Source: Microbacterium sp. Leaf159 (lineage in GTDB: Bacteria > Actinomycetota > Actinomycetes > Actinomycetales > Microbacteriaceae). Taken from it: a stretch of 64,000 nt of DNA. The notes under the pieces are model-generated. The model was given only the letters and a program-made list of their open reading frames with translations, did no database searches and was not told where the DNA came from. Position 1 is the first letter of the stretch. Each line of letters opens with the position of its first letter. Location of the stretch: contig NZ_LMOU01000002.1 of NCBI RefSeq assembly GCF_001423615.1, positions 253,573-317,572 of the forward strand, in the 5' to 3' direction. Below are positions 1 through 64,000 of this stretch, piece by piece. A program made the translations under genes and the position numbers.

Positions 1-122
1 AAGAGTGGCGCGGAGCGCAGCTGCACGTCGAGCAGGTGCTCGAATCGATCGGGCACTCGCTCGGCAGCGCGGCGACCCAGTATGCAGACGCCGACCAGTA
101 CTCGGCGAGCCTGTTCCGCTGA
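1..122 (+). CDS. WXG100-family (ESAT-6-like) protein, C-terminal part
   Basis: The window opens inside a gene; 39 codons remain before the TGA at 120-122. The visible peptide begins with E-W-R-G, which fits the central WxG turn of WXG100 proteins, followed by a helical tail of the usual length. WXG100 proteins are small helical hairpins exported by type VII secretion. The N-terminal half and any partner gene lie outside the window, so the family call rests on the WxG turn, the length after it and the lack of any other domain. Confidence 0.6.
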   Translation, partial: EWRGAQLHVEQVLESIGHSLGSAATQYADADQYSASLFR

Positions 123-148
123 ACCGGCCGCTCACGCACCCGTGAACG

Positions 149-182
149 CAGAAACGCCCCGACCGAGGTCGGGGCGTTTCTG
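149..182. terminator. Bidirectional terminator between WXG100 gene and groL
   Basis: A perfect 15-bp stem (149-163 with 168-182) with a 4-nt CGAG loop. The arms end in AAA and TTT, so it can end transcription of the WXG100 gene from the left and of groL from the right. It sits between the two convergent stop codons. Confidence 0.85.
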
Positions 183-196
183 TCAGTGCTGATGGA

Positions 197-1852
<1,656 letters not shown>

Positions 1853-1879
1853 TTAGCACTCAGAGTGAGAGAGTGCTAA
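1853..1879. promoter_or_regulatory. CIRCE operator (HrcA binding site)
   Basis: TTAGCACTC at 1853-1861 and GAGTGCTAA at 1871-1879 are separated by 9 nt. This matches the CIRCE consensus exactly. It lies 37 bp upstream of the groL start, so groL should be repressed by HrcA and released on heat shock. HrcA itself is not encoded in the window. Confidence 0.95.
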
Positions 1880-1938
1880 CGCCATTCTGGCACTCGACCC
1901 CATCGAGTGCAAGCTGCGCGGAGGGACTGCGGGGTGGT

Positions 1939-2517
1939 CTACGGGGCGGGCGTCTCTGCCGGAGTCTCCGGCGCAGTCGTCGACCGGTCGACTCCGATGA
2001 CCACGGTCAGCTGCTTCGCCCCCGTGTCGTTCAGATCTGCGTAGAAGTCGCTCTGCTCGACAGCCGCCCCGCCGATCAGGTTCGCGAGTCCGATGGCGGC
2101 CAGTTCGTCCTCGTCGGCGATGTAGTACACGGTCGTGGTCGAGAAGTCCTGACTTGCGCTGTCACTGGCGAAGACGACGTCAGCCGCCCAGCCGCTGTTG
2201 ATCAGCGTGTCCCGCATCTGCTCGTCGAGCCCCGCATCGGGTGACGCGTTCAGGATCATCACCGAGTACGTGACGTCGACCACACCGGTCTCGACCGGCG
2301 TGGGAGTCGCCGTGGGAACAGCCTCGGGGAAGAGCGTGATCCGCCCCATCACCACGAGCGAGCCGAAGATACCGCCGATGATGAGCACCAGGGCGGCAAC
2401 GAAGGACCAGAGCAGGACCACCCAGCCGTTCATCCCTGGGGCTTCGGCGCGGTGCGCTCCGACGCGTCCGGACGATCGGGGGACGTCATCGAATCGATCT
2501 CGGCTGGGCTTTGACAC
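1939..2517 (-). CDS. LytR C-terminal domain protein, membrane anchored
   Basis: The 192-residue protein has a polar N-terminus, one membrane helix at about residues 30-56 (VVLLWSFVAALVLIIGGIFG), a Thr/Pro linker and a LytR_C domain (about 80-175) carrying the VMILNASPDAGLDEQMRDTL stretch. LytR_C domains occur as tails of cell-wall LCP proteins or, as here, alone on a membrane anchor; their biochemical role is not settled. The GTG start is preceded by a TAGCAT hexamer 6 nt away and by GAGGA, so both leaderless and SD initiation are possible. Confidence 0.85.
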   Translation of the reverse strand: MSKPSRDRFDDVPRSSGRVGAHRAEAPGMNGWVVLLWSFVAALVLIIGGIFGSLVVMGRITLFPEAVPTATPTPVETGVVDVTYSVMILNASPDAGLDEQMRDTLINSGWAADVVFASDSASQDFSTTTVYYIADEDELAAIGLANLIGGAAVEQSDFYADLNDTGAKQLTVVIGVDRSTTAPETPAETPAP

Positions 2518-2523
2518 TCCTCG

Positions 2524-2529
2524 ATGCTA
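2524..2529 (-). promoter_or_regulatory. Leaderless-type -10 box for the LytR_C gene
   Basis: TAGCAT on the minus strand ends 6 nt before the GTG at 2517. The spacing puts the transcription start at or next to the start codon. No clear -35 box was seen. Confidence 0.55.
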
Positions 2530-2586
2530 ACGGCACCGACCCGTGTATCCGCATCGTGACGCCTCAGCGCGTGGCGGGACGCTCCG

Positions 2587-2844
2587 TCAGCCGACGAAAC
2601 CGGGGGTTCGCGACGCCCTCTGAAAAGACCGCGCGTCACGGATGCGGCGGAGCCTGCGCACCAGCATGGGGTCGTACTCCAAGGCCGCCTCGGACTCGAG
2701 CAGACGCCCGAGGAGCTGGTAGTAGCGGGCCGAGCTCATGCCCAACTGGGTGCGGATGGTCTCCTCCTTCGCGCCGCCGTGCCGCGGCCACGCGGTCTCC
2801 AGCGCGAGGATCGCACGATCCCGCTCGCTCAGCTCTCCCAGCAT
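2587..2844 (-). CDS. DUF3263 domain protein
   Basis: A small basic protein of 85 residues. The stretch LSERDRAILALETAWPRHGG followed by a helix-turn-helix-like YYQLLGRLLESEAALEYDPM is characteristic of DUF3263 proteins, which are near-universal in actinobacteria. The sequence looks like a short sigma-70 region-4-like or winged DNA-binding fold, but the function is unknown. It is followed closely by the LytR_C gene, an arrangement common in this order. Confidence 0.85.
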   Translation of the reverse strand: MLGELSERDRAILALETAWPRHGGAKEETIRTQLGMSSARYYQLLGRLLESEAALEYDPMLVRRLRRIRDARSFQRASRTPGFVG

Positions 2845-2850
2845 GGGATC

Positions 2851-2856
2851 AGATTA
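2851..2856 (-). promoter_or_regulatory. Leaderless-type -10 box for the DUF3263 gene
   Basis: TAATCT on the minus strand lies exactly 6 nt before the ATG at 2844, and no Shine-Dalgarno sequence is present. It overlaps the last codons of the upstream DUF2332 gene, so the small gene may be transcribed independently. Confidence 0.6.
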
Positions 2857-3846
2857 GTTCGCCGCCGCGTGGATCCCGGCGCGCCACTCCCACCATCGAC
2901 CGAGTGGGTCGGCGGCTGCACGCACCTCCCCGTCGAGCGCCACGACGAAACCGGGCCACCCCTCGGCTGCGACCGGAGGCTGCCACACGTCGAGGAGCGC
3001 GGGAGGGTCGATCGTCACCCAGCGCGCGTCGAGACCGCGGATGCGGTCGACGAGGGCCTCCCGTGCCTCCCTGGGGATGTGCACGAGCACACCGGGAGTC
3101 GTCACGACGAGCGTGGCGCCGCGCGGCGCCTCTGCGGCGAGCGCGTCGATCCGCTCGATCGCATCCCCGGCGACGAGCCTCGGCGGGTCGGATGCGGCGA
3201 TGTCGAGCGCCGCGGTGACGCGCTGCTCCCGCGCGTCCTCCCCCGGCCACACGAGTCCCTGCAGCCAGCGTCGATCGCGGTCGTCACGAGCGTCGAGAGG
3301 CGCGAGGTCGATGCCGGCACGCCACACCACGTCCGGCATCCGGATGGGGGGAAGGTCTCCCTCGACACGACTCTCGAGCACCACGGTCGAGGTGCCGTCC
3401 GTGGGGTCGAGCGACGACCGCAGTCGCCCGTCGGCACCGACGAAGCGGTACGAGTACCGATCGGGGTACAGGCAGAGCCCCGCGGAGGCGCCGACCTCGA
3501 GCAGCGCGATCGGGCCGTCGATCTCGGACAGCACGGGAAGCAGCGGGGCGAGTCGCAACGGCTCGTTCGTCTGCAGGCGACGCGCGGTGCACTCGGCGAC
3601 GATCTCGTCGGCGCGCGCCACGACGAACGCCCGCCAGGCGGGGTAGCCGTCGAGTGCCGCACCCAGCATCCGCGTCACCGCGAACACGAGAGAAGGCTGT
3701 CGCCTGTTCTCCGGGATCCGCGCGAGGATCGCCTGCATCGCGGAGTCGGCGGCGACGCCCTCCGCCCATTCGACATACAGGTCGCTGCGCCCCGGCGCCT
3801 CCTGCTCGGCGAAGCGCGCGTAGCGCTGCTGCACGGCATCCGTCAT
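2854..3846 (-). CDS. DUF2332 domain protein
   Basis: The 330-residue protein matches the DUF2332 family over its whole length. Marks are the PENRRQPSLVFAVTRMLG segment, the glycine-rich GASAGLCLYPDRYSYRF segment and a C-terminal VALDGEVRAAADPLGRWWEW ending. The glycine-rich part resembles the SAM-binding loop of class I methyltransferases, but no activity is known for the family. The gene is divergent from msrB with a short shared promoter region. Confidence 0.85.
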   Translation of the reverse strand: MTDAVQQRYARFAEQEAPGRSDLYVEWAEGVAADSAMQAILARIPENRRQPSLVFAVTRMLGAALDGYPAWRAFVVARADEIVAECTARRLQTNEPLRLAPLLPVLSEIDGPIALLEVGASAGLCLYPDRYSYRFVGADGRLRSSLDPTDGTSTVVLESRVEGDLPPIRMPDVVWRAGIDLAPLDARDDRDRRWLQGLVWPGEDAREQRVTAALDIAASDPPRLVAGDAIERIDALAAEAPRGATLVVTTPGVLVHIPREAREALVDRIRGLDARWVTIDPPALLDVWQPPVAAEGWPGFVVALDGEVRAAADPLGRWWEWRAGIHAAAN

Positions 3847-3915
3847 GCATCCATTCTCTCGTGGCGCCGAGGGGTGTCGAACGCGAGAGAATGGAGCAGA
3901 CCCTCAGGAGGACCG

Positions 3916-4320
3916 ATGTCGTACAGCGTGGACAAGACCGAAGAAGAGTGGCGCGAGGAGCTCGGCGAGGAGCAGTACGCCGTGCTGCGCGAAGCCGCGA
4001 CAGAGCGTGCGTGGACGGGCGAGCTGCTCGACGAAGGCCGTGCGGGCCTCTACACGTGCGGGGCGTGCGGCGCCGAGCTGTTCAAGAGCGGCACGAAGTT
4101 CGACTCCGGATGCGGATGGCCGAGCTTCTATGAGTCGATCCGCCCCGACGCCGTGCAGCTCATCGAGGACACGACCCTCGGCATGGTGCGCACCGAGGTG
4201 CGCTGCGCGAGCTGCGGCTCGCACCTGGGCCATGTCTTCCCGGATGGCTTCGGCACGCCCACCGGCGACCGCTACTGCATGAACTCCATCGCGATGAACT
4301 TCACGCCCGAAGAGTCGTGA
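3916..4320 (+). CDS. msrB: Peptide-methionine (R)-S-oxide reductase MsrB
   Basis: The 134-residue enzyme reduces methionine R-sulfoxide in proteins. The zinc site is formed by C48, C51, C97 and C100. GCGWPSF lies at 65-71, with the likely resolving C66, and the catalytic cysteine is C121 in RYCMNS. The start at 3916 has an AGGAGG site 6 nt upstream. An in-frame extension further upstream is open but runs antisense through the DUF2332 gene and was rejected. The stop codon overlaps the GTG start of the nitroreductase gene, so the two genes are co-translated. Confidence 0.97.
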   Translation: MSYSVDKTEEEWREELGEEQYAVLREAATERAWTGELLDEGRAGLYTCGACGAELFKSGTKFDSGCGWPSFYESIRPDAVQLIEDTTLGMVRTEVRCASCGSHLGHVFPDGFGTPTGDRYCMNSIAMNFTPEES

Positions 4321-4862
4321 ACGCCCTCGAGGCCGTCCGCGCTCGGCAGTCCTGGTCGAAGGTCACCGACGACGCGCCGTCGCGCGACGAGCTGCTTAAG
4401 CTCGTCGCCGCAGCCGGTCGCGTCGCCGACCACTCGTCGCTGCGTCCGTGGCGGCTCATCGAGCTGCGCGGGTCGGACCGCGAGGCGCTGGGCGCGGCGA
4501 TCGCGAAGGCGGAGGGCGACAAGTCGCCCTCGTCCAAGCCCCTCAGGGCTCCCCTTCTGATCGCCGTGGTGGCCAGCTACCGCAAAAGCGAGAAGGTGCC
4601 CCGGTGGGAGCAGGAGGCTGTCGCCTCCGGCGTCGCGCACGTGCTCAGTCTGCTGCTCGACGAGGCCGGCTGGGGCGTGCTCTGGCGCACCGGGCGGTAC
4701 ACGCGCTCGAAGGCCGTCGCCAAGGCGCACGGCATCGGCAAGAACGAGGAGCTGCTCGGCTGGCTGTACGTCGGCGGCAAGCCCGCGGGCAAGAAGCCGG
4801 GGCGACGCAAGCCCGTCGATGCCCGCGCGCTCGTGACCCGGATGCCGCAGCCGAAGAAGTAG
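4317..4862 (+). CDS. Nitroreductase-family oxidoreductase
   Basis: The 181-residue protein has the features of a short FMN-dependent nitroreductase: RARQSWSKVTDD at the N-terminus, VADHSSLRPWRLIEL near residue 40, and GVAHVLSLLLDEAGWGVLWRTG near residue 105. Substrates cannot be told from sequence. The C-terminus is a basic Lys/Gly/Pro tail. Its GTG start overlaps the msrB stop in a GTGA junction, so it probably works in the same redox or oxidative stress setting as MsrB. Confidence 0.82.
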   Translation: MNALEAVRARQSWSKVTDDAPSRDELLKLVAAAGRVADHSSLRPWRLIELRGSDREALGAAIAKAEGDKSPSSKPLRAPLLIAVVASYRKSEKVPRWEQEAVASGVAHVLSLLLDEAGWGVLWRTGRYTRSKAVAKAHGIGKNEELLGWLYVGGKPAGKKPGRRKPVDARALVTRMPQPKK

Positions 4863-4865
4863 TGG

Positions 4866-5807
4866 TCAGGCCCGCCGGCGCCGTGGCAGGGCGACGATGA
4901 CGGATGCCACGGCGACGACCACCATGCCGACGATCTGCCAGAGGGCGGGTCCCGCGGCCGCAGGCCACAGCAGGTCGATGATCACCGACGTCGCGAGCTG
5001 CCCCAGCACCGACCCGAGCCCCATCAGCAGCACACCGGTGTGCGCCACGATGAAGGCTCCGAGCAGGATGTAGGCCGAGCCCAGGAACCCGCCGAGGTAG
5101 AGCCAGGGCTCGGCGGGCGGCGCCTGCGGCAGACCCCGCACGGCGACGCTGATGCCCGCGGCGATGAGAAGCGCGATCGTTCCCGCGATGAAGCTCATGA
5201 GCGTCGCCGAGAGGGGCGAATGCACCCGCTGGGCCAGACGACCGTTGGTCGCTGCCTGCCACGCGATGCCGACACCCGCGGCGAACGGCAGGAGGAGCAT
5301 CCACAAGGGCGCGGTGGCGAGCACGTCGCCGCTCAGCGAGATCCCGACCGCGGCGAGCGCGAGCGCTCCGCCGAGCACCCGCCCGGGGGTCACGGCGACG
5401 ACGCCGGCCGGTCCGAAGCCGATGCGATCGAGCACGAGGCCGTGCAGGGTCTGCCCCGCGACGACGCCGACCGTGAACAGCGAGACGCCGAGCACGCCGG
5501 CCGTGACGCCCTGGGTCGAGACGGTGAGGGCTCCGCACGCGCCGCCGAGGAGCATCCAGAACGGGATCGTGCCATCGCGGATGCCGTCGCGCAGCCGCCC
5601 GACTCCGCGCCTCGCCGAGGGGATGCAGAGGATCACGACGATCAGGGCGGCGAGCCCGACCGCGAAGGAGATGAGGCCCGCGACGATGCCGTTGTCGACC
5701 CTGACGCCGAGCACCCCGTTGATACGCGCCTGGATGGCGGTCATGACGCCGATGGCCATCGCCCCGCCGAGCGCGACGGGCGCGGACAGTCGGCGGGTCT
5801 GGGTCAC
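4866..5807 (-). CDS. DMT-family transporter (DUF606/YdcZ type)
   Basis: The 313-residue protein consists almost entirely of about ten membrane helices arranged as two related halves of about 150 residues. Each half has the DUF606-type pattern (for example AIQARINGVLGVRVDNGIVAG in the first and GIAWQAATNGRLAQRVHSPL in the second). This is an inner-membrane transporter; the substrate is not known. The GTG start is supported by a TAGCGT box 6 nt upstream. It converges on the nitroreductase gene with only 3 nt between the stops. Confidence 0.85.
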   Translation of the reverse strand: MTQTRRLSAPVALGGAMAIGVMTAIQARINGVLGVRVDNGIVAGLISFAVGLAALIVVILCIPSARRGVGRLRDGIRDGTIPFWMLLGGACGALTVSTQGVTAGVLGVSLFTVGVVAGQTLHGLVLDRIGFGPAGVVAVTPGRVLGGALALAAVGISLSGDVLATAPLWMLLLPFAAGVGIAWQAATNGRLAQRVHSPLSATLMSFIAGTIALLIAAGISVAVRGLPQAPPAEPWLYLGGFLGSAYILLGAFIVAHTGVLLMGLGSVLGQLATSVIIDLLWPAAAGPALWQIVGMVVVAVASVIVALPRRRRA

Positions 5808-5813
5808 CTGTCC

Positions 5814-5819
5814 ACGCTA
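5814..5819 (-). promoter_or_regulatory. Leaderless-type -10 box for the DMT transporter gene
   Basis: TAGCGT on the minus strand, 6 nt before the GTG start at 5807. It shares the short divergent region with the YedK-type gene. Confidence 0.55.
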
Positions 5820-5849
5820 CCCGAGCGCACGGATGTCGGCGGCCGGGCG

Positions 5850-5855
5850 TACCCT
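5850..5855 (+). promoter_or_regulatory. Leaderless-type -10 box for the YedK-type gene
   Basis: TACCCT lies 6 nt before the ATG at 5862. No Shine-Dalgarno sequence lies between it and the start codon. Confidence 0.6.
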
Positions 5856-5861
5856 GGCGGC

Positions 5862-6515
5862 ATGTGCGCGAGTTATGGTCTGGATCCGCGGTTCACCGAC
5901 ACCGAGCTCCTCGCTGCTGCCGACGAGGCGGTGCTCGAGGGGCTCCGGGGGTGGGCGCAGGAGAACGCCCGCGAGACCGTGCGTCCGACCGGCAAGAACC
6001 TCCGCAACCTCAACCCGATCGTGGTGCAGCCCGAGACCGCTCCGACGCTCGAGCCCTCGTGGTGGGGGTTCCTGATCGGCGGAGAGCCCTCGAAGTTCCC
6101 GTCGATCAACACCCGTTCCGAGCGCCTGCAGGAGCGCCCCGGCGGGTTGAAGACCAGGGCGCTCGTGCCGGCGACCAGCTGGTACGAGATGAAGAAGCCC
6201 GAGCGCGTGTGGCACGAGTTCCTCGTCGACGACGGGGCGCTGTTCGGCATGGCGGCCGTCACCCAACGCGGGCGCACGCCCGACGGAGAGTCCTTCACCT
6301 GCTACTCGATCGTGATGCGCCCGGCTCCCCCGCACCTCGCAGGCATCCACGACCGGATGCCTCTGCTGATCCCCGCCTCGCTGAGCGAGGACTGGCTCAC
6401 CGCCGAGCCGACGAAGGCGATCATCGACGAAGCGCTGCTCGCCGCCGCGACGCTCGACGAACGCGTGCAGGCCGCCCCTCGCGCGGACGACAAGGGCGCG
6501 GATCGGCTGTTCTGA
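5862..6515 (+). CDS. SOS-response-associated peptidase / abasic-site protein (YedK/HMCES)
   Basis: The 217-residue protein starts MCASYGL, so the catalytic cysteine is C2 after removal of methionine. It carries SINTRSERL, the VPATSWYEMKK strand and the PHLAGIHDRMPLLIP segment with the active-site histidine. Family members crosslink covalently through Cys2 to abasic sites in single-stranded DNA and protect them. The start must be this ATG because Cys2 has to be exposed, and a TACCCT box 6 nt upstream agrees. A long in-frame extension to the left is a GC-rich shadow of the transporter gene. Confidence 0.93.
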   Translation: MCASYGLDPRFTDTELLAAADEAVLEGLRGWAQENARETVRPTGKNLRNLNPIVVQPETAPTLEPSWWGFLIGGEPSKFPSINTRSERLQERPGGLKTRALVPATSWYEMKKPERVWHEFLVDDGALFGMAAVTQRGRTPDGESFTCYSIVMRPAPPHLAGIHDRMPLLIPASLSEDWLTAEPTKAIIDEALLAAATLDERVQAAPRADDKGADRLF

Positions 6516-6519
6516 GCAC

Positions 6520-6903
6520 ATGGACTCGACACAGTTGAACGCTGCCGCCACCGAGCGCGCAGAAGAGCTGCCAGGAGCAGAGCGCGAGAACCCGTTCGGC
6601 CCCGAGTGGGACGTGTACAAGGTCCGAGGGCGGGTGTTCCTGCTGGTCCCCCTTGACGGCACCGGCAGGATCACGCTCAAGTCGCACCCCGACGACGCGG
6701 TGGCGCTGCGCGAGACGTTCGCCGACATCGTGCCCGGCTATCACATGAACAAGAAGCACTGGATCACGCTGATGCCCGGGCCTTCTCTCGAAGAAGACCT
6801 CGTGACCGAGCTCGTCACCGAGTCGTACCGGCTGGTCGTCGAGAAGCTCCCGAAGGCGCAGCGCCCGGTCGATCCGAATCTGTTCGGACGCCCGACTCCG
6901 TGA
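6520..6903 (+). CDS. MmcQ/YjbR-family protein
   Basis: The 127-residue protein matches the MmcQ/YjbR fold: PFGPEWDVYKVRGRVFLLVP, then KSHPDDAVALRETF, then GYHMNKKHWITLMP. Members have a CyaY-like double-wing DNA-binding fold and unknown roles. It starts 4 nt after the YedK-type stop codon, so the two genes are very probably one transcript. Confidence 0.88.
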   Translation: MDSTQLNAAATERAEELPGAERENPFGPEWDVYKVRGRVFLLVPLDGTGRITLKSHPDDAVALRETFADIVPGYHMNKKHWITLMPGPSLEEDLVTELVTESYRLVVEKLPKAQRPVDPNLFGRPTP

Positions 6904-7019
6904 TTCGGCACTGAGCCACCGCACCGGCACCGTGGGACACCGGGCATCCGTCTCGAGGATGATCCCCGGCATCGGCGGAACGGTACCCCGGGAGGACGCG
7001 CGGGCCCCGGCCCCGTCTG

Positions 7020-7025
7020 TAGCGT
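7020..7025 (+). promoter_or_regulatory. Leaderless-type -10 box for the ABC exporter operon
   Basis: TAGCGT ends 7 nt before the ATG at 7033. No Shine-Dalgarno sequence is present, so the ATPase mRNA is probably leaderless. Confidence 0.55.
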
Positions 7026-7032
7026 CGAAGAC

Positions 7033-7944
7033 ATGATCACAGCAGAAGGCCTCACGAAGAGATTCGGAGACAAGACAGCCGTCCAGGACGTGTCGTTCAC
7101 GGTGCAGCCGGGCACGGTCACGGGATTCCTCGGGCCGAACGGCGCGGGCAAGTCCACGACGATGCGCATGATCGTCGGCCTCGACCGGCCCACCTCCGGC
7201 ACCGCGACCGTCGGCGGACGGGAATACCGGAAGCTCCGCGCACCGCTCACCGAAGTCGGCGTCCTGCTCGACGCCAAGGCGGTGCACACCGGCCGCACCG
7301 CACGCAATCACCTCCGCGCGATGGCGGCGACCCACGGCATCCCCGCCTCCCGCGTCGACGAGGTCATCGACCTCGCCGGCATCGGCCCGGTCGCCCGCAA
7401 GCGCGCGGGCAAGTTCTCGCTCGGCATGGGACAGCGACTCGGAATCGCCTCCGCACTGCTCGGCGACCCGCACACGTTGATCCTCGATGAGCCGGTGAAC
7501 GGCCTCGACCCCGAGGGCGTGCGCTGGGTGCGCCAGTTCGTGCGCCACGCGGCCTCCGAGGGACGGACGGTCCTGCTGTCGAGCCACCTGATGAGCGAGA
7601 TGGCGCAGACCGCCGATCACGTGATCGTGATGGGCCGCGGCCAGGTGCTCGCCGATGCTCCACTGCAGGAGCTGGTGCGCGCGTGGACGACGAACACCGT
7701 GCGCGTGCGCACCCCCCGTGCCGCCGATCTGGCTGCCGCCGTCGGAGGACCGTCGGTCGAGATCGTGAGCTCCGCTCCCGACGTTCTCGACATCGTCGGT
7801 CTGCCCGCGTCGCGCATCGGCGACCTCGCCGCGGATCGCGGTATCCCCCTGCACGAACTCACCCCGACCACAGGATCGCTCGAAGACGCGTACCTCGCGC
7901 TCACCGGCGACTCGGTCGAGTACCGGACGAAGGAGATCGCATGA
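7033..7944 (+). CDS. ABC exporter ATP-binding protein
   Basis: A 303-residue ATPase with Walker A GPNGAGKST near residue 36, signature SLGMGQRLG near 137, Walker B LILDEP near 155 and the H-loop SSHLMSEM. The C-terminal 80 residues form the extra domain seen in bacitracin/drug and lantibiotic exporters. It ends in an ATGA overlap with the permease gene and is followed by a two-component pair. Such a layout suggests an exporter for a peptide or drug, or for membrane stress, but no substrate can be read from the sequence. Confidence 0.92.
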   Translation: MITAEGLTKRFGDKTAVQDVSFTVQPGTVTGFLGPNGAGKSTTMRMIVGLDRPTSGTATVGGREYRKLRAPLTEVGVLLDAKAVHTGRTARNHLRAMAATHGIPASRVDEVIDLAGIGPVARKRAGKFSLGMGQRLGIASALLGDPHTLILDEPVNGLDPEGVRWVRQFVRHAASEGRTVLLSSHLMSEMAQTADHVIVMGRGQVLADAPLQELVRAWTTNTVRVRTPRAADLAAAVGGPSVEIVSSAPDVLDIVGLPASRIGDLAADRGIPLHELTPTTGSLEDAYLALTGDSVEYRTKEIA

Positions 7945-8750
7945 CCGTCCAGGCTCCTCCCCTCACCCGCGCGCAGGTCGACACCGGCCGACGCCTCACG
8001 TTCGTCCGTGCGGTCCGCGGCGAGTGGATCAAGCTCTCGACGCTGCGCTCGACCTGGTGGTCGATCGGCATCGCAGCGATCCTCACCATCGGCATCGCCG
8101 TGCTCATCGCACAGGCGGTAGACGTGCCGGGCTTCGAGCCCATCCAGGCCGTCGTGATGCCGATCCAGTTCACGATGCTGCTTGCCGGCATCCTCGGAGC
8201 GATCTCGGTGACCGGCGAGTACTCGACAGGGATGATCCGCTCGACGCTCGCGGCCAACCCGAGGCGCGGATCCGTGCTCGCCGCCAAGGCGACCGTGATC
8301 GGCCTCTTCCTGTTCGTGTCGTCGCTGGTGATCTTCACCGCCGCGGCCGTCGCGGTCTCCGCGATCGTCGCCCCGCGTGATCAGAGCATCGACTGGAGCG
8401 ACCCGTCGATGTCGATCCTGCCGATCGTCGTCTCCTCCCTCGCCATGGCGGTCTTCGCCCTGATCGGCGTCGCGTTCGGCTTCATCCTGCGCTCGGGCGC
8501 CGGAGCGATCGCCGCGACCGTGGGACTCCTGTTCGTGCTGCCGATCGTCGCGAGCTTCTTCGCGATCGCCGGCGAGGCATGGGCCTGGGTGATGGATGCC
8601 GCGAACTACCTTCCCGTCGCCGCCGCGCAGAGCGCGATCCTGCCCGAGGGCGCAGCCCTCGAAGGCCCGGTCGCATACGTGACCCTGGCCGGATGGGTCG
8701 TCGCATCGATGCTCGCCGCCTGGGCCGTGCTCCGCACGCGCGACGCGTGA
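7941..8750 (+). CDS. ABC exporter permease
   Basis: A 269-residue membrane protein with about six helices. It starts with a soluble region (VRAVRGEWIKLSTLRSTWWS) that is typical of ABC-2 permeases of actinobacteria and has the TGEYSTGMIRSTLAANPRR cytosolic loop. It partners the ATPase encoded just upstream, with which it overlaps by 4 nt. The pair would form a dimeric exporter in the cell membrane. Confidence 0.9.
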   Translation: MTVQAPPLTRAQVDTGRRLTFVRAVRGEWIKLSTLRSTWWSIGIAAILTIGIAVLIAQAVDVPGFEPIQAVVMPIQFTMLLAGILGAISVTGEYSTGMIRSTLAANPRRGSVLAAKATVIGLFLFVSSLVIFTAAAVAVSAIVAPRDQSIDWSDPSMSILPIVVSSLAMAVFALIGVAFGFILRSGAGAIAATVGLLFVLPIVASFFAIAGEAWAWVMDAANYLPVAAAQSAILPEGAALEGPVAYVTLAGWVVASMLAAWAVLRTRDA

Positions 8751-8776
8751 TCACGATGATCCGCGATGCAGCCGCG

Positions 8777-8782
8777 TAGAGT
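8777..8782 (+). promoter_or_regulatory. Leaderless-type -10 box for the histidine kinase gene
   Basis: TAGAGT lies 6 nt before the GTG at 8789. The two-component pair may therefore have its own promoter besides read-through from the exporter genes. Confidence 0.5.
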
Positions 8783-8788
8783 CGGCCG

Positions 8789-10060
8789 GTGAGCAGAACG
8801 CGCAGCCGCAGCACCTCAGTCCGCGAGGACGAGGCGCTGCGGCTGCCGCGTCCGCCGGGGGTCCTTCGACGCTTCTGGGCGCGGCATCCGGTGGTCGCCG
8901 ACGTCCTGATCGCCCTGGTGTGCCTGCTGCTCTCGTTGGTTCCCGCCGGGGTCATCACGAACGACCTGCCCGCGCCACTCGCCATCGGGGTGGCCATCCT
9001 GGTCCCCGCGTCCGTCCTCGCCGCCTGCACCACTCTGCTGTGGCGGCGACGACGTCCGCTCGTACCGTTCGTCGCCTCTTTCGCACTCGAGGCCGGGTTT
9101 CTGTTCGCGCTGCAGCCGATCGGCTCGCCGCTGCTGCTCGTCACCTGCTACTCCCTGGCGGTGTATCGCTCGTCGCGATCCGCGTGGACGGGCTTCGGCA
9201 TAGGACTCGCCTCGCTCGCGGCCTTCGGCGGGCTGCTCACGCTCACCGGCGTCATCACGCTGCAGATCGCCGCGAACGCCGTCATCATGTCGCTCGTGCT
9301 CGGGTTGATCGGCACGCTCATCGGCGTCAACGTGGGAGGCCGCAAACGCTATCTGGCCGCCGTGATCGACCGGTCCCGGCAACTGCTCGTCGAGCGCGAC
9401 CAGCAGGCGCAGCTCGCGGCCGCCGGAGAGCGCGCACGCATCGCCCGCGAGATGCACGACATCGTCTCGCACTCGCTGACCGTGATCGTCGCGCTGTCCG
9501 AGGGCGCCGCCGCCACCTCCGACCCCGACCAGGCGCGGGCTGCGGCCACGGCTTCGGCTGAGACGGCCCGCAGCGCCCTCACCGAGATGCGAGCGATGCT
9601 CGGCGTCCTGCGAGCCGACGATTCTCCTCTGCCTCTCGCGCCCCTGGCACCGACGCCTCCGCAGGAGACCGTCGCGCACGCGCAGCGCGCAGGTTACCCG
9701 GTGACGCTCTCGGTCTCAGGCGGAGCCGACCTCTCGCCCGCCGCCGCCCATGCTGTCGGGCGCATCGTGCAGGAGGGCGTCACCAATGCGATGCGGCACG
9801 CACCGGGTGCGACGTCGATCGCCGTCCGACTCGTGTACACGGCGGATGCGGTGACGGCCGAGATCGTCAACGACGGCGCCACGGGTCCGGTCGGGACATC
9901 GGGATTCGGCCTGCGGGGTCTCGCTGAGCGCGCCGCGCACGCCGGGGGAAGCGTCGTCTCCGAGCCGCTCGAGGGCGGCAGATGGGTGCTGCGCGCCGAG
10001 CTTCCGACGAAGCCCGAACCGGACGAACTCACCGCCCCTGACCTGAAGGACAGACGATGA
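8789..10060 (+). CDS. Sensor histidine kinase, NarL/DesK type
   Basis: The 423-residue kinase has about five membrane helices in the first 185 residues. A HisKA_3 phosphoacceptor box follows (AREMHDIVSHSL, H223) and then a HATPase domain with NAMRHAPG and GFGLRGL. There is no extracellular sensor domain, as in intramembrane-sensing kinases. The stop overlaps the response-regulator start by 4 nt. The pair sits 38 nt after the ABC exporter, whose expression it likely controls. Confidence 0.93.
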   Translation: MSRTRSRSTSVREDEALRLPRPPGVLRRFWARHPVVADVLIALVCLLLSLVPAGVITNDLPAPLAIGVAILVPASVLAACTTLLWRRRRPLVPFVASFALEAGFLFALQPIGSPLLLVTCYSLAVYRSSRSAWTGFGIGLASLAAFGGLLTLTGVITLQIAANAVIMSLVLGLIGTLIGVNVGGRKRYLAAVIDRSRQLLVERDQQAQLAAAGERARIAREMHDIVSHSLTVIVALSEGAAATSDPDQARAAATASAETARSALTEMRAMLGVLRADDSPLPLAPLAPTPPQETVAHAQRAGYPVTLSVSGGADLSPAAAHAVGRIVQEGVTNAMRHAPGATSIAVRLVYTADAVTAEIVNDGATGPVGTSGFGLRGLAERAAHAGGSVVSEPLEGGRWVLRAELPTKPEPDELTAPDLKDRR

Positions 10061-10752
10061 CCGACTCGATCTCGATCCTGCTCGTCGACGACCAGCAGCT
10101 CATCCGACTCGGGTTCCGAATGGTGCTCGAGGCCGAGGCCGACATGGTGGTGGTCGGCGAGGCGGAGGACGGTCACGCGGCCATCGCTCAGGCTGCGGCG
10201 CTACAGCCCGATCTCGTACTGATGGACATCCGGATGCCCGGGCTCGACGGCATCGCGGCGACCGAGGCGATCGTCCGCGCGCACCCCGAGACGCGTGTTC
10301 TGGTGCTGACCACGTTCGATCTCGACGAGTACGCGTTCGGCGCGATCCGTGCGGGTGCCAGCGGGTTTCTGCTGAAGGATGTGCAACGTCACGAGATGAT
10401 CTCGGCCATCCGCGCCATCCACCGAGGAGATGCGGCGCTCGCGCCGAGGGTCACCCGGATGCTGTTGGAGCACGTGACTCCGGGATTGGGCGCCTCTCCC
10501 GTACAGCCGACCGTCACGATAGACGACCCGACGACCGACCTCACCGATCGGGAACGGGACGTGTTCCTCGAGATCGCGCGCGGGCTCACGAATGCCGAGA
10601 TCGCGCAGGCTCTGTTCGTCAGCGAGTCGACGGTGAAGACGCACGTGGGTCGCGTGCTCGCGAAGCTCGGCGCCCGCGACCGCATCCATCTGGTCATCCT
10701 CGCCCACCGGCTCGGACTCATCGACGACGACGCCCCACCCTCCGACTCGTGA
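10057..10752 (+). CDS. Response regulator, NarL/FixJ family
   Basis: A 231-residue regulator. The receiver domain (1-125) has the acidic pair D11-D12 and phosphoacceptor D57 in VLMDIRMPGLDG. The LuxR-type helix-turn-helix lies at about 160-222 (LTDRERDVFLEIARGLTNAE, then SESTVKTHVGRVLAKL). It is the cognate partner of the overlapping kinase gene. Confidence 0.95.
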   Translation: MTDSISILLVDDQQLIRLGFRMVLEAEADMVVVGEAEDGHAAIAQAAALQPDLVLMDIRMPGLDGIAATEAIVRAHPETRVLVLTTFDLDEYAFGAIRAGASGFLLKDVQRHEMISAIRAIHRGDAALAPRVTRMLLEHVTPGLGASPVQPTVTIDDPTTDLTDRERDVFLEIARGLTNAEIAQALFVSESTVKTHVGRVLAKLGARDRIHLVILAHRLGLIDDDAPPSDS

Positions 10753-10776
10753 GCCGGAGGGCAGGGCGCGAGTCTG

Positions 10777-11730
10777 TCAGGCCTTCGCCGGAGTCCACTC
10801 CGACACGCGGTCGAGCGCGTCGACCTCGTCGGTGGTCAGCTCGAGACGAGCGCCGGCGAGGAGATCCGGCACCTGCTCGACGGTGCGGGCGCTGGCGATC
10901 GGAGCAGCCACCGTCGGCTGGGCGCGCAGCCACGCCAGCGAGGTCGCGGCGATCGAGGCGCCGTGCGCGTCGCCGATCTGCTCGAGGGTGTCGATGATGC
11001 GCAGACCCGCTTCGGTGGCGTACTTCGCTGCACCCGAGGCACGGGGCGAGGTCTGCCCCTCGGTGTCGGCAGAGCGGTACTTTCCGGTGAGGAATCCGCT
11101 CGCGAGCGAGTAGTACGGCACGAGCCCGAGACCGAACTCCTCGGCCACCGGGATGATCGTCTCCTCGACGTCGTTGCGGTGCACGAGGTTGTAGTGAGGC
11201 TGCACGGCGACGGGCAGGGCGACGCCGGTGCGGCGGGCGATCTCGACCCATTCGCGGATGCGGTCGGCGCTGTAGTTCGAGACGGCGACATTGCGCACCA
11301 GGCCATCGGCCACCAGCTGGCCGAAGGCCCCGACGGTCTCCTCCAGCGGCACGGTCTCGTCGTCGAAGTGCGCGTAGTAGAGGTCGATCGTGTCGACCCC
11401 GAGGCGGCCCAGCGACGCTTCGGCAGCCTTGCGGATGTTCGAGGCCGCGAGTCCCTTGAACTCCGGGTGCTGACTCACCTTGGTGGCGACGACCACGCCC
11501 TCGGGTTTGCGCGAGGCGAGCCATTCCCCGATGATCGTCTCGCTCTCACCGCCCGAGTTGCCCGGTACCCACGCGCTGTACGCGTCGGCGGTGTCGATGA
11601 AGTCGCCTCCCCCGTCGACGAACGTGTCGAGCACGGCGAACGATGCGTCGCGGTCGGCCGTCCAGCCGAACACGTTGCCACCGAGCGAGAGGGGGAAGAC
11701 GTCAAGGTCACTGTTTCCGATACGAGTCAT
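10777..11730 (-). CDS. Aldo/keto reductase
   Basis: The 317-residue TIM-barrel oxidoreductase keeps the family tetrad: an aspartate and tyrosine in FIDTADAYSAW (near 45-55), the lysine in VVATKVSQHP (near 84) and the histidine in DLYYAHFDDETVP. NADPH-binding residues appear in the C-terminal SARTVEQV segment. It resembles the YajO/general stress protein 69 group. The substrate cannot be predicted. It converges with the response-regulator gene. Confidence 0.93.
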   Translation of the reverse strand: MTRIGNSDLDVFPLSLGGNVFGWTADRDASFAVLDTFVDGGGDFIDTADAYSAWVPGNSGGESETIIGEWLASRKPEGVVVATKVSQHPEFKGLAASNIRKAAEASLGRLGVDTIDLYYAHFDDETVPLEETVGAFGQLVADGLVRNVAVSNYSADRIREWVEIARRTGVALPVAVQPHYNLVHRNDVEETIIPVAEEFGLGLVPYYSLASGFLTGKYRSADTEGQTSPRASGAAKYATEAGLRIIDTLEQIGDAHGASIAATSLAWLRAQPTVAAPIASARTVEQVPDLLAGARLELTTDEVDALDRVSEWTPAKA

Positions 11731-11822
11731 ACTCGGGACAACCCATGACCCCCGCGCACTATTTCGCGTGTGACGCCGAATGTCATGCGGCGGCCGATGA
11801 CGAGCGGCCGGAGAACGACGAA

Positions 11823-11860
11823 GGCCCGCATCCCCGGTGTTTCCATCCGGGATGCGGGCC
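11823..11860. terminator. Terminator downstream of tRNA-Thr(UGU)
   Basis: GGCCCGCATCCCCGG pairs with CCGGGATGCGGGCC with one bulged base and a loop of about 9 nt. It lies 12 nt after the 3' end of the tRNA on the minus strand. Confidence 0.75.
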
Positions 11861-11871
11861 CTCGTGTGCGG

Positions 11872-11944
11872 TGCCGACTACAGGACTCGAACCTGCAACC
11901 CCCGTATTACAAGTACGGTGCGCTACCAATTGCGCCAAGTCGGC
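11872..11944 (-). tRNA. tRNA-Thr(UGU)
   Basis: The minus strand folds into a complete 73-nt cloverleaf. The acceptor stem GCCGACT pairs with AGTCGGC, the discriminator is A, the T-arm carries GTTCGAGTC, and the anticodon loop CTTGTAA contains the anticodon TGT. The 3' CCA is not encoded. Confidence 0.96.
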
Positions 11945-11985
11945 GGGTGCCACCCAGCTTAGCGACGGGTGACTGGTGCCGAGAA

Positions 11986-12936
11986 CTACGGCGTGGTGGT
12001 CGGGGTGGGAGTCGGCGTCGGGCTGGGCGACTCGGTGGCGTAGTACGCGTCGCTCGCGACGGTCAGCACGAACTGCGAGAACTCGCTCGGGTCGTCGAGC
12101 GCACCGACGTAAGCCTCGCCGTTGACGACGATCATGGGTGCTGCGGTCAGCACGAGGTCGTCCGAGCCGACGAGCGGGCCCTCGAGGGCGCGCGAGGTGG
12201 CTTCCTTCGCCCAGGTCACGTAATCCTGGTTCTCGATGCAGGAGCGCACGCTCTTCACATTGTCCGAGCCCACGGCGCCGGCGATGTCCGCGAGCTGCGC
12301 GTCGGAGAAGCCGTCGGTGTTCACCTCGGGCTGGTCGTCGAGCAGGTCGTGATTGAAGGCGTAGAACTGCGCGGGCGAGTGCGTCGCGACGCACGCTGCC
12401 GCCGCGGCAGAGCGCAGCGAGTACTTGGTGCCGTTCGAGCTGGCGGTGAGCAGCGCGACCGGGTGGTAGGTCACGGTCGCGGCGCCCTCGGTGATCCAGT
12501 TCACGAGCTGGCGAGCGTTCGCGCGCTCGAACTCACCGGCATCCGGCGACAGGTAGTCGACGTAGATGTGGATGTCGACGGTGCTCGAGGTCGTCGGTGC
12601 GGGGGTCGGCGTCGCCTCGCCTCCGGCCTCGGTCTCGTCGGGGCTCGGAGCGGCGACGCCCTCGTCGGAGGCTGCGGTCGCGCTGATGTCCGAGACGAGA
12701 ATGCCGTCGTCGTCCATGCCGCCGGGCGTGAGCTGCGGCTTCGACACCTGCGCCGAGACGGCGAGGGTGATGGCGGTGCCGATCGCTCCGACGGCGACCA
12801 CGGCGATGGCGCCGAGGATGATCCGTCGCATCACGCGCGCCCTCGACTGCTGGGCATGCACCTTCTGTGCCTTCTCCCGCACGACCTCACGCGAATTGCG
12901 AGGGCTGGGGACGTTCGGCGTCTCGTCGCTCGACAT
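11986..12936 (-). CDS. DsbA-like thioredoxin-fold protein lacking the CXXC pair
   Basis: The 316-residue protein has a charged cytoplasmic N-terminus, one membrane helix (about 36-58), a Thr/Pro-rich linker and an extracellular DsbA-like domain beginning VDIHIYVDYLSPDAGEF. In active relatives this strand ends in CPYC; here the two cysteines are replaced by serine and alanine. Two other cysteines remain (in AAACVATHS and RSCIENQDY), and the cis-Pro segment APMIVVNGEAY is kept. The C-terminus is a Thr-Pro repeat tail. A GAGGAACG ribosome site supports the start. It probably cannot catalyse dithiol exchange in the usual way. Confidence 0.85.
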   Translation of the reverse strand: MSSDETPNVPSPRNSREVVREKAQKVHAQQSRARVMRRIILGAIAVVAVGAIGTAITLAVSAQVSKPQLTPGGMDDDGILVSDISATAASDEGVAAPSPDETEAGGEATPTPAPTTSSTVDIHIYVDYLSPDAGEFERANARQLVNWITEGAATVTYHPVALLTASSNGTKYSLRSAAAAACVATHSPAQFYAFNHDLLDDQPEVNTDGFSDAQLADIAGAVGSDNVKSVRSCIENQDYVTWAKEATSRALEGPLVGSDDLVLTAAPMIVVNGEAYVGALDDPSEFSQFVLTVASDAYYATESPSPTPTPTPTTTP

Positions 12937-13165
12937 CGTTCCTCTAGACAGTCTCAGGGGGGCAGGGTGGCCCCGGACGCCACTCGGGCGGCGAACGCCG
13001 CGTTAAGCGGCCGAGAACGATGTTAACCAGCCAGGCTGAGAAATACCCAGATAGACAGGTTTCTGGCATACTGAACCCGACCCAATGAGGGGTCACGGCG
13101 GATCACTCCGCCGCTCTATCACTACGGATCGTCCGGCACGTACCTGCCGGTGAAGGAGAAACACA

Positions 13166-14269
<1,104 letters not shown>

Positions 14270-14283
14270 TCGGATCCACAGAC

Positions 14284-14316
14284 GCGGCGCGGGCTGACTT
14301 CGGTCGCCCGCGCCGC
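14284..14316 (+). terminator. Terminator after the UgpC/MsiK gene
   Basis: An 11-bp perfect GC stem (14284-14294 with 14306-14316) followed by the T-rich run TTCTGCTTTTCT. Confidence 0.85.
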
Positions 14317-14348
14317 TTCTGCTTTTCTCACCCACTGTCTGGAGAGCC

Positions 14349-15653
14349 ATGCAGGATGCGCTGCGGATCACCGCGAGCTCGATCGACCCTGGGCTGCTCG
14401 CCCTCCCCTGGTCGACCACACTGGCCAAGTGGCCGTCCGAGCAGATCGTGTCGCTGCCGAAGGGCCTCTCCCGCCACCTCGTGCGGTTCGCCGATCTCTC
14501 CGGCCGCGTCGTCGCGGTCAAGGAGACGACCGACGAGATGGCGAAGCGCGAGTATGAGATGCTCGGCAACCTCGCACGCCTCGACATCCCGTGCGTCGAC
14601 CGTGTCGCAGTGATCGCCGGGCGGACGGATGCCGCGGGCGAACCTCTTCCGGCCGCGCTCGTGACGTCGCACCTGCGGTTCTCGATGCCGTACCGGGCCC
14701 TGTTCACCCGGGTGCTGCGCCCCGACACCGCCACACGCCTCGTCGACGCCCTGGCCGTGCTGCTGGTGCGTCTGCACAACGTCGGCTTCTACTGGGGCGA
14801 CGTCTCACTCTCGAACACCCTCTTCCGGCGCGACGCGGGCGCTTACGCGGCATACCTCGTCGATGCTGAGACGGGCGAGCTGCACGAGGAGGGTCTGACC
14901 GACGGCCAGCGCGCCTACGACCTCGACCTCGCCCGCACGAACATCGCCGGCGAGATCATGGACCTCGCCGCGGGCGGACGCCTCGAGCACGGCGTCGATG
15001 CGATCGCGATCGCCGACGGCATCGTCTCGTCCTACCGCTCGCTGTGGGCAGAGCTGACGGTGCAGGAGTCCTTCGCCTCGGCCGAGACCTGGCGCATCAC
15101 CGAGCGCGTCGAGCGTCTCAACGCGCTCGGATTCGACATCGACGAGATGTCGATGTCGACCACAGCCGACGGCACGGTCGTCGAGATCCAGCCGAAGGTG
15201 GTGGATGCCGGGCACCACCAGCGGCGCCTCATCCGCCTGACCGGGCTCGATGTCGAGGAGAACCAGGCCCGACGCCTGCTCAACGACCTCGACGAGTTCC
15301 GCGCCCGATCCACCAAGCAGTGGGCAGACGAGGAGATGTACGCGCACGAATGGCTGACCCGGGTGTTCGAGCCCGTCGTGCGCGCGATCCCCTGGGAGCT
15401 GCGCGCCAAGCTCGAACCCGCCGAGGTGTTCCACCAGGTGCTCGAGCACCGCTGGTACCTGTCGCAGGCGCAGGGACGCTCCGTGCCGCTCGCCGAGGTT
15501 CTGACGAGCTACATCAACGAGGTGCTGCGGCACCGGCGCGACGAGGCGACCATCATGGGTCCGCCCACCGAGACCATGAGCCTGCCGGTGATCACGGGTG
15601 CGAACCCGATCACCGACGACGACGACGAGATCGACTGGCGAGACCTCGTCTGA
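14349..15653 (+). CDS. DUF4032 domain protein with kinase-like N-terminus
   Basis: The 434-residue protein is a DUF4032 member. The first 220 residues look like a small-molecule kinase fold: VAVKETTDEMAKREYEML could hold the ATP lysine and the alpha-C glutamate, GDVSLSNTLF is like a catalytic loop, and YLVDAETGE like a DFG-type metal site. The second half is the DUF4032 part (from about 230). No substrate is known. It lies alone between the sugar ATPase terminator and a convergent gene. Confidence 0.85.
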   Translation: MQDALRITASSIDPGLLALPWSTTLAKWPSEQIVSLPKGLSRHLVRFADLSGRVVAVKETTDEMAKREYEMLGNLARLDIPCVDRVAVIAGRTDAAGEPLPAALVTSHLRFSMPYRALFTRVLRPDTATRLVDALAVLLVRLHNVGFYWGDVSLSNTLFRRDAGAYAAYLVDAETGELHEEGLTDGQRAYDLDLARTNIAGEIMDLAAGGRLEHGVDAIAIADGIVSSYRSLWAELTVQESFASAETWRITERVERLNALGFDIDEMSMSTTADGTVVEIQPKVVDAGHHQRRLIRLTGLDVEENQARRLLNDLDEFRARSTKQWADEEMYAHEWLTRVFEPVVRAIPWELRAKLEPAEVFHQVLEHRWYLSQAQGRSVPLAEVLTSYINEVLRHRRDEATIMGPPTETMSLPVITGANPITDDDDEIDWRDLV

Positions 15654-15669
15654 TCGTGTTCTGCGCGGT

Positions 15670-16311
15670 TCAGTACCCGACGGTGAAGCGCCCGCGACGG
15701 TGCGCACCGCGCTCGACCTCGTCGACCACAGCGATCGCGAAGTCGGCGCCCGAGATGAACGACTTGCCGTCCGCATCCCGCACGAGGACGTCGCCGCCGT
15801 CGCGGTAGTGCCCGGTGCGCTCCCCCTCGGCCCAGGGTCCGAAGACCTCTGCCGGGTGGATGAAGAACCAGTCGAGCGACTCGTCGGTCGACTCGAGCAG
15901 CGCGAGAGAGTCGATGCCGACCTGCGCCTCGTGCTTGTACTCCTCGGGGAAGTCGAGGTCGAAGAGCCGAGGGCCGCCGGGAGCCACCAGACTGCCGCCG
16001 GCACCACCGACCACGCCGATGCGGGTCTTCGAGCCGCTCAGCTTCTCGACGAGCCCCCGAAGGGCGTCGAGCACCGAGTTCTCCATGTCGCCACGGGGAG
16101 ACAGCGCCGACACGACCGCATCCGCACCGTCGAAGACGTCGCCGAGGGTCGCGAGGTCGAGCACAGAACCCTGCACGTTCCGCGCGCCCTCGACCGGGTT
16201 CGACGGCTCGGAGCGCGACACCGAGACGACCTCGTGGCCACGGCTCACCGCCTCCGAGACGATGTGACGTCCGGCGTAGCCGGTTCCTCCGAGGACGACG
16301 ATGCGAGCCAT
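15670..16311 (-). CDS. NAD(P)H-binding Rossmann protein (atypical SDR)
   Basis: The 213-residue protein opens with the nucleotide-binding motif VVLGGTGYAGRHIV and follows the NmrA/YwnB-like atypical SDR pattern: DADAVVSALSPRG, GVVGGAGGSLVAPGG and DWFFIHPAEVFGP. It may be a flavin-type reductase or a redox-sensing protein; the sequence does not decide. It follows rlmB with 11 nt between the genes, so it is probably the last gene of the cysS-rlmB transcript. Confidence 0.85.
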   Translation of the reverse strand: MARIVVLGGTGYAGRHIVSEAVSRGHEVVSVSRSEPSNPVEGARNVQGSVLDLATLGDVFDGADAVVSALSPRGDMENSVLDALRGLVEKLSGSKTRIGVVGGAGGSLVAPGGPRLFDLDFPEEYKHEAQVGIDSLALLESTDESLDWFFIHPAEVFGPWAEGERTGHYRDGGDVLVRDADGKSFISGADFAIAVVDEVERGAHRRGRFTVGY

Positions 16312-16322
16312 GAGCTTCTCCC

Positions 16323-17330
16323 CTACTTCTTCGCGTTGCGGATCGACGACACCTGGTACAGCGCGACGGACGTCGCGATGCCGGCGTTGAGCGACTCGGT
16401 CACTGCCGAGATCGGGATCGAGACGATCTGGTCGCAGGTCTCGGCGACGAGGCGCGAGAGCCCCTTGCCCTCGGATCCGGTGACGATCACGACGGGGCGG
16501 TCTGCCAGCTGCAGCTCGGGCAGCAGCACGTCGCCGTCGCCGTCGAGGCCGAGCACGAAGACGCCCTGCTTCTTGAACTCCTTGAGCTGCGTGGTGAGGT
16601 TGGTCGCCAGGGCGACCGGAACGCGGGCGGCGGCGCCGGCGCTGGTCTTCCATGCGGCCGAGTTCACACCGGCCGAGCGACGCTGCGGAAGGATGATCCC
16701 GTGGCCGCCGAAGGCTCCGGTCGAGCGGATGATCGCGCCGAGGTTGCGGGGATCGGTGATGCCGTCGAGGGCGACGAACAGCGGGACCTCGCCCTTGTCG
16801 ATCACGGCCTCGAGCAGGTCCTGCGGGTGCGCGTACTCGTACGGGGGCACCTTGACGGCGACGCCCTGGTGCACGCCGTCGAAGCCGGCCATGCGGTCGA
16901 GCTCCTGACGCGTGACCTCGAGCACCGGGATGCCGCGGTTCGTGGCGATCGACAGCATCTCCTTGACGCGGTCGTCCATCTCGACGCGCTGCGCGATGTA
17001 GAACGCCGACGCGGGGATCTTCGCGCGCAGGGCCTCGAGCACCGAGTTGCGGCCGGTGACGACCTCGACCTCGGTGGTGTTGTCCTTCGAGCGGGCCGAG
17101 CGGTTCGGGTTGCCGCCGGAGGTCTGACGCTGCCCCGGCTTGCCCTTTCCACCCGATGCCGCGTAGCGCTCGGCCGCAGCCTTGCGCTTGCCGGCGGGGT
17201 GCCAGGCGCGATCCTCGGCCTTCGGGGTCGGTCCGCGACCCTCGAGCGACTTGCGCCCCATTCCGCCGGTGCCCTTCGTGGGGCCCTTCTTGTTTCCCTT
17301 GTTCGCGCCGGGGCGCTGTGGCTTAGCCAT
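16323..17330 (-). CDS. rlmB: 23S rRNA (guanosine-2'-O)-methyltransferase RlmB
   Basis: A SpoU-class 2'-O-methyltransferase of 335 residues. It has a long basic, disordered N-terminus (1-85), the substrate-binding domain (VVTGRNSVLEALRA onward) and the knotted SPOUT domain with DPRNLGAIIRSTGAFGG, GSEGKGLSRL and IPISAVTESLNAG. It modifies G2251-type positions of 23S rRNA. The start used is MAKPQRPG, preceded by GGAG; the open frame continues 22 codons upstream inside cysS. The start overlaps the cysS end by 8 nt, which is a conserved pairing. Confidence 0.94.
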   Translation of the reverse strand: MAKPQRPGANKGNKKGPTKGTGGMGRKSLEGRGPTPKAEDRAWHPAGKRKAAAERYAASGGKGKPGQRQTSGGNPNRSARSKDNTTEVEVVTGRNSVLEALRAKIPASAFYIAQRVEMDDRVKEMLSIATNRGIPVLEVTRQELDRMAGFDGVHQGVAVKVPPYEYAHPQDLLEAVIDKGEVPLFVALDGITDPRNLGAIIRSTGAFGGHGIILPQRRSAGVNSAAWKTSAGAAARVPVALATNLTTQLKEFKKQGVFVLGLDGDGDVLLPELQLADRPVVIVTGSEGKGLSRLVAETCDQIVSIPISAVTESLNAGIATSVALYQVSSIRNAKK

Positions 17331-18732
17331 CGATACTCCAATGAGTTCCGGCCGGAGAGTCCTCCAGCGTGATTCCTGCGGCGGCGATCGCATCACGGAT
17401 GCGATCGGCCGCCGCCCAGTCCTTGTCAGCGCGCGCCTGCGCGCGCTGGGTGATCATCGTCTGCACGAGCGTGTCGAGAGCGGATGCCGTGGCACCGCCA
17501 CCCCCGTCGCTCCATTCGCGTGCGAGCGGGTTGATGCCGAGCACGGCCGTCATGTCGTGCACGTCGGAGACGTCCTGCCGAGCTTCGTCGAACTGCCCTG
17601 CATCCAGTTTCGCATTGCCGGAGCGGATGCTGTCGTGGATCGCGGCGAGCGCGCGCGGCACTCCGAGGTCGTCGTTCATCGCGTCCCAGAACGCCGTGGG
17701 CAGCCCTTCCTTGTGCTCCGCCCACCGGGCGGGAGCAAGCCGATCTCCCCGTTCCAGGAACGAGCGGATCCGCCCGAGCGCGGCCTCGGCCTCGGTCCAC
17801 GACGACTCGGTGAGATCGAGGCTCGAGCGGTAGTGCGCGGCGGCGAGGGCGTAACGCACCACGAGCGGATCGCGCTCGGCGAGCACATCGCTCGCGAGCG
17901 TGAAGTTGCCGAGCGACTTCGACATCTTCTGTCCGCCGACGGTCACGAGGCCGTTGTGCACCCAGTAGCGTGCGAAGCCGTCGCCGGCAGCGGTCGACTG
18001 GGCGAGCTCGTTCTCGTGATGCGGGAAGCGCAGGTCGAGACCGCCGCCGTGGATGTCGAACTCCGCACCGAGGTACCGCTTCGACATCGCGGAGCACTCG
18101 ATGTGCCAGCCGGGACGCCCCGCGCCCCAGGGCGACTGCCACACGGCATCCGCCTGCTCGTCGGCTTTCGCGCCCTTCCAGAGCGCGAAGTCCTGCGGGT
18201 TGCGCTTGCCACGGGGGTCGGCGTCCTCCGCCGCCTCCATGGCATCCACCGACTGGTTCGTGAGCGATCCGTACTCGGGCCACGAGCGGACGTCGAAGTA
18301 GACGTCGCCGGAGCCGTCAGGAGCCGGATACGCGTGACCGCGGTCGATCAGGGTGGTGATGATCTCCTGCATCTGCGGGATGGATGCGGTCGCTCGGGGC
18401 TCGTAGGTCGGCGGGAGGATGCCGACGCCGGCATACGCCGCCGTGAACTCCTGCTCCATCCGGTAGGCCAGCGCCCACCACGGCTCGACATCGGTCGCGT
18501 TCGCGAGCACCTTGTCGTCGATGTCCGTGACGTTGCGCACGAACGTGACCCGTCCGAAGCGATGCGTCAGCCAGCGACGGAGGAGGTCGAAGCTCAGCGC
18601 AGCGCGGACGTGCCCGATGTGGGGTCCGGACTGCACCGTGGGTCCGCACACGTACATCGTGATGTTCTCGGGATCGAGAGGCACGAAGTCGCGCAGCTGC
18701 TGTGCGCGGGTGTCGTAGAGGCGGAGAGTCAC
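17323..18732 (-). CDS. cysS: Cysteine--tRNA ligase
   Basis: The 469-residue synthetase carries the HIGH-type motif in CGPTVQSGPHIGHVR and the KMSKSLGN loop. The zinc ligands are visible: the cysteine in MYVCGPT, the cysteine in WHIECSAMS and the histidines in RFPHHENE. It charges tRNA-Cys. The gene starts with GTG, 6 nt after a TAAGCT box and without a Shine-Dalgarno sequence. It heads the cysS-rlmB-NAD(P)-binding protein group. Confidence 0.97.
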   Translation of the reverse strand: MTLRLYDTRAQQLRDFVPLDPENITMYVCGPTVQSGPHIGHVRAALSFDLLRRWLTHRFGRVTFVRNVTDIDDKVLANATDVEPWWALAYRMEQEFTAAYAGVGILPPTYEPRATASIPQMQEIITTLIDRGHAYPAPDGSGDVYFDVRSWPEYGSLTNQSVDAMEAAEDADPRGKRNPQDFALWKGAKADEQADAVWQSPWGAGRPGWHIECSAMSKRYLGAEFDIHGGGLDLRFPHHENELAQSTAAGDGFARYWVHNGLVTVGGQKMSKSLGNFTLASDVLAERDPLVVRYALAAAHYRSSLDLTESSWTEAEAALGRIRSFLERGDRLAPARWAEHKEGLPTAFWDAMNDDLGVPRALAAIHDSIRSGNAKLDAGQFDEARQDVSDVHDMTAVLGINPLAREWSDGGGGATASALDTLVQTMITQRAQARADKDWAAADRIRDAIAAAGITLEDSPAGTHWSIDG

Positions 18733-18738
18733 CGCACA

Positions 18739-18744
18739 AGCTTA
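18739..18744 (-). promoter_or_regulatory. Leaderless-type -10 box for cysS
   Basis: TAAGCT on the minus strand, exactly 6 nt before the GTG start of cysS at 18732. Confidence 0.55.
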
Positions 18745-18805
18745 CCGGGCCGCCGATTCCGAAGACTGGGTGCGGTGTCGGGCCGGCGGATCGGTGCCTG
18801 CCGGG

Positions 18806-19396
18806 TCAGTCGACCGGGAAGACCTGCCCCGTCTGCACCCCGAGCACGCTCTTCGCGAACGCCTGTCCGACGCGATGCGACGACACGGGCACGAAGCCGG
18901 GGAACGACGAGTGGTACGACGGGGCGTCCTCGAGCACCGACGGGCTCACGGCGTTGATGCGGAGGCCGCGGGGCAGCTCGGTGGAGGCGGCGAGCACGAA
19001 CGACTCGACGGCGCCGTTGACGAGCGACGCGGCGGCTCCGGTGGCGATGGGCTCGCGCGAGAGGATGCCGGACGTCAGCGTGATCGATCCGCCGTCGCGC
19101 ACGTACGGCGTGCCGATGCGCACGACGTCGAGCTGCGAGAGCACCTTGCCGCGGAACGCCGACTCGTAGTCGGCGCGGCCGAGCTCGCCGAGCGGGCGGA
19201 ACGGGACCTCCCCGACCGCGACGATCACAGCATCGACCTGTCCGACCGAGGCGAAGAGGCGCTCGATGGATGCCGAGTCGGTGACGTCGACCGACGGTTC
19301 GCTGCTGCGCGAGACCGAGACGACCTCGTGTCCCGCCAGCGCGTCTACGGCTGTGCGACCCACCTGTCCGGTGGCTCCGATGATCAGGACCTTCAT
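18806..19396 (-). CDS. Short-chain dehydrogenase-like protein without YxxxK
   Basis: The 196-residue protein has the SDR cofactor motif VLIIGATGQVGRTAV and the strand GGSITLTSGILSREP. Where active enzymes have Tyr-x-x-x-Lys it reads GAAASLVNGAVESFVLAAS, with neither Tyr nor Lys. The following RGLRINAVSPSVLEDAP segment is normal. This subgroup is widespread, so the loss is a family trait rather than decay. It may use another mechanism or only bind NADP. The ATG at 19396 has GAGGAGG upstream; a longer open frame into ispDF was rejected. Confidence 0.85.
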   Translation of the reverse strand: MKVLIIGATGQVGRTAVDALAGHEVVSVSRSSEPSVDVTDSASIERLFASVGQVDAVIVAVGEVPFRPLGELGRADYESAFRGKVLSQLDVVRIGTPYVRDGGSITLTSGILSREPIATGAAASLVNGAVESFVLAASTELPRGLRINAVSPSVLEDAPSYHSSFPGFVPVSSHRVGQAFAKSVLGVQTGQVFPVD

Positions 19397-19487
19397 GATG
19401 CCTCCTCCTCGTCGCGAGACGACCGCGCGACGCTCTCCGACAACGAACGCGGATGCCGCTGCATTCCCGCACTCGCGATGCACCGGC

Positions 19488-20699
19488 TCAGCGCGGATGC
19501 ACCATCGCCACTGCGGTGACGGCGATCCCCTCACCGCGTCCGGGGAATCCGAGTCCGTCGGTGGTCGTCGCGGTGATCGACACGGGCGCACCGCCCAGTG
19601 CCGCGGACAACACCCGCTCGGCCTCCGCTCGGCGGGCGCTGAACCGAGGTCGATTGCCTTGGAACTGCGCAGAGACGTTTCCGATCGCGAAGCCCGCGTC
19701 CTCCAGCAGCTCCCTGGTGCGCGCGAGGAAGACCTCGGCATGCGCCCCGGCGTACTCGGGATGAGCGGTTCCGAAGTGCTCGCCGATGTCGCCGAGCCCC
19801 GCGGCTCCCAGCAGCGCATCCACGATCGCGTGCGCCACGGCGTCGCCGTCGGAGTGCCCGGAAAGCGCCGGCTCCCCCGGCCACTCGAGGCCCGCCAGCC
19901 ACAGATCGCCGTCGCCGCCGAAGGCGTGCACGTCCGTCCCGAGCCCGACCCGAGGTCCACTCCACGGAACGGGGGCAGCGGCGTGAGCCTCTGCAGCGGT
20001 CTCGGCGACTGCGGCGAGCAGGTGCCGGGCCCGCTCGAGATCGGCTGCGGTGGTGATCTTGAATCCGCGTGCCGATCCGGGGATCTGACGGACGGGATGA
20101 CCGGCGGCCGCGTAGAGGGCCGCATCGTCGGTGTACTCGACACCGGACGAGAGCGCGGCCTCGTATGCTGCTTCGAGCAGTGCACGAGGGAAGCCCTGCG
20201 GCGTCTGCGCCGCGGCGAGCTCCGAGCGATCGATCGGTCCGACGACCGCCTCGCCGTCCACGCGTTTCAGGGTGTCGACCACGGGAAGCGTCGGGAGGAT
20301 CCCGATCTCACCGTCGACGGCCGCGGCGACCGCGTCGATCACCTCGGGAGGAGTCAGCGCGCGCGCCGCGTCGTGCACGAGCACGCGCGTGATGTCGCCC
20401 CACAGTGCATCGAGCCCGGCCGCCACCGATCGCTGGCGCGTGTCACTGCCGGTGACGACGCTGCCGAGATCGATCCGGTCGCCGGCCGCGGCACGCAGCT
20501 CCGTCTCGGCATCGCCCTCGAATCCCGCGGGTGCGACGACCACGACCTGCGCGGGTGCGGCTGCGAAGACGCCGTCGAGCGCGTGGCGGAGGATCGAATG
20601 GCTGTCGATGCCGACGAACGCCTTGGGCGCTCCGGCATCCAGTCGCGTGCCGGAGCCGGCGGCGACGACGATGATCGCGGTGTCAGGGACGGGAAGCAT
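19488..20699 (-). CDS. ispDF: Bifunctional IspD-IspF (MEP cytidylyltransferase / MEcPP synthase)
   Basis: The 403-residue protein fuses two enzymes of the non-mevalonate isoprenoid pathway. Residues 1-230 are IspD, with the nucleotide loop [30 protein letters not shown] and [10 protein letters not shown]. Residues 248-403 are IspF, with metal ligands in [22 protein letters not shown] and the [17 protein letters not shown] ending. The two parts join through a short Ala-rich linker. The ATG at 20699 was chosen; a GTG six bases upstream is also possible. Many actinobacteria keep the genes separate. Confidence 0.94.
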
Positions 20700-20736
20700 G
20701 CTCACCTGGTTCACGTTACCGGCGCGCACGAAAAAA

Positions 20737-20758
20737 GGCGGATGCCGAAGCATCCGCC
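20737..20758 (-). terminator. Rho-independent terminator of carD
   Basis: A 9-bp perfect stem (20737-20745 with 20750-20758) with loop CGAA. On the minus strand it is followed directly by six T residues. It ends carD transcription before ispDF. Confidence 0.9.
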
Positions 20759-20772
20759 CTGTCTCGATCCGC

Positions 20773-21255
20773 TCAGGACGCGAGAACCTCGTCGAGCAGT
20801 GCGCTCGCCTTGTCTTCGTCGGTCTTCTCTGCGAGAGCCAGCTCGGAGATGAGGATCTGACGAGCCTTCGCCAGCATCCGCTTCTCACCGGCCGACAGAC
20901 CGCGGTCCTGATCACGACGCCACAGGTCGCGCACGACCTCGCTCACCTTGATCACATCACCGGAGGCGAGTTTCTCGAGGTTCGCCTTGTAACGGCGCGA
21001 CCAGTTCGTGGGCTCTTCGGTGAACGGAGCGCGGAGCACCTCGAACACATGGTCGAGCCCCTCACGGCCGATCACATCGCGGACCCCGACAAGATCGACG
21101 TTCTCCGCCGGCACCTCGATGATGAGGTCTCCCTGCGTGACGTTGAGCTTCAGGTATTTCTTCGCCTCACCCTTGATGATGCGCTCCTTGACCTCGATGA
21201 TGGTCGCAGCGCCATGGTGCGGATAGACGACAGTTTCGCCAACCTCAAAAAGCAT
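20773..21255 (-). CDS. carD: CarD/CdnL-family RNA polymerase-binding regulator
   Basis: The 160-residue protein starts [19 protein letters not shown], the RNA polymerase-interacting domain of CarD (Tudor-like, 1-55). It continues with the helical DNA-binding part ([39 protein letters not shown]). CarD stabilises open complexes at many promoters and is essential in mycobacteria. The ATG at 21255 is preceded by an AAAGGAC site; an open frame 15 codons longer lacks support. The gene is closed by a strong terminator and often neighbours ispD, as here. Confidence 0.95.
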
Positions 21256-21391
21256 AAAAACTTGTCCTTTCGGCAACCTCAAGGATACCACAGGGGACAT
21301 GCGCTAAGGTTCGCGCCCCCACGTCCTCAGCAGCCCCCTCGCATGCGCATAGAATGGGATGCGGATATCCCGTCGGACCTCAGGAGGACCC

Positions 21392-21919
21392 GTGAAATCG
21401 CGCCTTGTTGCGTCTGCCGCCATCAGCGCCCTCGTTCTTCTCGGCGCGACGGGCTGCACGTTCATCTCGCCGCAGGCGACGAAGATCGAGTACTCGGCGT
21501 CGGACGGCGTCAACGTCTCCGACTCCGACGGACCGATCGACGTGCGCAACGCCTTCATCGTCGCGAACGAAGACGGCTCCGTGGGCAACTTCATCGGCGC
21601 GGTCGTCAACCCGACCACCGAGAAGGCCACGCTCACGATGACCGTCGCGGGCCTCGACCCGTTCACCGTCACGGTGCCCGCGGGCAAGACCGTCAGCTTC
21701 GGCGCCGATGAGGAGCCGCTGCGCATCGACGGCCTCGACACGATGCCCGGCGCCACGATCGAGATCCACTTCCAGTCCGGTGACGGCGCAGGCACCAAGA
21801 CCGAGGTCCCCGTGCTCGACGGCTCTCTGCCGTACTACGCCGACCTCGTGCCCACCGCCGAGAAGGCAGCGCCGACGCCGGTCCCGACCGACACGGCGGC
21901 GCCCGCCCCGCAGGAGTGA
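21392..21919 (+). CDS. Putative surface lipoprotein of unknown function
   Basis: The 175-residue product begins with a lipoprotein signal (VKSRLVASAAISALVLLGATGC, cysteine near residue 22). A single beta-rich domain follows, with repeated short strands such as NAFIVANEDGSVGNFIGAVV and VTVPAGKTVSFGADEE. The C-terminus is an Ala/Pro/Thr tail. Similar small lipoproteins occur next to carD in related genera, but I do not recognise a function. GTG at 21392 has an AGGAGG site upstream. Confidence 0.75.
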   Translation: MKSRLVASAAISALVLLGATGCTFISPQATKIEYSASDGVNVSDSDGPIDVRNAFIVANEDGSVGNFIGAVVNPTTEKATLTMTVAGLDPFTVTVPAGKTVSFGADEEPLRIDGLDTMPGATIEIHFQSGDGAGTKTEVPVLDGSLPYYADLVPTAEKAAPTPVPTDTAAPAPQE

Positions 21920-21940
21920 TCCGCACCACAGCGTGACGAA

Positions 21941-21970
21941 GAGGCCGGCACCCCGAGGGGCGCCGGCCTC
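21941..21970. terminator. Bidirectional terminator, lipoprotein gene / regX3
   Basis: A 9-bp stem GAGGCCGGC/GCCGGCCTC (21941-21949 with 21962-21970), extended inside by CCCC/GGGG, followed by TTCT. It lies between convergent genes. Confidence 0.8.
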
Positions 21971-21998
21971 TTCTGTCGTCCGACCTCCGTGTTCGGGC

Positions 21999-22682
21999 TC
22001 AGCCCTCGAAGCGGTAGCCCAGTCCGCGCACGGTGACGAGCATGACGGGCTCCCCCGGGTTCTCCTCGATGCGGGACCGGATGCGCTTGATGTGCACGTC
22101 GAGCGTCTTGGTGTCGCCGAAGTAGTCGCTGCCCCAGACGCGGTCGATGAGCTGCCCTCGGGTGAGCACACGACCCGAGTTGCGCATCAGCACCTCGAGG
22201 AGCTCGAATTCCTTCAGCGGCATGTTGATCTGCTGCCCGGCGACCGAGACGGTGTGCCGGTCGATGTCGAGCGAGACACGTCCGCCGTCGAGCACCCGCT
22301 CGTCGAGCTCGTTCTCTGCCTGCACCACGCGGCGCAGCACCGCCCGCATGCGGGCCAGCAGCTCACGCGACGAGTAGGGCTTGGTGACGTAGTCGTCGGC
22401 ACCGAGCTCGAGCCCGACGACGATGTCCACCTCCGAGTCCTTGGCCGTGACCATGATGATCGGCACGGCTGAGGTGGAGCGGATCTGCCGGCACACCTCG
22501 GTGCCCGGCATCCCCGGCAGCATGAGGTCGAGCAGCACGACGTCGGCGCCGCGTTCGCGGAACGCCGTCAGAGCGCCCGGGCCGTCCTCGGCGATCTCCA
22601 CCTCGTACCCCTCACGACGCAGCAGGTATGCGAGCGGGTCGGCGAGATCGGGCTCGTCTTCGACGAGAAGGATGCGGGTCAT
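21999..22682 (-). CDS. regX3: Response regulator RegX3 (OmpR/PhoB family)
   Basis: A 227-residue regulator. The receiver has E8-D9, phosphoacceptor D52 in VVLLDLMLPGMPG and the conserved VTAKDSEVDIVVGLELGADD segment that is close to mycobacterial RegX3. The winged helix DNA-binding domain spans about 130-227 and ends RGLGYRFEG. The gene overlaps senX3 by 4 nt and lies opposite phoU, the standard SenX3-RegX3 phosphate sensing locus. It should bind the direct-repeat PHO boxes reported below. Confidence 0.94.
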   Translation of the reverse strand: MTRILLVEDEPDLADPLAYLLRREGYEVEIAEDGPGALTAFRERGADVVLLDLMLPGMPGTEVCRQIRSTSAVPIIMVTAKDSEVDIVVGLELGADDYVTKPYSSRELLARMRAVLRRVVQAENELDERVLDGGRVSLDIDRHTVSVAGQQINMPLKEFELLEVLMRNSGRVLTRGQLIDRVWGSDYFGDTKTLDVHIKRIRSRIEENPGEPVMLVTVRGLGYRFEG

Positions 22683-23896
22683 GCGTTCTCTCCGTTTCGG
22701 ACGCGAACTGCGGCCTTCGCAGCCTTCCGCTCGCGCTTCTTCTTGTTCTTCTTGTCCGTGTCGATCCTCGGGGGAGCATCGATCCTCGGGAGCCTGATGG
22801 TGAAGGTCGATCCGCGTCCGGGGCGCGACCAGAGCCGCACCTCGCCGCCGTGCCTCTGCGTCGCGTGCTTGACGATCGAGAGTCCGAGGCCCGTGCCGCC
22901 CGTGCGACGCGATCGAGCCTCGTCCGCGCGGTAGAAGCGCTCGAAGATGCGCTCGCGGTCGCCCTCGGCGATTCCGATGCCCTGATCGGAGACGGCGATC
23001 TCGACCACGCCTTCGTCGGCCTTCACGCCGATGCCGACCCTGGAGCCCTTCGGCGAATATGCGATCGCGTTGGCGATGAGGTTGCCGAACGCCTCGATGA
23101 GGATCTGCGAGTCGCCGCGCACCCACACTCCCCTGTCGCCGCCGCGCGCGATCTCGACACCCGCCGAGTCCGCTTGCACGACGTGCGCCTCGAGAGCGGT
23201 TGCGAGCACCTCATCGATCGCGACCGGTCGCACGTCCGACAGCGCATCCTCGGCCTGCAGTCTCGACAGGCTCATGATGCGCCCGGTGAGCTGGCCCAGA
23301 CGAGACGCCTCCGCCGAGATCCTGGTGGCGAAATGACGCACCTGAGCGGGGTCGTCCGCCGCCGACTCGATGGCCTCGGCGAGCAGTGTGACCGCACCGA
23401 CCGGCGTCTTGAGCTCGTGGCTGGTGTTCGCCACGAAGTCGCGGCGCATCTGATCCAGGCGCTCCTGCTCCGTCACGTCGCGGATGATCAGCAGGGTCAT
23501 CCGCGGACTGATCACGCTCGCGCGGGCCGATACCAGTCGGGGGTCGAGGCTGAGACCGCCGCGCGTCAGACGCATCGACTCCGCGGCCGAGCCGCCCTCG
23601 CTCCGACCGCCGCGCACCAGCTGACGCAGCTCAGGGTTCTCGAGCGGAGCCCCGACCTCGATGCCGAAGCGCGTCGCCGCCTTCGACACCGCGAGCACGA
23701 GCCCGGACGAATCGACCACGCAGGCCGCGTCGTCCATGCTGCCCAGCACCGCGGTGACTCCTTCGGGCACCGAGAGCGACGTCTCCTCGGCGACCCGTGC
23801 CCTCGCGCGATATGCCCATGCCACGAGAAGGGAGAGGCCGACGCCGATCACGAGGCCGACGGCCAACGCGAGCAGCGCGATCTGCGGCAAGGTCAT
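22679..23896 (-). CDS. senX3: Phosphate sensor histidine kinase SenX3
   Basis: The 405-residue kinase has one clear N-terminal membrane region (about 5-30), a PAS-like domain (45-140), the HisKA box FVANTSHELKTPVGA with H160, and a HATPase domain (NLIANAIAYSP, DQGIGIAEGDRERIFERFYR, GGTGLGLSIVKHATQRHGG). The C-terminus is a Lys/Arg-rich tail. The start MTLPQIAL at 23896 is chosen because a TACGCT box lies 6 nt upstream; the 26 extra codons upstream would lie before that transcription start. Confidence 0.92.
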   Translation of the reverse strand: MTLPQIALLALAVGLVIGVGLSLLVAWAYRARARVAEETSLSVPEGVTAVLGSMDDAACVVDSSGLVLAVSKAATRFGIEVGAPLENPELRQLVRGGRSEGGSAAESMRLTRGGLSLDPRLVSARASVISPRMTLLIIRDVTEQERLDQMRRDFVANTSHELKTPVGAVTLLAEAIESAADDPAQVRHFATRISAEASRLGQLTGRIMSLSRLQAEDALSDVRPVAIDEVLATALEAHVVQADSAGVEIARGGDRGVWVRGDSQILIEAFGNLIANAIAYSPKGSRVGIGVKADEGVVEIAVSDQGIGIAEGDRERIFERFYRADEARSRRTGGTGLGLSIVKHATQRHGGEVRLWSRPGRGSTFTIRLPRIDAPPRIDTDKKNKKKRERKAAKAAVRVRNGENA

Positions 23897-23902
23897 ATCC
23901 CC

Positions 23903-23908
23903 AGCGTA
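23903..23908 (-). promoter_or_regulatory. Leaderless-type -10 box for senX3
   Basis: TACGCT on the minus strand, 6 nt before the ATG at 23896. GTTCACC half-sites lie just upstream of it, suggesting autoregulation by RegX3. Confidence 0.6.
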
Positions 23909-23914
23909 GAGTGC

Positions 23915-23942
23915 GTTCACCCGCGGATCGGCGGGTTCACCC
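23915..23942 (+). promoter_or_regulatory. Two PHO-box half-sites in the senX3-phoU divergent region
   Basis: GTTCACCC occurs at 23915-23922 and again at 23935-23942, 20 bp apart. GTTCACC is the core of the PhoP/RegX3 PHO repeat in actinobacteria. The spacing is not the usual 11 bp, so binding is less certain than at pstS. Confidence 0.5.
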
Positions 23943-23979
23943 GCCCTGGCGGCAAGGCGAGAAGTACTATTCACGTGCT

Positions 23980-24001
23980 GGGCACCGTTCGTTAACCTTC
24001 G
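23980..24001 (+). promoter_or_regulatory. Putative PHO box upstream of phoU
   Basis: Two 11-bp units in tandem: GGGCACCGTTC then GTTAACCTTCG. They match the GTTCACC-N4 repeat with two and one changes. They lie 117 bp upstream of the phoU start. Confidence 0.55.
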
Positions 24002-24117
24002 GAGCAGACAATCGCTTTCGGGCCTGTGCGGGAGCGCTGAGCTCTCCTCTCGCGCGAACGGCCCGGCCGTCTCGCGTTGACACCACAGCCGAGACCCGAA
24101 CGAAAGGTTGCGCCGAC

Positions 24118-24816
24118 ATGCGCGAAGTCTTCCATCAGTCCCTCGAGGACCTGCAGTCCCAGCTCGTGGAGATCGCCGACCTCGTCACGGTCTCCATCGA
24201 CAAGGCCACTCGCTCCTTCGCGACCAGCGATGTCGAGCTCGCCGAAGAGGTCATCGCCGATGACGCCAAGATCGACGCGCTGGCCGTGGCCCTCGACGAG
24301 CAGGCCATCGAGATCCTCGCCCGTCAGCAGCCGGTCGCTCGAGACCTGCGCGTGGTCGTCACCGCGCTGCGCGTCAGCGCCTCGCTCGAGCGCATGGGCG
24401 ACATGTCCGAGCACATCGCCCAGCTCGCGCGCCTGCGCTTCCCCGAGCGGGCGATCCCCAAGGGCCTCAAGGGCACCTTCACGAAGATGGGAGAGCTGGA
24501 CGTCGAGATCTCGCGCACGCTCTCCGAGCTGCTGCGCACCCAGGACCTGCGCCTGGCCGACACCATCCGCAACACCGATGACGACATCGACGAGCTGCAC
24601 GCCAGCGTCTTCGAGAAGGTGCTCAGCGACAACTGGAAGGGCGAGGCCACGGCGACCGTCGACGCCACGCTCGCCAGCCGCTACCACGAGCGCTTCGCCG
24701 ACCACGCGGTGGCCGTCGCGAAGAAGGTCATCTACCTGGCGACCGGTGACTGGCGCATCGAAGAAGAGGACATCGCCCTCGCGATCGAGCAGCAGCAGGA
24801 GCTCGGCCACGCCTGA
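24118..24816 (+). CDS. phoU: Phosphate signalling protein PhoU
   Basis: The 232-residue all-helical protein contains two PhoU repeats, each with the metal-binding E/DxxxD pattern (DDAKIDALAVALDEQAIEIL in the first; TIRNTDDDIDELHASVFEKV in the second). ERMGDMSEHIAQLARL is the family hallmark. PhoU links the Pst importer to the sensor kinase and keeps the Pho response off when phosphate is plentiful. It diverges from senX3-regX3. A GAAAGG site precedes the start. Confidence 0.96.
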   Translation: MREVFHQSLEDLQSQLVEIADLVTVSIDKATRSFATSDVELAEEVIADDAKIDALAVALDEQAIEILARQQPVARDLRVVVTALRVSASLERMGDMSEHIAQLARLRFPERAIPKGLKGTFTKMGELDVEISRTLSELLRTQDLRLADTIRNTDDDIDELHASVFEKVLSDNWKGEATATVDATLASRYHERFADHAVAVAKKVIYLATGDWRIEEEDIALAIEQQQELGHA

Positions 24817-24830
24817 GGCGCACGGGACAC

Positions 24831-24871
24831 ACGAAAGGGGGCGGATGCTGACAGCATCCGCCCCCTTTCGT
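24831..24871. terminator. Bidirectional terminator between phoU and gpmA
   Basis: A perfect 19-bp stem (24831-24849 with 24853-24871) with a 3-nt loop. It includes AAAGGGGG/CCCCCTTT and separates the two convergent genes. Confidence 0.88.
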
Positions 24872-24879
24872 CTGCGGTG

Positions 24880-25629
24880 TTACTTCTTGCCCTGCGCGGC
24901 GACCGCTGCTGCACCGGCGGCGGCGGCCTCGGGGTCGAGGTAGCGGCCGGGGCCCGTCGGGACGTTGTTCTCGTCGAGCTCGTAGACCAGCGGGATGCCG
25001 GTGGGGATGTTCAGCTCGGCGATGTCGTCGTCGCTGATGCCCTCGAGGTGCTTCACGAGTCCACGCAGCGAGTTGCCGTGGGCAGTGACGAGGACGGTCT
25101 TGCCGGCCTCGAGGTCGGGGACGATCGCGTCGTTCCAGTACGGCAGCAGGCGGTCGATGACGAGCTTCAGCGACTCGGTGCGGGGCACCTCACCATCGAT
25201 GTCGGCGTAGCGCACGTCGCCGACCTGGCTGAACTCGCTCTCGTCGTCGAGCAGGGGCGGCGGCACGTCGAACGAGCGACGCCACAGCTGGAACTGCTCG
25301 GGGCCGAACTCCTCGAGGGTCTGCGCCTTGTCCTTGCCCTGCAGGGCGCCGTAGTGGCGCTCGTTCAGACGCCACGAGCGCGTCACCGGGATCCACAGAC
25401 GATCTGCGGCGTCGAGGGCGATATTTGCGGTCTGGATGGCGCGGCTCAGCAGCGAGGTGTGCAGCACGTCGGGCAGGATGCCGGCCTCGGCCAGCAGCTC
25501 GCCGCCTCGGCGAGCCTCGTTCTCACCCTGCTCGTTCAGGCGGACGTCCACCCAGCCGGTGAAGAGGTTCAGTTCGTTCCACTCGCTCCGGCCGTGACGG
25601 AGCAGGATCAGGGTGCGGTTCGCAGTCAT
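24880..25629 (-). CDS. gpmA: 2,3-bisphosphoglycerate-dependent phosphoglycerate mutase
   Basis: The 249-residue enzyme interconverts 3- and 2-phosphoglycerate in glycolysis. It has the phosphohistidine motif [20 protein letters not shown] (H12), the acid/base glutamate in [15 protein letters not shown] and the second histidine in [19 protein letters not shown] short Ala-rich tail ends in QGKK. The start is supported by TAAACT 6 nt upstream. Confidence 0.97.
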
Positions 25630-25635
25630 GAGCCC

Positions 25636-25641
25636 AGTTTA
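25636..25641 (-). promoter_or_regulatory. Leaderless-type -10 box for gpmA
   Basis: TAAACT on the minus strand, 6 nt before the ATG at 25629; no Shine-Dalgarno sequence. Confidence 0.6.
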
Positions 25642-25689
25642 TCGGCGGAGGTCCACGCGTCCACGCCCCGGCCCTGCGAGGATTGACGC

Positions 25690-26514
25690 ATGGCGTCATC
25701 TCCTCTCGGTCGGCCGACCCGCGGCACCACCGGGACGAACAGGCTGCGACGCAATGATCGATGGATCGCGGCGAGCCCGGCCTTCCGACGCGCCGCCGAT
25801 CCTCTGGTCATCGACCTCGGCTATGGAGCGAGCGGGGTGACCGCGTTCGAGCTCGCGACCCGCCTGCAGCGCGTGCGGGCGGATGCCGAGGTGCGTGGCC
25901 TCGAGATCGACCCGGCCAGGGTCGCGACGGCGACTCGGCAGCTGGTCGAGGTGCAGGCGGGGAGCACCCCCTTCTCCCCCGATCTGAGGGTGTCCTTCGC
26001 TCGAGGAGGGTTCGAGGTGCCGCTGCCCGCCGGACGTCGCCCCGCGGTGATCCGCGCGATGAACGTGCTCCGCCAGTACGACGAGGCCGACGTCGCGGCG
26101 GCCTGGCGGACGATGGCCACGCGCCTCGACCCCGACGGTCTGCTCGTCGAGGGCACCTGCGACGAGATCGGACGGGTGTCGAGTTGGATCGACGTCGAGC
26201 CCTCCGGCGCACCGCGGCGGTTCACGATCTCGCTGCGGCTGGCCGATCTCGAGCATCCGAGCATCGTCGCCGAGCGACTGCCGAAGGCGCTGATCCATCG
26301 GAACGTGCCGGGCGAACGGGTGCACGCGCTGCTCGTCGACCTCGACCGCGAATGGGACAGAGCTGCACCCCTGTCGACGTTCGGGGCGACCCAACGGTTC
26401 CTCGCCGCCGTCGTAGCGCTTCGTGAGCAGGGCTGGCCGGTGCTCGGCGGCAGGAGCCGATGGCGACTGGGCGAGCTCACCCTGCCGTGGGATGCGGTCG
26501 CTCCCCTCCCCTGA
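25690..26514 (+). CDS. Class I SAM-dependent methyltransferase-like protein
   Basis: The 274-residue protein shows a Rossmann methyltransferase pattern: VIDLGYGASGVTAFELATRL as motif I, VRGLEIDPARVATATRQ as motif II, and VIRAMNVLRQYDEADVAAAW in the motif IV-V region. The N-terminus GTTGTNRLRRNDRWI is a conserved mark of this actinobacterial subgroup. No substrate can be assigned. It sits between gpmA (divergent) and ygfZ (convergent). Confidence 0.75.
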   Translation: MASSPLGRPTRGTTGTNRLRRNDRWIAASPAFRRAADPLVIDLGYGASGVTAFELATRLQRVRADAEVRGLEIDPARVATATRQLVEVQAGSTPFSPDLRVSFARGGFEVPLPAGRRPAVIRAMNVLRQYDEADVAAAWRTMATRLDPDGLLVEGTCDEIGRVSSWIDVEPSGAPRRFTISLRLADLEHPSIVAERLPKALIHRNVPGERVHALLVDLDREWDRAAPLSTFGATQRFLAAVVALREQGWPVLGGRSRWRLGELTLPWDAVAPLP

Positions 26515-26523
26515 TCGACGCGT

Positions 26524-27645
26524 TCAGCTCGCCTGGCGGGGATCCGGTGCGCTCGGGCGTCGTGACAGGCGCGTGAGGCGAGGGATGTCGGCCGTGGCAC
26601 CGGCATCCGCAGGCACGATGACCTGCTGGGTCGCGGCGATGTCCGCACCCTCTGCACGGACGACGAGATCGCCGACCGGCGTGCGGCGGGACAGGATCGC
26701 GAGCGCGATGGGCCCGTCCTCGTGGTGGCGGGCGACCGACGTGATGTGACCGACCTCGTCATCACCGGCGAGCACCGCATCACCGACGGCGGGAAGCACG
26801 GCCTCACTGCCGTCGAGGTGGAGTGCGGCGAGGCGACGCGGCGGGTGTCCGAGGTTGTGGACCTTCGCGACCGTCTCCTGCCCGCGGTAGCAGCCCTTGT
26901 TCAGGTGCACGGCGGTGCGGATCCAGTCGGATTCATGCGGCAGTGAGCGCTCGTCGACCTCGGCCGACCACCGCGGCCTCCAGGCGGCGACACGCAGCGC
27001 CTCTGCGGCGAGCAGGCCGGCGACCTCGTCGGCCGCGAGCGTCGCGGCGAGCGCGTCTGCGGCCTCGTTCGTCGCGATCGCCACACGCCAGTCGAGCTCG
27101 GCACCGGGGTGCTCTGCCGTCTCGGCGTACTGGTGACCGCCCGCGCTCACGCGCTGCCACGGGTCGACCCAGACGAGTGGAGCGCCGGAGGGAGCGGAGG
27201 CCGCGGCGAGTGCGCGATCAGCTGCCGTGCCACCGTCGACGAAGCCGAGGAGCACGAGGTCGGGGCGCACGTCGACCGTCGCCTGGGTGCGGAACTTCAT
27301 GCGGGTCAACCATGTCGCGAGCGCCTCGGCGTCGCCGGCATCCGCGATCAGCCACGTGGACGCCCCGTCGTCCACGACGCCGGCCGCGTGCTCGACGCGC
27401 CCCTGCGGGTCGAGCACGAGCAGCTCGGTGCTCTCGCCGGGAGCGAGCCGCCCCACGGACTGCGAAGTGATGGAATCGAGCCAGCCCAGCCGTTCGGGAC
27501 CTGCGACCTCGATGACCGTCCGGTCGTCGAGCGGCACGATCGCCCCGCCAGCGGCGAGGCGGCGCTGCTCGCGGAACGCGTCGCCGAAGTGGGCGATGCC
27601 GTCGCCAGCGAGCACAGCGCCGGGGATGTCGCTGAAACCGGTCAT
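26524..27645 (-). CDS. ygfZ: YgfZ/GcvT-like folate-binding protein
   Basis: The 373-residue protein carries the YgfZ signature KGCYRGQE (in VHLNKGCYRGQETVAKVHN) with the conserved cysteine, and the aminomethyltransferase-like fold (VIEVAGPERLGWLDSITSQS at the N-terminus). YgfZ proteins use folate to help build or repair some Fe-S clusters and modify tRNA. The ATG at 27645 is 1 nt after the upstream stop (TGACATG), so translation is coupled to the nitrobindin-like gene. The longer open frame upstream is a shadow. Confidence 0.92.
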   Translation of the reverse strand: MTGFSDIPGAVLAGDGIAHFGDAFREQRRLAAGGAIVPLDDRTVIEVAGPERLGWLDSITSQSVGRLAPGESTELLVLDPQGRVEHAAGVVDDGASTWLIADAGDAEALATWLTRMKFRTQATVDVRPDLVLLGFVDGGTAADRALAAASAPSGAPLVWVDPWQRVSAGGHQYAETAEHPGAELDWRVAIATNEAADALAATLAADEVAGLLAAEALRVAAWRPRWSAEVDERSLPHESDWIRTAVHLNKGCYRGQETVAKVHNLGHPPRRLAALHLDGSEAVLPAVGDAVLAGDDEVGHITSVARHHEDGPIALAILSRRTPVGDLVVRAEGADIAATQQVIVPADAGATADIPRLTRLSRRPSAPDPRQAS

Positions 27646-27646
27646 G

Positions 27647-28249
27647 TCAGACCTTGGCCAATCGCGCAGACGCGTGCGCCCGCATGGGAGTGCCGAGGGC
27701 CGCGATGTCCCAGGCCCACAGCAGGTGGTTGTCGACGAGTCCGTACATGCGCGTCGCCGCGCCGTACTCTTTGGCTCCCGCACCGCGGACGATCGCGTCG
27801 GAGGCGATGTCGATGCGCGGACCGCTGATCTCGCCCAGGTAGAGCTCGAGCGTCCCGTCGGCGTGGGCGATCGAGACCTCGATCGGGAATCCGCCCGATG
27901 CCGCACGCACTTCCTCGACGTCGTCGACTCCGCGCGTCACCGGCTCGGTGAGCGGCGGCAGCAGACCGGGGCCGGGATCGGCGTCGGTCGCCGGACGGCT
28001 GAGACGCCAGAAACCGATCTCCGCCACGAGCGGGATCGAGACGGCCTGATCGTCGCCGGTGAACGTCGCGGTGGCCGAATAGTTCAGGTACGGGCCACCG
28101 GCGTGGCTGAAGCTCACTCGATGCGTGAACTCACCCTGGAGGCGTTCGTCGCCGACCGGATAGTCGATGACGCCTGTGCCCTCCCAGACTCCGACGAGCC
28201 ATGAGAGCGGCGCGAGGTCGGCGGGAAGATCAGTGGGCAGCTCGAGCAC
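27647..28249 (-). CDS. FABP/nitrobindin-like heme-binding protein
   Basis: The 200-residue beta-barrel protein has the nitrobindin hallmark LVGVWEGTGVIDYP near residues 16-29. A conserved histidine is seen near the C-terminus (PMRAHASARL). Nitrobindins bind ferric heme and react with nitric oxide or peroxynitrite. GTG at 28249 (VLELPTDLPADL) is chosen because it lies 7 nt after the stop of a 37-codon gene; the open frame further upstream is that gene in another frame. Confidence 0.85.
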   Translation of the reverse strand: MLELPTDLPADLAPLSWLVGVWEGTGVIDYPVGDERLQGEFTHRVSFSHAGGPYLNYSATATFTGDDQAVSIPLVAEIGFWRLSRPATDADPGPGLLPPLTEPVTRGVDDVEEVRAASGGFPIEVSIAHADGTLELYLGEISGPRIDIASDAIVRGAGAKEYGAATRMYGLVDNHLLWAWDIAALGTPMRAHASARLAKV

Positions 28250-28256
28250 GGTGCGC

Positions 28257-28370
28257 TCAGCGCTGGCCGCGGAAGAGGTTGCGCAGCACGACGACCGAGA
28301 CGAACACGATCGCGAGACTCGCAAGGCCCAGAAGGCCGATGAAGAAGAGTTCGAGCGCCAGGAGGTCCAT
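28257..28370 (-). CDS. 37-residue membrane microprotein
   Basis: A short frame encodes a 37-residue peptide that starts MDLLALELFF, continues with IGLLGLASLAIVFVSVVVL and ends RNLFRGQR. It is one membrane helix with a basic tail that should stay in the cytosol. A TAATGT box lies 6 nt before its ATG, and its stop is 7 nt before the nitrobindin-like gene, so it appears to lead this operon. I know no function for it; it could be a real microprotein or a translated leader. Confidence 0.65.
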   Translation of the reverse strand: MDLLALELFFIGLLGLASLAIVFVSVVVLRNLFRGQR

Positions 28371-28376
28371 ACCCCC

Positions 28377-28382
28377 ACATTA
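28377..28382 (-). promoter_or_regulatory. Leaderless-type -10 box for the microprotein-nitrobindin-ygfZ operon
   Basis: TAATGT on the minus strand, 6 nt before the ATG at 28370. Confidence 0.55.
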
Positions 28383-28414
28383 CCCTCCCTGCACGCGGGT
28401 GTCGCGTCGTGAGA

Positions 28415-28702
28415 TCAGGTGACGAGGGCCGCCAGGCCGAATCCGACCGAGATCACGCCCATCAGCAGCAGTGCGCCGATCGTGCTTCCGCTCACCCGGA
28501 AGATGAATCCCTGGGTTCGTCCGTACCAGAGCTGCACGGCGAAGGAGAGCAGCACGATCCCCCCGAAGGCCACGAGCAGCCAGGGCACGCGCCATTCCTC
28601 CGGCACGAAGATCCCCACCGCGATGGAGGCGACGAAGGCGACCGCCCAGACGACGAGCACACCGACGAAAGCGTTACGCGGTGCGAGGGCAGGTTCCGAC
28701 AT
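28415..28702 (-). CDS. Small integral membrane protein
   Basis: A 95-residue protein with three predicted membrane helices (AFVGVLVVWAVAFVASIAVG, VPWLLVAFGGIVLLSFAVQ, and GALLLMGVISVGFGLAALV). The loop WYGRTQGFIFRVSGS links helices 2 and 3. The function is unknown. MSEPALAP at 28702 is the likely start; a CACAAT sequence 6 nt upstream resembles the leaderless boxes. It diverges from glnR. Confidence 0.7.
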   Translation of the reverse strand: MSEPALAPRNAFVGVLVVWAVAFVASIAVGIFVPEEWRVPWLLVAFGGIVLLSFAVQLWYGRTQGFIFRVSGSTIGALLLMGVISVGFGLAALVT

Positions 28703-28750
28703 GACTCCATTGTGACCCACCGACGACGATTGTCACCCATCAGCGCCCGG

Positions 28751-28756
28751 TATCAT
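28751..28756 (+). promoter_or_regulatory. Possible -10 box for glnR
   Basis: TATCAT lies 38 nt before the glnR start codon, with TTGTCA 15 bp upstream of it. The spacing is short, so this is tentative. Confidence 0.4.
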
Positions 28757-28794
28757 TGCGGCACGGCGTACCCCGCCGTCCGGAAGGAGTGCGT

Positions 28795-29478
28795 GTGGCC
28801 CAGGTCCTGGTGTTGACCAATGCTCCGGTCTCGGAGCAGGTCCTGCCCGCGCTCGAGCTTCTCAGCCATCGTGTGCGTCAGATACCGGCCGAGCCCGCCC
28901 AACTCGTGAGCGCCCCCGACTACGACATCGTGATCGTCGACGGTCGTCTCGACCTCGTCGGAGCGAAGTCGCTGTGCCGCCTGCTGCGCGCCACAGGACA
29001 GGATGCTCCGCTCCTCCTCGTCGTCACGGAGGGCGGCATGAGCGCGCTCTCCGGCGAGTGGGGGATCGACGACGTTCTTCTCTCCACCGCGGGTCCGGCC
29101 GAGACCGACGCCCGTGTGCGCCTCGCGCTCGCCCGCCGTGACGAGGTCGCGGAGCCCTCGCGCGTGCAGGCATCCGGCGTCACGATCGACGAGCAGTCAT
29201 ACTCGGCGAAGCTGCGCGGTCGTCCGCTGGATCTCACGTACAAGGAGTTCCAGCTGCTGCACTTCCTCGCCACCCATCCCTCCCGGGTGTTCACCCGTGA
29301 GCAGCTGCTCAGCGAGGTGTGGGGCTACGACTACTTCGGCGGCACCCGCACGGTCGACGTGCACGTCAGGCGCCTGCGCGCGAAGCTCGGCGACCAGGAG
29401 CAGATCATCGGCACGGTGCGCAACGTCGGCTACCGATTCAACGTGTACGACGACGAGACGGTCCCGGCGACGCGGTGA
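28795..29478 (+). CDS. glnR: GlnR-like orphan response regulator (nitrogen control)
   Basis: The 227-residue protein matches actinobacterial GlnR along its length. The atypical receiver ([55 protein letters not shown]) lacks the usual N-terminal acidic pair, having T-N there. The winged helix ([40 protein letters not shown]) is strongly conserved. GlnR proteins dimerise without phosphorylation and control nitrogen genes. No kinase gene is nearby. GTG at 28795 follows an AAGGAG site by 5 nt. Confidence 0.85.
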
Positions 29479-29492
29479 CGGATGCGACGCCC

Positions 29493-29514
29493 GTTCACGC
29501 GCGCGTCACCTCAC
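29493..29514 (+). promoter_or_regulatory. Putative PHO box upstream of ppk
   Basis: Two 11-bp units, GTTCACGCGCG and CGTCACCTCAC, match the GTTCACC-N4 repeat with one and two changes. They lie 20-40 bp upstream of the ppk start. The first unit begins 15 nt after the glnR stop. Confidence 0.5.
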
Positions 29515-29532
29515 GGTGCTTAGATGTACCCC

Positions 29533-31694
<2,162 letters not shown>

Positions 31695-31698
<4 letters not shown>

Positions 31699-32672
31699 GC
31701 TCGCAGTCGAGCGCCCAGGCGACGCGTTCGAAGTGGACGGACAAGGCCGTGTACGCGGCCGGTGCGGTCGTCTGGCGACTCATCGACGGCAAGCTGCGGA
31801 TCCTGCTGATCCACCGCACGAAGTACAAGGACATCACCCTTCCCAAGGGCAAGGTGGACCCCGGCGAGATGCTCGCCGAGACCGCCGTGCGCGAGGTGCA
31901 CGAGGAGACCGGCATCCGCGTCTCGCTCGGTGTGCCGGTCGGCGTGAGCCGCTACCACCTGCCCTCGAGCAAGCAGAAGGTCGTGCACTACTGGGCGGCC
32001 GAGGCCACCGCCGACGCGATCCGCGCCTCGACCTTCGTGCCGAACCGCGAGATCGCCGCACTCGAATGGGTGAGCGTGAAGAAGGCGCGCGCCCGTCTGA
32101 GCTACCCCGTCGACCTCGAGATCCTCGACTTCTTCGCGAAGCTCGTCGATGACGGCGTACTGCGCACGTTCCCGATCATCGCGCTGCGTCACGCCAAGGC
32201 GCTCTCACGGTCGGACTGGGACGGTGCGGATGCCGCGCGTCCGCTGACCGACCGCGGGCGGCAGCAGGCCGCGTCGATCGTCGCCCCGCTGCAGGCCTTC
32301 GGTGTGCGCAGGATCATCACGAGCGACGCCGTGCGCTGCGTGCAGACGGTCAGGCCGCTCGCGAAGGCGCTCGATCGAAAGACCGTCAAGACGGCGAAGA
32401 TCAGCCAGGATGCGTGGGAGGACGGCGAGGACGACCTGCGCTCGGTGATCGGCCGCCGCGTGCGCGCGGGCAAGCCCGCCGTGCTGTGCAGTCACGGTCC
32501 GGTGCTTCCCGGCATCCTCTCCGAGATCGCGCTCGCGACGGGCACCATCCGTGGCTCGTACGTGAGCAGCGCGGCAGACCTCGAGCCCGCCGCCTTCTCG
32601 GTCGTGCACCTGTCGGCATCCAACCCGGGTTCCGGGATCATCGCGATCGAGACGCACATCCCCAAGATCTGA
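31695..32672 (+). CDS. NUDIX hydrolase / histidine phosphatase fusion, MutT1-like
   Basis: The 325-residue protein has two domains. Residues 15-150 form a NUDIX hydrolase with the box [23 protein letters not shown] (positions 52-74). Residues 170-325 form a histidine phosphatase with [13 protein letters not shown] and SHGPVLPG. This is the architecture of mycobacterial MutT1, which removes 8-oxo-guanine nucleotides and can act on dinucleoside polyphosphates. The gene is coupled to ppk through an ATGA overlap, as in mycobacteria. Confidence 0.92.
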
Positions 32673-32737
32673 CCGCTCGTCGAGCGGCCTCGGGACACGA
32701 GTGCGCGCCTGGGGTGCACCCCAGAGAGACGCGCGCC

Positions 32738-32759
32738 GTTCACCTTCCGTTCACCTGCG
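32738..32759 (+). promoter_or_regulatory. PHO box upstream of pstS
   Basis: Two tandem 11-bp units, GTTCACCTTCC and GTTCACCTGCG, both with perfect GTTCACC cores. A further GTTAACC lies at 32772-32778. The pair sits 28 bp upstream of a TAGCGT -10 box. This is the classic arrangement for activation by PhoP/RegX3 under phosphate starvation. Confidence 0.85.
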
Positions 32760-32786
32760 CGGGAGAGTCTCGTTAACCGCCGCACA

Positions 32787-32792
32787 TAGCGT
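32787..32792 (+). promoter_or_regulatory. -10 box of the pst operon
   Basis: TAGCGT, with the PHO repeats just upstream. It also lies 6 nt before an in-frame GTG at 32799, so a leaderless, 15-codon longer PstS is conceivable. Confidence 0.6.
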
Positions 32793-32843
32793 CACTGTGT
32801 GCCCTGCACCGGGCCCCACCCATCCAAGATCGAAGGATCCACA

Positions 32844-33944
32844 GTGAAGATCTCCCGAATCGCACGAATCGGCGCCATCGGCGCCGTCGCCGCTCTCGCA
32901 CTCGCCGGCTGTGCCGCGAACGAAGGCGGCACGGGCTCCACCGACGCGCCGAGCGAGTCCACCCTCTCCGGCACCATCGAGGCCACCGGAGCCTCCTCGC
33001 AGGAGGCCGCGCAGCAGTCCTGGGTCGCCGCGTTCCAGACCGCCAACCCCGACACCACGGTGAACTACACCGCGACGGGTTCGGGCACCGGCCGCGAGAA
33101 CTTCATCGCCGGCTCCTCCAACTTCATCGGATCCGACCGTGCGTTCAACGCCGACGAGATCGCGGCGGGCGGCTTCGGCTCCTGCACCTCCGACGAGATC
33201 GTCGAGATCCCTGTCTACATCTCGCCCGTCGCCGTCGCGTTCAACCTCGAGGGCATCGACACGCTGAACCTCGACGGCGAGACCATCGCCAAGATCTTCT
33301 CCGGCGCCATCACCAACTGGAACGACGCCGCCATCGCGTCGCAGAACGAGGGCGTCGAGCTCCCGGACCAGGCGATCGTCCCCGTGCACCGCGCAGACGC
33401 CTCCGGCACGCAGGAGACCTTCACCAAGTACCTCAGCGCCGTCGCCCCCGACGTCTGGACCTACGAGGCCAGCGACGAGTGGCCGCTGTCGACCGGTGAG
33501 GCCGGAGACGGCACCTCGGGCGTCGTCGACGCGATCACCAACGGTGTCGGCTACATCGGCTTCGCCGACGCGTCGCGCACAGCGGACCTCGGTCAGGTCG
33601 CCGTCGAGGTCGAGGGCGAGTACGTCGCGTACTCCGCCGAGGCCGCCGCGGCGCTCGTCGAGGCCTCGCCGCTCGAGGAGGGTCGCCCCGACCACGACCT
33701 CGCGTTCGCCGTCGACCCGGCCGCAGCACCCGCCGGCTCGTACCCGATCGCGCTCGTCTCATACCTCATCGGCTGCGTCGACTACGACGACGCCGAGACC
33801 GCAGGCCTCGTGAAGGCGTACTTCGAGTACGTCGCATCGGCCGAGGGCCAGGATGCCGCCGCCGAGGCCGCGGGCAGCGCGCCGATCTCGGACAGCCTGC
33901 GCGACCAGATCAACACGGCGATCGACGCGATCGTCACGGAGTGA
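32844..33944 (+). CDS. pstS: Phosphate ABC transporter substrate-binding lipoprotein PstS
   Basis: The 366-residue protein has a lipoprotein signal (GAVAALALAGC, cysteine near residue 22) and the periplasmic-binding fold with phosphate ligands in TGASSQEAAQQSW, GSGTGRENFIAGSSNFIGSD and HRADASGTQETF. It captures phosphate outside the cell. The GTG at 32844 has a GAAGGA site upstream. An in-frame GTG 15 codons earlier fits the leaderless spacing and cannot be excluded. It is the first gene of pstSCAB. Confidence 0.95.
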   Translation: MKISRIARIGAIGAVAALALAGCAANEGGTGSTDAPSESTLSGTIEATGASSQEAAQQSWVAAFQTANPDTTVNYTATGSGTGRENFIAGSSNFIGSDRAFNADEIAAGGFGSCTSDEIVEIPVYISPVAVAFNLEGIDTLNLDGETIAKIFSGAITNWNDAAIASQNEGVELPDQAIVPVHRADASGTQETFTKYLSAVAPDVWTYEASDEWPLSTGEAGDGTSGVVDAITNGVGYIGFADASRTADLGQVAVEVEGEYVAYSAEAAAALVEASPLEEGRPDHDLAFAVDPAAAPAGSYPIALVSYLIGCVDYDDAETAGLVKAYFEYVASAEGQDAAAEAAGSAPISDSLRDQINTAIDAIVTE

Positions 33945-33980
33945 CCGACGGCTCAGCCCACAGCTGAGCCCCGGTCCGAC

Positions 33981-34023
33981 GCCCCCGGGTGTCGGTCGTA
34001 GGACAAGACCGACACCCGGGGGC
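33981..34023 (+). terminator. Stem-loop between pstS and pstC
   Basis: A perfect 17-bp GC-rich stem (33981-33997 with 34007-34023) with a 9-nt loop and no T run after it. It is more likely a partial terminator or 3'-end protector that keeps pstS mRNA above pstCAB than a full stop, since pstC starts 48 nt later with no clear promoter. Confidence 0.7.
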
Positions 34024-34070
34024 ACCCGCATGAAAACCCCGAAAGTCCCTCAGAGCCTGGAGTCGCTCCG

Positions 34071-35039
34071 ATGACCACAACCTCAACGGGTCCCGATACC
34101 ACCCGTTCCACCGGGACGCGCCCGCAGCTGCGCCGACGGGGTGACCTCGTCTTCTCGGGCACCGCGCTGGCAGCGGGAATCATCATCCTCGTCACGCTCG
34201 CAGCGGTCGCCGTCTTCCTCATCGTGCAGGCGATCCCGGCTCTGTCGGCAGACACCTCGAACAACCACATCCTCGAAGGACAATCGTTCCTCTCGTGGGT
34301 CTGGCCCTTCGTCTTCGGAACACTGTGGTCGAGCCTCATCGCTCTCGTCATCGCCGCACCGGTCGCGATCGGGATCGCGCTCTTCATCTCGCACTACGCC
34401 CCGCGCCGCCTCGCCGGATTCCTCGGTTACATCATCGACCTGTTGGCCGCCGTGCCGTCGGTCGTCTTCGGCCTCTGGGGCGCCCTCACCTTCGCGCCGA
34501 TGCTCGTGCCCTTCTACAAGTGGCTCAACACGAACCTCGGCTGGATCCCGATCTTCAGCGGAACGCCCTCGGGCACCGGAAAGACGATCCTCACGGCATC
34601 CCTCGTCCTCGCGGTGATGATCCTCCCGATCATGACCGCGATCTGCCGCGAGGTGTTCCTGCAGACCCCGAAGCTGCACGAGGAGGCCGCGCTCGCGCTC
34701 GGCGCCACGCGCTGGGAGATGGTGCGGATGGCCGTGCTCCCCTTCGCACGCAGCGGAATGGTCTCGGGCGCCATGCTCGGCCTCGGCCGCGCGCTCGGCG
34801 AGACCATGGCCGTGACACTCGTGCTCTCGCCTCTCGGCATCATCACGTTCAACCTGATCAACCCGGAGAACCCCACGACGATCCCCGCGATCATCGCGCT
34901 GCGGTTCCCCGAGGCCCACGACGAGGGCGTCAACACGCTCATCGCGGCGGGTCTGATCCTCTTCATCGTCACCTTCGCGGTCAACTTCGTGGCCCGCTGG
35001 ATCGTCTCGCGCCGCGCCGAGTTCTCGGGAGCCAACTGA
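34071..35039 (+). CDS. pstC: Phosphate ABC transporter permease PstC
   Basis: The 322-residue permease has about six membrane helices and the ABC-importer coupling loop (TPKLHEEAALALGATRWEMV). Family marks are the SALSAD region, FLSWVWPFVFGTLWSS and GLGRALGETMAVTLVLSP. It pairs with PstA in the membrane. The pstA gene begins 1 nt after its stop. Confidence 0.95.
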   Translation: MTTTSTGPDTTRSTGTRPQLRRRGDLVFSGTALAAGIIILVTLAAVAVFLIVQAIPALSADTSNNHILEGQSFLSWVWPFVFGTLWSSLIALVIAAPVAIGIALFISHYAPRRLAGFLGYIIDLLAAVPSVVFGLWGALTFAPMLVPFYKWLNTNLGWIPIFSGTPSGTGKTILTASLVLAVMILPIMTAICREVFLQTPKLHEEAALALGATRWEMVRMAVLPFARSGMVSGAMLGLGRALGETMAVTLVLSPLGIITFNLINPENPTTIPAIIALRFPEAHDEGVNTLIAAGLILFIVTFAVNFVARWIVSRRAEFSGAN

Positions 35040-35040
35040 C

Positions 35041-36150
35041 ATGACCGCCACACTCACGCCCTCCCCCTCACCTTCGTCCGTCGTCGCCCCCGTGCACACC
35101 ACCTCGGCGGGCCACCTGCCCAAGTGGGCACCGTGGGCGCTGCTGCTGGTCGCATTCGTCATCTCTGCGACGATCTTCGCGTTCATGAACGCCGGCGGCG
35201 ACCCGGCCGACTTCAACATCGCGCTCACGCTCGTGGTCGGCCTCGTGTTCTACATGGTGCTCATCTTCGTGATCTCCACCGTGGTCGAGAGCCGCCGCCA
35301 CGCGATCGACCGGCTCATGACCGCGCTCGTGTCCGGCGCCTTCGTGGTCGCGCTCCTCCCCCTCATCTCGCTGCTCTACACCGTGGTCGTCAACGGCCTC
35401 ATGCGGTTCGACGGCGAGTTCTTCAGCTTCTCGATGCGCAACATCGTGGGCGAGGGCGGCGGCGCCGTCCATGCGATCTGGGGCACGCTCCTGATCACCC
35501 TCGGCGCGACGATCATCTCGGTGCCGATCGGCCTGATGACCTCGATCTACCTGGTCGAGTACGGCGAGGGTCGCAGGCTCGCCCGCGGCATCACGTTCCT
35601 CGTCGACGTCATGACCGGCATCCCGTCGATCGTCGCCGGTCTGTTCATCTACTCGGTGTTCGCGCTGATCGTCGGTCCCGGAACCCGGATGGGCATCATG
35701 GGCTCCCTGGCGCTCTCGGTGCTGATGATCCCGGTCGTCGTGCGCGGATCCGAGGAGCTGCTGCGCATCGTCCCGAATGAGCTCCGGGAGGCGGCCTACG
35801 CACTCGGCGTGCCGAAGTGGCTGACGATCATCAAGGTCGTGCTCCCGACCGCCATCGCCGGCATCCTGACCAGCATCATGCTCGCCATCTCCCGCGTGAT
35901 CGGCGAGACCGCGCCGCTGCTGCTCACCGTCGGAGTCGTTCAGGGCATGAACCTGAACATGTTCGGCGGGCAGATGGCGACGCTACCCGTGTTCTCGTAC
36001 ATGCAGGCGAAATACCCCGGCATCCCCGTCGATGCCTACCTCGATCGGGCATGGGCCGCCGCCCTCACCCTGATCGTGATCGTGATGGTGCTGAACCTGG
36101 TGGCACGCATCATCGCCAAGGTGTTCGCCCCCAAGATCAACGGCCGCTGA
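35041..36150 (+). CDS. pstA: Phosphate ABC transporter permease PstA
   Basis: The 369-residue permease is a PstA with an extended N-terminus of about 100 residues containing extra membrane helices. The core has [20 protein letters not shown], the coupling loop [20 protein letters not shown] and [17 protein letters not shown]. It forms the channel with PstC. Confidence 0.95.
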
Positions 36151-36185
36151 GCCGTCATACCCGACTGAACCAAAGGATCCCTCTC

Positions 36186-36965
36186 GTGTCCAAGAGCATC
36201 GAAGTCAACGACCTCAACGTCTACTACAGCGACTTCCTCGCCGTCGAAGGCGTCAGCATCGACATCAAGCCCAACACCGTGACGGCGTTCATCGGCCCGT
36301 CCGGCTGCGGCAAGTCCACGTTCCTGCGCACCCTCAACCGCATGCACGAGGTCATCCCCGGCGCCCGCGTCGAGGGCGAGGTGCTGATCGACGGCAAGAA
36401 CCTCTACGGTGCAGGCGTCGACCCCGTGCTCGTGCGTCGCCAGGTCGGCATGGTGTTCCAGCGCCCGAACCCGTTCCCCACGATGTCGATCAAGGAGAAC
36501 GTGCTCGCGGGCGTCAAGCTGAACAACACGCGCATGGCGAAGAGCGACCAGGACGCCCTGGTCGAGAAGTCGCTGCGCGGCGCCAACCTCTGGAACGAGG
36601 TCAAGGACCGCCTCGACCGCCCCGGCTCCGGCCTCTCGGGCGGACAGCAGCAGCGTCTGTGCATCGCCCGCGCGATCGCCGTGTCACCCGACGTGATCCT
36701 GATGGACGAGCCCTGCTCGGCCCTCGACCCGATCTCGACCTTCGCGATCGAGGAGCTCATCGCCGAGATCAAGACCCAGTACACCGTCGTCATCGTGACG
36801 CACAACATGCAGCAGGCCAGCCGCGTCTCCGACAAGACGGCGTTCTTCAACATCGCCGGCACCGGCAAGCCCGGCAAGCTCATCGAGTACGACGACACCC
36901 GCACGATGTTCACCACCCCGTCGGTGCAGGCCACCGAGGACTACGTCTCGGGCCGCTTCGGATAA
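36186..36965 (+). CDS. pstB: Phosphate ABC transporter ATP-binding protein PstB
   Basis: The 259-residue ATPase has Walker [11 protein letters not shown]-loop VFQRPNPFP, signature [16 protein letters not shown], Walker [14 protein letters not shown] and the H-loop [10 protein letters not shown]. The ending YVSGRFG is the standard PstB C-terminus. GTG at 36186 is preceded by an AAAGGA site. It closes the pstSCAB operon. The phoU gene is not here but 12 kb away beside senX3. Confidence 0.96.
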
Positions 36966-36999
36966 GCATCCGCTCATCGACTCCGCTCTGCCGCCGCTT

Positions 37000-37081
37000 G
37001 GAAAACCCAGACCATCGTGTCCCACAGCCGCGCGTCGACTCCTCGACGCGCGGCCGGGGATACCGACGGTCTGGGTTTTCC
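37000..37081. repeat. Large nested palindrome downstream of pstB
   Basis: The outer arms GGAAAACCCAGACC (37000-37013) and GGTCTGGGTTTTCC (37068-37081) are exact inverted repeats. Inside lies a second exact inverted repeat, GCCGCGCGTCGA (37027-37038) with TCGACGCGCGGC (37043-37054) and loop CTCC. The spacer between the two stems is partly paired as well. The outer arm ends in TTTTCC, so it could end pstB transcription, but an 82-nt cruciform-like element is far larger than the other terminators here. Confidence 0.75.
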
Positions 37082-37192
37082 CGTCGATGACTGGGCCTGC
37101 ACTTCTGGGTGACAGGATGCGCTACGCACAGAACTTGGGAGAACACAGGATTTCTCCGGTCGGTGACGACGGCGATCACCCATCGTCTTCGG

Positions 37193-37272
37193 ATGACGTT
37201 CACCCGAGCAGACGCCGCTCTCCGCACACTCGGCCGTATAGCGCGCACCTCTGAACTGAAACGTCTGGGGGG
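37193..37272 (+). other. Out-of-frame 5' part of the AbiEi/DUF559-type gene
   Basis: From the ATG at 37193 the frame encodes MTFTRADAALRTLGRIARTS followed by ELKRLG. This is the first helix pair of the winged helix that should precede the downstream protein. At the run of six G residues (37267-37272) the frame would have to shift to continue as VTESELTRAVRSGEV. With one G fewer the two parts read as one protein of about 279 residues. It is therefore either a real frameshift or a sequence error. Confidence 0.65.
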
Positions 37273-38033
37273 TGACAGAGTCCGAACTCACCAGGGCCGT
37301 GAGATCTGGGGAGGTCATCCGGGCCCGCCAGGGTGTGTACGCGCTCGCTGACGTTCAGGCCGTCATCGTCCACGCGGCCTCGCACGGCGGCACGGTGGGA
37401 TGCTGTGCCGCCGGGCTCCTGCACGGCCTCTGGATCCTCGAGGCACCGCCGGAATGTCATGTCTGGATGGGGACGGCCGGAACCCCTCGCTCCTCCTGCG
37501 AGGACTGCCACATCCATTGGGACGAGGGAAAAGTCGCCGTCGGCGCACCTCCGCCGGTCCGGAATGTACTTCTGCAGATCTCACGCTGCGCCACGGAAGA
37601 CACGTTCTTCGCGGCATTGGAATCGGCCCTGCGGCAGTCGTTGCTCCGAGCCAGGGATCTGACATGGCTCGTGGTGCATCTCCCCATCGCGATGAGGTGG
37701 CTCGTCGCCTTCGCGCGAGCGGATGCCGACAGCGGCCTGGAGTCGCTCCTCCGTCTCCGGCTGTACCGCCTCGGCATAGAAGCCCGGCCTCAGGTGTGGA
37801 TCGCCGGCGGGGGAGAGGTGGACTTCGTCGTCGGAGCGCGCCTGATCATCGAAGCCGATGGACGCGCGAACCACGACGGCGGGGGTCTGAGGGCGAAGGA
37901 TCTTCAGCGAGACGCAGCCGCCGCCGCACTGGGCTACCAGACCCTACGTTTCACGTACGCGATGATCGTGCACGATTGGCGGGCGGTTGTCGACGCGATC
38001 GACGGTGCGCTGCTCCGGGACGGGCATCGATGA
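37272..38033 (+). CDS. AbiEi-type winged-helix / DUF559-like nuclease-fold protein, probably frameshifted at its 5' end
   Basis: The 253 codons from GTG 37272 begin inside a winged helix (LTRAVRSGEVIRARQGVYAL). The C-terminal domain resembles Vsr/DUF559 nucleases: ESLLRLRLYRLGI, then VDFVVGARLIIEADGRANHD, with the acidic residues expected for metal binding. Such proteins are scattered in actinobacterial genomes as orphan antitoxin-like genes; no toxin gene is next to it. The start has no ribosome site, and the missing N-terminal helices are encoded just upstream in the other frame. Confidence 0.7.
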   Translation: MTESELTRAVRSGEVIRARQGVYALADVQAVIVHAASHGGTVGCCAAGLLHGLWILEAPPECHVWMGTAGTPRSSCEDCHIHWDEGKVAVGAPPPVRNVLLQISRCATEDTFFAALESALRQSLLRARDLTWLVVHLPIAMRWLVAFARADADSGLESLLRLRLYRLGIEARPQVWIAGGGEVDFVVGARLIIEADGRANHDGGGLRAKDLQRDAAAAALGYQTLRFTYAMIVHDWRAVVDAIDGALLRDGHR

Positions 38034-38136
38034 GAGGGGACTCCGAGAGCGATGGCCGACGCCCCGGCGCGTCGTCCGGCGCCACACCGCTGAGGCCGCG
38101 GATCATCTGCGTTTTCCGAGGCCGCCGAGGCGACGC

Positions 38137-39021
38137 TCAGTCTCGGGGCGAGAGCAGGTACCGGTTCAGCTCGGCGGTGAGGGCGTGGTCGACGGGCAGG
38201 TCGACCCCGTCGACGGCGGTGATCGGGGCGGCGAGCCGGACGCTCGAGACCAGCCAGGCGGCATCCGCGCGCGGAAGATCGGATGCCGGAACCTGACCGT
38301 ACTCGGCGTCGAGACCGCGGGTGGCGAGGTACTCGTAGACGCTGAGCTGGGTGGTGCCGTGCAGGATGCCGCCGTTGGGCGCCGGGGTGACGAATCGACC
38401 GCCGATGCGGAGGATCAGCGAGGCGGTGGGCGCCTCGAGCACGAAGCCGTCGCGGGAGAGGAAGATCGCGTCGTCGGCGCCCCGCCGGTGCGCTTCGCGC
38501 AGCGCCGCCATGTTCACCGCATACGAAAGGGTCTTGGCGCCGAGCAGCAGCCATGGCGCGTTCTCGGCGACATCGAGGTCGTAGCCTCGGTCGAGCGTGA
38601 CGACGCGGATCCCGCGCTCCCGCACCGCGGCGAAATCGGATGCCGGTGCCGCCGTGACCCACGCGGTCGGAGTGGGTCCGTGCTCGACGCCTCGGCTGAG
38701 GATGAGCTTGATGACGTACTCGCCCTGCTCGCAGTGGGCGGCGGCCTGCTCGATGGCTTGACGCCACTGCGTCTGGTTCGGCAGCGGCAGGTCGCAGAGC
38801 TGCGCGGAGTGGGCGAGCCGCTCGAGATGAGGGATGACCTCCTGCGCGTGCCCGTCGACGACGCCGATCGATTCGAAGACGCCGTCACCGCGCTGGGTGC
38901 TCAGCTCCCTCACGCTCAGTGCAGGCGCTGCCGCATCGACGAGCGTGAAGCTGTCGGCGAAGTCGGAGCGGTCCGCGTCCGCAGCAGCCGGATCGATCAT
39001 CAGAGCAAAGCGCCGGGTCAT
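38137..39021 (-). CDS. pabC: Aminodeoxychorismate lyase-like class IV aminotransferase
   Basis: A 294-residue PLP enzyme of fold type IV. K163 in WLLLGAKTLSYAVNM is the cofactor lysine. GDGVFESIGVVDG near 45-57 and the phosphate-binding GILHGTTQLSVYEYL near the C-terminus complete the site. The likely job is releasing pyruvate from aminodeoxychorismate to give p-aminobenzoate for folate; a branched-chain or D-amino acid transaminase is less likely. No pabA/B is adjacent. Confidence 0.85.
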   Translation of the reverse strand: MTRRFALMIDPAAADADRSDFADSFTLVDAAAPALSVRELSTQRGDGVFESIGVVDGHAQEVIPHLERLAHSAQLCDLPLPNQTQWRQAIEQAAAHCEQGEYVIKLILSRGVEHGPTPTAWVTAAPASDFAAVRERGIRVVTLDRGYDLDVAENAPWLLLGAKTLSYAVNMAALREAHRRGADDAIFLSRDGFVLEAPTASLILRIGGRFVTPAPNGGILHGTTQLSVYEYLATRGLDAEYGQVPASDLPRADAAWLVSSVRLAAPITAVDGVDLPVDHALTAELNRYLLSPRD

Positions 39022-39027
39022 GCTCCG

Positions 39028-39033
39028 AGCCTA
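39028..39033 (-). promoter_or_regulatory. Leaderless-type -10 box for pabC
   Basis: TAGGCT on the minus strand, 6 nt before the ATG at 39021. Confidence 0.55.
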
Positions 39034-39076
39034 GACTCCCGGGAATGGCCGCAGTGCGATCTTGTTACAATGGAAT

Positions 39077-39160
39077 GGCCGGGCCGCATAACCCCGGGCT
39101 CCAATTTTTGCCGCTACGAGCGGCCTTCCGCCGAGAGGCGTTCTTGCGGCCCGGTCTTTT
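39077..39160 (+). ncRNA. Candidate small RNA of about 84 nt
   Basis: A TACAAT hexamer at 39066-39071 is followed after 5 nt by an 11-bp closing stem: GGCCGGGCCGC (39077-39087) with GCGGCCCGGTC (39146-39156, one G-U pair). TTTT follows at once. Inside are two more hairpins: GCCGCT-ACG-AGCGGC (39110-39124) and CGCC-GAGA-GGCG (39129-39140), plus an unpaired AATTTTT. Promoter, compact multi-stem fold and U-tailed stem together suggest a short transcript. I do not recognise the family. It could also be only a terminator for the convergent gene. Confidence 0.5.
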
Positions 39161-39211
39161 CCTGTCCGGGGCCGGAATCTCGGCCGTCTGGCTCAGGTTG
39201 GCGCCGCAGGC

Positions 39212-39841
39212 TCAGGACAGTGCGTCCATCCGCCACAGCACCGCAGAGGCCGACAGATCCTGCGCATAGCTGCTCAACCGCAGCGCCCTCGTGGTGAGTT
39301 CGCTCGCGCGGGCGGGCTCGGTCGGCTCGTAGTCGTCGGCCGTGTGCGTCGCACCGGACGCCTGCACGCGGCAGAACGCCGCAGCACGGTCGAGCGCCAC
39401 AGCGAAGTCGCCGCGGAAGGCGCCGCGCAGGATCGTGTCGATGAGCGCGACGAGCTCGTCGGGGTTGGCCGGCACCGGGGCGCCCGCGATCACCGCATCC
39501 ACCGAGGAGAGCTCCACGCGTCCCCGTTCGTAGAGCAGCGCAGCGGTGTGCGGGTCGCCATGGATCGCAAGCTGCAGGATGTACAGCCGCCACAGCGCGC
39601 CGGGAAGAGTGCGCGACGGCGCCTTGGACCACAGCTCGGCGATCTCGTCGATCCCGTGCTCGTCGGTGAACGCGACGAGGCGGTCGGCGCTCACCCCGCT
39701 CTCGTCGGCGCGCACACGGGCCAGCAGAGCGGATGCGGTCGCATGCGCGATCCTCGTCTCCTCGGCAGGGTCATGGCTGCCGACGATGTTGTCGAAGGCG
39801 CTGGTGGGCCGGCGGACCGGCCGGGAGAACTGCTCAGGCAT
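39212..39841 (-). CDS. Conserved actinobacterial protein of unknown function
   Basis: The 209-residue, mostly helical and acidic protein has no signal peptide, membrane helix or catalytic motif that I recognise. Its centre (LPGALWRLYILQLAIHGDPH, AALLYERGRVEL) looks like a helical-repeat bundle. Proteins of this type are sometimes labelled RNA polymerase subunits in databases, but nothing in the sequence supports that. A TACCCT box 6 nt before the ATG supports the start. Confidence 0.7.
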   Translation of the reverse strand: MPEQFSRPVRRPTSAFDNIVGSHDPAEETRIAHATASALLARVRADESGVSADRLVAFTDEHGIDEIAELWSKAPSRTLPGALWRLYILQLAIHGDPHTAALLYERGRVELSSVDAVIAGAPVPANPDELVALIDTILRGAFRGDFAVALDRAAAFCRVQASGATHTADDYEPTEPARASELTTRALRLSSYAQDLSASAVLWRMDALS

Positions 39842-39847
39842 CAGTCC

Positions 39848-39853
39848 AGGGTA
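39848..39853 (-). promoter_or_regulatory. Leaderless-type -10 box for the 39841 gene
   Basis: TACCCT on the minus strand, 6 nt before the ATG at 39841. Confidence 0.55.
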
Positions 39854-39911
39854 CGCGCCATCCGCGACGTCGGGCGTGCGAGGCCAGGCTGCCGGGATCG
39901 GGCGCCCGCGG

Positions 39912-40709
39912 TCACGCGGTGGGGATCACGACGACGGGGTCGGACGTCGGGGAGCCCGAGGGCGACCCTCCGGCCTGCTCCACCGTCACGGCGATCACAT
40001 CACCCGCGTGCATATCGCCGGCGAGCACCGCGGTCGCGTCTCCGCCGTCGGCCGCGAACACACCGGCCGAGACCGGGGTGTCGCCGCGGACGTACCAGAG
40101 TTCGTAGGTCTCGTCCTCGGAGAGCGCCGGGATGCCGTCGGTCACGAGGACCGACTTGCCGAGCGACGCGGACCAGTGAGCGGTCGCCGTTCCACCGCTC
40201 TCGAGCGAGACGCTGGCCTGCTGCGCGTCTCCGGCGGCCTGGATGTCCTCCAGGGCGACGACGCTCGCCGGGCGGTTCAGGTACGTGTTGATCGCGGCTG
40301 CACCGACACCCACGCCGACGAGGAGCGCGAGGCACGCGGCGAGCGCGAAGAGGATGCGCAGGCGACGGACCGGGGCCTTGGGAGTGGATTCTCCACCGAG
40401 CGGCGCCGGCGCGGCATCCGCAGCCGAGGGCTCCTCGGGCACGGTGTCGGGCACGGAGGTGGTCTGGATGACGTCGCCGCCCTGCGGGGTCACGGCGATG
40501 CGTGCGAGGAGCGCTGCGCGGATCTCCGGCGACGGAACGGCCGGAGCGGCTCCGCCGGAAAGGAGCGACGCGCTGTCGGCATCGGTGTCCGCGATGCGCT
40601 GCCACTCGGGGTGCACGGCGAGTGCCGCGTGGTAACGCTGCTGGTCGTCGGGCGACAGTGCATCGAGTGCTGCTCCTGCCGCGAGTTCCGCGAATTCCTG
40701 CTCGTTCAT
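39912..40709 (-). CDS. rskA: Anti-sigma-K factor RskA
   Basis: The 265-residue protein has an N-terminal anti-sigma domain (EQEFAELAAGAALDALSPDD), one membrane helix near 122-142 (ILFALAACLALLVGVGVGAA) and an extracellular RskA domain ending DMHAGDVIAVTVEQAGG with the SLGKSVLVTDGIPAL segment. It holds SigK at the membrane until regulated proteolysis frees it. It overlaps sigK by 4 nt. Confidence 0.93.
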   Translation of the reverse strand: MNEQEFAELAAGAALDALSPDDQQRYHAALAVHPEWQRIADTDADSASLLSGGAAPAVPSPEIRAALLARIAVTPQGGDVIQTTSVPDTVPEEPSAADAAPAPLGGESTPKAPVRRLRILFALAACLALLVGVGVGAAAINTYLNRPASVVALEDIQAAGDAQQASVSLESGGTATAHWSASLGKSVLVTDGIPALSEDETYELWYVRGDTPVSAGVFAADGGDATAVLAGDMHAGDVIAVTVEQAGGSPSGSPTSDPVVVIPTA

Positions 40710-41305
40710 GCTGTCACCCCCATGGCTGTCCTCAGGCGCGAGAGTCCATCTCGCATCCGTGTCTTGATCGTCCCCAGCGGTGCTCCCACGAGCACCGCGA
40801 CTTCATTTTGACTGTATCCGCCGTAGTAGGCCAGTACGAGGGCCTCGCGCTGTGCCTCGGGAAGGCCCGAGAGAGCGTGAACGACCTTCTCGCCCTCGAT
40901 GCCCAGCTCCACCGTCTCCGCGACACTGTCGTGCGCGACTCCGATATCCCTGAACCCGGCCCGCACATCCCTGTCCGCGCTGGACTGGGATGCCCGCACC
41001 CGGTCGACCGCACGACGGTGCGCGATCGTCATCACCCAGGTTCTTCCCTGCCCCTTGTTCGGAGCGAACTTGGAAGCGGATTGCCAGATCTCCAGAAAAA
41101 CTTCCTGAAGCACCTCTTCGCTCTGAGAGCGGTTCACGAGTACACGGAGGATCAGACCGAAGACCCTCGAGGAGAGCGAGTCGTAGAGCTCCGCGAATGC
41201 ACGCTGGTCACCGTCGCCGATGCGAACGAGCAGGTCAGCGACAGCATCCTTTGCCGTACCGTCTTCGGGTACGTCCATCCCATCGATGACCATCTCTACC
41301 AGCAT
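40706..41305 (-). CDS. sigK: ECF sigma factor SigK
   Basis: A 199-residue ECF sigma factor. Region 2 is AFAELYDSLSSRVFGLILRV through EEVLQEVFLEIWQSA and RTWVMTIAHRRAVDRVR. Region 4 is LPEAQREALVLAYYGGYSQN followed by the helix-turn-helix LVGAPLGTIKTRMRDGLSRL. It is co-translated with rskA. The divergent fasciclin gene carries a SigK-like promoter, which points to the same regulon as in mycobacteria (MPT70/MPT83). The first of two near ATG codons is used. Confidence 0.94.
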   Translation of the reverse strand: MLVEMVIDGMDVPEDGTAKDAVADLLVRIGDGDQRAFAELYDSLSSRVFGLILRVLVNRSQSEEVLQEVFLEIWQSASKFAPNKGQGRTWVMTIAHRRAVDRVRASQSSADRDVRAGFRDIGVAHDSVAETVELGIEGEKVVHALSGLPEAQREALVLAYYGGYSQNEVAVLVGAPLGTIKTRMRDGLSRLRTAMGVTA

Positions 41306-41451
41306 GCCGCATCCACATTGCTTTCTCGTGCAACCGCCACCCGAAAGTGACGGAAATGAGTCCTCTTAAGTGCTGTTCCTCGGATGCTGTTCGCTGCGGC
41401 CCTCGAAACGGATTGGATCAGGCGGCTCCGAAAATTCTTTTGCACTTTCTC

Positions 41452-41479
41452 CCATCCGATCTCGGAGGGGCTCCGAACA
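41452..41479 (+). promoter_or_regulatory. SigK-like promoter of the fasciclin gene
   Basis: CCATCC at 41452-41457 and CCGAACA at 41473-41479, 15 bp apart, resemble the mycobacterial SigK promoter pattern CCATCC and CCGAATA. The site lies 50 bp upstream of the fasciclin ATG, in the region divergent from sigK. Confidence 0.65.
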
Positions 41480-41528
41480 GCCATCAACGCCACGGAGAGG
41501 CCGTGGCAAAGTTCTGAAGGAGCTCGAG

Positions 41529-42185
41529 ATGTTCAGCACCAAGAAGAAGGTCACCGCAGCCATCACCCTCGGCCTTGCGAGCGCATTCCTGCTCTCCGCA
41601 TGTTCCATGGGCGGAACCACCGACGAGCCGTCGGAGTCGATGGCACCGGAGTCGTCCGAGACGACCGCTCCCGAGACGATGGATCCCGCCGCGGACCTGG
41701 TCGGCCCCGGTTGCGCCGCATACGCAGAGGCAGTGCCGGATGGCGCAGGTTCGGTCGAGGGCATGTCTCTTGACCCGGTCGCCACCGCAGCATCCAACAA
41801 CCCGCTGCTCACCACCCTGGTCGCGGCAGTCAGCGGCCAGCTCAACCCTGACGTCGACCTCGTCGACACGCTGAACGGCGACGAGTTCACCGTCTTCGCA
41901 CCGGTCGACGACGCCTTCGCGAAGATCGACCCCGCCACCATCGAGGCTCTCAAGACCGACAGCGCCACGCTGAGCTCGATCCTGACGTACCACGTGGTCC
42001 CCGGCCAGATCGCTCCCTCTGACATCGATGGCACGCATGCCACCGTTCAGGGTGCTGACCTCGAGGTCACCGGCAGCGGCGACTCGCTGATGGTCAACGA
42101 CGCGAACGTCATCTGCGGTGGCGTCAAGACCGCCAACGCGACCGTGTACCTGATCGACTCGGTGCTGATGCCCCCGGCTGAGTAA
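41529..42185 (+). CDS. Fasciclin-domain lipoprotein (MPT70/MPT83-like)
   Basis: The 218-residue lipoprotein has a signal with lipobox LSAC (C25), a Ser/Glu/Thr-rich linker and one FAS1 domain (about 75-218). Typical FAS1 marks are [18 protein letters not shown] and [12 protein letters not shown], with the ending [15 protein letters not shown]. In mycobacteria such proteins are exported under SigK control. The ATG at 41529 has an AAGGAG site; the longer open frame upstream runs through the promoter. Confidence 0.94.
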
Positions 42186-42253
42186 GCCATGGGACGCCGA
42201 GGCAGGACTCGGCACACACCATCTCGCCACTCAGGGGGAGGACGGTGAGATGG

Positions 42254-42293
42254 AGAAGGAGCCGCTGGCGATACGTCGTCAGCGGCTCCTTCT
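42254..42293 (+). terminator. Terminator after the fasciclin gene
   Basis: A 14-bp perfect stem (42254-42267 with 42280-42293) with a 12-nt loop, followed by TTTG. With the tRNA that follows, this accounts for the 311 nt between the fasciclin and PfpI genes. Confidence 0.85.
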
Positions 42294-42315
42294 TTGCGCC
42301 CTAGACTGGAGGGGC

Positions 42316-42388
42316 GGGCCTCTAGCTCAGTTGGCAGAGCATCGGACTTTTAATCCGCGGGTCGTGGGTTCGAGCCCCACGGGGCCCA
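42316..42388 (+). tRNA. tRNA-Lys(UUU)
   Basis: A complete cloverleaf: acceptor GGGCCTC with GGGGCCC (one G-U pair), D-arm AGCTCAGTTGGCAGAGC, anticodon loop CTTTTAA with anticodon TTT, T-arm GTGGGTTCGAGCCCCAC and discriminator A. CC follows, but the full CCA is not encoded. Confidence 0.96.
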
Positions 42389-42496
42389 CCGTTATCACCG
42401 CCGCGTCCATCCGGCCACCCCCTTCACGGCGGCCGCCGCGTGCGAGAGTGTCGAGTCATCCCCACCGGGACCTCCACCTCCACGAAAGGACGCATC

Positions 42497-43045
42497 ATGG
42501 CGACTCTCACCGACAATCGAGTGGCATTCCTTGCCACGGACGGATTCGAGGACAGCGAGCTGACCAGTCCGTGGGAAGCGGTGCAGGGCGAAGGCGCGAG
42601 CGCCACGCTGATCGCCCCAGAAGGACTGCAGATCACCGGCAAGAACGGTCATGTCCAGCACGTCGATCTCACCTCGGACGCCGCGACAGCCGATGAGTTC
42701 GACGCGCTCGTGCTTCCGGGCGGCGTGGTGAACGCCGATCACCTGCGGCTCGACAAGCCATCGATCGAACTCGCCCGCTCGTTCTTCGAGCAGCACAAGC
42801 CCGTCGCCGTGATCTGTCACGGCGCCTGGATCCTGATCGAGGCCGGCGTCGTCGACGGACGCACGCTCACGAGCTACCCGAGTCTCGCGACCGATCTCCG
42901 CAACGCCGGAGCGACCTGGGTCGACGAAGAGGTCGTGGTCGACGAGGGCCTTGTCTCGAGCCGCACCCCCGACGACCTGCCCGCGTTCAACGCCAAGCTG
43001 ATCGAAGAGGTCGCCGAAGGCCGTCACGCCGAGCAGACCGCGTGA
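42497..43045 (+). CDS. DJ-1/PfpI-family protein (YhbO-like)
   Basis: The 182-residue protein has the PfpI fold with catalytic C107 in VAVICHGAW (nucleophile elbow) and the acidic E18 in TDGFEDSEL. LVLPGGVVNADHLR is also typical. Members act as glyoxalase or deglycase-like stress proteins; protease activity is doubtful for most. The start follows GAAAGGA by 6 nt. Confidence 0.93.
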   Translation: MATLTDNRVAFLATDGFEDSELTSPWEAVQGEGASATLIAPEGLQITGKNGHVQHVDLTSDAATADEFDALVLPGGVVNADHLRLDKPSIELARSFFEQHKPVAVICHGAWILIEAGVVDGRTLTSYPSLATDLRNAGATWVDEEVVVDEGLVSSRTPDDLPAFNAKLIEEVAEGRHAEQTA

Positions 43046-43075
43046 CCTGATCGGAGCGCATCCGGCGGTCCGGTG

Positions 43076-43597
43076 TCAGGCGCCTGCGCGCGCCCTGTGA
43101 CGCCGGACCGCCGCTCTGTTCGCACAGCGCACCGAGCAGAAGCGCTGCCTGCCGTTCCGCGTCACGTCCACGACGACATTCGTGCACGGCGAGGCCTCGC
43201 AGCGTCCGAGGCGATCCATGCCTCGCGTGACGAGGTGCAATGACGTGCCGACCGCGAAGATCGCGCGAAGCACATACGGCAGTGACTGCACGTCGTCTCG
43301 GTAGTGCAGGTGCCATCCCTCACCGTCGTGATTCGTGAGGCGTGGATAGGCCGCGGCCTTCGCCATCTGCGCATTGAGCACTTCGGCTCTGGCCGCGGGA
43401 TCCCGCTCGTCGACGATCCGCAGCCAGTCGTCGACGACGTCGCGGATGCGCTCATGGTCGTCGGGCGCAGGCGGGAACGTCATCGTCATGCCCATCTCGA
43501 GCGTTCTCTCCTCGATTCCGGCGCGATCGGCGGGAAAGTCGTCGGCGAGCGATGCGGCCAGCAGCACCGCATACTCTCCGTAAGGGTTGAGATGCAT
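43076..43597 (-). CDS. CGNR zinc-finger domain protein
   Basis: The 173-residue protein ends in a CGNR-type zinc finger: cysteines in GRCEASPCTN and RFCSVRCANRAAVRRHRAR form the site, although the name motif is CANR here. The N-terminal part (AVLLAASLADDF, WLRIVDERDPAAR, GWHLHYRDD) is the ABATE domain typical of these proteins. They are thought to be stress-linked transcription regulators. The gene diverges from the His-rich small gene. Confidence 0.88.
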   Translation of the reverse strand: MHLNPYGEYAVLLAASLADDFPADRAGIEERTLEMGMTMTFPPAPDDHERIRDVVDDWLRIVDERDPAARAEVLNAQMAKAAAYPRLTNHDGEGWHLHYRDDVQSLPYVLRAIFAVGTSLHLVTRGMDRLGRCEASPCTNVVVDVTRNGRQRFCSVRCANRAAVRRHRARAGA

Positions 43598-43622
43598 AAG
43601 GCCATTACATCACGCTGGATGC

Positions 43623-43835
43623 ATGACCTCACTGCACACCCTCCCGATCCCCCGTCAGACCACCCTCGCGCACGAGCATGAGCACGAGCACTCCTGGCTC
43701 GTCGACTCGCGGCATCCGACCAGCGAGGGCATCGTCCTGTACGTGCGGTGCGGCGGATGCGGGATGCACAGGGTGGATCTGCAGACTCACCCGCAGGTGC
43801 CGCCGGCTGCGCTCAGCCGAGAGACCTCGGGCTGA
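43623..43835 (+). CDS. Small His-rich protein with CxxC motif
   Basis: The 70-residue protein has an alternating LAHEHEHEHSW segment and a VRCGGCGMHRVDLQ segment. The histidine cluster and the two Cys form a plausible zinc or other metal site, much like a half zinc ribbon. I do not recognise the family. The ATG at 43623 lies 25 bp from the divergent CGNR start, so both must share a small promoter region. Confidence 0.65.
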   Translation: MTSLHTLPIPRQTTLAHEHEHEHSWLVDSRHPTSEGIVLYVRCGGCGMHRVDLQTHPQVPPAALSRETSG

Positions 43836-43843
43836 ACGTCCGC

Positions 43844-44476
43844 TCAGACCACGACGATCTCGCCGTTCCGCGGCACCCAGGCCGGCGCCCCTGCCCGCAG
43901 GAAGGCCAGCGCAACGCCTCGCCCGTTCCGCTCGATCGAGTCGGACACCTGCACATGCAGATGCGGCTCTGTACTGTTGCCGGAGTTGCCGCATTCTCCG
44001 ATCGCGTCCCCCGCATCCACCCGATCACCGGGCCGGGGCCGCACGCTCCCTGCCCGCAGGTGCGCGAGCAGCACCACGGCTCCGTCGGAGCAGATGACGA
44101 TGTGATTCCCGGCGATCGCCGGTGCACCCCCACGAATGCGCGATCGCTGGGTGAGTGCGTATCCCAGTTGCGCCCCCATCGAGCGCCGCGCCACGTGGTC
44201 GACCTCTCCGTCGTGCACACGCACCACCTCGCCGGACAGCGGCGCGAGGATCGCACGTCCGAAGCCGACGAACGCGTCAGGAGGCTCGGTCCCGAAGACG
44301 CTCCCGAGGCTGCGGGGCGCACTGCGGCCGTTCGCGTCGACCGGCACGAAGTCGATCGCGTGCGAGCTGCCGAACAGCTCCGTGCCGTGACTGGGCACCC
44401 GCGACGCCGGGCTGTTCTGCACGATCCACCGCCCGGTGAAGGGCAGAACCAGCTCGACCGGCGGTTGAGCGCTCAT
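43844..44476 (-). CDS. M23-family (LytM-like) peptidase domain protein without signal peptide
   Basis: The 210-residue protein has the M23 zinc-site pattern: the histidine and aspartate in SSHAIDFVP and the HxH in STEPHLHVQ, with the GNHIVICSDGAVVLLAHL core. Most M23 enzymes cut peptidoglycan outside the cell, but this one shows no signal peptide or membrane helix. It might act in the cytosol or on another substrate, or be exported differently. It overlaps the DUF1697 gene by 4 nt. Confidence 0.85.
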   Translation of the reverse strand: MSAQPPVELVLPFTGRWIVQNSPASRVPSHGTELFGSSHAIDFVPVDANGRSAPRSLGSVFGTEPPDAFVGFGRAILAPLSGEVVRVHDGEVDHVARRSMGAQLGYALTQRSRIRGGAPAIAGNHIVICSDGAVVLLAHLRAGSVRPRPGDRVDAGDAIGECGNSGNSTEPHLHVQVSDSIERNGRGVALAFLRAGAPAWVPRNGEIVVV

Positions 44477-45000
44477 GCGGTCAGCTCGGCGATCTTTCTG
44501 ACCGTGCGGAGGTTGCGCGCGGTGCCGGCGACACCGAGAGCACGATCGAGGACGACTTTCGTGAGCTTCGTGCTGTGCACGCCGCCCTCGGCATAGTCGA
44601 TCCACAGGTCGTCGCCGACGAGCGCGATCCGCTCCCCCGCCACGAGACGCTGCTGCAGCGCTTCGACGGCCCCGAGTGCTGCCGGACCCTCGAGGAACAT
44701 CGCGTGCAGCATCTTCTCGGTCGCGCCGCTGAAGGGGTGCGCCTGCAGAGCCCGCACGAGTGCCTCGTGCGTCCGCAGGATCACCGGAGTGTCGACGCCG
44801 AACTCCCGGGCGATGAGGGCGCGGACCTCTTGACACGCGGATGCCGGATCGTCCGGATGCTCGCACAGGATGTTCCCGCTCGCGATGTAGGTCGACACCT
44901 CCCCCAGCACCGGGACGAGCGCCTCGCGCAGCTCGGCCATCGGCACACGATTGCGCCCGGAGACGTTGACCGCCCGTAGCAGGAGCACGCTGCGCGTCAC
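44473..45000 (-). CDS. DUF1697 domain protein
   Basis: The 175-residue protein starts LLLRAVNVSGRNRVPMAELR, followed by STYIASGNILCEHPD, both hallmarks of DUF1697. The family fold is known from structures, but the function is not. It is the middle gene of three overlapping genes (pncA, DUF1697, M23-like). Confidence 0.9.
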   Translation of the reverse strand: MTRSVLLLRAVNVSGRNRVPMAELREALVPVLGEVSTYIASGNILCEHPDDPASACQEVRALIAREFGVDTPVILRTHEALVRALQAHPFSGATEKMLHAMFLEGPAALGAVEALQQRLVAGERIALVGDDLWIDYAEGGVHSTKLTKVVLDRALGVAGTARNLRTVRKIAELTA

Positions 45001-45578
45001 GCAGCGCCGCTCTCGACCAGCGCGGCGCCTGCATGGGCGAGCTCGGCGAGCGCCGCCGCGCTCGGCTCGGGGGCGACACCGGCGATCAGATCGGTGAGGA
45101 TCCGCACCTGTACGCCATGTGCGATCGCGTCGAGCGCAGACGCGCGGACACAGTGGTCGGTGGCGACCCCGACGACATCCGCGGTGAGCACGCCCGCGCC
45201 CGTCAGAATCGCACCGACGGTGTCGCCCGTCTCGGTCGCACCCTCGAACATCGAATACGCCGGCACACCCTGGCCCTTCTGCACGTGATGTGTGACGGCA
45301 TCCGTCACCAGCAGCGGGTCGTACTCCGCACCCGCAGTGCCCGCGACGCAGTGCGCGGGCCAGGTGTCCACGAAGTCAGGGTCGTCGGCGAAGTGCCCCC
45401 CGTTGTCACCCGAGGCATCGTGCCAGTCCCTCGACGCGACGATCACGTCGTAGTCGCCGGCATGCGCCGCGAGGAAGGCGGACACGGCGGATGCGACGGC
45501 ATCGCCGCCCGCGACGGCCAGCGCACCGCCCTCGGTGAAGTCGTTCTGCACATCGACGATCAGAAGCGCTCTGCTCAT
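44997..45578 (-). CDS. pncA: Nicotinamidase (PncA-like)
   Basis: The 193-residue enzyme hydrolyses nicotinamide to nicotinate for NAD salvage. The catalytic triad is D9 (VDVQNDF), K101 (HHVQKG) and C143 (TDHCVRAS); D51, H53 and H62 are the metal ligands. The ATG at 45578 is supported by TACCCT 7 nt upstream. An in-frame extension of 40 codons lies before the promoter and is rejected. It leads the pncA-DUF1697-M23 operon. Confidence 0.95.
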   Translation of the reverse strand: MSRALLIVDVQNDFTEGGALAVAGGDAVASAVSAFLAAHAGDYDVIVASRDWHDASGDNGGHFADDPDFVDTWPAHCVAGTAGAEYDPLLVTDAVTHHVQKGQGVPAYSMFEGATETGDTVGAILTGAGVLTADVVGVATDHCVRASALDAIAHGVQVRILTDLIAGVAPEPSAAALAELAHAGAALVESGAA

Positions 45579-45585
45579 GTCTTCG

Positions 45586-45591
45586 AGGGTA
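45586..45591 (-). promoter_or_regulatory. Leaderless-type -10 box for pncA
   Basis: TACCCT on the minus strand, 7 nt before the ATG at 45578. Confidence 0.55.
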
Positions 45592-45677
45592 CGCCGGGAG
45601 GGGCGCGCGCGGGCTGCTGACCCGTCGAGTGGCGCCACCGCGATGGAACGAGCACGCGCCTCACGCAGGAAACCAAA

Positions 45678-45710
45678 AGGCCCTGTGATGTTGTTCACAT
45701 CACAGGGCCT
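45678..45710 (-). terminator. Terminator of tRNA-Thr(CGU)
   Basis: A 13-bp perfect stem (45678-45690 with 45698-45710), followed on the minus strand by TTT. It lies 5 nt after the tRNA 3' end. Confidence 0.85.
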
Positions 45711-45715
45711 GCTGG

Positions 45716-45788
45716 AGCCGCTTGTCAGAATCGAACTGACGACCTTTTCATTACGAGTGAAATGCTCTGCCGACTGAGCTAAAGCGGC
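45716..45788 (-). tRNA. tRNA-Thr(CGU)
   Basis: A complete minus-strand cloverleaf. The acceptor GCCGCTT pairs with AAGCGGC, the discriminator is T, the T-arm reads GTCAGTTCGATTCTGAC, and the anticodon loop CTCGTAA has anticodon CGT. CCA is not encoded. Confidence 0.96.
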
Positions 45789-45839
45789 GCGATCATCGAT
45801 ATTACCCGTTCCTGGGCCGCACCGCGAATCGAGCCCGAC

Positions 45840-47396
45840 TCACTCGCAGCGAAGACCGTCCTCGGGCACGACATCGTCGAGGAGGAAGGCCTCCACAGCG
45901 CTGTCGACGCACGTGTTGCCCTTGTTGTACCCGGTGTGTCCTTCGCCGACGCGGGTGATCAGCACGCCCTCTTCGAGCTGGTCAGCGAGGGACTCGGACC
46001 ACTCGTACGGCGTCGCGGGGTCGTTGGTGGTGCCGACGACGAGGATGGGCCCTGCACCCTCTGCGGTGATCTCACCGCGGGTGCCGGTGGGCGGGTACGG
46101 CCACACCGAGCACGAGTCGGGGCCGTTCCAGTAGGGCGCGATGGTCGGCGCGCCCGCAGCGATCTTCGCGGTGCTGTCGGCTTCGGCCGCCGGGTCGTCC
46201 TCGACCGGATAGTCCATGCAGTTGTAGGCGCGAAACGCTTCGCTCGAGTTGTCGAGGTAACTGCCGTTCTCGCGGCCGTTGTAGAAGTCCGCGAGGAAGA
46301 AGGCCGTCGTCGGGTCGCCCTGAAGCGCTTCGTCGAAGGCCTGCGTCAGGTAGGGCCAGCTGTCGGCCGAGTACAGCGCCGCGATGATGCCGGTCATCAG
46401 CGCATCGGCGCCCAGCATGCGTCCGTCGCCGTTCTCGAGCGGCGATGCGTCGACGCTCGCGAGCAGTGCGCCGAGGTCGGCCATCGCCTCATCGACCGAG
46501 CCGTTGAACGGGCACTCACCCGAATCGAGGCAGTCCTGCATGTACGCGCGGAGGGCGGACTCGAAGCCGATCGCCTGGGTCGCTCCGACGTCGAGACCCG
46601 AGACCGCCGGGTCGATCGCACCGTCGAGCACGAGGCGCCCCGCCTTCTCGGGATAGAGATTGGCGTACGTCGCGCCGAGGAAGGTGCCGTACGAGTAGCC
46701 GAGGTAGTTCAGCTGCTTGTCACCGAGCACCGCACGGATCAGATCCATGTCTCGCGCCGCGTTGATGGTGGTGATGTACGGCAGGATGCCGCCGCTGTTC
46801 GCCTCGCACGCGTCGGCGAACTCCTTGTGCGCCTGAAGCAGCTCGGTCTCCCACTCGGCGCTCCCCCGGGGGGCTGTCGGGATCGTGTACAGGTAGTCGT
46901 CCATGCCCGCCGCATCGAAGCAGGTGACGGCGCTCGACTGTCCGACGCCGCGCGGGTCGAACCCGATCACGTCGTAATTCTCGATCAGATCGGCGCCGAC
47001 GGCGAAGTCCAGGCTGTCGCGGACCAGCTCGACGCCACTGGCACCGGGGCCTCCCGGGTTGGTCAGCAGCGACCCCTGAGCGGTTCCCTCTGCCTGATGG
47101 CGCACCACCGACAGCGTGATCTCGCCCTCGCCCGGGTTCTCCCAGTCGAGCGGCGCGGTCACGTCGGTGCAGTCGAAGCCCGTGCCGCACTCGGTCCAGC
47201 TGAGCGTCTGCCCGTAGAAGGGCAGCAGATCCTCTGCGACGCCTTCGGTGTCCGGCGCGTTGGTGACTGACGGCTTCGGCTCGGCCCCCTCGGGGATAAT
47301 CGCGTACAGGCAGCCGGAGAGTGCCACGGATGCGGCGGCGAGGCCGGCGATCACCGCCACGGCGCGTCGGATGCGGGAAGTCGGTCGAGTGTTCAC
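45840..47396 (-). CDS. Secreted alpha/beta hydrolase, tripeptidyl-aminopeptidase-like lipoprotein
   Basis: The 518-residue protein has a lipoprotein signal (VALSGC, cysteine near residue 29). The serine hydrolase core has the oxyanion segment LLTNPGGPGASG, GFDPRGVGQSS and the nucleophile elbow LGYSYGTFLGA. The C-terminal TAP-like domain holds the acid in GTTNDPATPYEW and the histidine in GEGHTGYNKGNTCVD. It resembles Streptomyces tripeptidyl aminopeptidases and mycobacterial CaeA. It overlaps holB by 4 nt, so it is co-transcribed with it. Confidence 0.93.
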   Translation of the reverse strand: MNTRPTSRIRRAVAVIAGLAAASVALSGCLYAIIPEGAEPKPSVTNAPDTEGVAEDLLPFYGQTLSWTECGTGFDCTDVTAPLDWENPGEGEITLSVVRHQAEGTAQGSLLTNPGGPGASGVELVRDSLDFAVGADLIENYDVIGFDPRGVGQSSAVTCFDAAGMDDYLYTIPTAPRGSAEWETELLQAHKEFADACEANSGGILPYITTINAARDMDLIRAVLGDKQLNYLGYSYGTFLGATYANLYPEKAGRLVLDGAIDPAVSGLDVGATQAIGFESALRAYMQDCLDSGECPFNGSVDEAMADLGALLASVDASPLENGDGRMLGADALMTGIIAALYSADSWPYLTQAFDEALQGDPTTAFFLADFYNGRENGSYLDNSSEAFRAYNCMDYPVEDDPAAEADSTAKIAAGAPTIAPYWNGPDSCSVWPYPPTGTRGEITAEGAGPILVVGTTNDPATPYEWSESLADQLEEGVLITRVGEGHTGYNKGNTCVDSAVEAFLLDDVVPEDGLRCE

Positions 47397-48550
47397 GGTG
47401 TCCTCCCGCTCGTGACAGTCACGAGCAAGCTCTCGAGCGCGAGCAGCGGTGCGACGTTGCGCTCCAGCGACTGGCGGGTGTCGGCAAGGTGGTCGAGTAC
47501 GACAAGCGTACGGGTCTCGGGCCAGGCGGCAGCCAGGGCCGCCAGTTCTTCGCGAAGCTCGCGGTTGATGAGTTCGCCGTCGCGGCCGAACTGCAGCATG
47601 ACGACGTCGCGGAAGAGCGACTGCAGGTCGGTCAGCACCCTGTCGATCCCGTCGCGCAGGCTACGGGTCGCGCGCTTCTTCTGATCGTCTTCGAGCGCAG
47701 AGATCTGGGAACGCAGAGCAGGCGGCACGGCCTGGCCCTCGGCGATGCCGACCGTGCGCAACAGGCTCGCGCGCTCGGCCGCATCGCGTTCGGCTGTGAG
47801 GGCCTTGGCATCGTCGTTGGCTGCCTGGATGATGCGCCCGGCGACCTCGACCGCGTCGCTGACGCCGCGGACTCCCAGCACCGATCGCAGGGTCTCGTCA
47901 CGACGTCTGCGGGCCGCGTCGTCGGTGGCCAGACGCTGAGCCATGCCGATGTGACGTTGCGCGTGACGAGCGGCCTGTTCGGCCACGGCCTCGTCGACGC
48001 CGGTGCGGAGCGTGATCAGCCGCGCCACGTCTGCGACGTCGGGCTCGCGCAGTCGCAGCGAGCGCACGCGCGAGCGGATCGTCGGCAGCAGATCGGCCTC
48101 GCTGGGCGCGCAGAGGATCCAGACGGTCTGCTCTGGCGGCTCTTCGAGTGCCTTCAGGAGGACGTTGGAGGTGCGCTCGACCATGCGATCGGCATCTTCG
48201 ACCACGATCACTCGGTAGCGGCCGGCAGACGGTGCGAAATACGAACGCTCGACGAGAGCGCGGGCCTCGGCGATCGTGATGATGACCTTGTCGGTGCGCA
48301 GCGCCGTCACGTCGGGGTGCGTTCCCGCGAGCACCTGACGCATCGCAGCCTCATCGTCGGGGTGATCGGCGACCAGAGCGGCGGCGAACGCGTGGGCGAG
48401 AGTGGAGCGTCCCGAGCCGGGAGGCCCGGTGATCAGCCACGCATGCGACAGAGCGGTCGGATCGGATGCCGCGTTACGGAGCGTCTCGACGGCTGCGTCC
48501 TGCCCCCACACATCGGCCCACGGGAAGGCGGCGGCGACAGTCTGGGGCAT
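47393..48550 (-). CDS. holB: DNA polymerase III subunit delta'
   Basis: The 385-residue clamp-loader subunit has the AAA+ pattern SHAWLITGPPGSGRSTLAHAF, RVIVVEDADRMVERTSNVLL, the LKALEEPPE segment and TIRSRVRSLRL. The P-loop lysine is replaced by arginine, as expected for a subunit that does not hydrolyse ATP. The cysteine-rich zinc module of most delta' proteins is missing: DHPDDEAAMRQVLAGTHPDV stands in its place. The start is supported by TAGGCT 6 nt upstream. Confidence 0.94.
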   Translation of the reverse strand: MPQTVAAAFPWADVWGQDAAVETLRNAASDPTALSHAWLITGPPGSGRSTLAHAFAAALVADHPDDEAAMRQVLAGTHPDVTALRTDKVIITIAEARALVERSYFAPSAGRYRVIVVEDADRMVERTSNVLLKALEEPPEQTVWILCAPSEADLLPTIRSRVRSLRLREPDVADVARLITLRTGVDEAVAEQAARHAQRHIGMAQRLATDDAARRRRDETLRSVLGVRGVSDAVEVAGRIIQAANDDAKALTAERDAAERASLLRTVGIAEGQAVPPALRSQISALEDDQKKRATRSLRDGIDRVLTDLQSLFRDVVMLQFGRDGELINRELREELAALAAAWPETRTLVVLDHLADTRQSLERNVAPLLALESLLVTVTSGRTP

Positions 48551-48556
48551 GGACTC

Positions 48557-48562
48557 AGCCTA
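48557..48562 (-). promoter_or_regulatory. Leaderless-type -10 box for holB
   Basis: TAGGCT on the minus strand, 6 nt before the ATG at 48550, in the 68-nt gap between tmk and holB. Confidence 0.55.
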
Positions 48563-48618
48563 ATCGGGAGCACCGACGTGCGCGGCACTCCCGGGGGAAC
48601 GAGAGACGCCTGAGCGGT

Positions 48619-49248
48619 TCAGGCGACGAGGGCGGCGACGCGCTCGCGGATCTGAGCGGCGATCGCCTCGGGGGTCGCGGCGGCGTCGACGACCAGGAAT
48701 CGCTCTGGCTCGTCTGCCGCCAGGGCGAGGAAGGACTCGCGGACACGCGCGTGGAACTCGGTCTTCTCGGCCTCGAGCCTGTCGAAGGGTTTGTCGGCCG
48801 AGTCGAGGCGCACGCGAGCGGACTCGGGATCGAGGTCGAGCAGCACGGTGAGGTCGGGCAGAGCGCCCTCTGCGGCCCACAGCGAGAGGTTGCGGACCTC
48901 GTCGCCGTCGAGCACACGACCCGCGCCCTGATAAGCCACGGACGAGTCGAGGTAGCGGTCCTGCAGAACGACCTCGCCGCGCTCCAACGCCGGTCGGACG
49001 ACCGTCGCCACGTGATGCGCGCGGTCTGCGGCATAGAGCAGAGCCTCCGCACGGGGAGCGATGTCACCCCGGTGGTGCAGCACGATGTCGCGGATCAGCT
49101 GGCCGACCTCCGACCCGCCGGGCTCGCGCGTGCGCACCACGGCTCGGCCCGCGTCTCTCAGCCATTCGCCGAGGAGTTCGGCCTGCGTGGTCTTGCCTGA
49201 GCCGTCCCCGCCTTCGAGCGTGATCCAGACGCCGGGATGCGACGTCAC
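48619..49248 (-). CDS. tmk: Thymidylate kinase
   Basis: The 209-residue kinase phosphorylates dTMP. The P-loop is EGGDGSGKTTQ (12-22); TREPGGSEVG and VLQDRYLDSSVAYQGAG are the substrate and DR(Y/H) motifs. The GTG at 49248 overlaps the topA stop in a GTGA junction, so tmk is translated with topA. Together with holB it supplies DNA replication, and the topA-tmk-holB order is conserved in actinobacteria. Confidence 0.96.
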   Translation of the reverse strand: MTSHPGVWITLEGGDGSGKTTQAELLGEWLRDAGRAVVRTREPGGSEVGQLIRDIVLHHRGDIAPRAEALLYAADRAHHVATVVRPALERGEVVLQDRYLDSSVAYQGAGRVLDGDEVRNLSLWAAEGALPDLTVLLDLDPESARVRLDSADKPFDRLEAEKTEFHARVRESFLALAADEPERFLVVDAAATPEAIAAQIRERVAALVA

Positions 49249-52085
49249 GAACCGGCCTTCTTCGCGGCGTTCGCGGCACGGGTGGCCGCCGCCTTCTTGG
49301 CTGCTGCGGAGCGCGCGGCGGCCTTCTCGGCATCCGTCGCAGGCTTCTTCGCTGCAGGCTTCTTGGCGGCGGGCTTCTTCGCAGCCGGCTTCTTGGCGGC
49401 GGGCTTCTTCGCAGGCGCCTTCTTCGCCGCGCCTCGCTTGGGGGCAGGACCCTTCGCCCGCTTGTCCGCGAGCATCTGCACGGCGACCTCGAACGTGATG
49501 TCCTCGACCTTCTGGCCCCGCGGGATCGTCACGTTGGTCTCGCCATCGGTGACGTACGCGCCGAAGCGGCCGTCCCGGATGCGGATCGGCTTGCCGCTGA
49601 CCGGATCGGCCTCGAACTCGGCGAGAGCGCTCGACGCACGACGCGAGCCCGCCCCGTACTTCGGCTGGGCGTAGATCTCGAGCGCCTTCTCGAGGGTGAC
49701 ATCGAAGATCTCCGATTCGCTCTCGAGCGACCGGGAGTCTGCGCCCTTCTTGAGGTACGGACCGAAGCGACCGTTCTGCGCGGTGATCTCGTCGCCAGTC
49801 TCGGGATCGGCTCCGACGACGCGAGGCAGGCTGAGCAGCTGCAGTGCGGTGTCGAGCTCGATCGTGTCTACCGACATCGAACGGAACAGCGAGGCGGTGC
49901 GCTGCTTGGGTGCAGCGGCCTTCTTCGCTCCGCGCTTCGGCTTGGGCGCCTCGACGACCTCGCCGGTCGCCTCGTCGACGGCGGCGTCTTCGGACACCGG
50001 GTCGTTCTCCTGCACGTAGGGTCCGAACCGGCCGTCCTTGACGACGACGATCTTGCCGTTGTCGGGATTCGTGCCGAGCACGCGGTCGCCGGCGACGGGA
50101 GCATCGATGAGCTCCTGCGCCTTGGCCGCCGTGAGCTCGTCTGGTGCGAGATCTTCCGGAACATTGACGATGCGCGGCTTCTCGTCCGGGGCCTCGGGGT
50201 TCGCGACCTCGAGGTAGGGGCCGTACTTGCCGAACCGCAGCGTCGCCGTCTCGGTGATCGGCGTGGAGTTGAGTGCGCGCGCGTCGATCTCGCCGAGGTT
50301 GTCGACGGTCTGACGCAGGCCGACATGCGAGTCGGACCCGTAATAGAAGGAACGCAGCCACTCGACGCGCTTCTGCTCGCCACGGGCGATCGCATCGAGA
50401 TCGTCTTCGAGCGCGGCGGTGAAGTCGTAGTCGATCAGGTCGGCGAAGTGCTCTTCGAGCAGACGGACGACACTGAAAGCGAGCCAGGTCGGTACGAGGG
50501 CCTGGCCTCGCTTGGTGGCATAGCCGCGGTCGATGACGGTGCCGATGATGCTGGCGAACGTCGACGGACGCCCGATGCCGTGCTCTTCGAGCGCCTTCAC
50601 GAGCGAAGCCTCGGTGTAGCGCGGCTTCGGGGTCGTGCGGTGGCCCTTGGCCTCGGACTCCGACATGCGCAGTTCGTCGCCGACGGCGACGATCGGGAGC
50701 GACTGATTCTCGTCGGCATCCTTGTCGTTGCGCTTCTCGTCGCGCCCCTCTTCGTACGCGTCAAGGAAGCCCTTGAAGGTGTAGACGGTTCCGGAGGCCG
50801 TGAACTCGGCCTTCTGCCCTGCGGCGTCGACGGCGATGGTGACCGTCGTGGTCTCGTACTTGGCATCGGCCATCTGGCTGGCGACGGTGCGCTTCCAGAT
50901 GAGGTCGTAGAGGCGGAACTCCTCGCGGTCAAGCTCGGACGACACGGACTTCGGCGTGCGGAAGGTCTCCCCCGACGGGCGGATCGCCTCGTGCGCCTCC
51001 TGCGCGTTCTTGCTCTTCGACTTGTAGACGCGAGGCTTGAGGGGCACCGCCGTGTCGCCGTAGAGCGCGACGGCCTGGCTGCGGGCCGCCTGCACGGCCT
51101 GCGTGCTCAGCGCCACGGAGTCGGTACGCATATAGGTGATGTAACCCTTTTCGTACAGACGCTGGGCCACGCTCATCGCCTGCTTGGCGCTCATCGAGAG
51201 CTTGCGCCCCGCCTCCTGCTGCATCGTGGAGGTCGTGAACGGCGCGTACGGGCTGCGGGTTCCGGGCTTCGCCTCGACCTTGGTCACCGCGCCGGTGCCT
51301 GCCGCATCGACTGCGTGGGCGAGCGCTGCGGCCTTCTTCTCGTCGAGGATGACGACGGCCTTCTTGAGCTTTCCGTCGTCGTCGAAGTCCGTGCCACGTG
51401 CGAGCTGGCCGCCGTCGACCCGAACCAGGCGCACCTTGAATCCGGAAGACGACGAGGCGAGCGCCTCGACGTCCCAGTATTCGGCGGAGACGAACGCCAT
51501 GCGCTCGCGTTCGCGCTCGACGATCATGCGGGTGGCGGCGGACTGCACGCGTCCCGCCGAGAGCCCGGTCTTGACCTTGTACCAGAGCACGGGTGAGACG
51601 TCCCAGCCGTAGAGCCGGTCGAGGATGCGACGGGTCTCCTGCGCGTCGACGAGGTCGATGTCGAGTTCGCGGGTGTTGCCGATGGCGGCCTGGATCGCGT
51701 CCTTGGTGATCTCGTGGAAGACCATGCGCTTGACAGGCACCTTGGGCTTGAGGGTCTCGAGCAGGTGCCACGCGATGGCCTCGCCCTCGCGGTCCTCATC
51801 AGTTGCGAGCAGGAGCTCGTCGGCGGTCTTGAGGGCGCGCTTGAGCTCGGCCACGGTCTTCGTCTTGCGATCGGAGACCACGTAATAGGGGTCGAAGTCG
51901 TTGTCGACGTCGATCGAGTACTTCCCGTAGGCCTGCTTGTCGGCGGCGGGGATGTCCTTCTTGTCTGCGAGGTCGCGGATGTGGCCGACAGAGCTGAGCA
52001 CCTCGTAGCCATCGCCGAGGTACCCCTGAATCGACCGCATCTTCGTCGGAGACTCGACGATGACGAGCTTCTTGCCTTCAGCCAA
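49245..52085 (-). CDS. topA: DNA topoisomerase I
   Basis: The 946-residue type IA topoisomerase has the TOPRIM domain (KLVIVESPTKMRSIQGYLG, LATDEDREGEAIAWHLLE) and the active-site tyrosine in KGYITYMRTDSVAL. Several Topo_C_Rpt repeats follow (each like NGRFGPYLKKG), and the tail is Lys/Ala/Pro-rich. The likely start is TTG at 52085 (LAEGKKLVIVES), with AAAGGAC 6 nt upstream; an ATG 11 codons earlier lacks a ribosome site. There are no zinc fingers, as usual for actinobacteria. Confidence 0.95.
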   Translation of the reverse strand: MAEGKKLVIVESPTKMRSIQGYLGDGYEVLSSVGHIRDLADKKDIPAADKQAYGKYSIDVDNDFDPYYVVSDRKTKTVAELKRALKTADELLLATDEDREGEAIAWHLLETLKPKVPVKRMVFHEITKDAIQAAIGNTRELDIDLVDAQETRRILDRLYGWDVSPVLWYKVKTGLSAGRVQSAATRMIVERERERMAFVSAEYWDVEALASSSSGFKVRLVRVDGGQLARGTDFDDDGKLKKAVVILDEKKAAALAHAVDAAGTGAVTKVEAKPGTRSPYAPFTTSTMQQEAGRKLSMSAKQAMSVAQRLYEKGYITYMRTDSVALSTQAVQAARSQAVALYGDTAVPLKPRVYKSKSKNAQEAHEAIRPSGETFRTPKSVSSELDREEFRLYDLIWKRTVASQMADAKYETTTVTIAVDAAGQKAEFTASGTVYTFKGFLDAYEEGRDEKRNDKDADENQSLPIVAVGDELRMSESEAKGHRTTPKPRYTEASLVKALEEHGIGRPSTFASIIGTVIDRGYATKRGQALVPTWLAFSVVRLLEEHFADLIDYDFTAALEDDLDAIARGEQKRVEWLRSFYYGSDSHVGLRQTVDNLGEIDARALNSTPITETATLRFGKYGPYLEVANPEAPDEKPRIVNVPEDLAPDELTAAKAQELIDAPVAGDRVLGTNPDNGKIVVVKDGRFGPYVQENDPVSEDAAVDEATGEVVEAPKPKRGAKKAAAPKQRTASLFRSMSVDTIELDTALQLLSLPRVVGADPETGDEITAQNGRFGPYLKKGADSRSLESESEIFDVTLEKALEIYAQPKYGAGSRRASSALAEFEADPVSGKPIRIRDGRFGAYVTDGETNVTIPRGQKVEDITFEVAVQMLADKRAKGPAPKRGAAKKAPAKKPAAKKPAAKKPAAKKPAAKKPATDAEKAAARSAAAKKAAATRAANAAKKAGS
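49341..49430. repeat. 15-bp tandem repeat encoding the topA tail
   Basis: Six consecutive 15-bp units resembling GGCTTCTTCGCAGCC encode Lys-Lys-Pro-Ala-Ala repeats at the topoisomerase C-terminus. Basic repeats of this kind in actinobacterial TopA bind DNA and raise processivity. The copy number is likely to vary between strains. Confidence 0.85.
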
Positions 52086-52183
52086 GGGAGCGTCCTTTCT
52101 TCGAAGCACACCATACACACCGCCGTGATGGGTTGGTCACAGTGGTCGCCTGCATTTTCGCCGGAAAGTGCTTCGTGCCGCCG

Positions 52184-52513
52184 TCAGGATCCCTCGGGTG
52201 GCCCAGCACGGGCTCGGGAGACGGCAGCGAGTCCAGCGTACGCCGCGTTCACCTGCACGGTCGCCACGAAGCCGTCGACGGCGCAGTCCGTGAGCATGGC
52301 GCCGGAGGCGGCGGCGACACGGGCGGCGAGTGCGCACGGCTCCTCGCCCGTCGCAATCGCACCGCTGGCGGCGTCCGCCGCGGCGAGCGCCGCGGCATCG
52401 GCCGCTCCGGCTGCGCGCTGCGCCGTGACTGCCGCTCCCCCTACGGCGGCGAGCCCCAACGAGAGCGCCGCGGCGACCGACAGGAGACCGGCGGCGAGGG
52501 CTGACCCCGCCAT
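52184..52513 (-). CDS. TadE-like secretion-associated protein (Rv3654c type)
   Basis: The 109-residue protein has one N-terminal membrane helix (LAAGLLSVAAALSLGLAAVGG), then an Ala-rich helix (AADAAALAAADAASG) and two cysteines (EPCALAARVA and TDCAVDGFVATVQ). It is the last gene of the Tad-type pilus operon and corresponds in position and size to mycobacterial Rv3654c. It probably functions as a pseudopilin or a pilus accessory protein. Confidence 0.8.
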   Translation of the reverse strand: MAGSALAAGLLSVAAALSLGLAAVGGAAVTAQRAAGAADAAALAAADAASGAIATGEEPCALAARVAAASGAMLTDCAVDGFVATVQVNAAYAGLAAVSRARAGPPEGS

Positions 52514-52541
52514 CAGCGCTCCCCTTCTACAGCCCCGCTCA

Positions 52542-52889
52542 TCACAGTCCTCCGGCGAGCGCGCAGCTGGATGACTGAAGCCCGATCCGGATGAGCCCGC
52601 CGACTTCGAAGTCCGTCTGCGCGGACACGCATACGAGATCGCCGGACGAACTCGTCAACATCCCCGCTCCCGGGACCGCGCTTGTCACGGCCCGCGCCGC
52701 GGCTCCCTCGTCTTCACCCCGGCCGAGAAGCCGCGCGGCATCCGCGGTCGCATCCTGGAGGGCGACCTGACGAGAGGCCGCCCCCAGAGCACCCGCGCCG
52801 AGGAGCAGCGCAAGCATGACAGCGGGCAGCGCAAGCGCGAGTTCGGCCGCGACGGAGCCGCGTTCACCGCAGCGGACGGCCCCCATCAC
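52542..52889 (-). CDS. TadE-family minor pilin
   Basis: The 115-residue protein has the TadE N-terminus: a short basic stretch, the ERGSVAAELALALPAVMLALL helix with the glutamate expected in pseudopilins, and a small extracellular domain with two cysteines (LVCVSAQTDF and SSSCALAGG). It starts at GTG 52889 or ATG 52886; both overlap the stop of the DUF4244 gene (GTGATG), so translation is coupled. Confidence 0.85.
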   Translation of the reverse strand: MMGAVRCGERGSVAAELALALPAVMLALLLGAGALGAASRQVALQDATADAARLLGRGEDEGAAARAVTSAVPGAGMLTSSSGDLVCVSAQTDFEVGGLIRIGLQSSSCALAGGL

Positions 52890-53083
52890 GACACCGTGAG
52901 CGCCCGGCGGACGAGGTCGGTGAGGATGCCGCGCACCTCGTCGGACCTCATGATGACGACGAGGAGGCCCGCGAAGGCCACGGCGGCCATGGTCGTGATC
53001 GCATACTCCGCCGTGGCTGCGCCGCTGTCGTCGCCGAAGAGGGTCGCTGCGCGGCAGCGGGTGAGTTCGGGGATGGTGTTCAT
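52886..53083 (-). CDS. DUF4244 protein, Flp-pilin-like
   Basis: The 65-residue protein contains DDSGAATAEYAITTMAAVAFAGLLVVIM. The G-AATAEYA part is like the processing site and helix start of Flp-type pilins, which makes this the likely major pilin of the operon. MNTIPEL at 53083 is preceded by AAGGAA. A longer open frame (12 codons) has no support. Confidence 0.87.
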   Translation of the reverse strand: MNTIPELTRCRAATLFGDDSGAATAEYAITTMAAVAFAGLLVVIMRSDEVRGILTDLVRRALTVS

Positions 53084-53136
53084 GGGTTCCTTCTTTCTGT
53101 GAGCGGATGCTCGGCGCATCCGGCGATGTGCGGCCG

Positions 53137-54033
53137 TCAGAGCGGCAGCGGTGTCGACACGAGGACGCTCAGCAGCATCGGGGCGACCCCGAGGAGGAGA
53201 AAGGCCGGCAGTGTGCAGACCCCGAGCGGGATGAGGAGCTTCGTCGAGAGCTTCGCCGCGCGCATGCGGCCGTCGACGCGGGACGCGTGGCGTTCCTGCC
53301 CCGCGGATGCACGCAGGAGTTCGCCGGCGGGCACACCGGCTGAGCGCGACAGATCGAGCACTGAACGGATGCGGGCGTCATCTCCGATCCGCGATGCGGG
53401 GCTCTCTTCGACCAGGCGCAGCGCGCGTGGGATGGAGGCACCGCCCGACAGTGCGACCGCCATAAGCTCTGCCCTCATTCCGGGAGTGCCCGGTTCCGGG
53501 CGGGCGCGCCTGAGCAGCCGCGCCGTCCACATTCGCGCCGCGAGGACGAGCAGCAGGCCGGCGACGACGCAGCCCGCACCGGCGGGAGTGCCGACGATCA
53601 CTCCGACCGTGTCGAATCCGAGCGCGAAGCCGAGGAGGAGCCCTGCGAGCGGCATCCAGAGGAGAAGCCGGGCGGTGCCGGCCGGCTCGGCCAGCGCGAT
53701 GCGCACGTCATCGGCGGCGGACGCCGCATCACGAAGCGTCTCGGCGATCATTCTCAGCACCTCGGCGAGCGGAGCCCCCACGGTCGTCGCCACCTCCCAC
53801 GCCGCGGCGAGATCCTGCCACGCCCCGCCTTCGGCTTCGATCGCGGCGATCAACGGCGCACCCGCGTCGATCCGAGCGACGATCGACTCCGCATGAACGT
53901 CGCCGATCGAGACGAGGTGGCGCCACGCGACCACCGGCACCGCGCCAGCCTGCAGCAGCACCGCCAATGTCTGCACCGACGTGGCCGTGTCGGCGCCGGA
54001 ATCGGGAGAGCCTCGTCGCCGACGACTCACCAC
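53137..54033 (-). CDS. Type II secretion F-domain protein, apparent TadB-TadC fusion
   Basis: The 298-residue protein contains two T2SSF-type halves. The first (about 20-150) has VQTLAVLLQAGAVPVVAW and ATTVGAPLAEVLRMIAETLR, then membrane helices. The second (about 185-298) has AELMAVALSGGASIPRALRL and SRSAGVPAGELLRASAGQE and ends in a membrane helix. In mycobacteria the two halves are separate genes (Rv3658c and Rv3657c type). It would be the membrane platform of the pilus machine. Its start overlaps the ATPase gene end by 7 nt. Confidence 0.85.
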   Translation of the reverse strand: MVSRRRRGSPDSGADTATSVQTLAVLLQAGAVPVVAWRHLVSIGDVHAESIVARIDAGAPLIAAIEAEGGAWQDLAAAWEVATTVGAPLAEVLRMIAETLRDAASAADDVRIALAEPAGTARLLLWMPLAGLLLGFALGFDTVGVIVGTPAGAGCVVAGLLLVLAARMWTARLLRRARPEPGTPGMRAELMAVALSGGASIPRALRLVEESPASRIGDDARIRSVLDLSRSAGVPAGELLRASAGQERHASRVDGRMRAAKLSTKLLIPLGVCTLPAFLLLGVAPMLLSVLVSTPLPL

Positions 54034-55040
54034 GGTCGCACCTCATCGATACCGAGGCGATCACCGATCAGCGTGAACTCTCCTGCCTGCGCGATGCGTC
54101 GCTGCCCGCCCGGCGCCCGTTCGAGGTGCAGGACCACCGTGAACGCGCTCACCGCCTGGCGCGCGAGCGCCGTGGCATCCATCGAGGCGAGGGCACCGAG
54201 GGCCTCCAAGCGCGCCGGCACATCGCTCAGCCCACTGGCGTGCAGGGTGCCGGCGCCGCCGTCATGTCCGGTGTTCAGTGCGGTGAGGAGCTCTCTGACC
54301 TCCTCACCGCGGCATTCGCCGACGACGAGCCTGTCGGGTCTCATGCGCAGCGACTCCCGCACGAGCCGGGCCAGAGTGATGCCGCCAGCACCCTCGAGGT
54401 TCGGCTGCCTGGCCTCGAGGGCCACGTGGTGAGGGTGCCGAGGGCGCAGCTCTGCCACGTCTTCGATCGTGACGATGCGCTCAGCGGTCGGCACCGCCGA
54501 GAGCAGGGCGGACAGCAGCGTCGTCTTTCCCGTGCCCGTGCCTCCGGTGATGAGGATGTTCGCGCGCTCGGCCACGAGCCCCCGAAGCCAGCTGTGCTGC
54601 CGAGCGTCGAAGGAGCCGAGGGCGGCCAGCGCCTCGAGGTCGGCCGCGCGCACACGGGGCACGCGGATCGAGAGCGCCGTGCCCGTCGTCGAGATCGGGG
54701 CGAGCACCGCATGAACCCGGATGCCGGACTCCAGCCTCACGTCGACGCATGGCGCCTGATCGTCGAGATGTCTGCCACCGAGGCCGACGAGAGCGACGGC
54801 GAGGTCGCGCGCCTCGCGTTCGGAAGCGCTCCACCCCGAGACGGGTTCGGCGCCGTGACCGCGATCGACGAAGAGCCCAGAGGCTCCGTTGACGAAGATG
54901 TCGGTGACCGACTCGTCTGCGCAGTGCTCGGCGAGCGGTCCGAACACCGGGTCGACGGTCAGCGGTGTGTGCGCCCCTGATCGGAGATCTGCACCCCACG
55001 GCATGACGCCGCGGGGCTGGAGGACGAAAGGATCTGCCAT
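54027..55040 (-). CDS. tadA: TadA/CpaF-family pilus assembly ATPase
   Basis: The 337-residue secretion ATPase has an N-terminal domain (VTDIFVNGASGLFVDRG), Walker A ITGGTGTGKTTLLSALL, the Asp box IVTIEDVAELRPRHPHHVAL, Walker B MRPDRLVVGECRGEE and the His box TGHDGGAGTLHASG. It powers assembly of the Flp-type pilus. MADPFVLQP at 55040 lies 6 nt after a TACTTT box. A longer frame upstream is open but lies before this promoter. No TadZ/Ssd gene precedes it. Confidence 0.92.
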   Translation of the reverse strand: MADPFVLQPRGVMPWGADLRSGAHTPLTVDPVFGPLAEHCADESVTDIFVNGASGLFVDRGHGAEPVSGWSASEREARDLAVALVGLGGRHLDDQAPCVDVRLESGIRVHAVLAPISTTGTALSIRVPRVRAADLEALAALGSFDARQHSWLRGLVAERANILITGGTGTGKTTLLSALLSAVPTAERIVTIEDVAELRPRHPHHVALEARQPNLEGAGGITLARLVRESLRMRPDRLVVGECRGEEVRELLTALNTGHDGGAGTLHASGLSDVPARLEALGALASMDATALARQAVSAFTVVLHLERAPGGQRRIAQAGEFTLIGDRLGIDEVRPW

Positions 55041-55046
55041 GCCCCG

Positions 55047-55052
55047 AAAGTA
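55047..55052 (-). promoter_or_regulatory. Leaderless-type -10 box of the Tad operon
   Basis: TACTTT on the minus strand, 6 nt before the tadA ATG. It is the left end of the 414-nt divergent region between tadA and acs, which holds no protein gene I can support other than the short frame before acs. Confidence 0.6.
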
Positions 55053-55199
55053 GGCGGGCCCCCGTGCCTGCATCTGCCGCCGCGAGCCATTTCGTCGCGC
55101 CCTGTGGGGAACCGCGGACCGACGGCATCCGTGCAGAGGGGATGCGGTTCGGGGCGGCGCAGGAACGGGTGATTCGTGAGAACGCTCCCACACAGAGAA

Positions 55200-55234
55200 G
55201 GGCGGCATCTCACGGGGGGAATGAGATGCCGCCC
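55200..55234. repeat. Inverted repeat in the tadA-acs divergent region
   Basis: GGGCGGCATCTCA (55200-55212) and TGAGATGCCGCCC (55222-55234) form a perfect 13-bp stem with a 9-nt loop. It resembles the other terminators in the window but stands upstream of both genes, so it ends no recognised gene. It may insulate the two promoters, end an unannotated transcript or bind a regulator. Confidence 0.7.
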
Positions 55235-55318
55235 ACGGCGTCCCCTCATGGGGGAATCGGGCACGCCAAGGCCAGAATGAGAATTCGGCTGACGTCGAGT
55301 GTACGCAAGGCGACCGTC

Positions 55319-55347
55319 CTGACAAAACCCGTCGCGCTACCTACTTT
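55319..55347 (+). promoter_or_regulatory. Promoter of acs
   Basis: CTGACA at 55319-55324 and TACTTT at 55342-55347 are 17 bp apart, the best -35/-10 pair seen in the window. Transcription would start near 55354-55355, at the ATG of an 11-codon frame and 100 nt before acs. Confidence 0.75.
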
Positions 55348-55354
55348 CGGCAGT

Positions 55355-55390
55355 ATGCGACGTCGGTGGCCGGGACTAGATTCGCCGTGA
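55355..55390 (+). CDS. 11-codon leaderless upstream reading frame of acs
   Basis: The ATG lies 7 nt after the TACTTT box, so it would be at the very 5' end of the mRNA. It encodes MRRRWPGLDSP and ends in TGA, 64 nt before acs. With three arginines and a tryptophan it could act as a leader peptide, but it may be chance. Confidence 0.4.
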   Translation: MRRRWPGLDSP

Positions 55391-55454
55391 CCTGATCGTG
55401 CCCCCGTACGGTCATGCCCGCACGACCTGCCATGCCGCAAAGGAGCGTCTGCCG

Positions 55455-57422
55455 ATGAGCAGTCAGATCGATCATCTTCTCGATGAGACCCGCCAGTTCC
55501 CGCCGTCCGAGGAGTTCGTCGCCCAGTCGGTCTCTTCACCGGCGCTGTACGAGAGTGCGGCGACCGACCGCGAAGCGTTCTGGGCCGAGCAGTCCCGCGA
55601 GCTCCTGGAGTGGCACAAGCCGTTCACGCAGGTGCTCGACTGGTCGACTCCCCCGTTCGCGAAGTGGTTCGGCGACGGCGAGCTCAACGTCGCCTACAAC
55701 TGCCTCGACCGGCACGTCGAGGCGGGCAACGGCGACCGCGTCGCACTGCACTGGGAGGGCGAGCCGGGCGACTCCCGGTCGATCACCTACGCCGAGCTCA
55801 CCGAGGAGGTCAAGCGCGTCGCCAACGTGCTCGAGGGGCTCGGAGTCGGCCACGGCGACCGCGTCGCGATCTACCTGCCGATGATCCCCGAAGCAGTCGC
55901 GTCGATGCTCGCGGTCGCCCGCGTCGGGGCCATCCACTCCGTCGTGTTCGGCGGATTCAGTGCCGACAGCCTGCGCTCGCGCATCGACGACGCCGGGGCG
56001 AAGCTCGTGATCACCGCCGACGGCGGATACCGCAAGGGCCGCGTGTCCGCTCTCAAGCCCGCGGTCGACCAGGCACTCGCCGACCGGGGCGACGGCGAGC
56101 AGCAGACGGTCGAGCACGTGCTCGTCGTCAAGCGCGGCGAGAACGAGGTCGAGTGGGAAGAGGGCCGCGACCTGTGGTGGCACGAGGTCGTCCCCGCGGC
56201 ATCCCCCGAGCACACGGCCGAGGCCTTTCCCGCCGAGAACCCGCTGTTCATCCTCTACACCTCCGGCACCACCGGAAAGCCGAAGGGCATCCTGCACACG
56301 TCCGGCGGCTATCTCACCCAGGCGGCCTACTCGCACAAGTACGTGTTCGACCTGCACCCCGAGACCGACGTCTACTGGTGCACGGCCGACATCGGCTGGA
56401 TCACCGGCCACAGCTACGTCACCTACGGCCCCCTCGCCAACGGTGCCACCCAGGTCATCTACGAAGGCACACCGGATGCTCCGCACCCCGGCCGCTGGTG
56501 GGAGATCATCGAGAAGTACAAGGTCTCGATCTTCTACACCGCACCGACCGCGATCCGCTCGTTCATGAAGATCGGTCGCAGCGTCCCCGCGAAGTTCGAC
56601 CTGTCGTCGCTGCGCCTGCTCGGCTCGGTGGGCGAGCCCATCAACCCCGAGGCGTGGATCTGGTACCGCGATGTGATCGGCGCCGGCAAGACCCCGATCG
56701 TCGACACGTGGTGGCAGACCGAGACGGGCGCGATCATGGTCTCGGCGCTTCCCGGCGTCACGGCGACCAAGCCCGGTTCGGCGCAGGTGCCGCTTCCCGG
56801 AATCTCGATCGATGTGGTCGACGAGTCAGGATCCGAGGTGGGCAACGGCAACGGCGGCCTGCTGGTCGTCACCGAGCCGTGGCCGAGCATGCTCCGCGGC
56901 ATCTGGGGAGACCCAGAGCGCTTCAAGGAGACGTACTGGGAGAAGTTCGAGAAGCAGGGCTACTATTTCGCGGGCGACGGCGCGCGGCTGGACGCAGACG
57001 GCGACCTGTGGCTGCTGGGTCGCGTCGACGACGTCATGAATGTCTCGGGTCACCGCCTGTCGACGGCCGAGATCGAGTCGTCGCTGGTCGCCCACGAGGC
57101 CACCGCCGAGGCCGCGGTCGTCGGCGCCGCGGATGAGACCACCGGTCAGGCCGTCGTCGCGTTCGTGATCATCAAGGAGAGCTACCTCTCGGCTCACGAC
57201 CCCGCTGGCCTCGCACAGCAGCTGCGCCTGTGGGTCGGCGAGCAGATCGGTGCGATCGCACGACCGCGAGACGTCTACATCGTCGGCGAGCTGCCGAAGA
57301 CCCGCTCGGGCAAGATCATGCGACGCCTCCTGCGCGATGTCGCAGAGGGCCGCGAGGTCGGCGACACCACGACACTGGCCGACACCGCCGTGATGAGCAT
57401 CATCTCGGCCCAGGTCAAGTAG
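55455..57422 (+). CDS. acs: Acetyl-CoA synthetase
   Basis: The 655-residue AMP-forming acetate--CoA ligase has the P-loop YTSGTTGKPKGILHTSGG, DVYWCTADIGWITGHSYV, the DTWWQTETGAIMVSALPG acetate/ATP segment, YYFAGDGARLDADGDLWLLG, and the C-terminal catalytic and acetylated lysine in PKTRSGKIMRRLLR. It activates acetate. ATG at 55455 has AAAGGAG upstream; the 19 extra codons of open frame before it are not used. Confidence 0.97.
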   Translation: MSSQIDHLLDETRQFPPSEEFVAQSVSSPALYESAATDREAFWAEQSRELLEWHKPFTQVLDWSTPPFAKWFGDGELNVAYNCLDRHVEAGNGDRVALHWEGEPGDSRSITYAELTEEVKRVANVLEGLGVGHGDRVAIYLPMIPEAVASMLAVARVGAIHSVVFGGFSADSLRSRIDDAGAKLVITADGGYRKGRVSALKPAVDQALADRGDGEQQTVEHVLVVKRGENEVEWEEGRDLWWHEVVPAASPEHTAEAFPAENPLFILYTSGTTGKPKGILHTSGGYLTQAAYSHKYVFDLHPETDVYWCTADIGWITGHSYVTYGPLANGATQVIYEGTPDAPHPGRWWEIIEKYKVSIFYTAPTAIRSFMKIGRSVPAKFDLSSLRLLGSVGEPINPEAWIWYRDVIGAGKTPIVDTWWQTETGAIMVSALPGVTATKPGSAQVPLPGISIDVVDESGSEVGNGNGGLLVVTEPWPSMLRGIWGDPERFKETYWEKFEKQGYYFAGDGARLDADGDLWLLGRVDDVMNVSGHRLSTAEIESSLVAHEATAEAAVVGAADETTGQAVVAFVIIKESYLSAHDPAGLAQQLRLWVGEQIGAIARPRDVYIVGELPKTRSGKIMRRLLRDVAEGREVGDTTTLADTAVMSIISAQVK

Positions 57423-57430
57423 CGCGAACG

Positions 57431-57473
57431 CAGAACGCCCCCTCCCGATTCGGATTCGGGAGGGGGCGTTCTG
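57431..57473. terminator. Bidirectional terminator between acs and RidA gene
   Basis: An 18-bp perfect stem (57431-57448 with 57456-57473) with a 7-nt loop, between convergent genes. Confidence 0.85.
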
Positions 57474-57484
57474 AGCGTGCGGAC

Positions 57485-57943
57485 TCAGGCGAGGATGAAG
57501 ACGACGTCCACCTCGACCGGGCTGTCGAGCGGCAGCACGGGCACGCCGACTGCGGCGCGCACGTGTCGACCGGCATCTCCGAAGATCTCGCCGAGCACGA
57601 GGCTCGCGCCGTTGATGACACCGGGCTGTCCCGTGAAGTCGGGAGTGGATGCCACGAAGCCGCCGACGCGGAGCACTCCGGCGATCCGGTCGACACCGCC
57701 TGCGGCATCCGCGGCCGCCGCGAGGGCGTTGAGGGCGCAGGTGCGGGCGTAGGTGTTCGCGTCTTCGGCGGTGACTTCCGCTCCGACCTTGCCGGTGGCG
57801 GGCAGCGCACCACCGGAGAAGGGCAGCTGACCGGAGGTGTAGACGAGACCGGCGTGCACCACGGCGGGGACGTAAGCCGCGACGGGGGCGGCGACCGCGG
57901 GCAGCTCGATGCCGAGTTCGCTCAGGCGCTCGGAGACGCTCAT
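57485..57943 (-). CDS. RidA-family protein
   Basis: The 152-residue protein has the RidA fold with VVHAGLVYTSGQLPFSGGAL and the later VLPLDSPVEVDVVFILA. RidA proteins hydrolyse reactive enamine/imine intermediates, or have diverged roles. The catalytic arginine of true RidA is not obvious, so it may belong to the YjgH/UK114 side groups. It overlaps the upstream DUF4177 gene by 4 nt. Confidence 0.87.
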   Translation of the reverse strand: MSVSERLSELGIELPAVAAPVAAYVPAVVHAGLVYTSGQLPFSGGALPATGKVGAEVTAEDANTYARTCALNALAAAADAAGGVDRIAGVLRVGGFVASTPDFTGQPGVINGASLVLGEIFGDAGRHVRAAVGVPVLPLDSPVEVDVVFILA

Positions 57944-58164
57944 GCCGCGCCCCCTTCGAACTGGCGGGATGCCTCGGCAGCCGCGGCGAGACCGGCGTTG
58001 CCTGCGGCATCCGCGGTCACCGGACGCTTGAAGTAGGCGACGAGCCCGCCCTCAGGTCCCTGGATGACCTGCACGAGCTCCCAGCCCTGCTTGCCCCAGT
58101 TGTTGAGGATCGCGGCGGTGTTGTGGATCAGCAGCGGGGTGGTCAGGTACTCCCACGTGGTCAT
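57940..58164 (-). CDS. DUF4177 domain protein
   Basis: A 74-residue protein starting MTTWEYLTTPLLIHNTAAIL, followed by NNWGKQGWELVQVIQGPEGG. The W-E-Y and G-W-E-L-V pattern marks DUF4177. The C-terminus is a short Ala-rich helix. The function is unknown. The start follows AGGAG. It pairs with RidA in one transcript. Confidence 0.87.
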   Translation of the reverse strand: MTTWEYLTTPLLIHNTAAILNNWGKQGWELVQVIQGPEGGLVAYFKRPVTADAAGNAGLAAAAEASRQFEGGAA

Positions 58165-58229
58165 GGCACTCCTGTCTGGCCGCATACGCGCGCGCGGATG
58201 CGTCAAAGGCGGTATTCAGGGAACTCCCC

Positions 58230-58235
58230 TACGAT
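58230..58235 (+). promoter_or_regulatory. Leaderless-type -10 box for the PBP gene
   Basis: TACGAT lies 7 nt before the ATG at 58243. There is no Shine-Dalgarno sequence between. Confidence 0.6.
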
Positions 58236-58242
58236 CAAGCGT

Positions 58243-60804
58243 ATGCCTCAAAAGAATCGCACGGTGAAAGGTGCGCTCGGCGGAGTCCTCGGACTCGTCG
58301 GGCTCAGCGCCGTAGCCGGCCTCCTCGTCGCGGCCAGCGTCACCCCTGTTCTCGCCATGACGGGTATCGCCGGATCCCAGGCCCTCACGATCTTCGAAGA
58401 CCTTCCCGCGAACCTCCAGGTGAACCGGCCGATGGAGCAGTCGACGATCTACGCGACAGCCTCCGACGGGACACCGGTCGAGCTGGCATCGTTCTACGAG
58501 CAGAACCGCGTGCCTGTGACGTACGAGCAGATCAACCCCGTCGTCTTCGACGCGGTCCTCTCGAGCGAGGACAAGGACTACTTCAGCCACGGCGGCATCA
58601 ACGTCGGCGCGACGGCCAAGGCCCTCGTCGACAACCTGCGCGGCACCGACGACCGAGGCGCGTCGACCATCACGCAGCAGTACGTCAAGAACGTGCTGAT
58701 CCAGGAGTGCGAGCAGGAAGCCGACCCCGCGTCGGGCACCTACGCCGACGACCTGCAGCAGTGCTGGGCCGACGCGACCAACGCGGTAGGCGCCAAGGGC
58801 ATCGAACGCAAGCTGCAGGAGATGCGCTACGCCCTGCAGATCGAGAAAGAATACTCGAAGAACGACATCCTGCTCGGGTACCTCAACATCGCCAACTTCG
58901 GCGGCACGGTCTACGGCATCGAGTCGGCGGCGAACTACTACTTCTCCACCACGGCTGCGAACCTCACGGTCGCGCAGGCCGCCACGATCGCCGGAATGGT
59001 GCAGAACCCGAACCAGTATCGGATCGACCGGCCAGCCGGCACCTGGACGGACGCGGACGGCGTCGGGCACAACAGCGAGGCGGACGGCTATGCCCAGACG
59101 CTGGATCGCCGCCACTATGTGCTCGACCGCATGCTGGCACTCGGCAAGATCACGCAGGCCCAGTTCGACGAGGCGGATGCCTCGCCTATCACTCCCGCGA
59201 TCACGCAGCCCACGCAGGGATGCGTGTCTGCAGGCAACGTGGCCCGCAGCGCCTACTTCTGCGAGTACGTGAAGTCCGTCGTCCTCGACGACCCGGCCTT
59301 CGGCGAGACGGAGCAGGAGCGCCGCGATCTTCTTCGCCAGGGCGGCCTGAAGATCTACTCGACGATGAACATCGACATCCAGAGCTCGGGCGCCGAGGTC
59401 ATGGCGAACACGGTTCCGGCGAACTACGACAACCAGTTCTTCGGTGCGGCCGGCATCTCGCTCGAGACCAGCACGGGTCGAGTGCTGGCGATCACGCAGA
59501 ACACGAACTTCAGCGAGACGATCCAGGGCGACCAGGCGTACACGGCACTGGTGTTCGGCACCGACAAGGCGCACGGTGGCTCCAACGGCTTCTCGGTCGG
59601 CTCGACGTACAAGCTCTTCACCCTGATCGACTGGCTCGAAGAGGGCCACTCGGTGCGGGAGACCCTGAACGGCAGCAACCGCGTCTTCTCGAAGTTCAAG
59701 TGCGGCGATGACATCATCCGCAATACGACCAAGATCCAGAACTTCAACAATGCCGGCGGCTCGACCGGCACCGTCATGAAGTTCACCGCCGACTCCCTCA
59801 ACAGCGGATACCTCGCGATGGCCGAGAAGCTCGACCTCTGCAAGATCAACGCCGTCGCCGACCGCATGGGCGTCACGCTCGCCAACGGCGGCAAGACCAC
59901 CGACGGCAGCCCGGCGCCGTACGACATCCTCGGTTCGAAGTACATCTCCCCGCTCGCGATGGCCGGCGCCTACGCCACCGTCGCGAACGGCGGCGTCTAC
60001 TGCACCCCCAAGGCGATCGACCGCGTGGTCGACGCCGACGGCAACGAGCTGCCGATCCCGGAGTCCAAGTGCTCTCAGGTCATCTCGCCTGAGGTCGCCG
60101 CGACCGCAGCATTCGCGCTGCAGGGTGTCATGAACTCCGGCGGAACCGGTAACAAGGCGAACACGCGCGACGGAACGCCGCTCATCGGAAAGACCGGTAC
60201 CCACGAGTCATGGGGAACCATGATGATCGAGTCGAGCACCAAGGTCACCACGGCGATCTGGGTCGGACGCTCGGAGGGGCAGGCCAGCATCCTTCGTCAG
60301 AGCTGGGGCGGCACCGCGCTGAACGAGATGCGATACCAGCTCGCGCGAACGATGCAGCGAACGGCGAATGACATCTACGGCGGCGATGGGTTCCCGCAGC
60401 CCGATGCGAACCTGAGCAAGCAGGTGCTGACCGATGTCCCCTCCGTGATCGGGATGGACACCGCGACGGCGACTGCCACGCTCGAGAACGCCGGCTTCCA
60501 GGTCGTGGTCGGTGCACCCGCCGACGGCCCCGCCGGTGACGTCATCGTCGCGCAGGACCCCTCGGGCCAGGCCCCGAGCGGTGCGACGGTCACGATCTCG
60601 CCGAGCAACGGTCAGGGAACGACAGTGCCGGACATCACCGGGCAGCCGAAGGCCGCCGCCCAGAACGCGCTGTTCGGCGCAGGGTTCTCGTCGATCTCCT
60701 TCGACAACTCGTGCAACCCGCCGAGCGCGGTCGTGGCGAGCACGAACCCACCCGCGAACACGGTGACGAACAAGTCCACGGCGATCTCGGTCACCTGCCA
60801 GTGA
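58243..60804 (+). CDS. Bifunctional class A penicillin-binding protein with PASTA domains
   Basis: The 853-residue protein builds peptidoglycan outside the membrane. It has one membrane helix (about 10-38), a glycosyltransferase domain with catalytic E109 in SSEDKDYFSHGG and GASTITQQYVKN, and a transpeptidase domain with S454 (STYK), S518-L-N520 and K650-T-G. Two PASTA domains (about 730-790 and 793-853) should bind peptidoglycan or muropeptides. The start fits the TACGAT leaderless box. The stop overlaps the phosphoesterase start by 4 nt. Confidence 0.96.
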   Translation: MPQKNRTVKGALGGVLGLVGLSAVAGLLVAASVTPVLAMTGIAGSQALTIFEDLPANLQVNRPMEQSTIYATASDGTPVELASFYEQNRVPVTYEQINPVVFDAVLSSEDKDYFSHGGINVGATAKALVDNLRGTDDRGASTITQQYVKNVLIQECEQEADPASGTYADDLQQCWADATNAVGAKGIERKLQEMRYALQIEKEYSKNDILLGYLNIANFGGTVYGIESAANYYFSTTAANLTVAQAATIAGMVQNPNQYRIDRPAGTWTDADGVGHNSEADGYAQTLDRRHYVLDRMLALGKITQAQFDEADASPITPAITQPTQGCVSAGNVARSAYFCEYVKSVVLDDPAFGETEQERRDLLRQGGLKIYSTMNIDIQSSGAEVMANTVPANYDNQFFGAAGISLETSTGRVLAITQNTNFSETIQGDQAYTALVFGTDKAHGGSNGFSVGSTYKLFTLIDWLEEGHSVRETLNGSNRVFSKFKCGDDIIRNTTKIQNFNNAGGSTGTVMKFTADSLNSGYLAMAEKLDLCKINAVADRMGVTLANGGKTTDGSPAPYDILGSKYISPLAMAGAYATVANGGVYCTPKAIDRVVDADGNELPIPESKCSQVISPEVAATAAFALQGVMNSGGTGNKANTRDGTPLIGKTGTHESWGTMMIESSTKVTTAIWVGRSEGQASILRQSWGGTALNEMRYQLARTMQRTANDIYGGDGFPQPDANLSKQVLTDVPSVIGMDTATATATLENAGFQVVVGAPADGPAGDVIVAQDPSGQAPSGATVTISPSNGQGTTVPDITGQPKAAAQNALFGAGFSSISFDNSCNPPSAVVASTNPPANTVTNKSTAISVTCQ

Positions 60805-61736
60805 CCTCACGACGCACGGCACACCCGGCCCTCATCGCGCTCGGCGCGGTGGGGGCCGCTGGTGCTGCGGCCGCCGTCTGGGGCATCGGCATCGAACGCT
60901 ATCTGTTCACGGTGCGGGAGGCGACGGCATCCGCTCTCGCGCCCGGCTCCGCTCCGCTGCGCGTGCTGCACATCTCGGATGCGCACATGGCGCCGTGGCA
61001 GCATCGCAAGCAGGACTGGCTCGCCTCGCTCGCGCAGCTGAAGCCCGACCTCATCATCAACACCGGTGACAACCTCGGGCACCGTGACGGCCTCGAAGGG
61101 ATCCGTCGGGCGTTCGAGCCCTTCGCCGGCATCCCCGGCGTATTCGTGCATGGCTCGAACGACGTCAACGGCCCGTCGCCGCGCAACCCGATCCGCTACT
61201 TCGCCGGCCCCTCGCAGCGGCACCACGAGCCCACGTTCCTCGACACGGATGCGATGGACGCGTTCTTCACGGACGAGCTCGGCTGGGCAGACCTGAACAA
61301 CACGGCCGCTCGACTCACGGTCGCCGGCGACACGCTCGACTTCTTCGGGGTGAGCGATGCGCACCGACAGTGGGACCGCCTCGAGGATCTGCCCGCGGCG
61401 ATCGACGCGCTCGGACCGCGGGAACCGGGCAGCTCGGTACTCGGAGTGACGCATGCGCCCTACCAGCGCGTGATGAACCGCTACATCGAGCTCGGCGCGG
61501 ATGCGATCTTCGGCGGGCACACGCACGGCGGCCAGGTATGCCTCCCCGGCTTCGGCGCTCTCGTCGCGAACTGCGACATCCCCCTCAAGCAGGCCAAGGG
61601 CCTGAGCACGTGGACGCAGGGCGGGCGCACGGTGCCCCTCAACGTCAGCGCCGGCTGCGGTCACTCGATCTATGCGCCCGTGCGCTTCGCGTGCCGCCCC
61701 GAGGCCACACTGCTCACGCTGACGGCGCGCGGTTGA
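60801..61736 (+). CDS. Membrane-anchored metallophosphoesterase
   Basis: The 311-residue protein has an N-terminal membrane helix ([20 protein letters not shown]) and a calcineurin-like domain with the metal ligands in [33 protein letters not shown] and GVTHAPYQR plus [13 protein letters not shown]. It is the standard partner of class A PBPs in actinobacteria and shares a GTGA junction with it. The substrate may be a cell-wall lipid or UDP-linked intermediate; this is inference. Confidence 0.93.
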
Positions 61737-61789
61737 TCCCTCGATTCGGCACTGAGAGCATTTCGCTGTAGACTCGGAGGGTTGCAAAA

Positions 61790-61867
<78 letters not shown>

Positions 61868-61876
61868 TAACACCGG

Positions 61877-61900
61877 AAGGCCGCCCTCACGGGCGGCCTT
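61877..61900 (+). terminator. Terminator of tRNA-Pro
   Basis: A 10-bp perfect stem (61877-61886 with 61891-61900), loop TCAC, ending in TT and followed by CTCTGT. Confidence 0.82.
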
Positions 61901-61931
61901 CTCTGTACCAGGACCGAGCGAGAGGGACGGC

Positions 61932-62408
61932 GTGAGCACCCTGTTCCCTCCCCCGCGCCGTCTCACCCGCGGCATCGCGATCGCCCTCGGCATCCCTTTC
62001 TTCGCGGGCCTCGCCCTGCTCACGCTCACTCCCGCGCGTGTCGAGGAGACCATGCCGAACCTGCTCGACCTCGTGCTCTCTGCGGCGCACCGGCTGGGCT
62101 GGGAATCGCTCGACTTCACCCGCCTCGAGATCATCGCGAACGTGCTCGTGTTCGTGCCGGTGGGCATCCTCGCGTTCGTGCTCGTGCCTCGGCGCTTCTG
62201 GCCGCTCGCGGTCATCCTGGGGCCGGCACTGTCGCTCTCGATCGAGATCGCACAACGTCTGGCGCTGCCGCATCGTGCCGCCACCGTCACCGATGTGATC
62301 GCCAACTCGGGAGGCGCCCTGATCGGCGTCTTCGTCGCGATCGCCGGAACCCTGCTGTTCGCGCCTCAGAGCTCTCACCGTCCACCCCGTAATCTGGAAG
62401 CATCATGA
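61932..62408 (+). CDS. VanZ-family membrane protein
   Basis: The 158-residue membrane protein has four helices and the VanZ pattern: IANVLVFVPVGILAFVLV, SIEIAQRLALPHRAATVTDVIANS, and GGALIGVFVAIAG. VanZ homologues are often near cell-wall genes and can lower teicoplanin sensitivity, but most have unknown roles. GTG at 61932 is used with GAGAGGGA upstream. It overlaps the HAD gene by 4 nt. Confidence 0.9.
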   Translation: MSTLFPPPRRLTRGIAIALGIPFFAGLALLTLTPARVEETMPNLLDLVLSAAHRLGWESLDFTRLEIIANVLVFVPVGILAFVLVPRRFWPLAVILGPALSLSIEIAQRLALPHRAATVTDVIANSGGALIGVFVAIAGTLLFAPQSSHRPPRNLEAS

Positions 62409-63160
62409 CCTCGCCTGATCTCGTAGCGTTCGATCTCGACGACACCCTCGCCCCCTCGAAGGGCGCCATCGACCCTCGCATCGCCTCGCTGCTGCGCGCG
62501 CTGCTCGAGAGGGTCGACGTCGCCATCATCTCCGGCGGCAACGAGACCCAGTTCCGCTCGCAGGTCATCGCCCACCTCGGCGAGATCGACGCGACCACGG
62601 CCGCACGACTGCATCTGCTTCCGACGTGCGGTACCCGGTACCTGCGTCATGACGGTGCGGACTTCACTGCCGTGTATGCGCAGGACCTCATTGCCGAGCA
62701 GAAGACCGGAGCGCTGACCGCGCTGCGCGAGGAGGCCGAGCGCTTGGGGCTCTGGGAGGCCGAGCCGTGGGGCGACATCCTCGAGGACCGCGGCTCGCAG
62801 ATCACCTTCTCGGCCCTCGGGCAGAAGGCCCCGCACGACGCGAAGCGCGACTGGGATCCGTCCGGCGCCAAGCGAGAGGCTCTGCGGGATGCCGTGGCCG
62901 CCCGTCTTCCCGACCTCGAGGTGCGCTCTGGCGGCTCGACCTCGATCGACATCACCCTCGCGGGGATCGACAAGGCCTACGGGATGCGGCAGCTCGCCGA
63001 GCACACCGGCATCGCCCTGACCTCGATGCTGTTCTACGGCGACCGTCTCGACGAGGGCGGCAACGACTACCCCGTGCTCGCGATCGGCGTCCCCTCCGTG
63101 GCCGTGGAGGGCTGGGAGGACACCGCCGACAAGCTCGACGCGCTCCTCCCCACGCTCTGA
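62405..63160 (+). CDS. HAD-IIB family phosphatase
   Basis: The 251-residue phosphatase has the catalytic DLDDTLAPSK motif (nucleophile and acid aspartates), IISGGNETQ as motif II, the lysine in the DIDITLAGIDKAYG region and LFYGDRLDEGGND as motif IV. The sequence around the first motif recalls eukaryotic-type phosphomannomutases and sucrose or trehalose phosphatases. A phosphomannomutase-like role is possible but not shown. It overlaps the VanZ gene. Confidence 0.85.
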   Translation: MTSPDLVAFDLDDTLAPSKGAIDPRIASLLRALLERVDVAIISGGNETQFRSQVIAHLGEIDATTAARLHLLPTCGTRYLRHDGADFTAVYAQDLIAEQKTGALTALREEAERLGLWEAEPWGDILEDRGSQITFSALGQKAPHDAKRDWDPSGAKREALRDAVAARLPDLEVRSGGSTSIDITLAGIDKAYGMRQLAEHTGIALTSMLFYGDRLDEGGNDYPVLAIGVPSVAVEGWEDTADKLDALLPTL

Positions 63161-63201
63161 CGCTCGCCCCCTGCCTCCGGCCCACCCGGGCGACGGAGTT
63201 C

Positions 63202-63207
63202 TAGCAT
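63202..63207 (+). promoter_or_regulatory. Leaderless-type -10 box for the DUF1295 gene
   Basis: TAGCAT lies 6 nt before the ATG at 63214; no Shine-Dalgarno sequence. Confidence 0.55.
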
Positions 63208-63213
63208 GTCGGT

Positions 63214-64000
63214 ATGGAACCGCTGCTGATCGTCGTCCTGACCGCGGCCGTCGCGAGCGCGGCGTGCTGGATCCTGTCGCTCGCGACCCGCGACACCTCG
63301 TGGGTCGACCGCGCCTGGTCGATCGTGCCGGTCGTCTACGTGTGGATCTTCACGGGCACAGCCCTCGCCGGCGGTGAGGACGCGAGCCGCCTCGTTCTCA
63401 TGGCCATCCTCGTGACCCTGTGGGGTGTGCGCCTGACCTACAACTTCGCCCGCAAGGGCGGGTACACCGGCATGGAGGACTACCGGTGGGCGATCCTGCG
63501 CGGACGCATGAAGCCGTGGCAGTTCCAGCTCTTCAACCTGCTGTTCATCATCGCGTACCAGATGACGCTGCTCGTGCTGATCACGCTGCCGGCGGAGATC
63601 GCGCTGCAGCATCCTGCTCCGCTGAACGTGTGGGACCTCGTGTTCGCCGCGATCTTCCTGGCACTGCTCATCGGCGAGACCGTCGCCGACCAGCAGCAAT
63701 GGGAGTTCCATCGACGCAAGAAGCAGGCGGGCGGCACGCTCGCCCCAGGCTTCGCCACCGAGGGGCTGTTCCGCGTCAGCCGGCACCCCAACTTCTTCTT
63801 CGAGCAGAGCCAGTGGTGGGCGCTCTACGCGATCGGGGCGACGGCTGCGGTCGCCTCAGGTGCCGGCTTCCTCGGCGGCGCGCTGAACTGGACGGTGATC
63901 GGGCCGTTCCTGCTCAGCATCCTGTTCCTCGGATCGACGATCTTCACCGAGTCGATCACCGCGGCGAAGTACCCCGCGTACGCCGACTACCGCCGGACGA
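63214..64000 (+). CDS. DUF1295 / steroid-5-alpha-reductase-like membrane protein, cut by window end
   Basis: The 262 visible codons encode a membrane protein with about seven helices and no stop before the edge. TSWVDRAWSIVPVVYVW, FRVSRHPNFFFEQSQWWALY and TESITAAKYPAYADYRR are characteristic of DUF1295, a relative of isoprenylcysteine methyltransferases and steroid reductases. Only a few C-terminal codons are probably missing. It may act on membrane lipids; the reaction is unknown. Confidence 0.9.
   Translation, partial: MEPLLIVVLTAAVASAACWILSLATRDTSWVDRAWSIVPVVYVWIFTGTALAGGEDASRLVLMAILVTLWGVRLTYNFARKGGYTGMEDYRWAILRGRMKPWQFQLFNLLFIIAYQMTLLVLITLPAEIALQHPAPLNVWDLVFAAIFLALLIGETVADQQQWEFHRRKKQAGGTLAPGFATEGLFRVSRHPNFFFEQSQWWALYAIGATAAVASGAGFLGGALNWTVIGPFLLSILFLGSTIFTESITAAKYPAYADYRRT

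Follow-up and report, generated by a model that had tools for sequence, protein, structure and literature searches.

To our knowledge, few regulatory RNAs are well understood in actinomycetes, and these bacteria have no Hfq. The 6C RNA and other C-rich actinobacterial small RNAs are thought to pair with mRNAs, at G-rich ribosome-binding regions. Ms1 is about 300 nt in length, far longer than the RNA described here. The small RNA scr2952 of Streptomyces coelicolor was reportedly first described by Vockenhuber in 2011. According to the accessible part of a later article, its expression was confirmed, and over half of the Streptomyces examined showed it as conserved (PMC8388888). SCO2952 is given as HelD in the available text of PMC8655204, and Ms1 as a small RNA identified in the majority of Actinobacteria in that of PMC9130861.

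The ECF sigma factor of the thiol and heat-stress response is named SigR in Streptomyces and SigH in mycobacteria and corynebacteria. In the portions of the two articles that are accessible, the published SigR consensus is GGAAT-N18-19-GTT (PMC9205884), and the same consensus is given for Corynebacterium SigH, GGAAC marking promoters that are shared with SigE (PMC10012870).

A predicted small RNA gene conserved across the class

The window, i.e. the whole stretch of 64,000 nucleotides of Microbacterium sp. Leaf159 that was analysed, contains an 84-nt unit at 39077-39160 (+), flanked by a divergent pabC-like gene (38137-39021, minus strand; Aminotran_4, 156.2 bits) and by the 3' end of a minus-strand gene (39212-39841). 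The original prediction had placed a small RNA gene there, with a TACAAT box, an 11-bp closing stem, two hairpins with a GAGA and an ACG loop, and a TTTT tail. All these elements were present as described, and the gene itself was borne out by its wide conservation, by covariation in its stems, by the constant distance of its promoter elements and by a bias to the plus strand. The small structured RNA, with predicted ends, would be about 80-84 nt long, as judged from its fold, blastn, the covariance model and covariation.

A blastn search with 136 bases around the RNA gave matches in 58 of 58 genomes (its own, 34 of the same genus and 23 from 19 other families of the order). In the alignment of these 58 genomes, the region from the -10 through the end of the closing stem aligned as a block, and the flanks hardly aligned. 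Covariance searches of more than 40 genomes were run with strict filters, at which weak matches are lost; under these conditions, a first model built on 49 of the 58 order sequences (alignment A1, in which the identical rows L005, L011, L019, L023 and L024 and the near-relatives L009, L026, L027 and L052 were omitted) matched 90 of 148 genomes of the class at an E-value of 0.01, and a refined model made from 66 class-wide sequences (alignment A3, chosen loci, with L111, L112 and many loci of the own genus omitted) matched 157 of 246 class genomes at an E-value of 0.001, 89 being without a match. Within one family, the refined model matched 33 of 61 genomes (E 0.01). Two samples of the phylum gave matches in 10 of 149 and 14 of 198 genomes, every one of them inside the class. 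A pattern scan returned at least 120 stretches; the 80 listed included Nocardia, Rhodococcus, Gordonia, Williamsia, Nakamurella, Enemella and several Mycobacterium species, and among the matches listed Rhodococcus jostii and R. erythropolis had two loci each.

For counts over many loci, a set of 205 distinct RNAs was used, which fit the core pattern with a stem of at least seven pairs; this sample is uneven because 86 of its loci come from a pattern that was derived from Mycobacteriales and mostly selects them. Long-P2 variants (L111, L112, L156-L162) and other non-fitting loci were omitted from it.

In the long-P2 variants, a longer stretch takes the place of the short P2 hairpin, and L111 carries two such copies about 1.2 kb apart (3001-3115 and 4175-4296, minus strand). 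Several genomes hold more than one copy of the RNA: three each in G133 and G369, two each in G118, G084, G078, G189, G352, G346 and G357, and two in G495 that lie about 180 bases apart (C1:1926889 and 1927071).

In conclusion, the putative RNA gene is widely conserved across the class, being kept from Microbacterium to Streptomyces, Nocardia, Rhodococcus and some Mycobacterium species.

The RNA is predicted to fold as a closed three-way junction

The 84-nt fold had an energy of -42.9 kcal/mol, compared with -32.5 +/- 3.5 for 200 shuffled sequences (z -2.96), one of which folded equally well. Taken alone this excess is modest; conservation in 58 of 58 genomes together with covariation makes a chance origin untenable.

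The fold is a closed three-way junction with helices P1, P2 and P3. The closing stem P1 pairs 39078-39088 with 39145-39155 over 11 pairs, to which the minimum-energy fold adds the pair 39077-39156, and two-sided changes were observed in 10 of 10 counted P1 pairs. Inside it a short helix, P1b, would join AA at 39090-39091 with UU at 39141-39142, that is, the bases just before CCCC with the bases just after P3. Alignment columns 23 and 81 were paired in 60 of 66 sequences, and over the 205 RNAs the pairing score of P1b was 7.73, compared with 5.74 +/- 0.11 (maximum 6.09) in 500 shuffled re-pairings. P2 (39110-39124, GCCGC-UACGA-GCGGC) has a TACGA loop made of a U-A pair and an ACG triloop; one of its pairs showed 18 two-sided changes (CG/UA/GC) and three were invariant. 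P3 (39129-39140, CGCC-GAGA-GGCG) carries a GNRA-type loop, which across the 66 relatives was mostly GAGA, GUGA or GCGA, and in a few GACA, GACU or GUCA; one P3 pair had 2 two-sided changes and two were invariant.

Over the 66 sequences, 98.9% of the cells of P1, P2 and P3 were paired, and only 30-41% when the helices were slid by 1-3 columns. Two-sided changes affected 12 of 19 pairs versus 6.8 +/- 1.2 in shuffles, and 124 cells versus 27.7 +/- 4.3, controls in which the kinship between sequences is still present. The 66-sequence alignment leans to the structure because it was fitted to a covariance model; in the MAFFT alignment of 49 sequences, fitted to no structure, two-sided changes were found in 6 of 21 predicted pairs. 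Nearly all the support from covariation comes from P1, with one strong pair in P2, one weak pair in P3 and a remainder that hardly varies; as aligned here, the predicted helices P2 and P3 are too invariant for a good covariation test. The original prediction had named lack of conservation of the stems in relatives as what would speak against an RNA gene, and the stems proved conserved and covarying.

Helix cells contained 74 G-U and 2 A-C combinations out of 1250, and this excess of G-U over A-C points to the plus strand as the presumed RNA. A small protein gene was ruled out, since single-base differences in junction length between relatives would break any reading frame. The original prediction had seen no protein gene that explains the locus.

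The most conserved unpaired stretch is CCCCGGGCTCCA at 39092-39103 (CCCCGGG..CCA). The original prediction had singled out an unpaired AATTTTT stretch, which is indeed present; it was dropped as a functional stretch because it varies among relatives. The C-rich junction strand CCCCGGGCUCCA (39092-39103, +) is a proposed functional site on account of its invariance: over the 66 sequences the four C were kept in 66, the next two G in 66 and 64, and CA in 63 each. These counts were taken on alignment A3 because the core pattern of the 205-RNA set itself fixes CCCC. For the window sequence alone, a fold with a partly paired C-run has the minimum energy, and the consensus fold lies 4.2 kcal/mol above it.

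Two target tests were performed with this strand, both narrow, and both were negative. The exact 12-base complement occurred at one place in the own genome, the RNA itself (reversed control 4), and at 3, 3 and 4 places in three congeners, the RNA itself included (reversed control 5, 2 and 1). Within its own locus, the 5' region of sigH did not come out as the window that pairs best in any of 10 genomes.

Promoter elements upstream of the RNA

The TACAAT box (39066-39071, +) is a sigma-A-type -10 (TAnnnT), for which no TTGACA-like -35 was found in the window. The original prediction missed GGGAAT at 39041-39046 (+), the putative -35 of a SigR/SigH-type ECF promoter (GGAAT-N17-GTT) whose -10, GTT at 39064-39066 (+), overlaps TACAAT. 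The window copy has both GGAAT and GTT, with a spacer of 17, not 18-19. In the own genome, GGGAATN16-18GTTA was present four times, one of them being the promoter of the RNA (reversed control 1).

In the uneven set of 205 RNAs, GGAA[T/C]-N16-20-GTT was found within 95 bases upstream of 149, compared with 253 of 25650 background windows (1.0%). The element lay 48-62 bases from the core in 138 of the 149; its spacer was 18 in 118, 17 in 18, 19 in 11 and 16 in 2 (18 or 19 in 129 of 149), and its fifth base was T in 125 and C in 24. By group, it was found in 25 of 28 RNAs of the own genus, where it is kept although the spacers have diverged, in 2 of 2 from the rest of the own family, in 42 of 64 from the rest of the class and in 74 of 86 Mycobacteriales-pattern loci (69 of 80 among the pattern-scan matches listed). 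It was missing in 19 of 25 RNAs from other families of the order and present in 6. TAnnnT in the -10 region was found in 85 of the 205 RNAs (background 2.2% per 30 bases), among them 28 of 28 of the own genus and 20 of 25 from other families of the order, 17 of these 20 being without the ECF element. The ECF element stood without TAnnnT in 98 of 205. Of the 56 RNAs that lack it, 34 had TAnnnT and 22 had neither; by eye, several of these 22 were near misses, having for instance GAAAT in place of GGAAT, or GGAAC together with a changed GTT. These results strongly suggest a SigR/SigH-type promoter for the RNAs of the own genus and for the majority of those examined from beyond the order. The RNAs from other families of the order mostly have a putative housekeeping-type -10 instead, and in Microbacterium the two predicted promoters overlap. 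We infer the identity of the sigma factor from the motif.

The SigH family (TIGR02947) scored above its cut-off in 12 of 12 genomes tested, the own genome included. In 10 of the 12, again including the own genome (spacer 18), an ECF element was present no more than about 600 bases ahead of sigH; this count is without a control, so that one or two could be chance. G059 and G339 have SigH and no detected RNA, so that the RNA does not invariably accompany SigH.

In L073, L075, L077-L080, L133 and similar loci, a small extra hairpin seems to be inserted between the promoter region and the RNA, and in several of them the ECF element is about 77-80 bases from the core. On the other strand, pabC seems to be nearly leaderless behind a TAGGCT box (39021-39046, minus strand); because this box adjoins GGGAAT, the two promoters would form a back-to-back pair. 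The stretch GAGCCTAG recurs in relatives of the own genus.

The 3' end of the RNA and its neighbours

The RNA had been proposed to carry its own terminator. TTTT is present at 39157-39160, within a C/T-rich tail (39156-39166, +) that may act as a terminator tail, and the 10 bases at the stem end contained on average 4.86 T in 28 RNAs of the own genus. In other groups this mean was 1.5-3.5; outside the order, 55 of 150 RNAs (18 of 64 and 37 of 86) had a separate hairpin and a run of T downstream. A scan of the window for consensus terminators gave none. An own terminator is plausible in the own genus only.

The 209-aa protein of the convergent gene (39212-39841, minus strand) gave zero Pfam matches; in NCBIfam its best score was 15.1 bits, with a cut-off of 481, which is not a credible match. 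Its family was found in 78 of 246 class genomes, and the RNA was present in 77 of these 78 (the exception being G061); in the same sample, the protein was absent from 80 of 157 RNA-bearing genomes, which ruled it out as an obligate partner, and the gene, often adjoining the RNA, is dispensable for it. In 58 loci with a relative of this gene, the RNA was on the same strand downstream of it in 32, convergent in 25 and divergent in 1, a count in which a few places are present twice and flank extents differ. By eye, loci of the own genus were convergent in 23 of 24 and the others in the same direction in 31 of 34. Read on the minus strand, the stem has no T-run behind it. This, together with the mixed orientation, disfavours the reading of the stem as a terminator of the 39212-39841 gene, which had been put forward as the alternative to an RNA.

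The neighbours are wholly different in two Streptomyces loci (L095 and L096, assigned to Streptomyces by inference from an Rfam Scr5676 match), where the RNA comes directly after a HelD-like helicase gene and before a malic enzyme gene (Pfam on L095); they also differ in the Mycobacteriales loci examined. The flips in orientation, and the many RNA genomes without the protein, make the linkage look like an old neighbourhood and the RNA like a unit of its own.

About 1.5 kb from the RNA lies an ECF sigma factor gene (40706-41305, minus strand) with a weak SigH_actino match (38.7 bits); the adjoining gene at 39912-40709 (minus strand) presumably encodes its anti-sigma factor, of the SigK/RskA type.

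Search for known RNA families

The first description had left the fold unrecognised; no credible match was found in Rfam 15. In the part of the window searched (30000-48000), there was no match at the RNA up to an E-value of 5, and in 10 loci of relatives searched up to an E-value of 1 the sole overlap was Thr_leader in L095, which at 29.5 bits (E 0.18) stayed below its cut-off of 55. No 6C, F6, 6S-type or mini-ykkC Rfam match was found in the window or in these 10 loci. Two Rfam families considered as scr2952, RF02832 and RF02829, were rejected; they are Scr5676 and Scr4115, with matches at other places in Streptomyces genomes. The tmRNA that ARAGORN reported at 1610-2216 (+) has an unusual tag peptide and is probably a false positive.

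Discussion

The predicted fold, the strand, the class-wide conservation and the promoter elements at a fixed distance can all be read from the sequence itself. The explanation that we favour is a free-standing gene for a structured stress sRNA of about 84 nt, which would act in trans by pairing with mRNAs; as a whole we hold it somewhat likelier to be right than wrong, and the pairing step is its weakest part. In the own genus and in much of the class beyond the order, the ECF sigma factor SigR/SigH would transcribe the RNA, from a promoter that in Microbacterium overlaps a housekeeping-type -10, and the RNA would accumulate under disulfide or heat stress. Its conserved C-rich strand, CCCC(C/G)GG..CCA, would be exposed and could pair with G-rich translation-start regions of mRNAs, which would give the stress regulon a repressing arm, and the closed stem and the GNRA hairpin would stabilise the molecule.

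The near-invariant hairpins suggest a bound protein about as well as the C-rich strand suggests mRNA pairing. The hairpins and the C-rich junction might bind RNA polymerase, a ribosome-associated factor or an RNase in the way of 6S or Ms1, and not mRNAs, a possibility that we find rather doubtful. Near-invariance of most of P2, P3, parts of the loops and the junction strand in the 66 sequences goes beyond the needs of pairing and fits such a role, as does the finding of no recurring long exact complement of the C-rich strand; it is without a known partner, however, and 80 of the 157 genomes with the RNA lack the only protein family linked to it. An RNA that serves as a folded surface for binding a central protein would be under selection over nearly its full length, and one may picture a class-wide, SigR/SigH-driven thiol and heat-stress RNA that is 6S-like in this respect. 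This combination is improbable in our estimate, and we know of no SigR/SigH-driven protein-binding RNA shared across the class.

As to transcription, the main sigma factor might use TACAAT constitutively here, GGGAAT being incidental. TAnnnT in all 28 RNAs of the own genus and in 20 of 25 from other families of the order (17 without an ECF element) is in keeping with this, and so is the window spacer of 17; we nevertheless consider it unlikely, given the ECF element in 25 of 28 own-genus RNAs despite diverged spacers, the 98 of 205 RNAs that have this element without TAnnnT, and the missing TTGACA-like -35 in the window. That the structure is a leader, attenuator or terminator of pabC or of the 39212-39841 gene is highly improbable: the RNA is intergenic, and in the own genus its stem and T-rich tail are terminator-like, but pabC is divergent, the neighbours differ in the Streptomyces and Mycobacteriales loci examined, the orientation to the linked gene flips with no T-run on the minus strand, and a promoter element lies directly upstream at a fixed distance.

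If the favoured explanation, a stress sRNA transcribed by SigR/SigH, is true, the SigR/SigH response has an RNA arm. The presence of the RNA in laboratory species offers a ready system for a hunt for targets or partners, and the family is defined well enough that it could be added to Rfam.

Comparison with described RNAs and with the SigR/SigH regulon

The RNA resembles 6C RNA (RF01066), described in the accessible part of PMC8388888 as an actinomycete RNA class with conserved C-rich stretches. It differs in that 6C has two stem-loops each with six or more C, whereas here the C-run lies in a three-way junction. From the F6 sRNA of mycobacteria (RF01791) it differs by the type of sigma factor. 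As a family, it shares the promoter element GGAAT-N18-19-GTT with the SigR/SigH regulon (trxB, hrdD, moeB, rbpA and others), whose members named in the available text are, unlike it, protein genes (PMC9205884). In the main text of the open-access literature, as far as accessible, no SigR/SigH-dependent conserved actinobacterial sRNA was seen.

The closest described RNA is scr2952. Its name points to SCO2952, i.e. HelD, and the Streptomyces copy adjoins a HelD-like gene, so that this copy is probably scr2952, the two being compared by locus only and not by sequence. The accessible text of PMC8388888 states that confirmed RNAs are in Rfam, and the sole overlap at a Streptomyces locus here was the sub-cut-off Thr_leader; the S. 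lividans table of Rfam matches, in the part of PMC8079986 available, is without scr2952. Neither a class-wide family nor control by SigR is mentioned for scr2952 in the accessible part of PMC8388888, and no link of scr2952 to either appears in the literature as far as it was accessible. By Rfam, the RNA described here is a new family, presumably of the stress-sigma-controlled small RNA kind; it is widely spread in its class and often has a stress-type promoter, which the original prediction had not seen.
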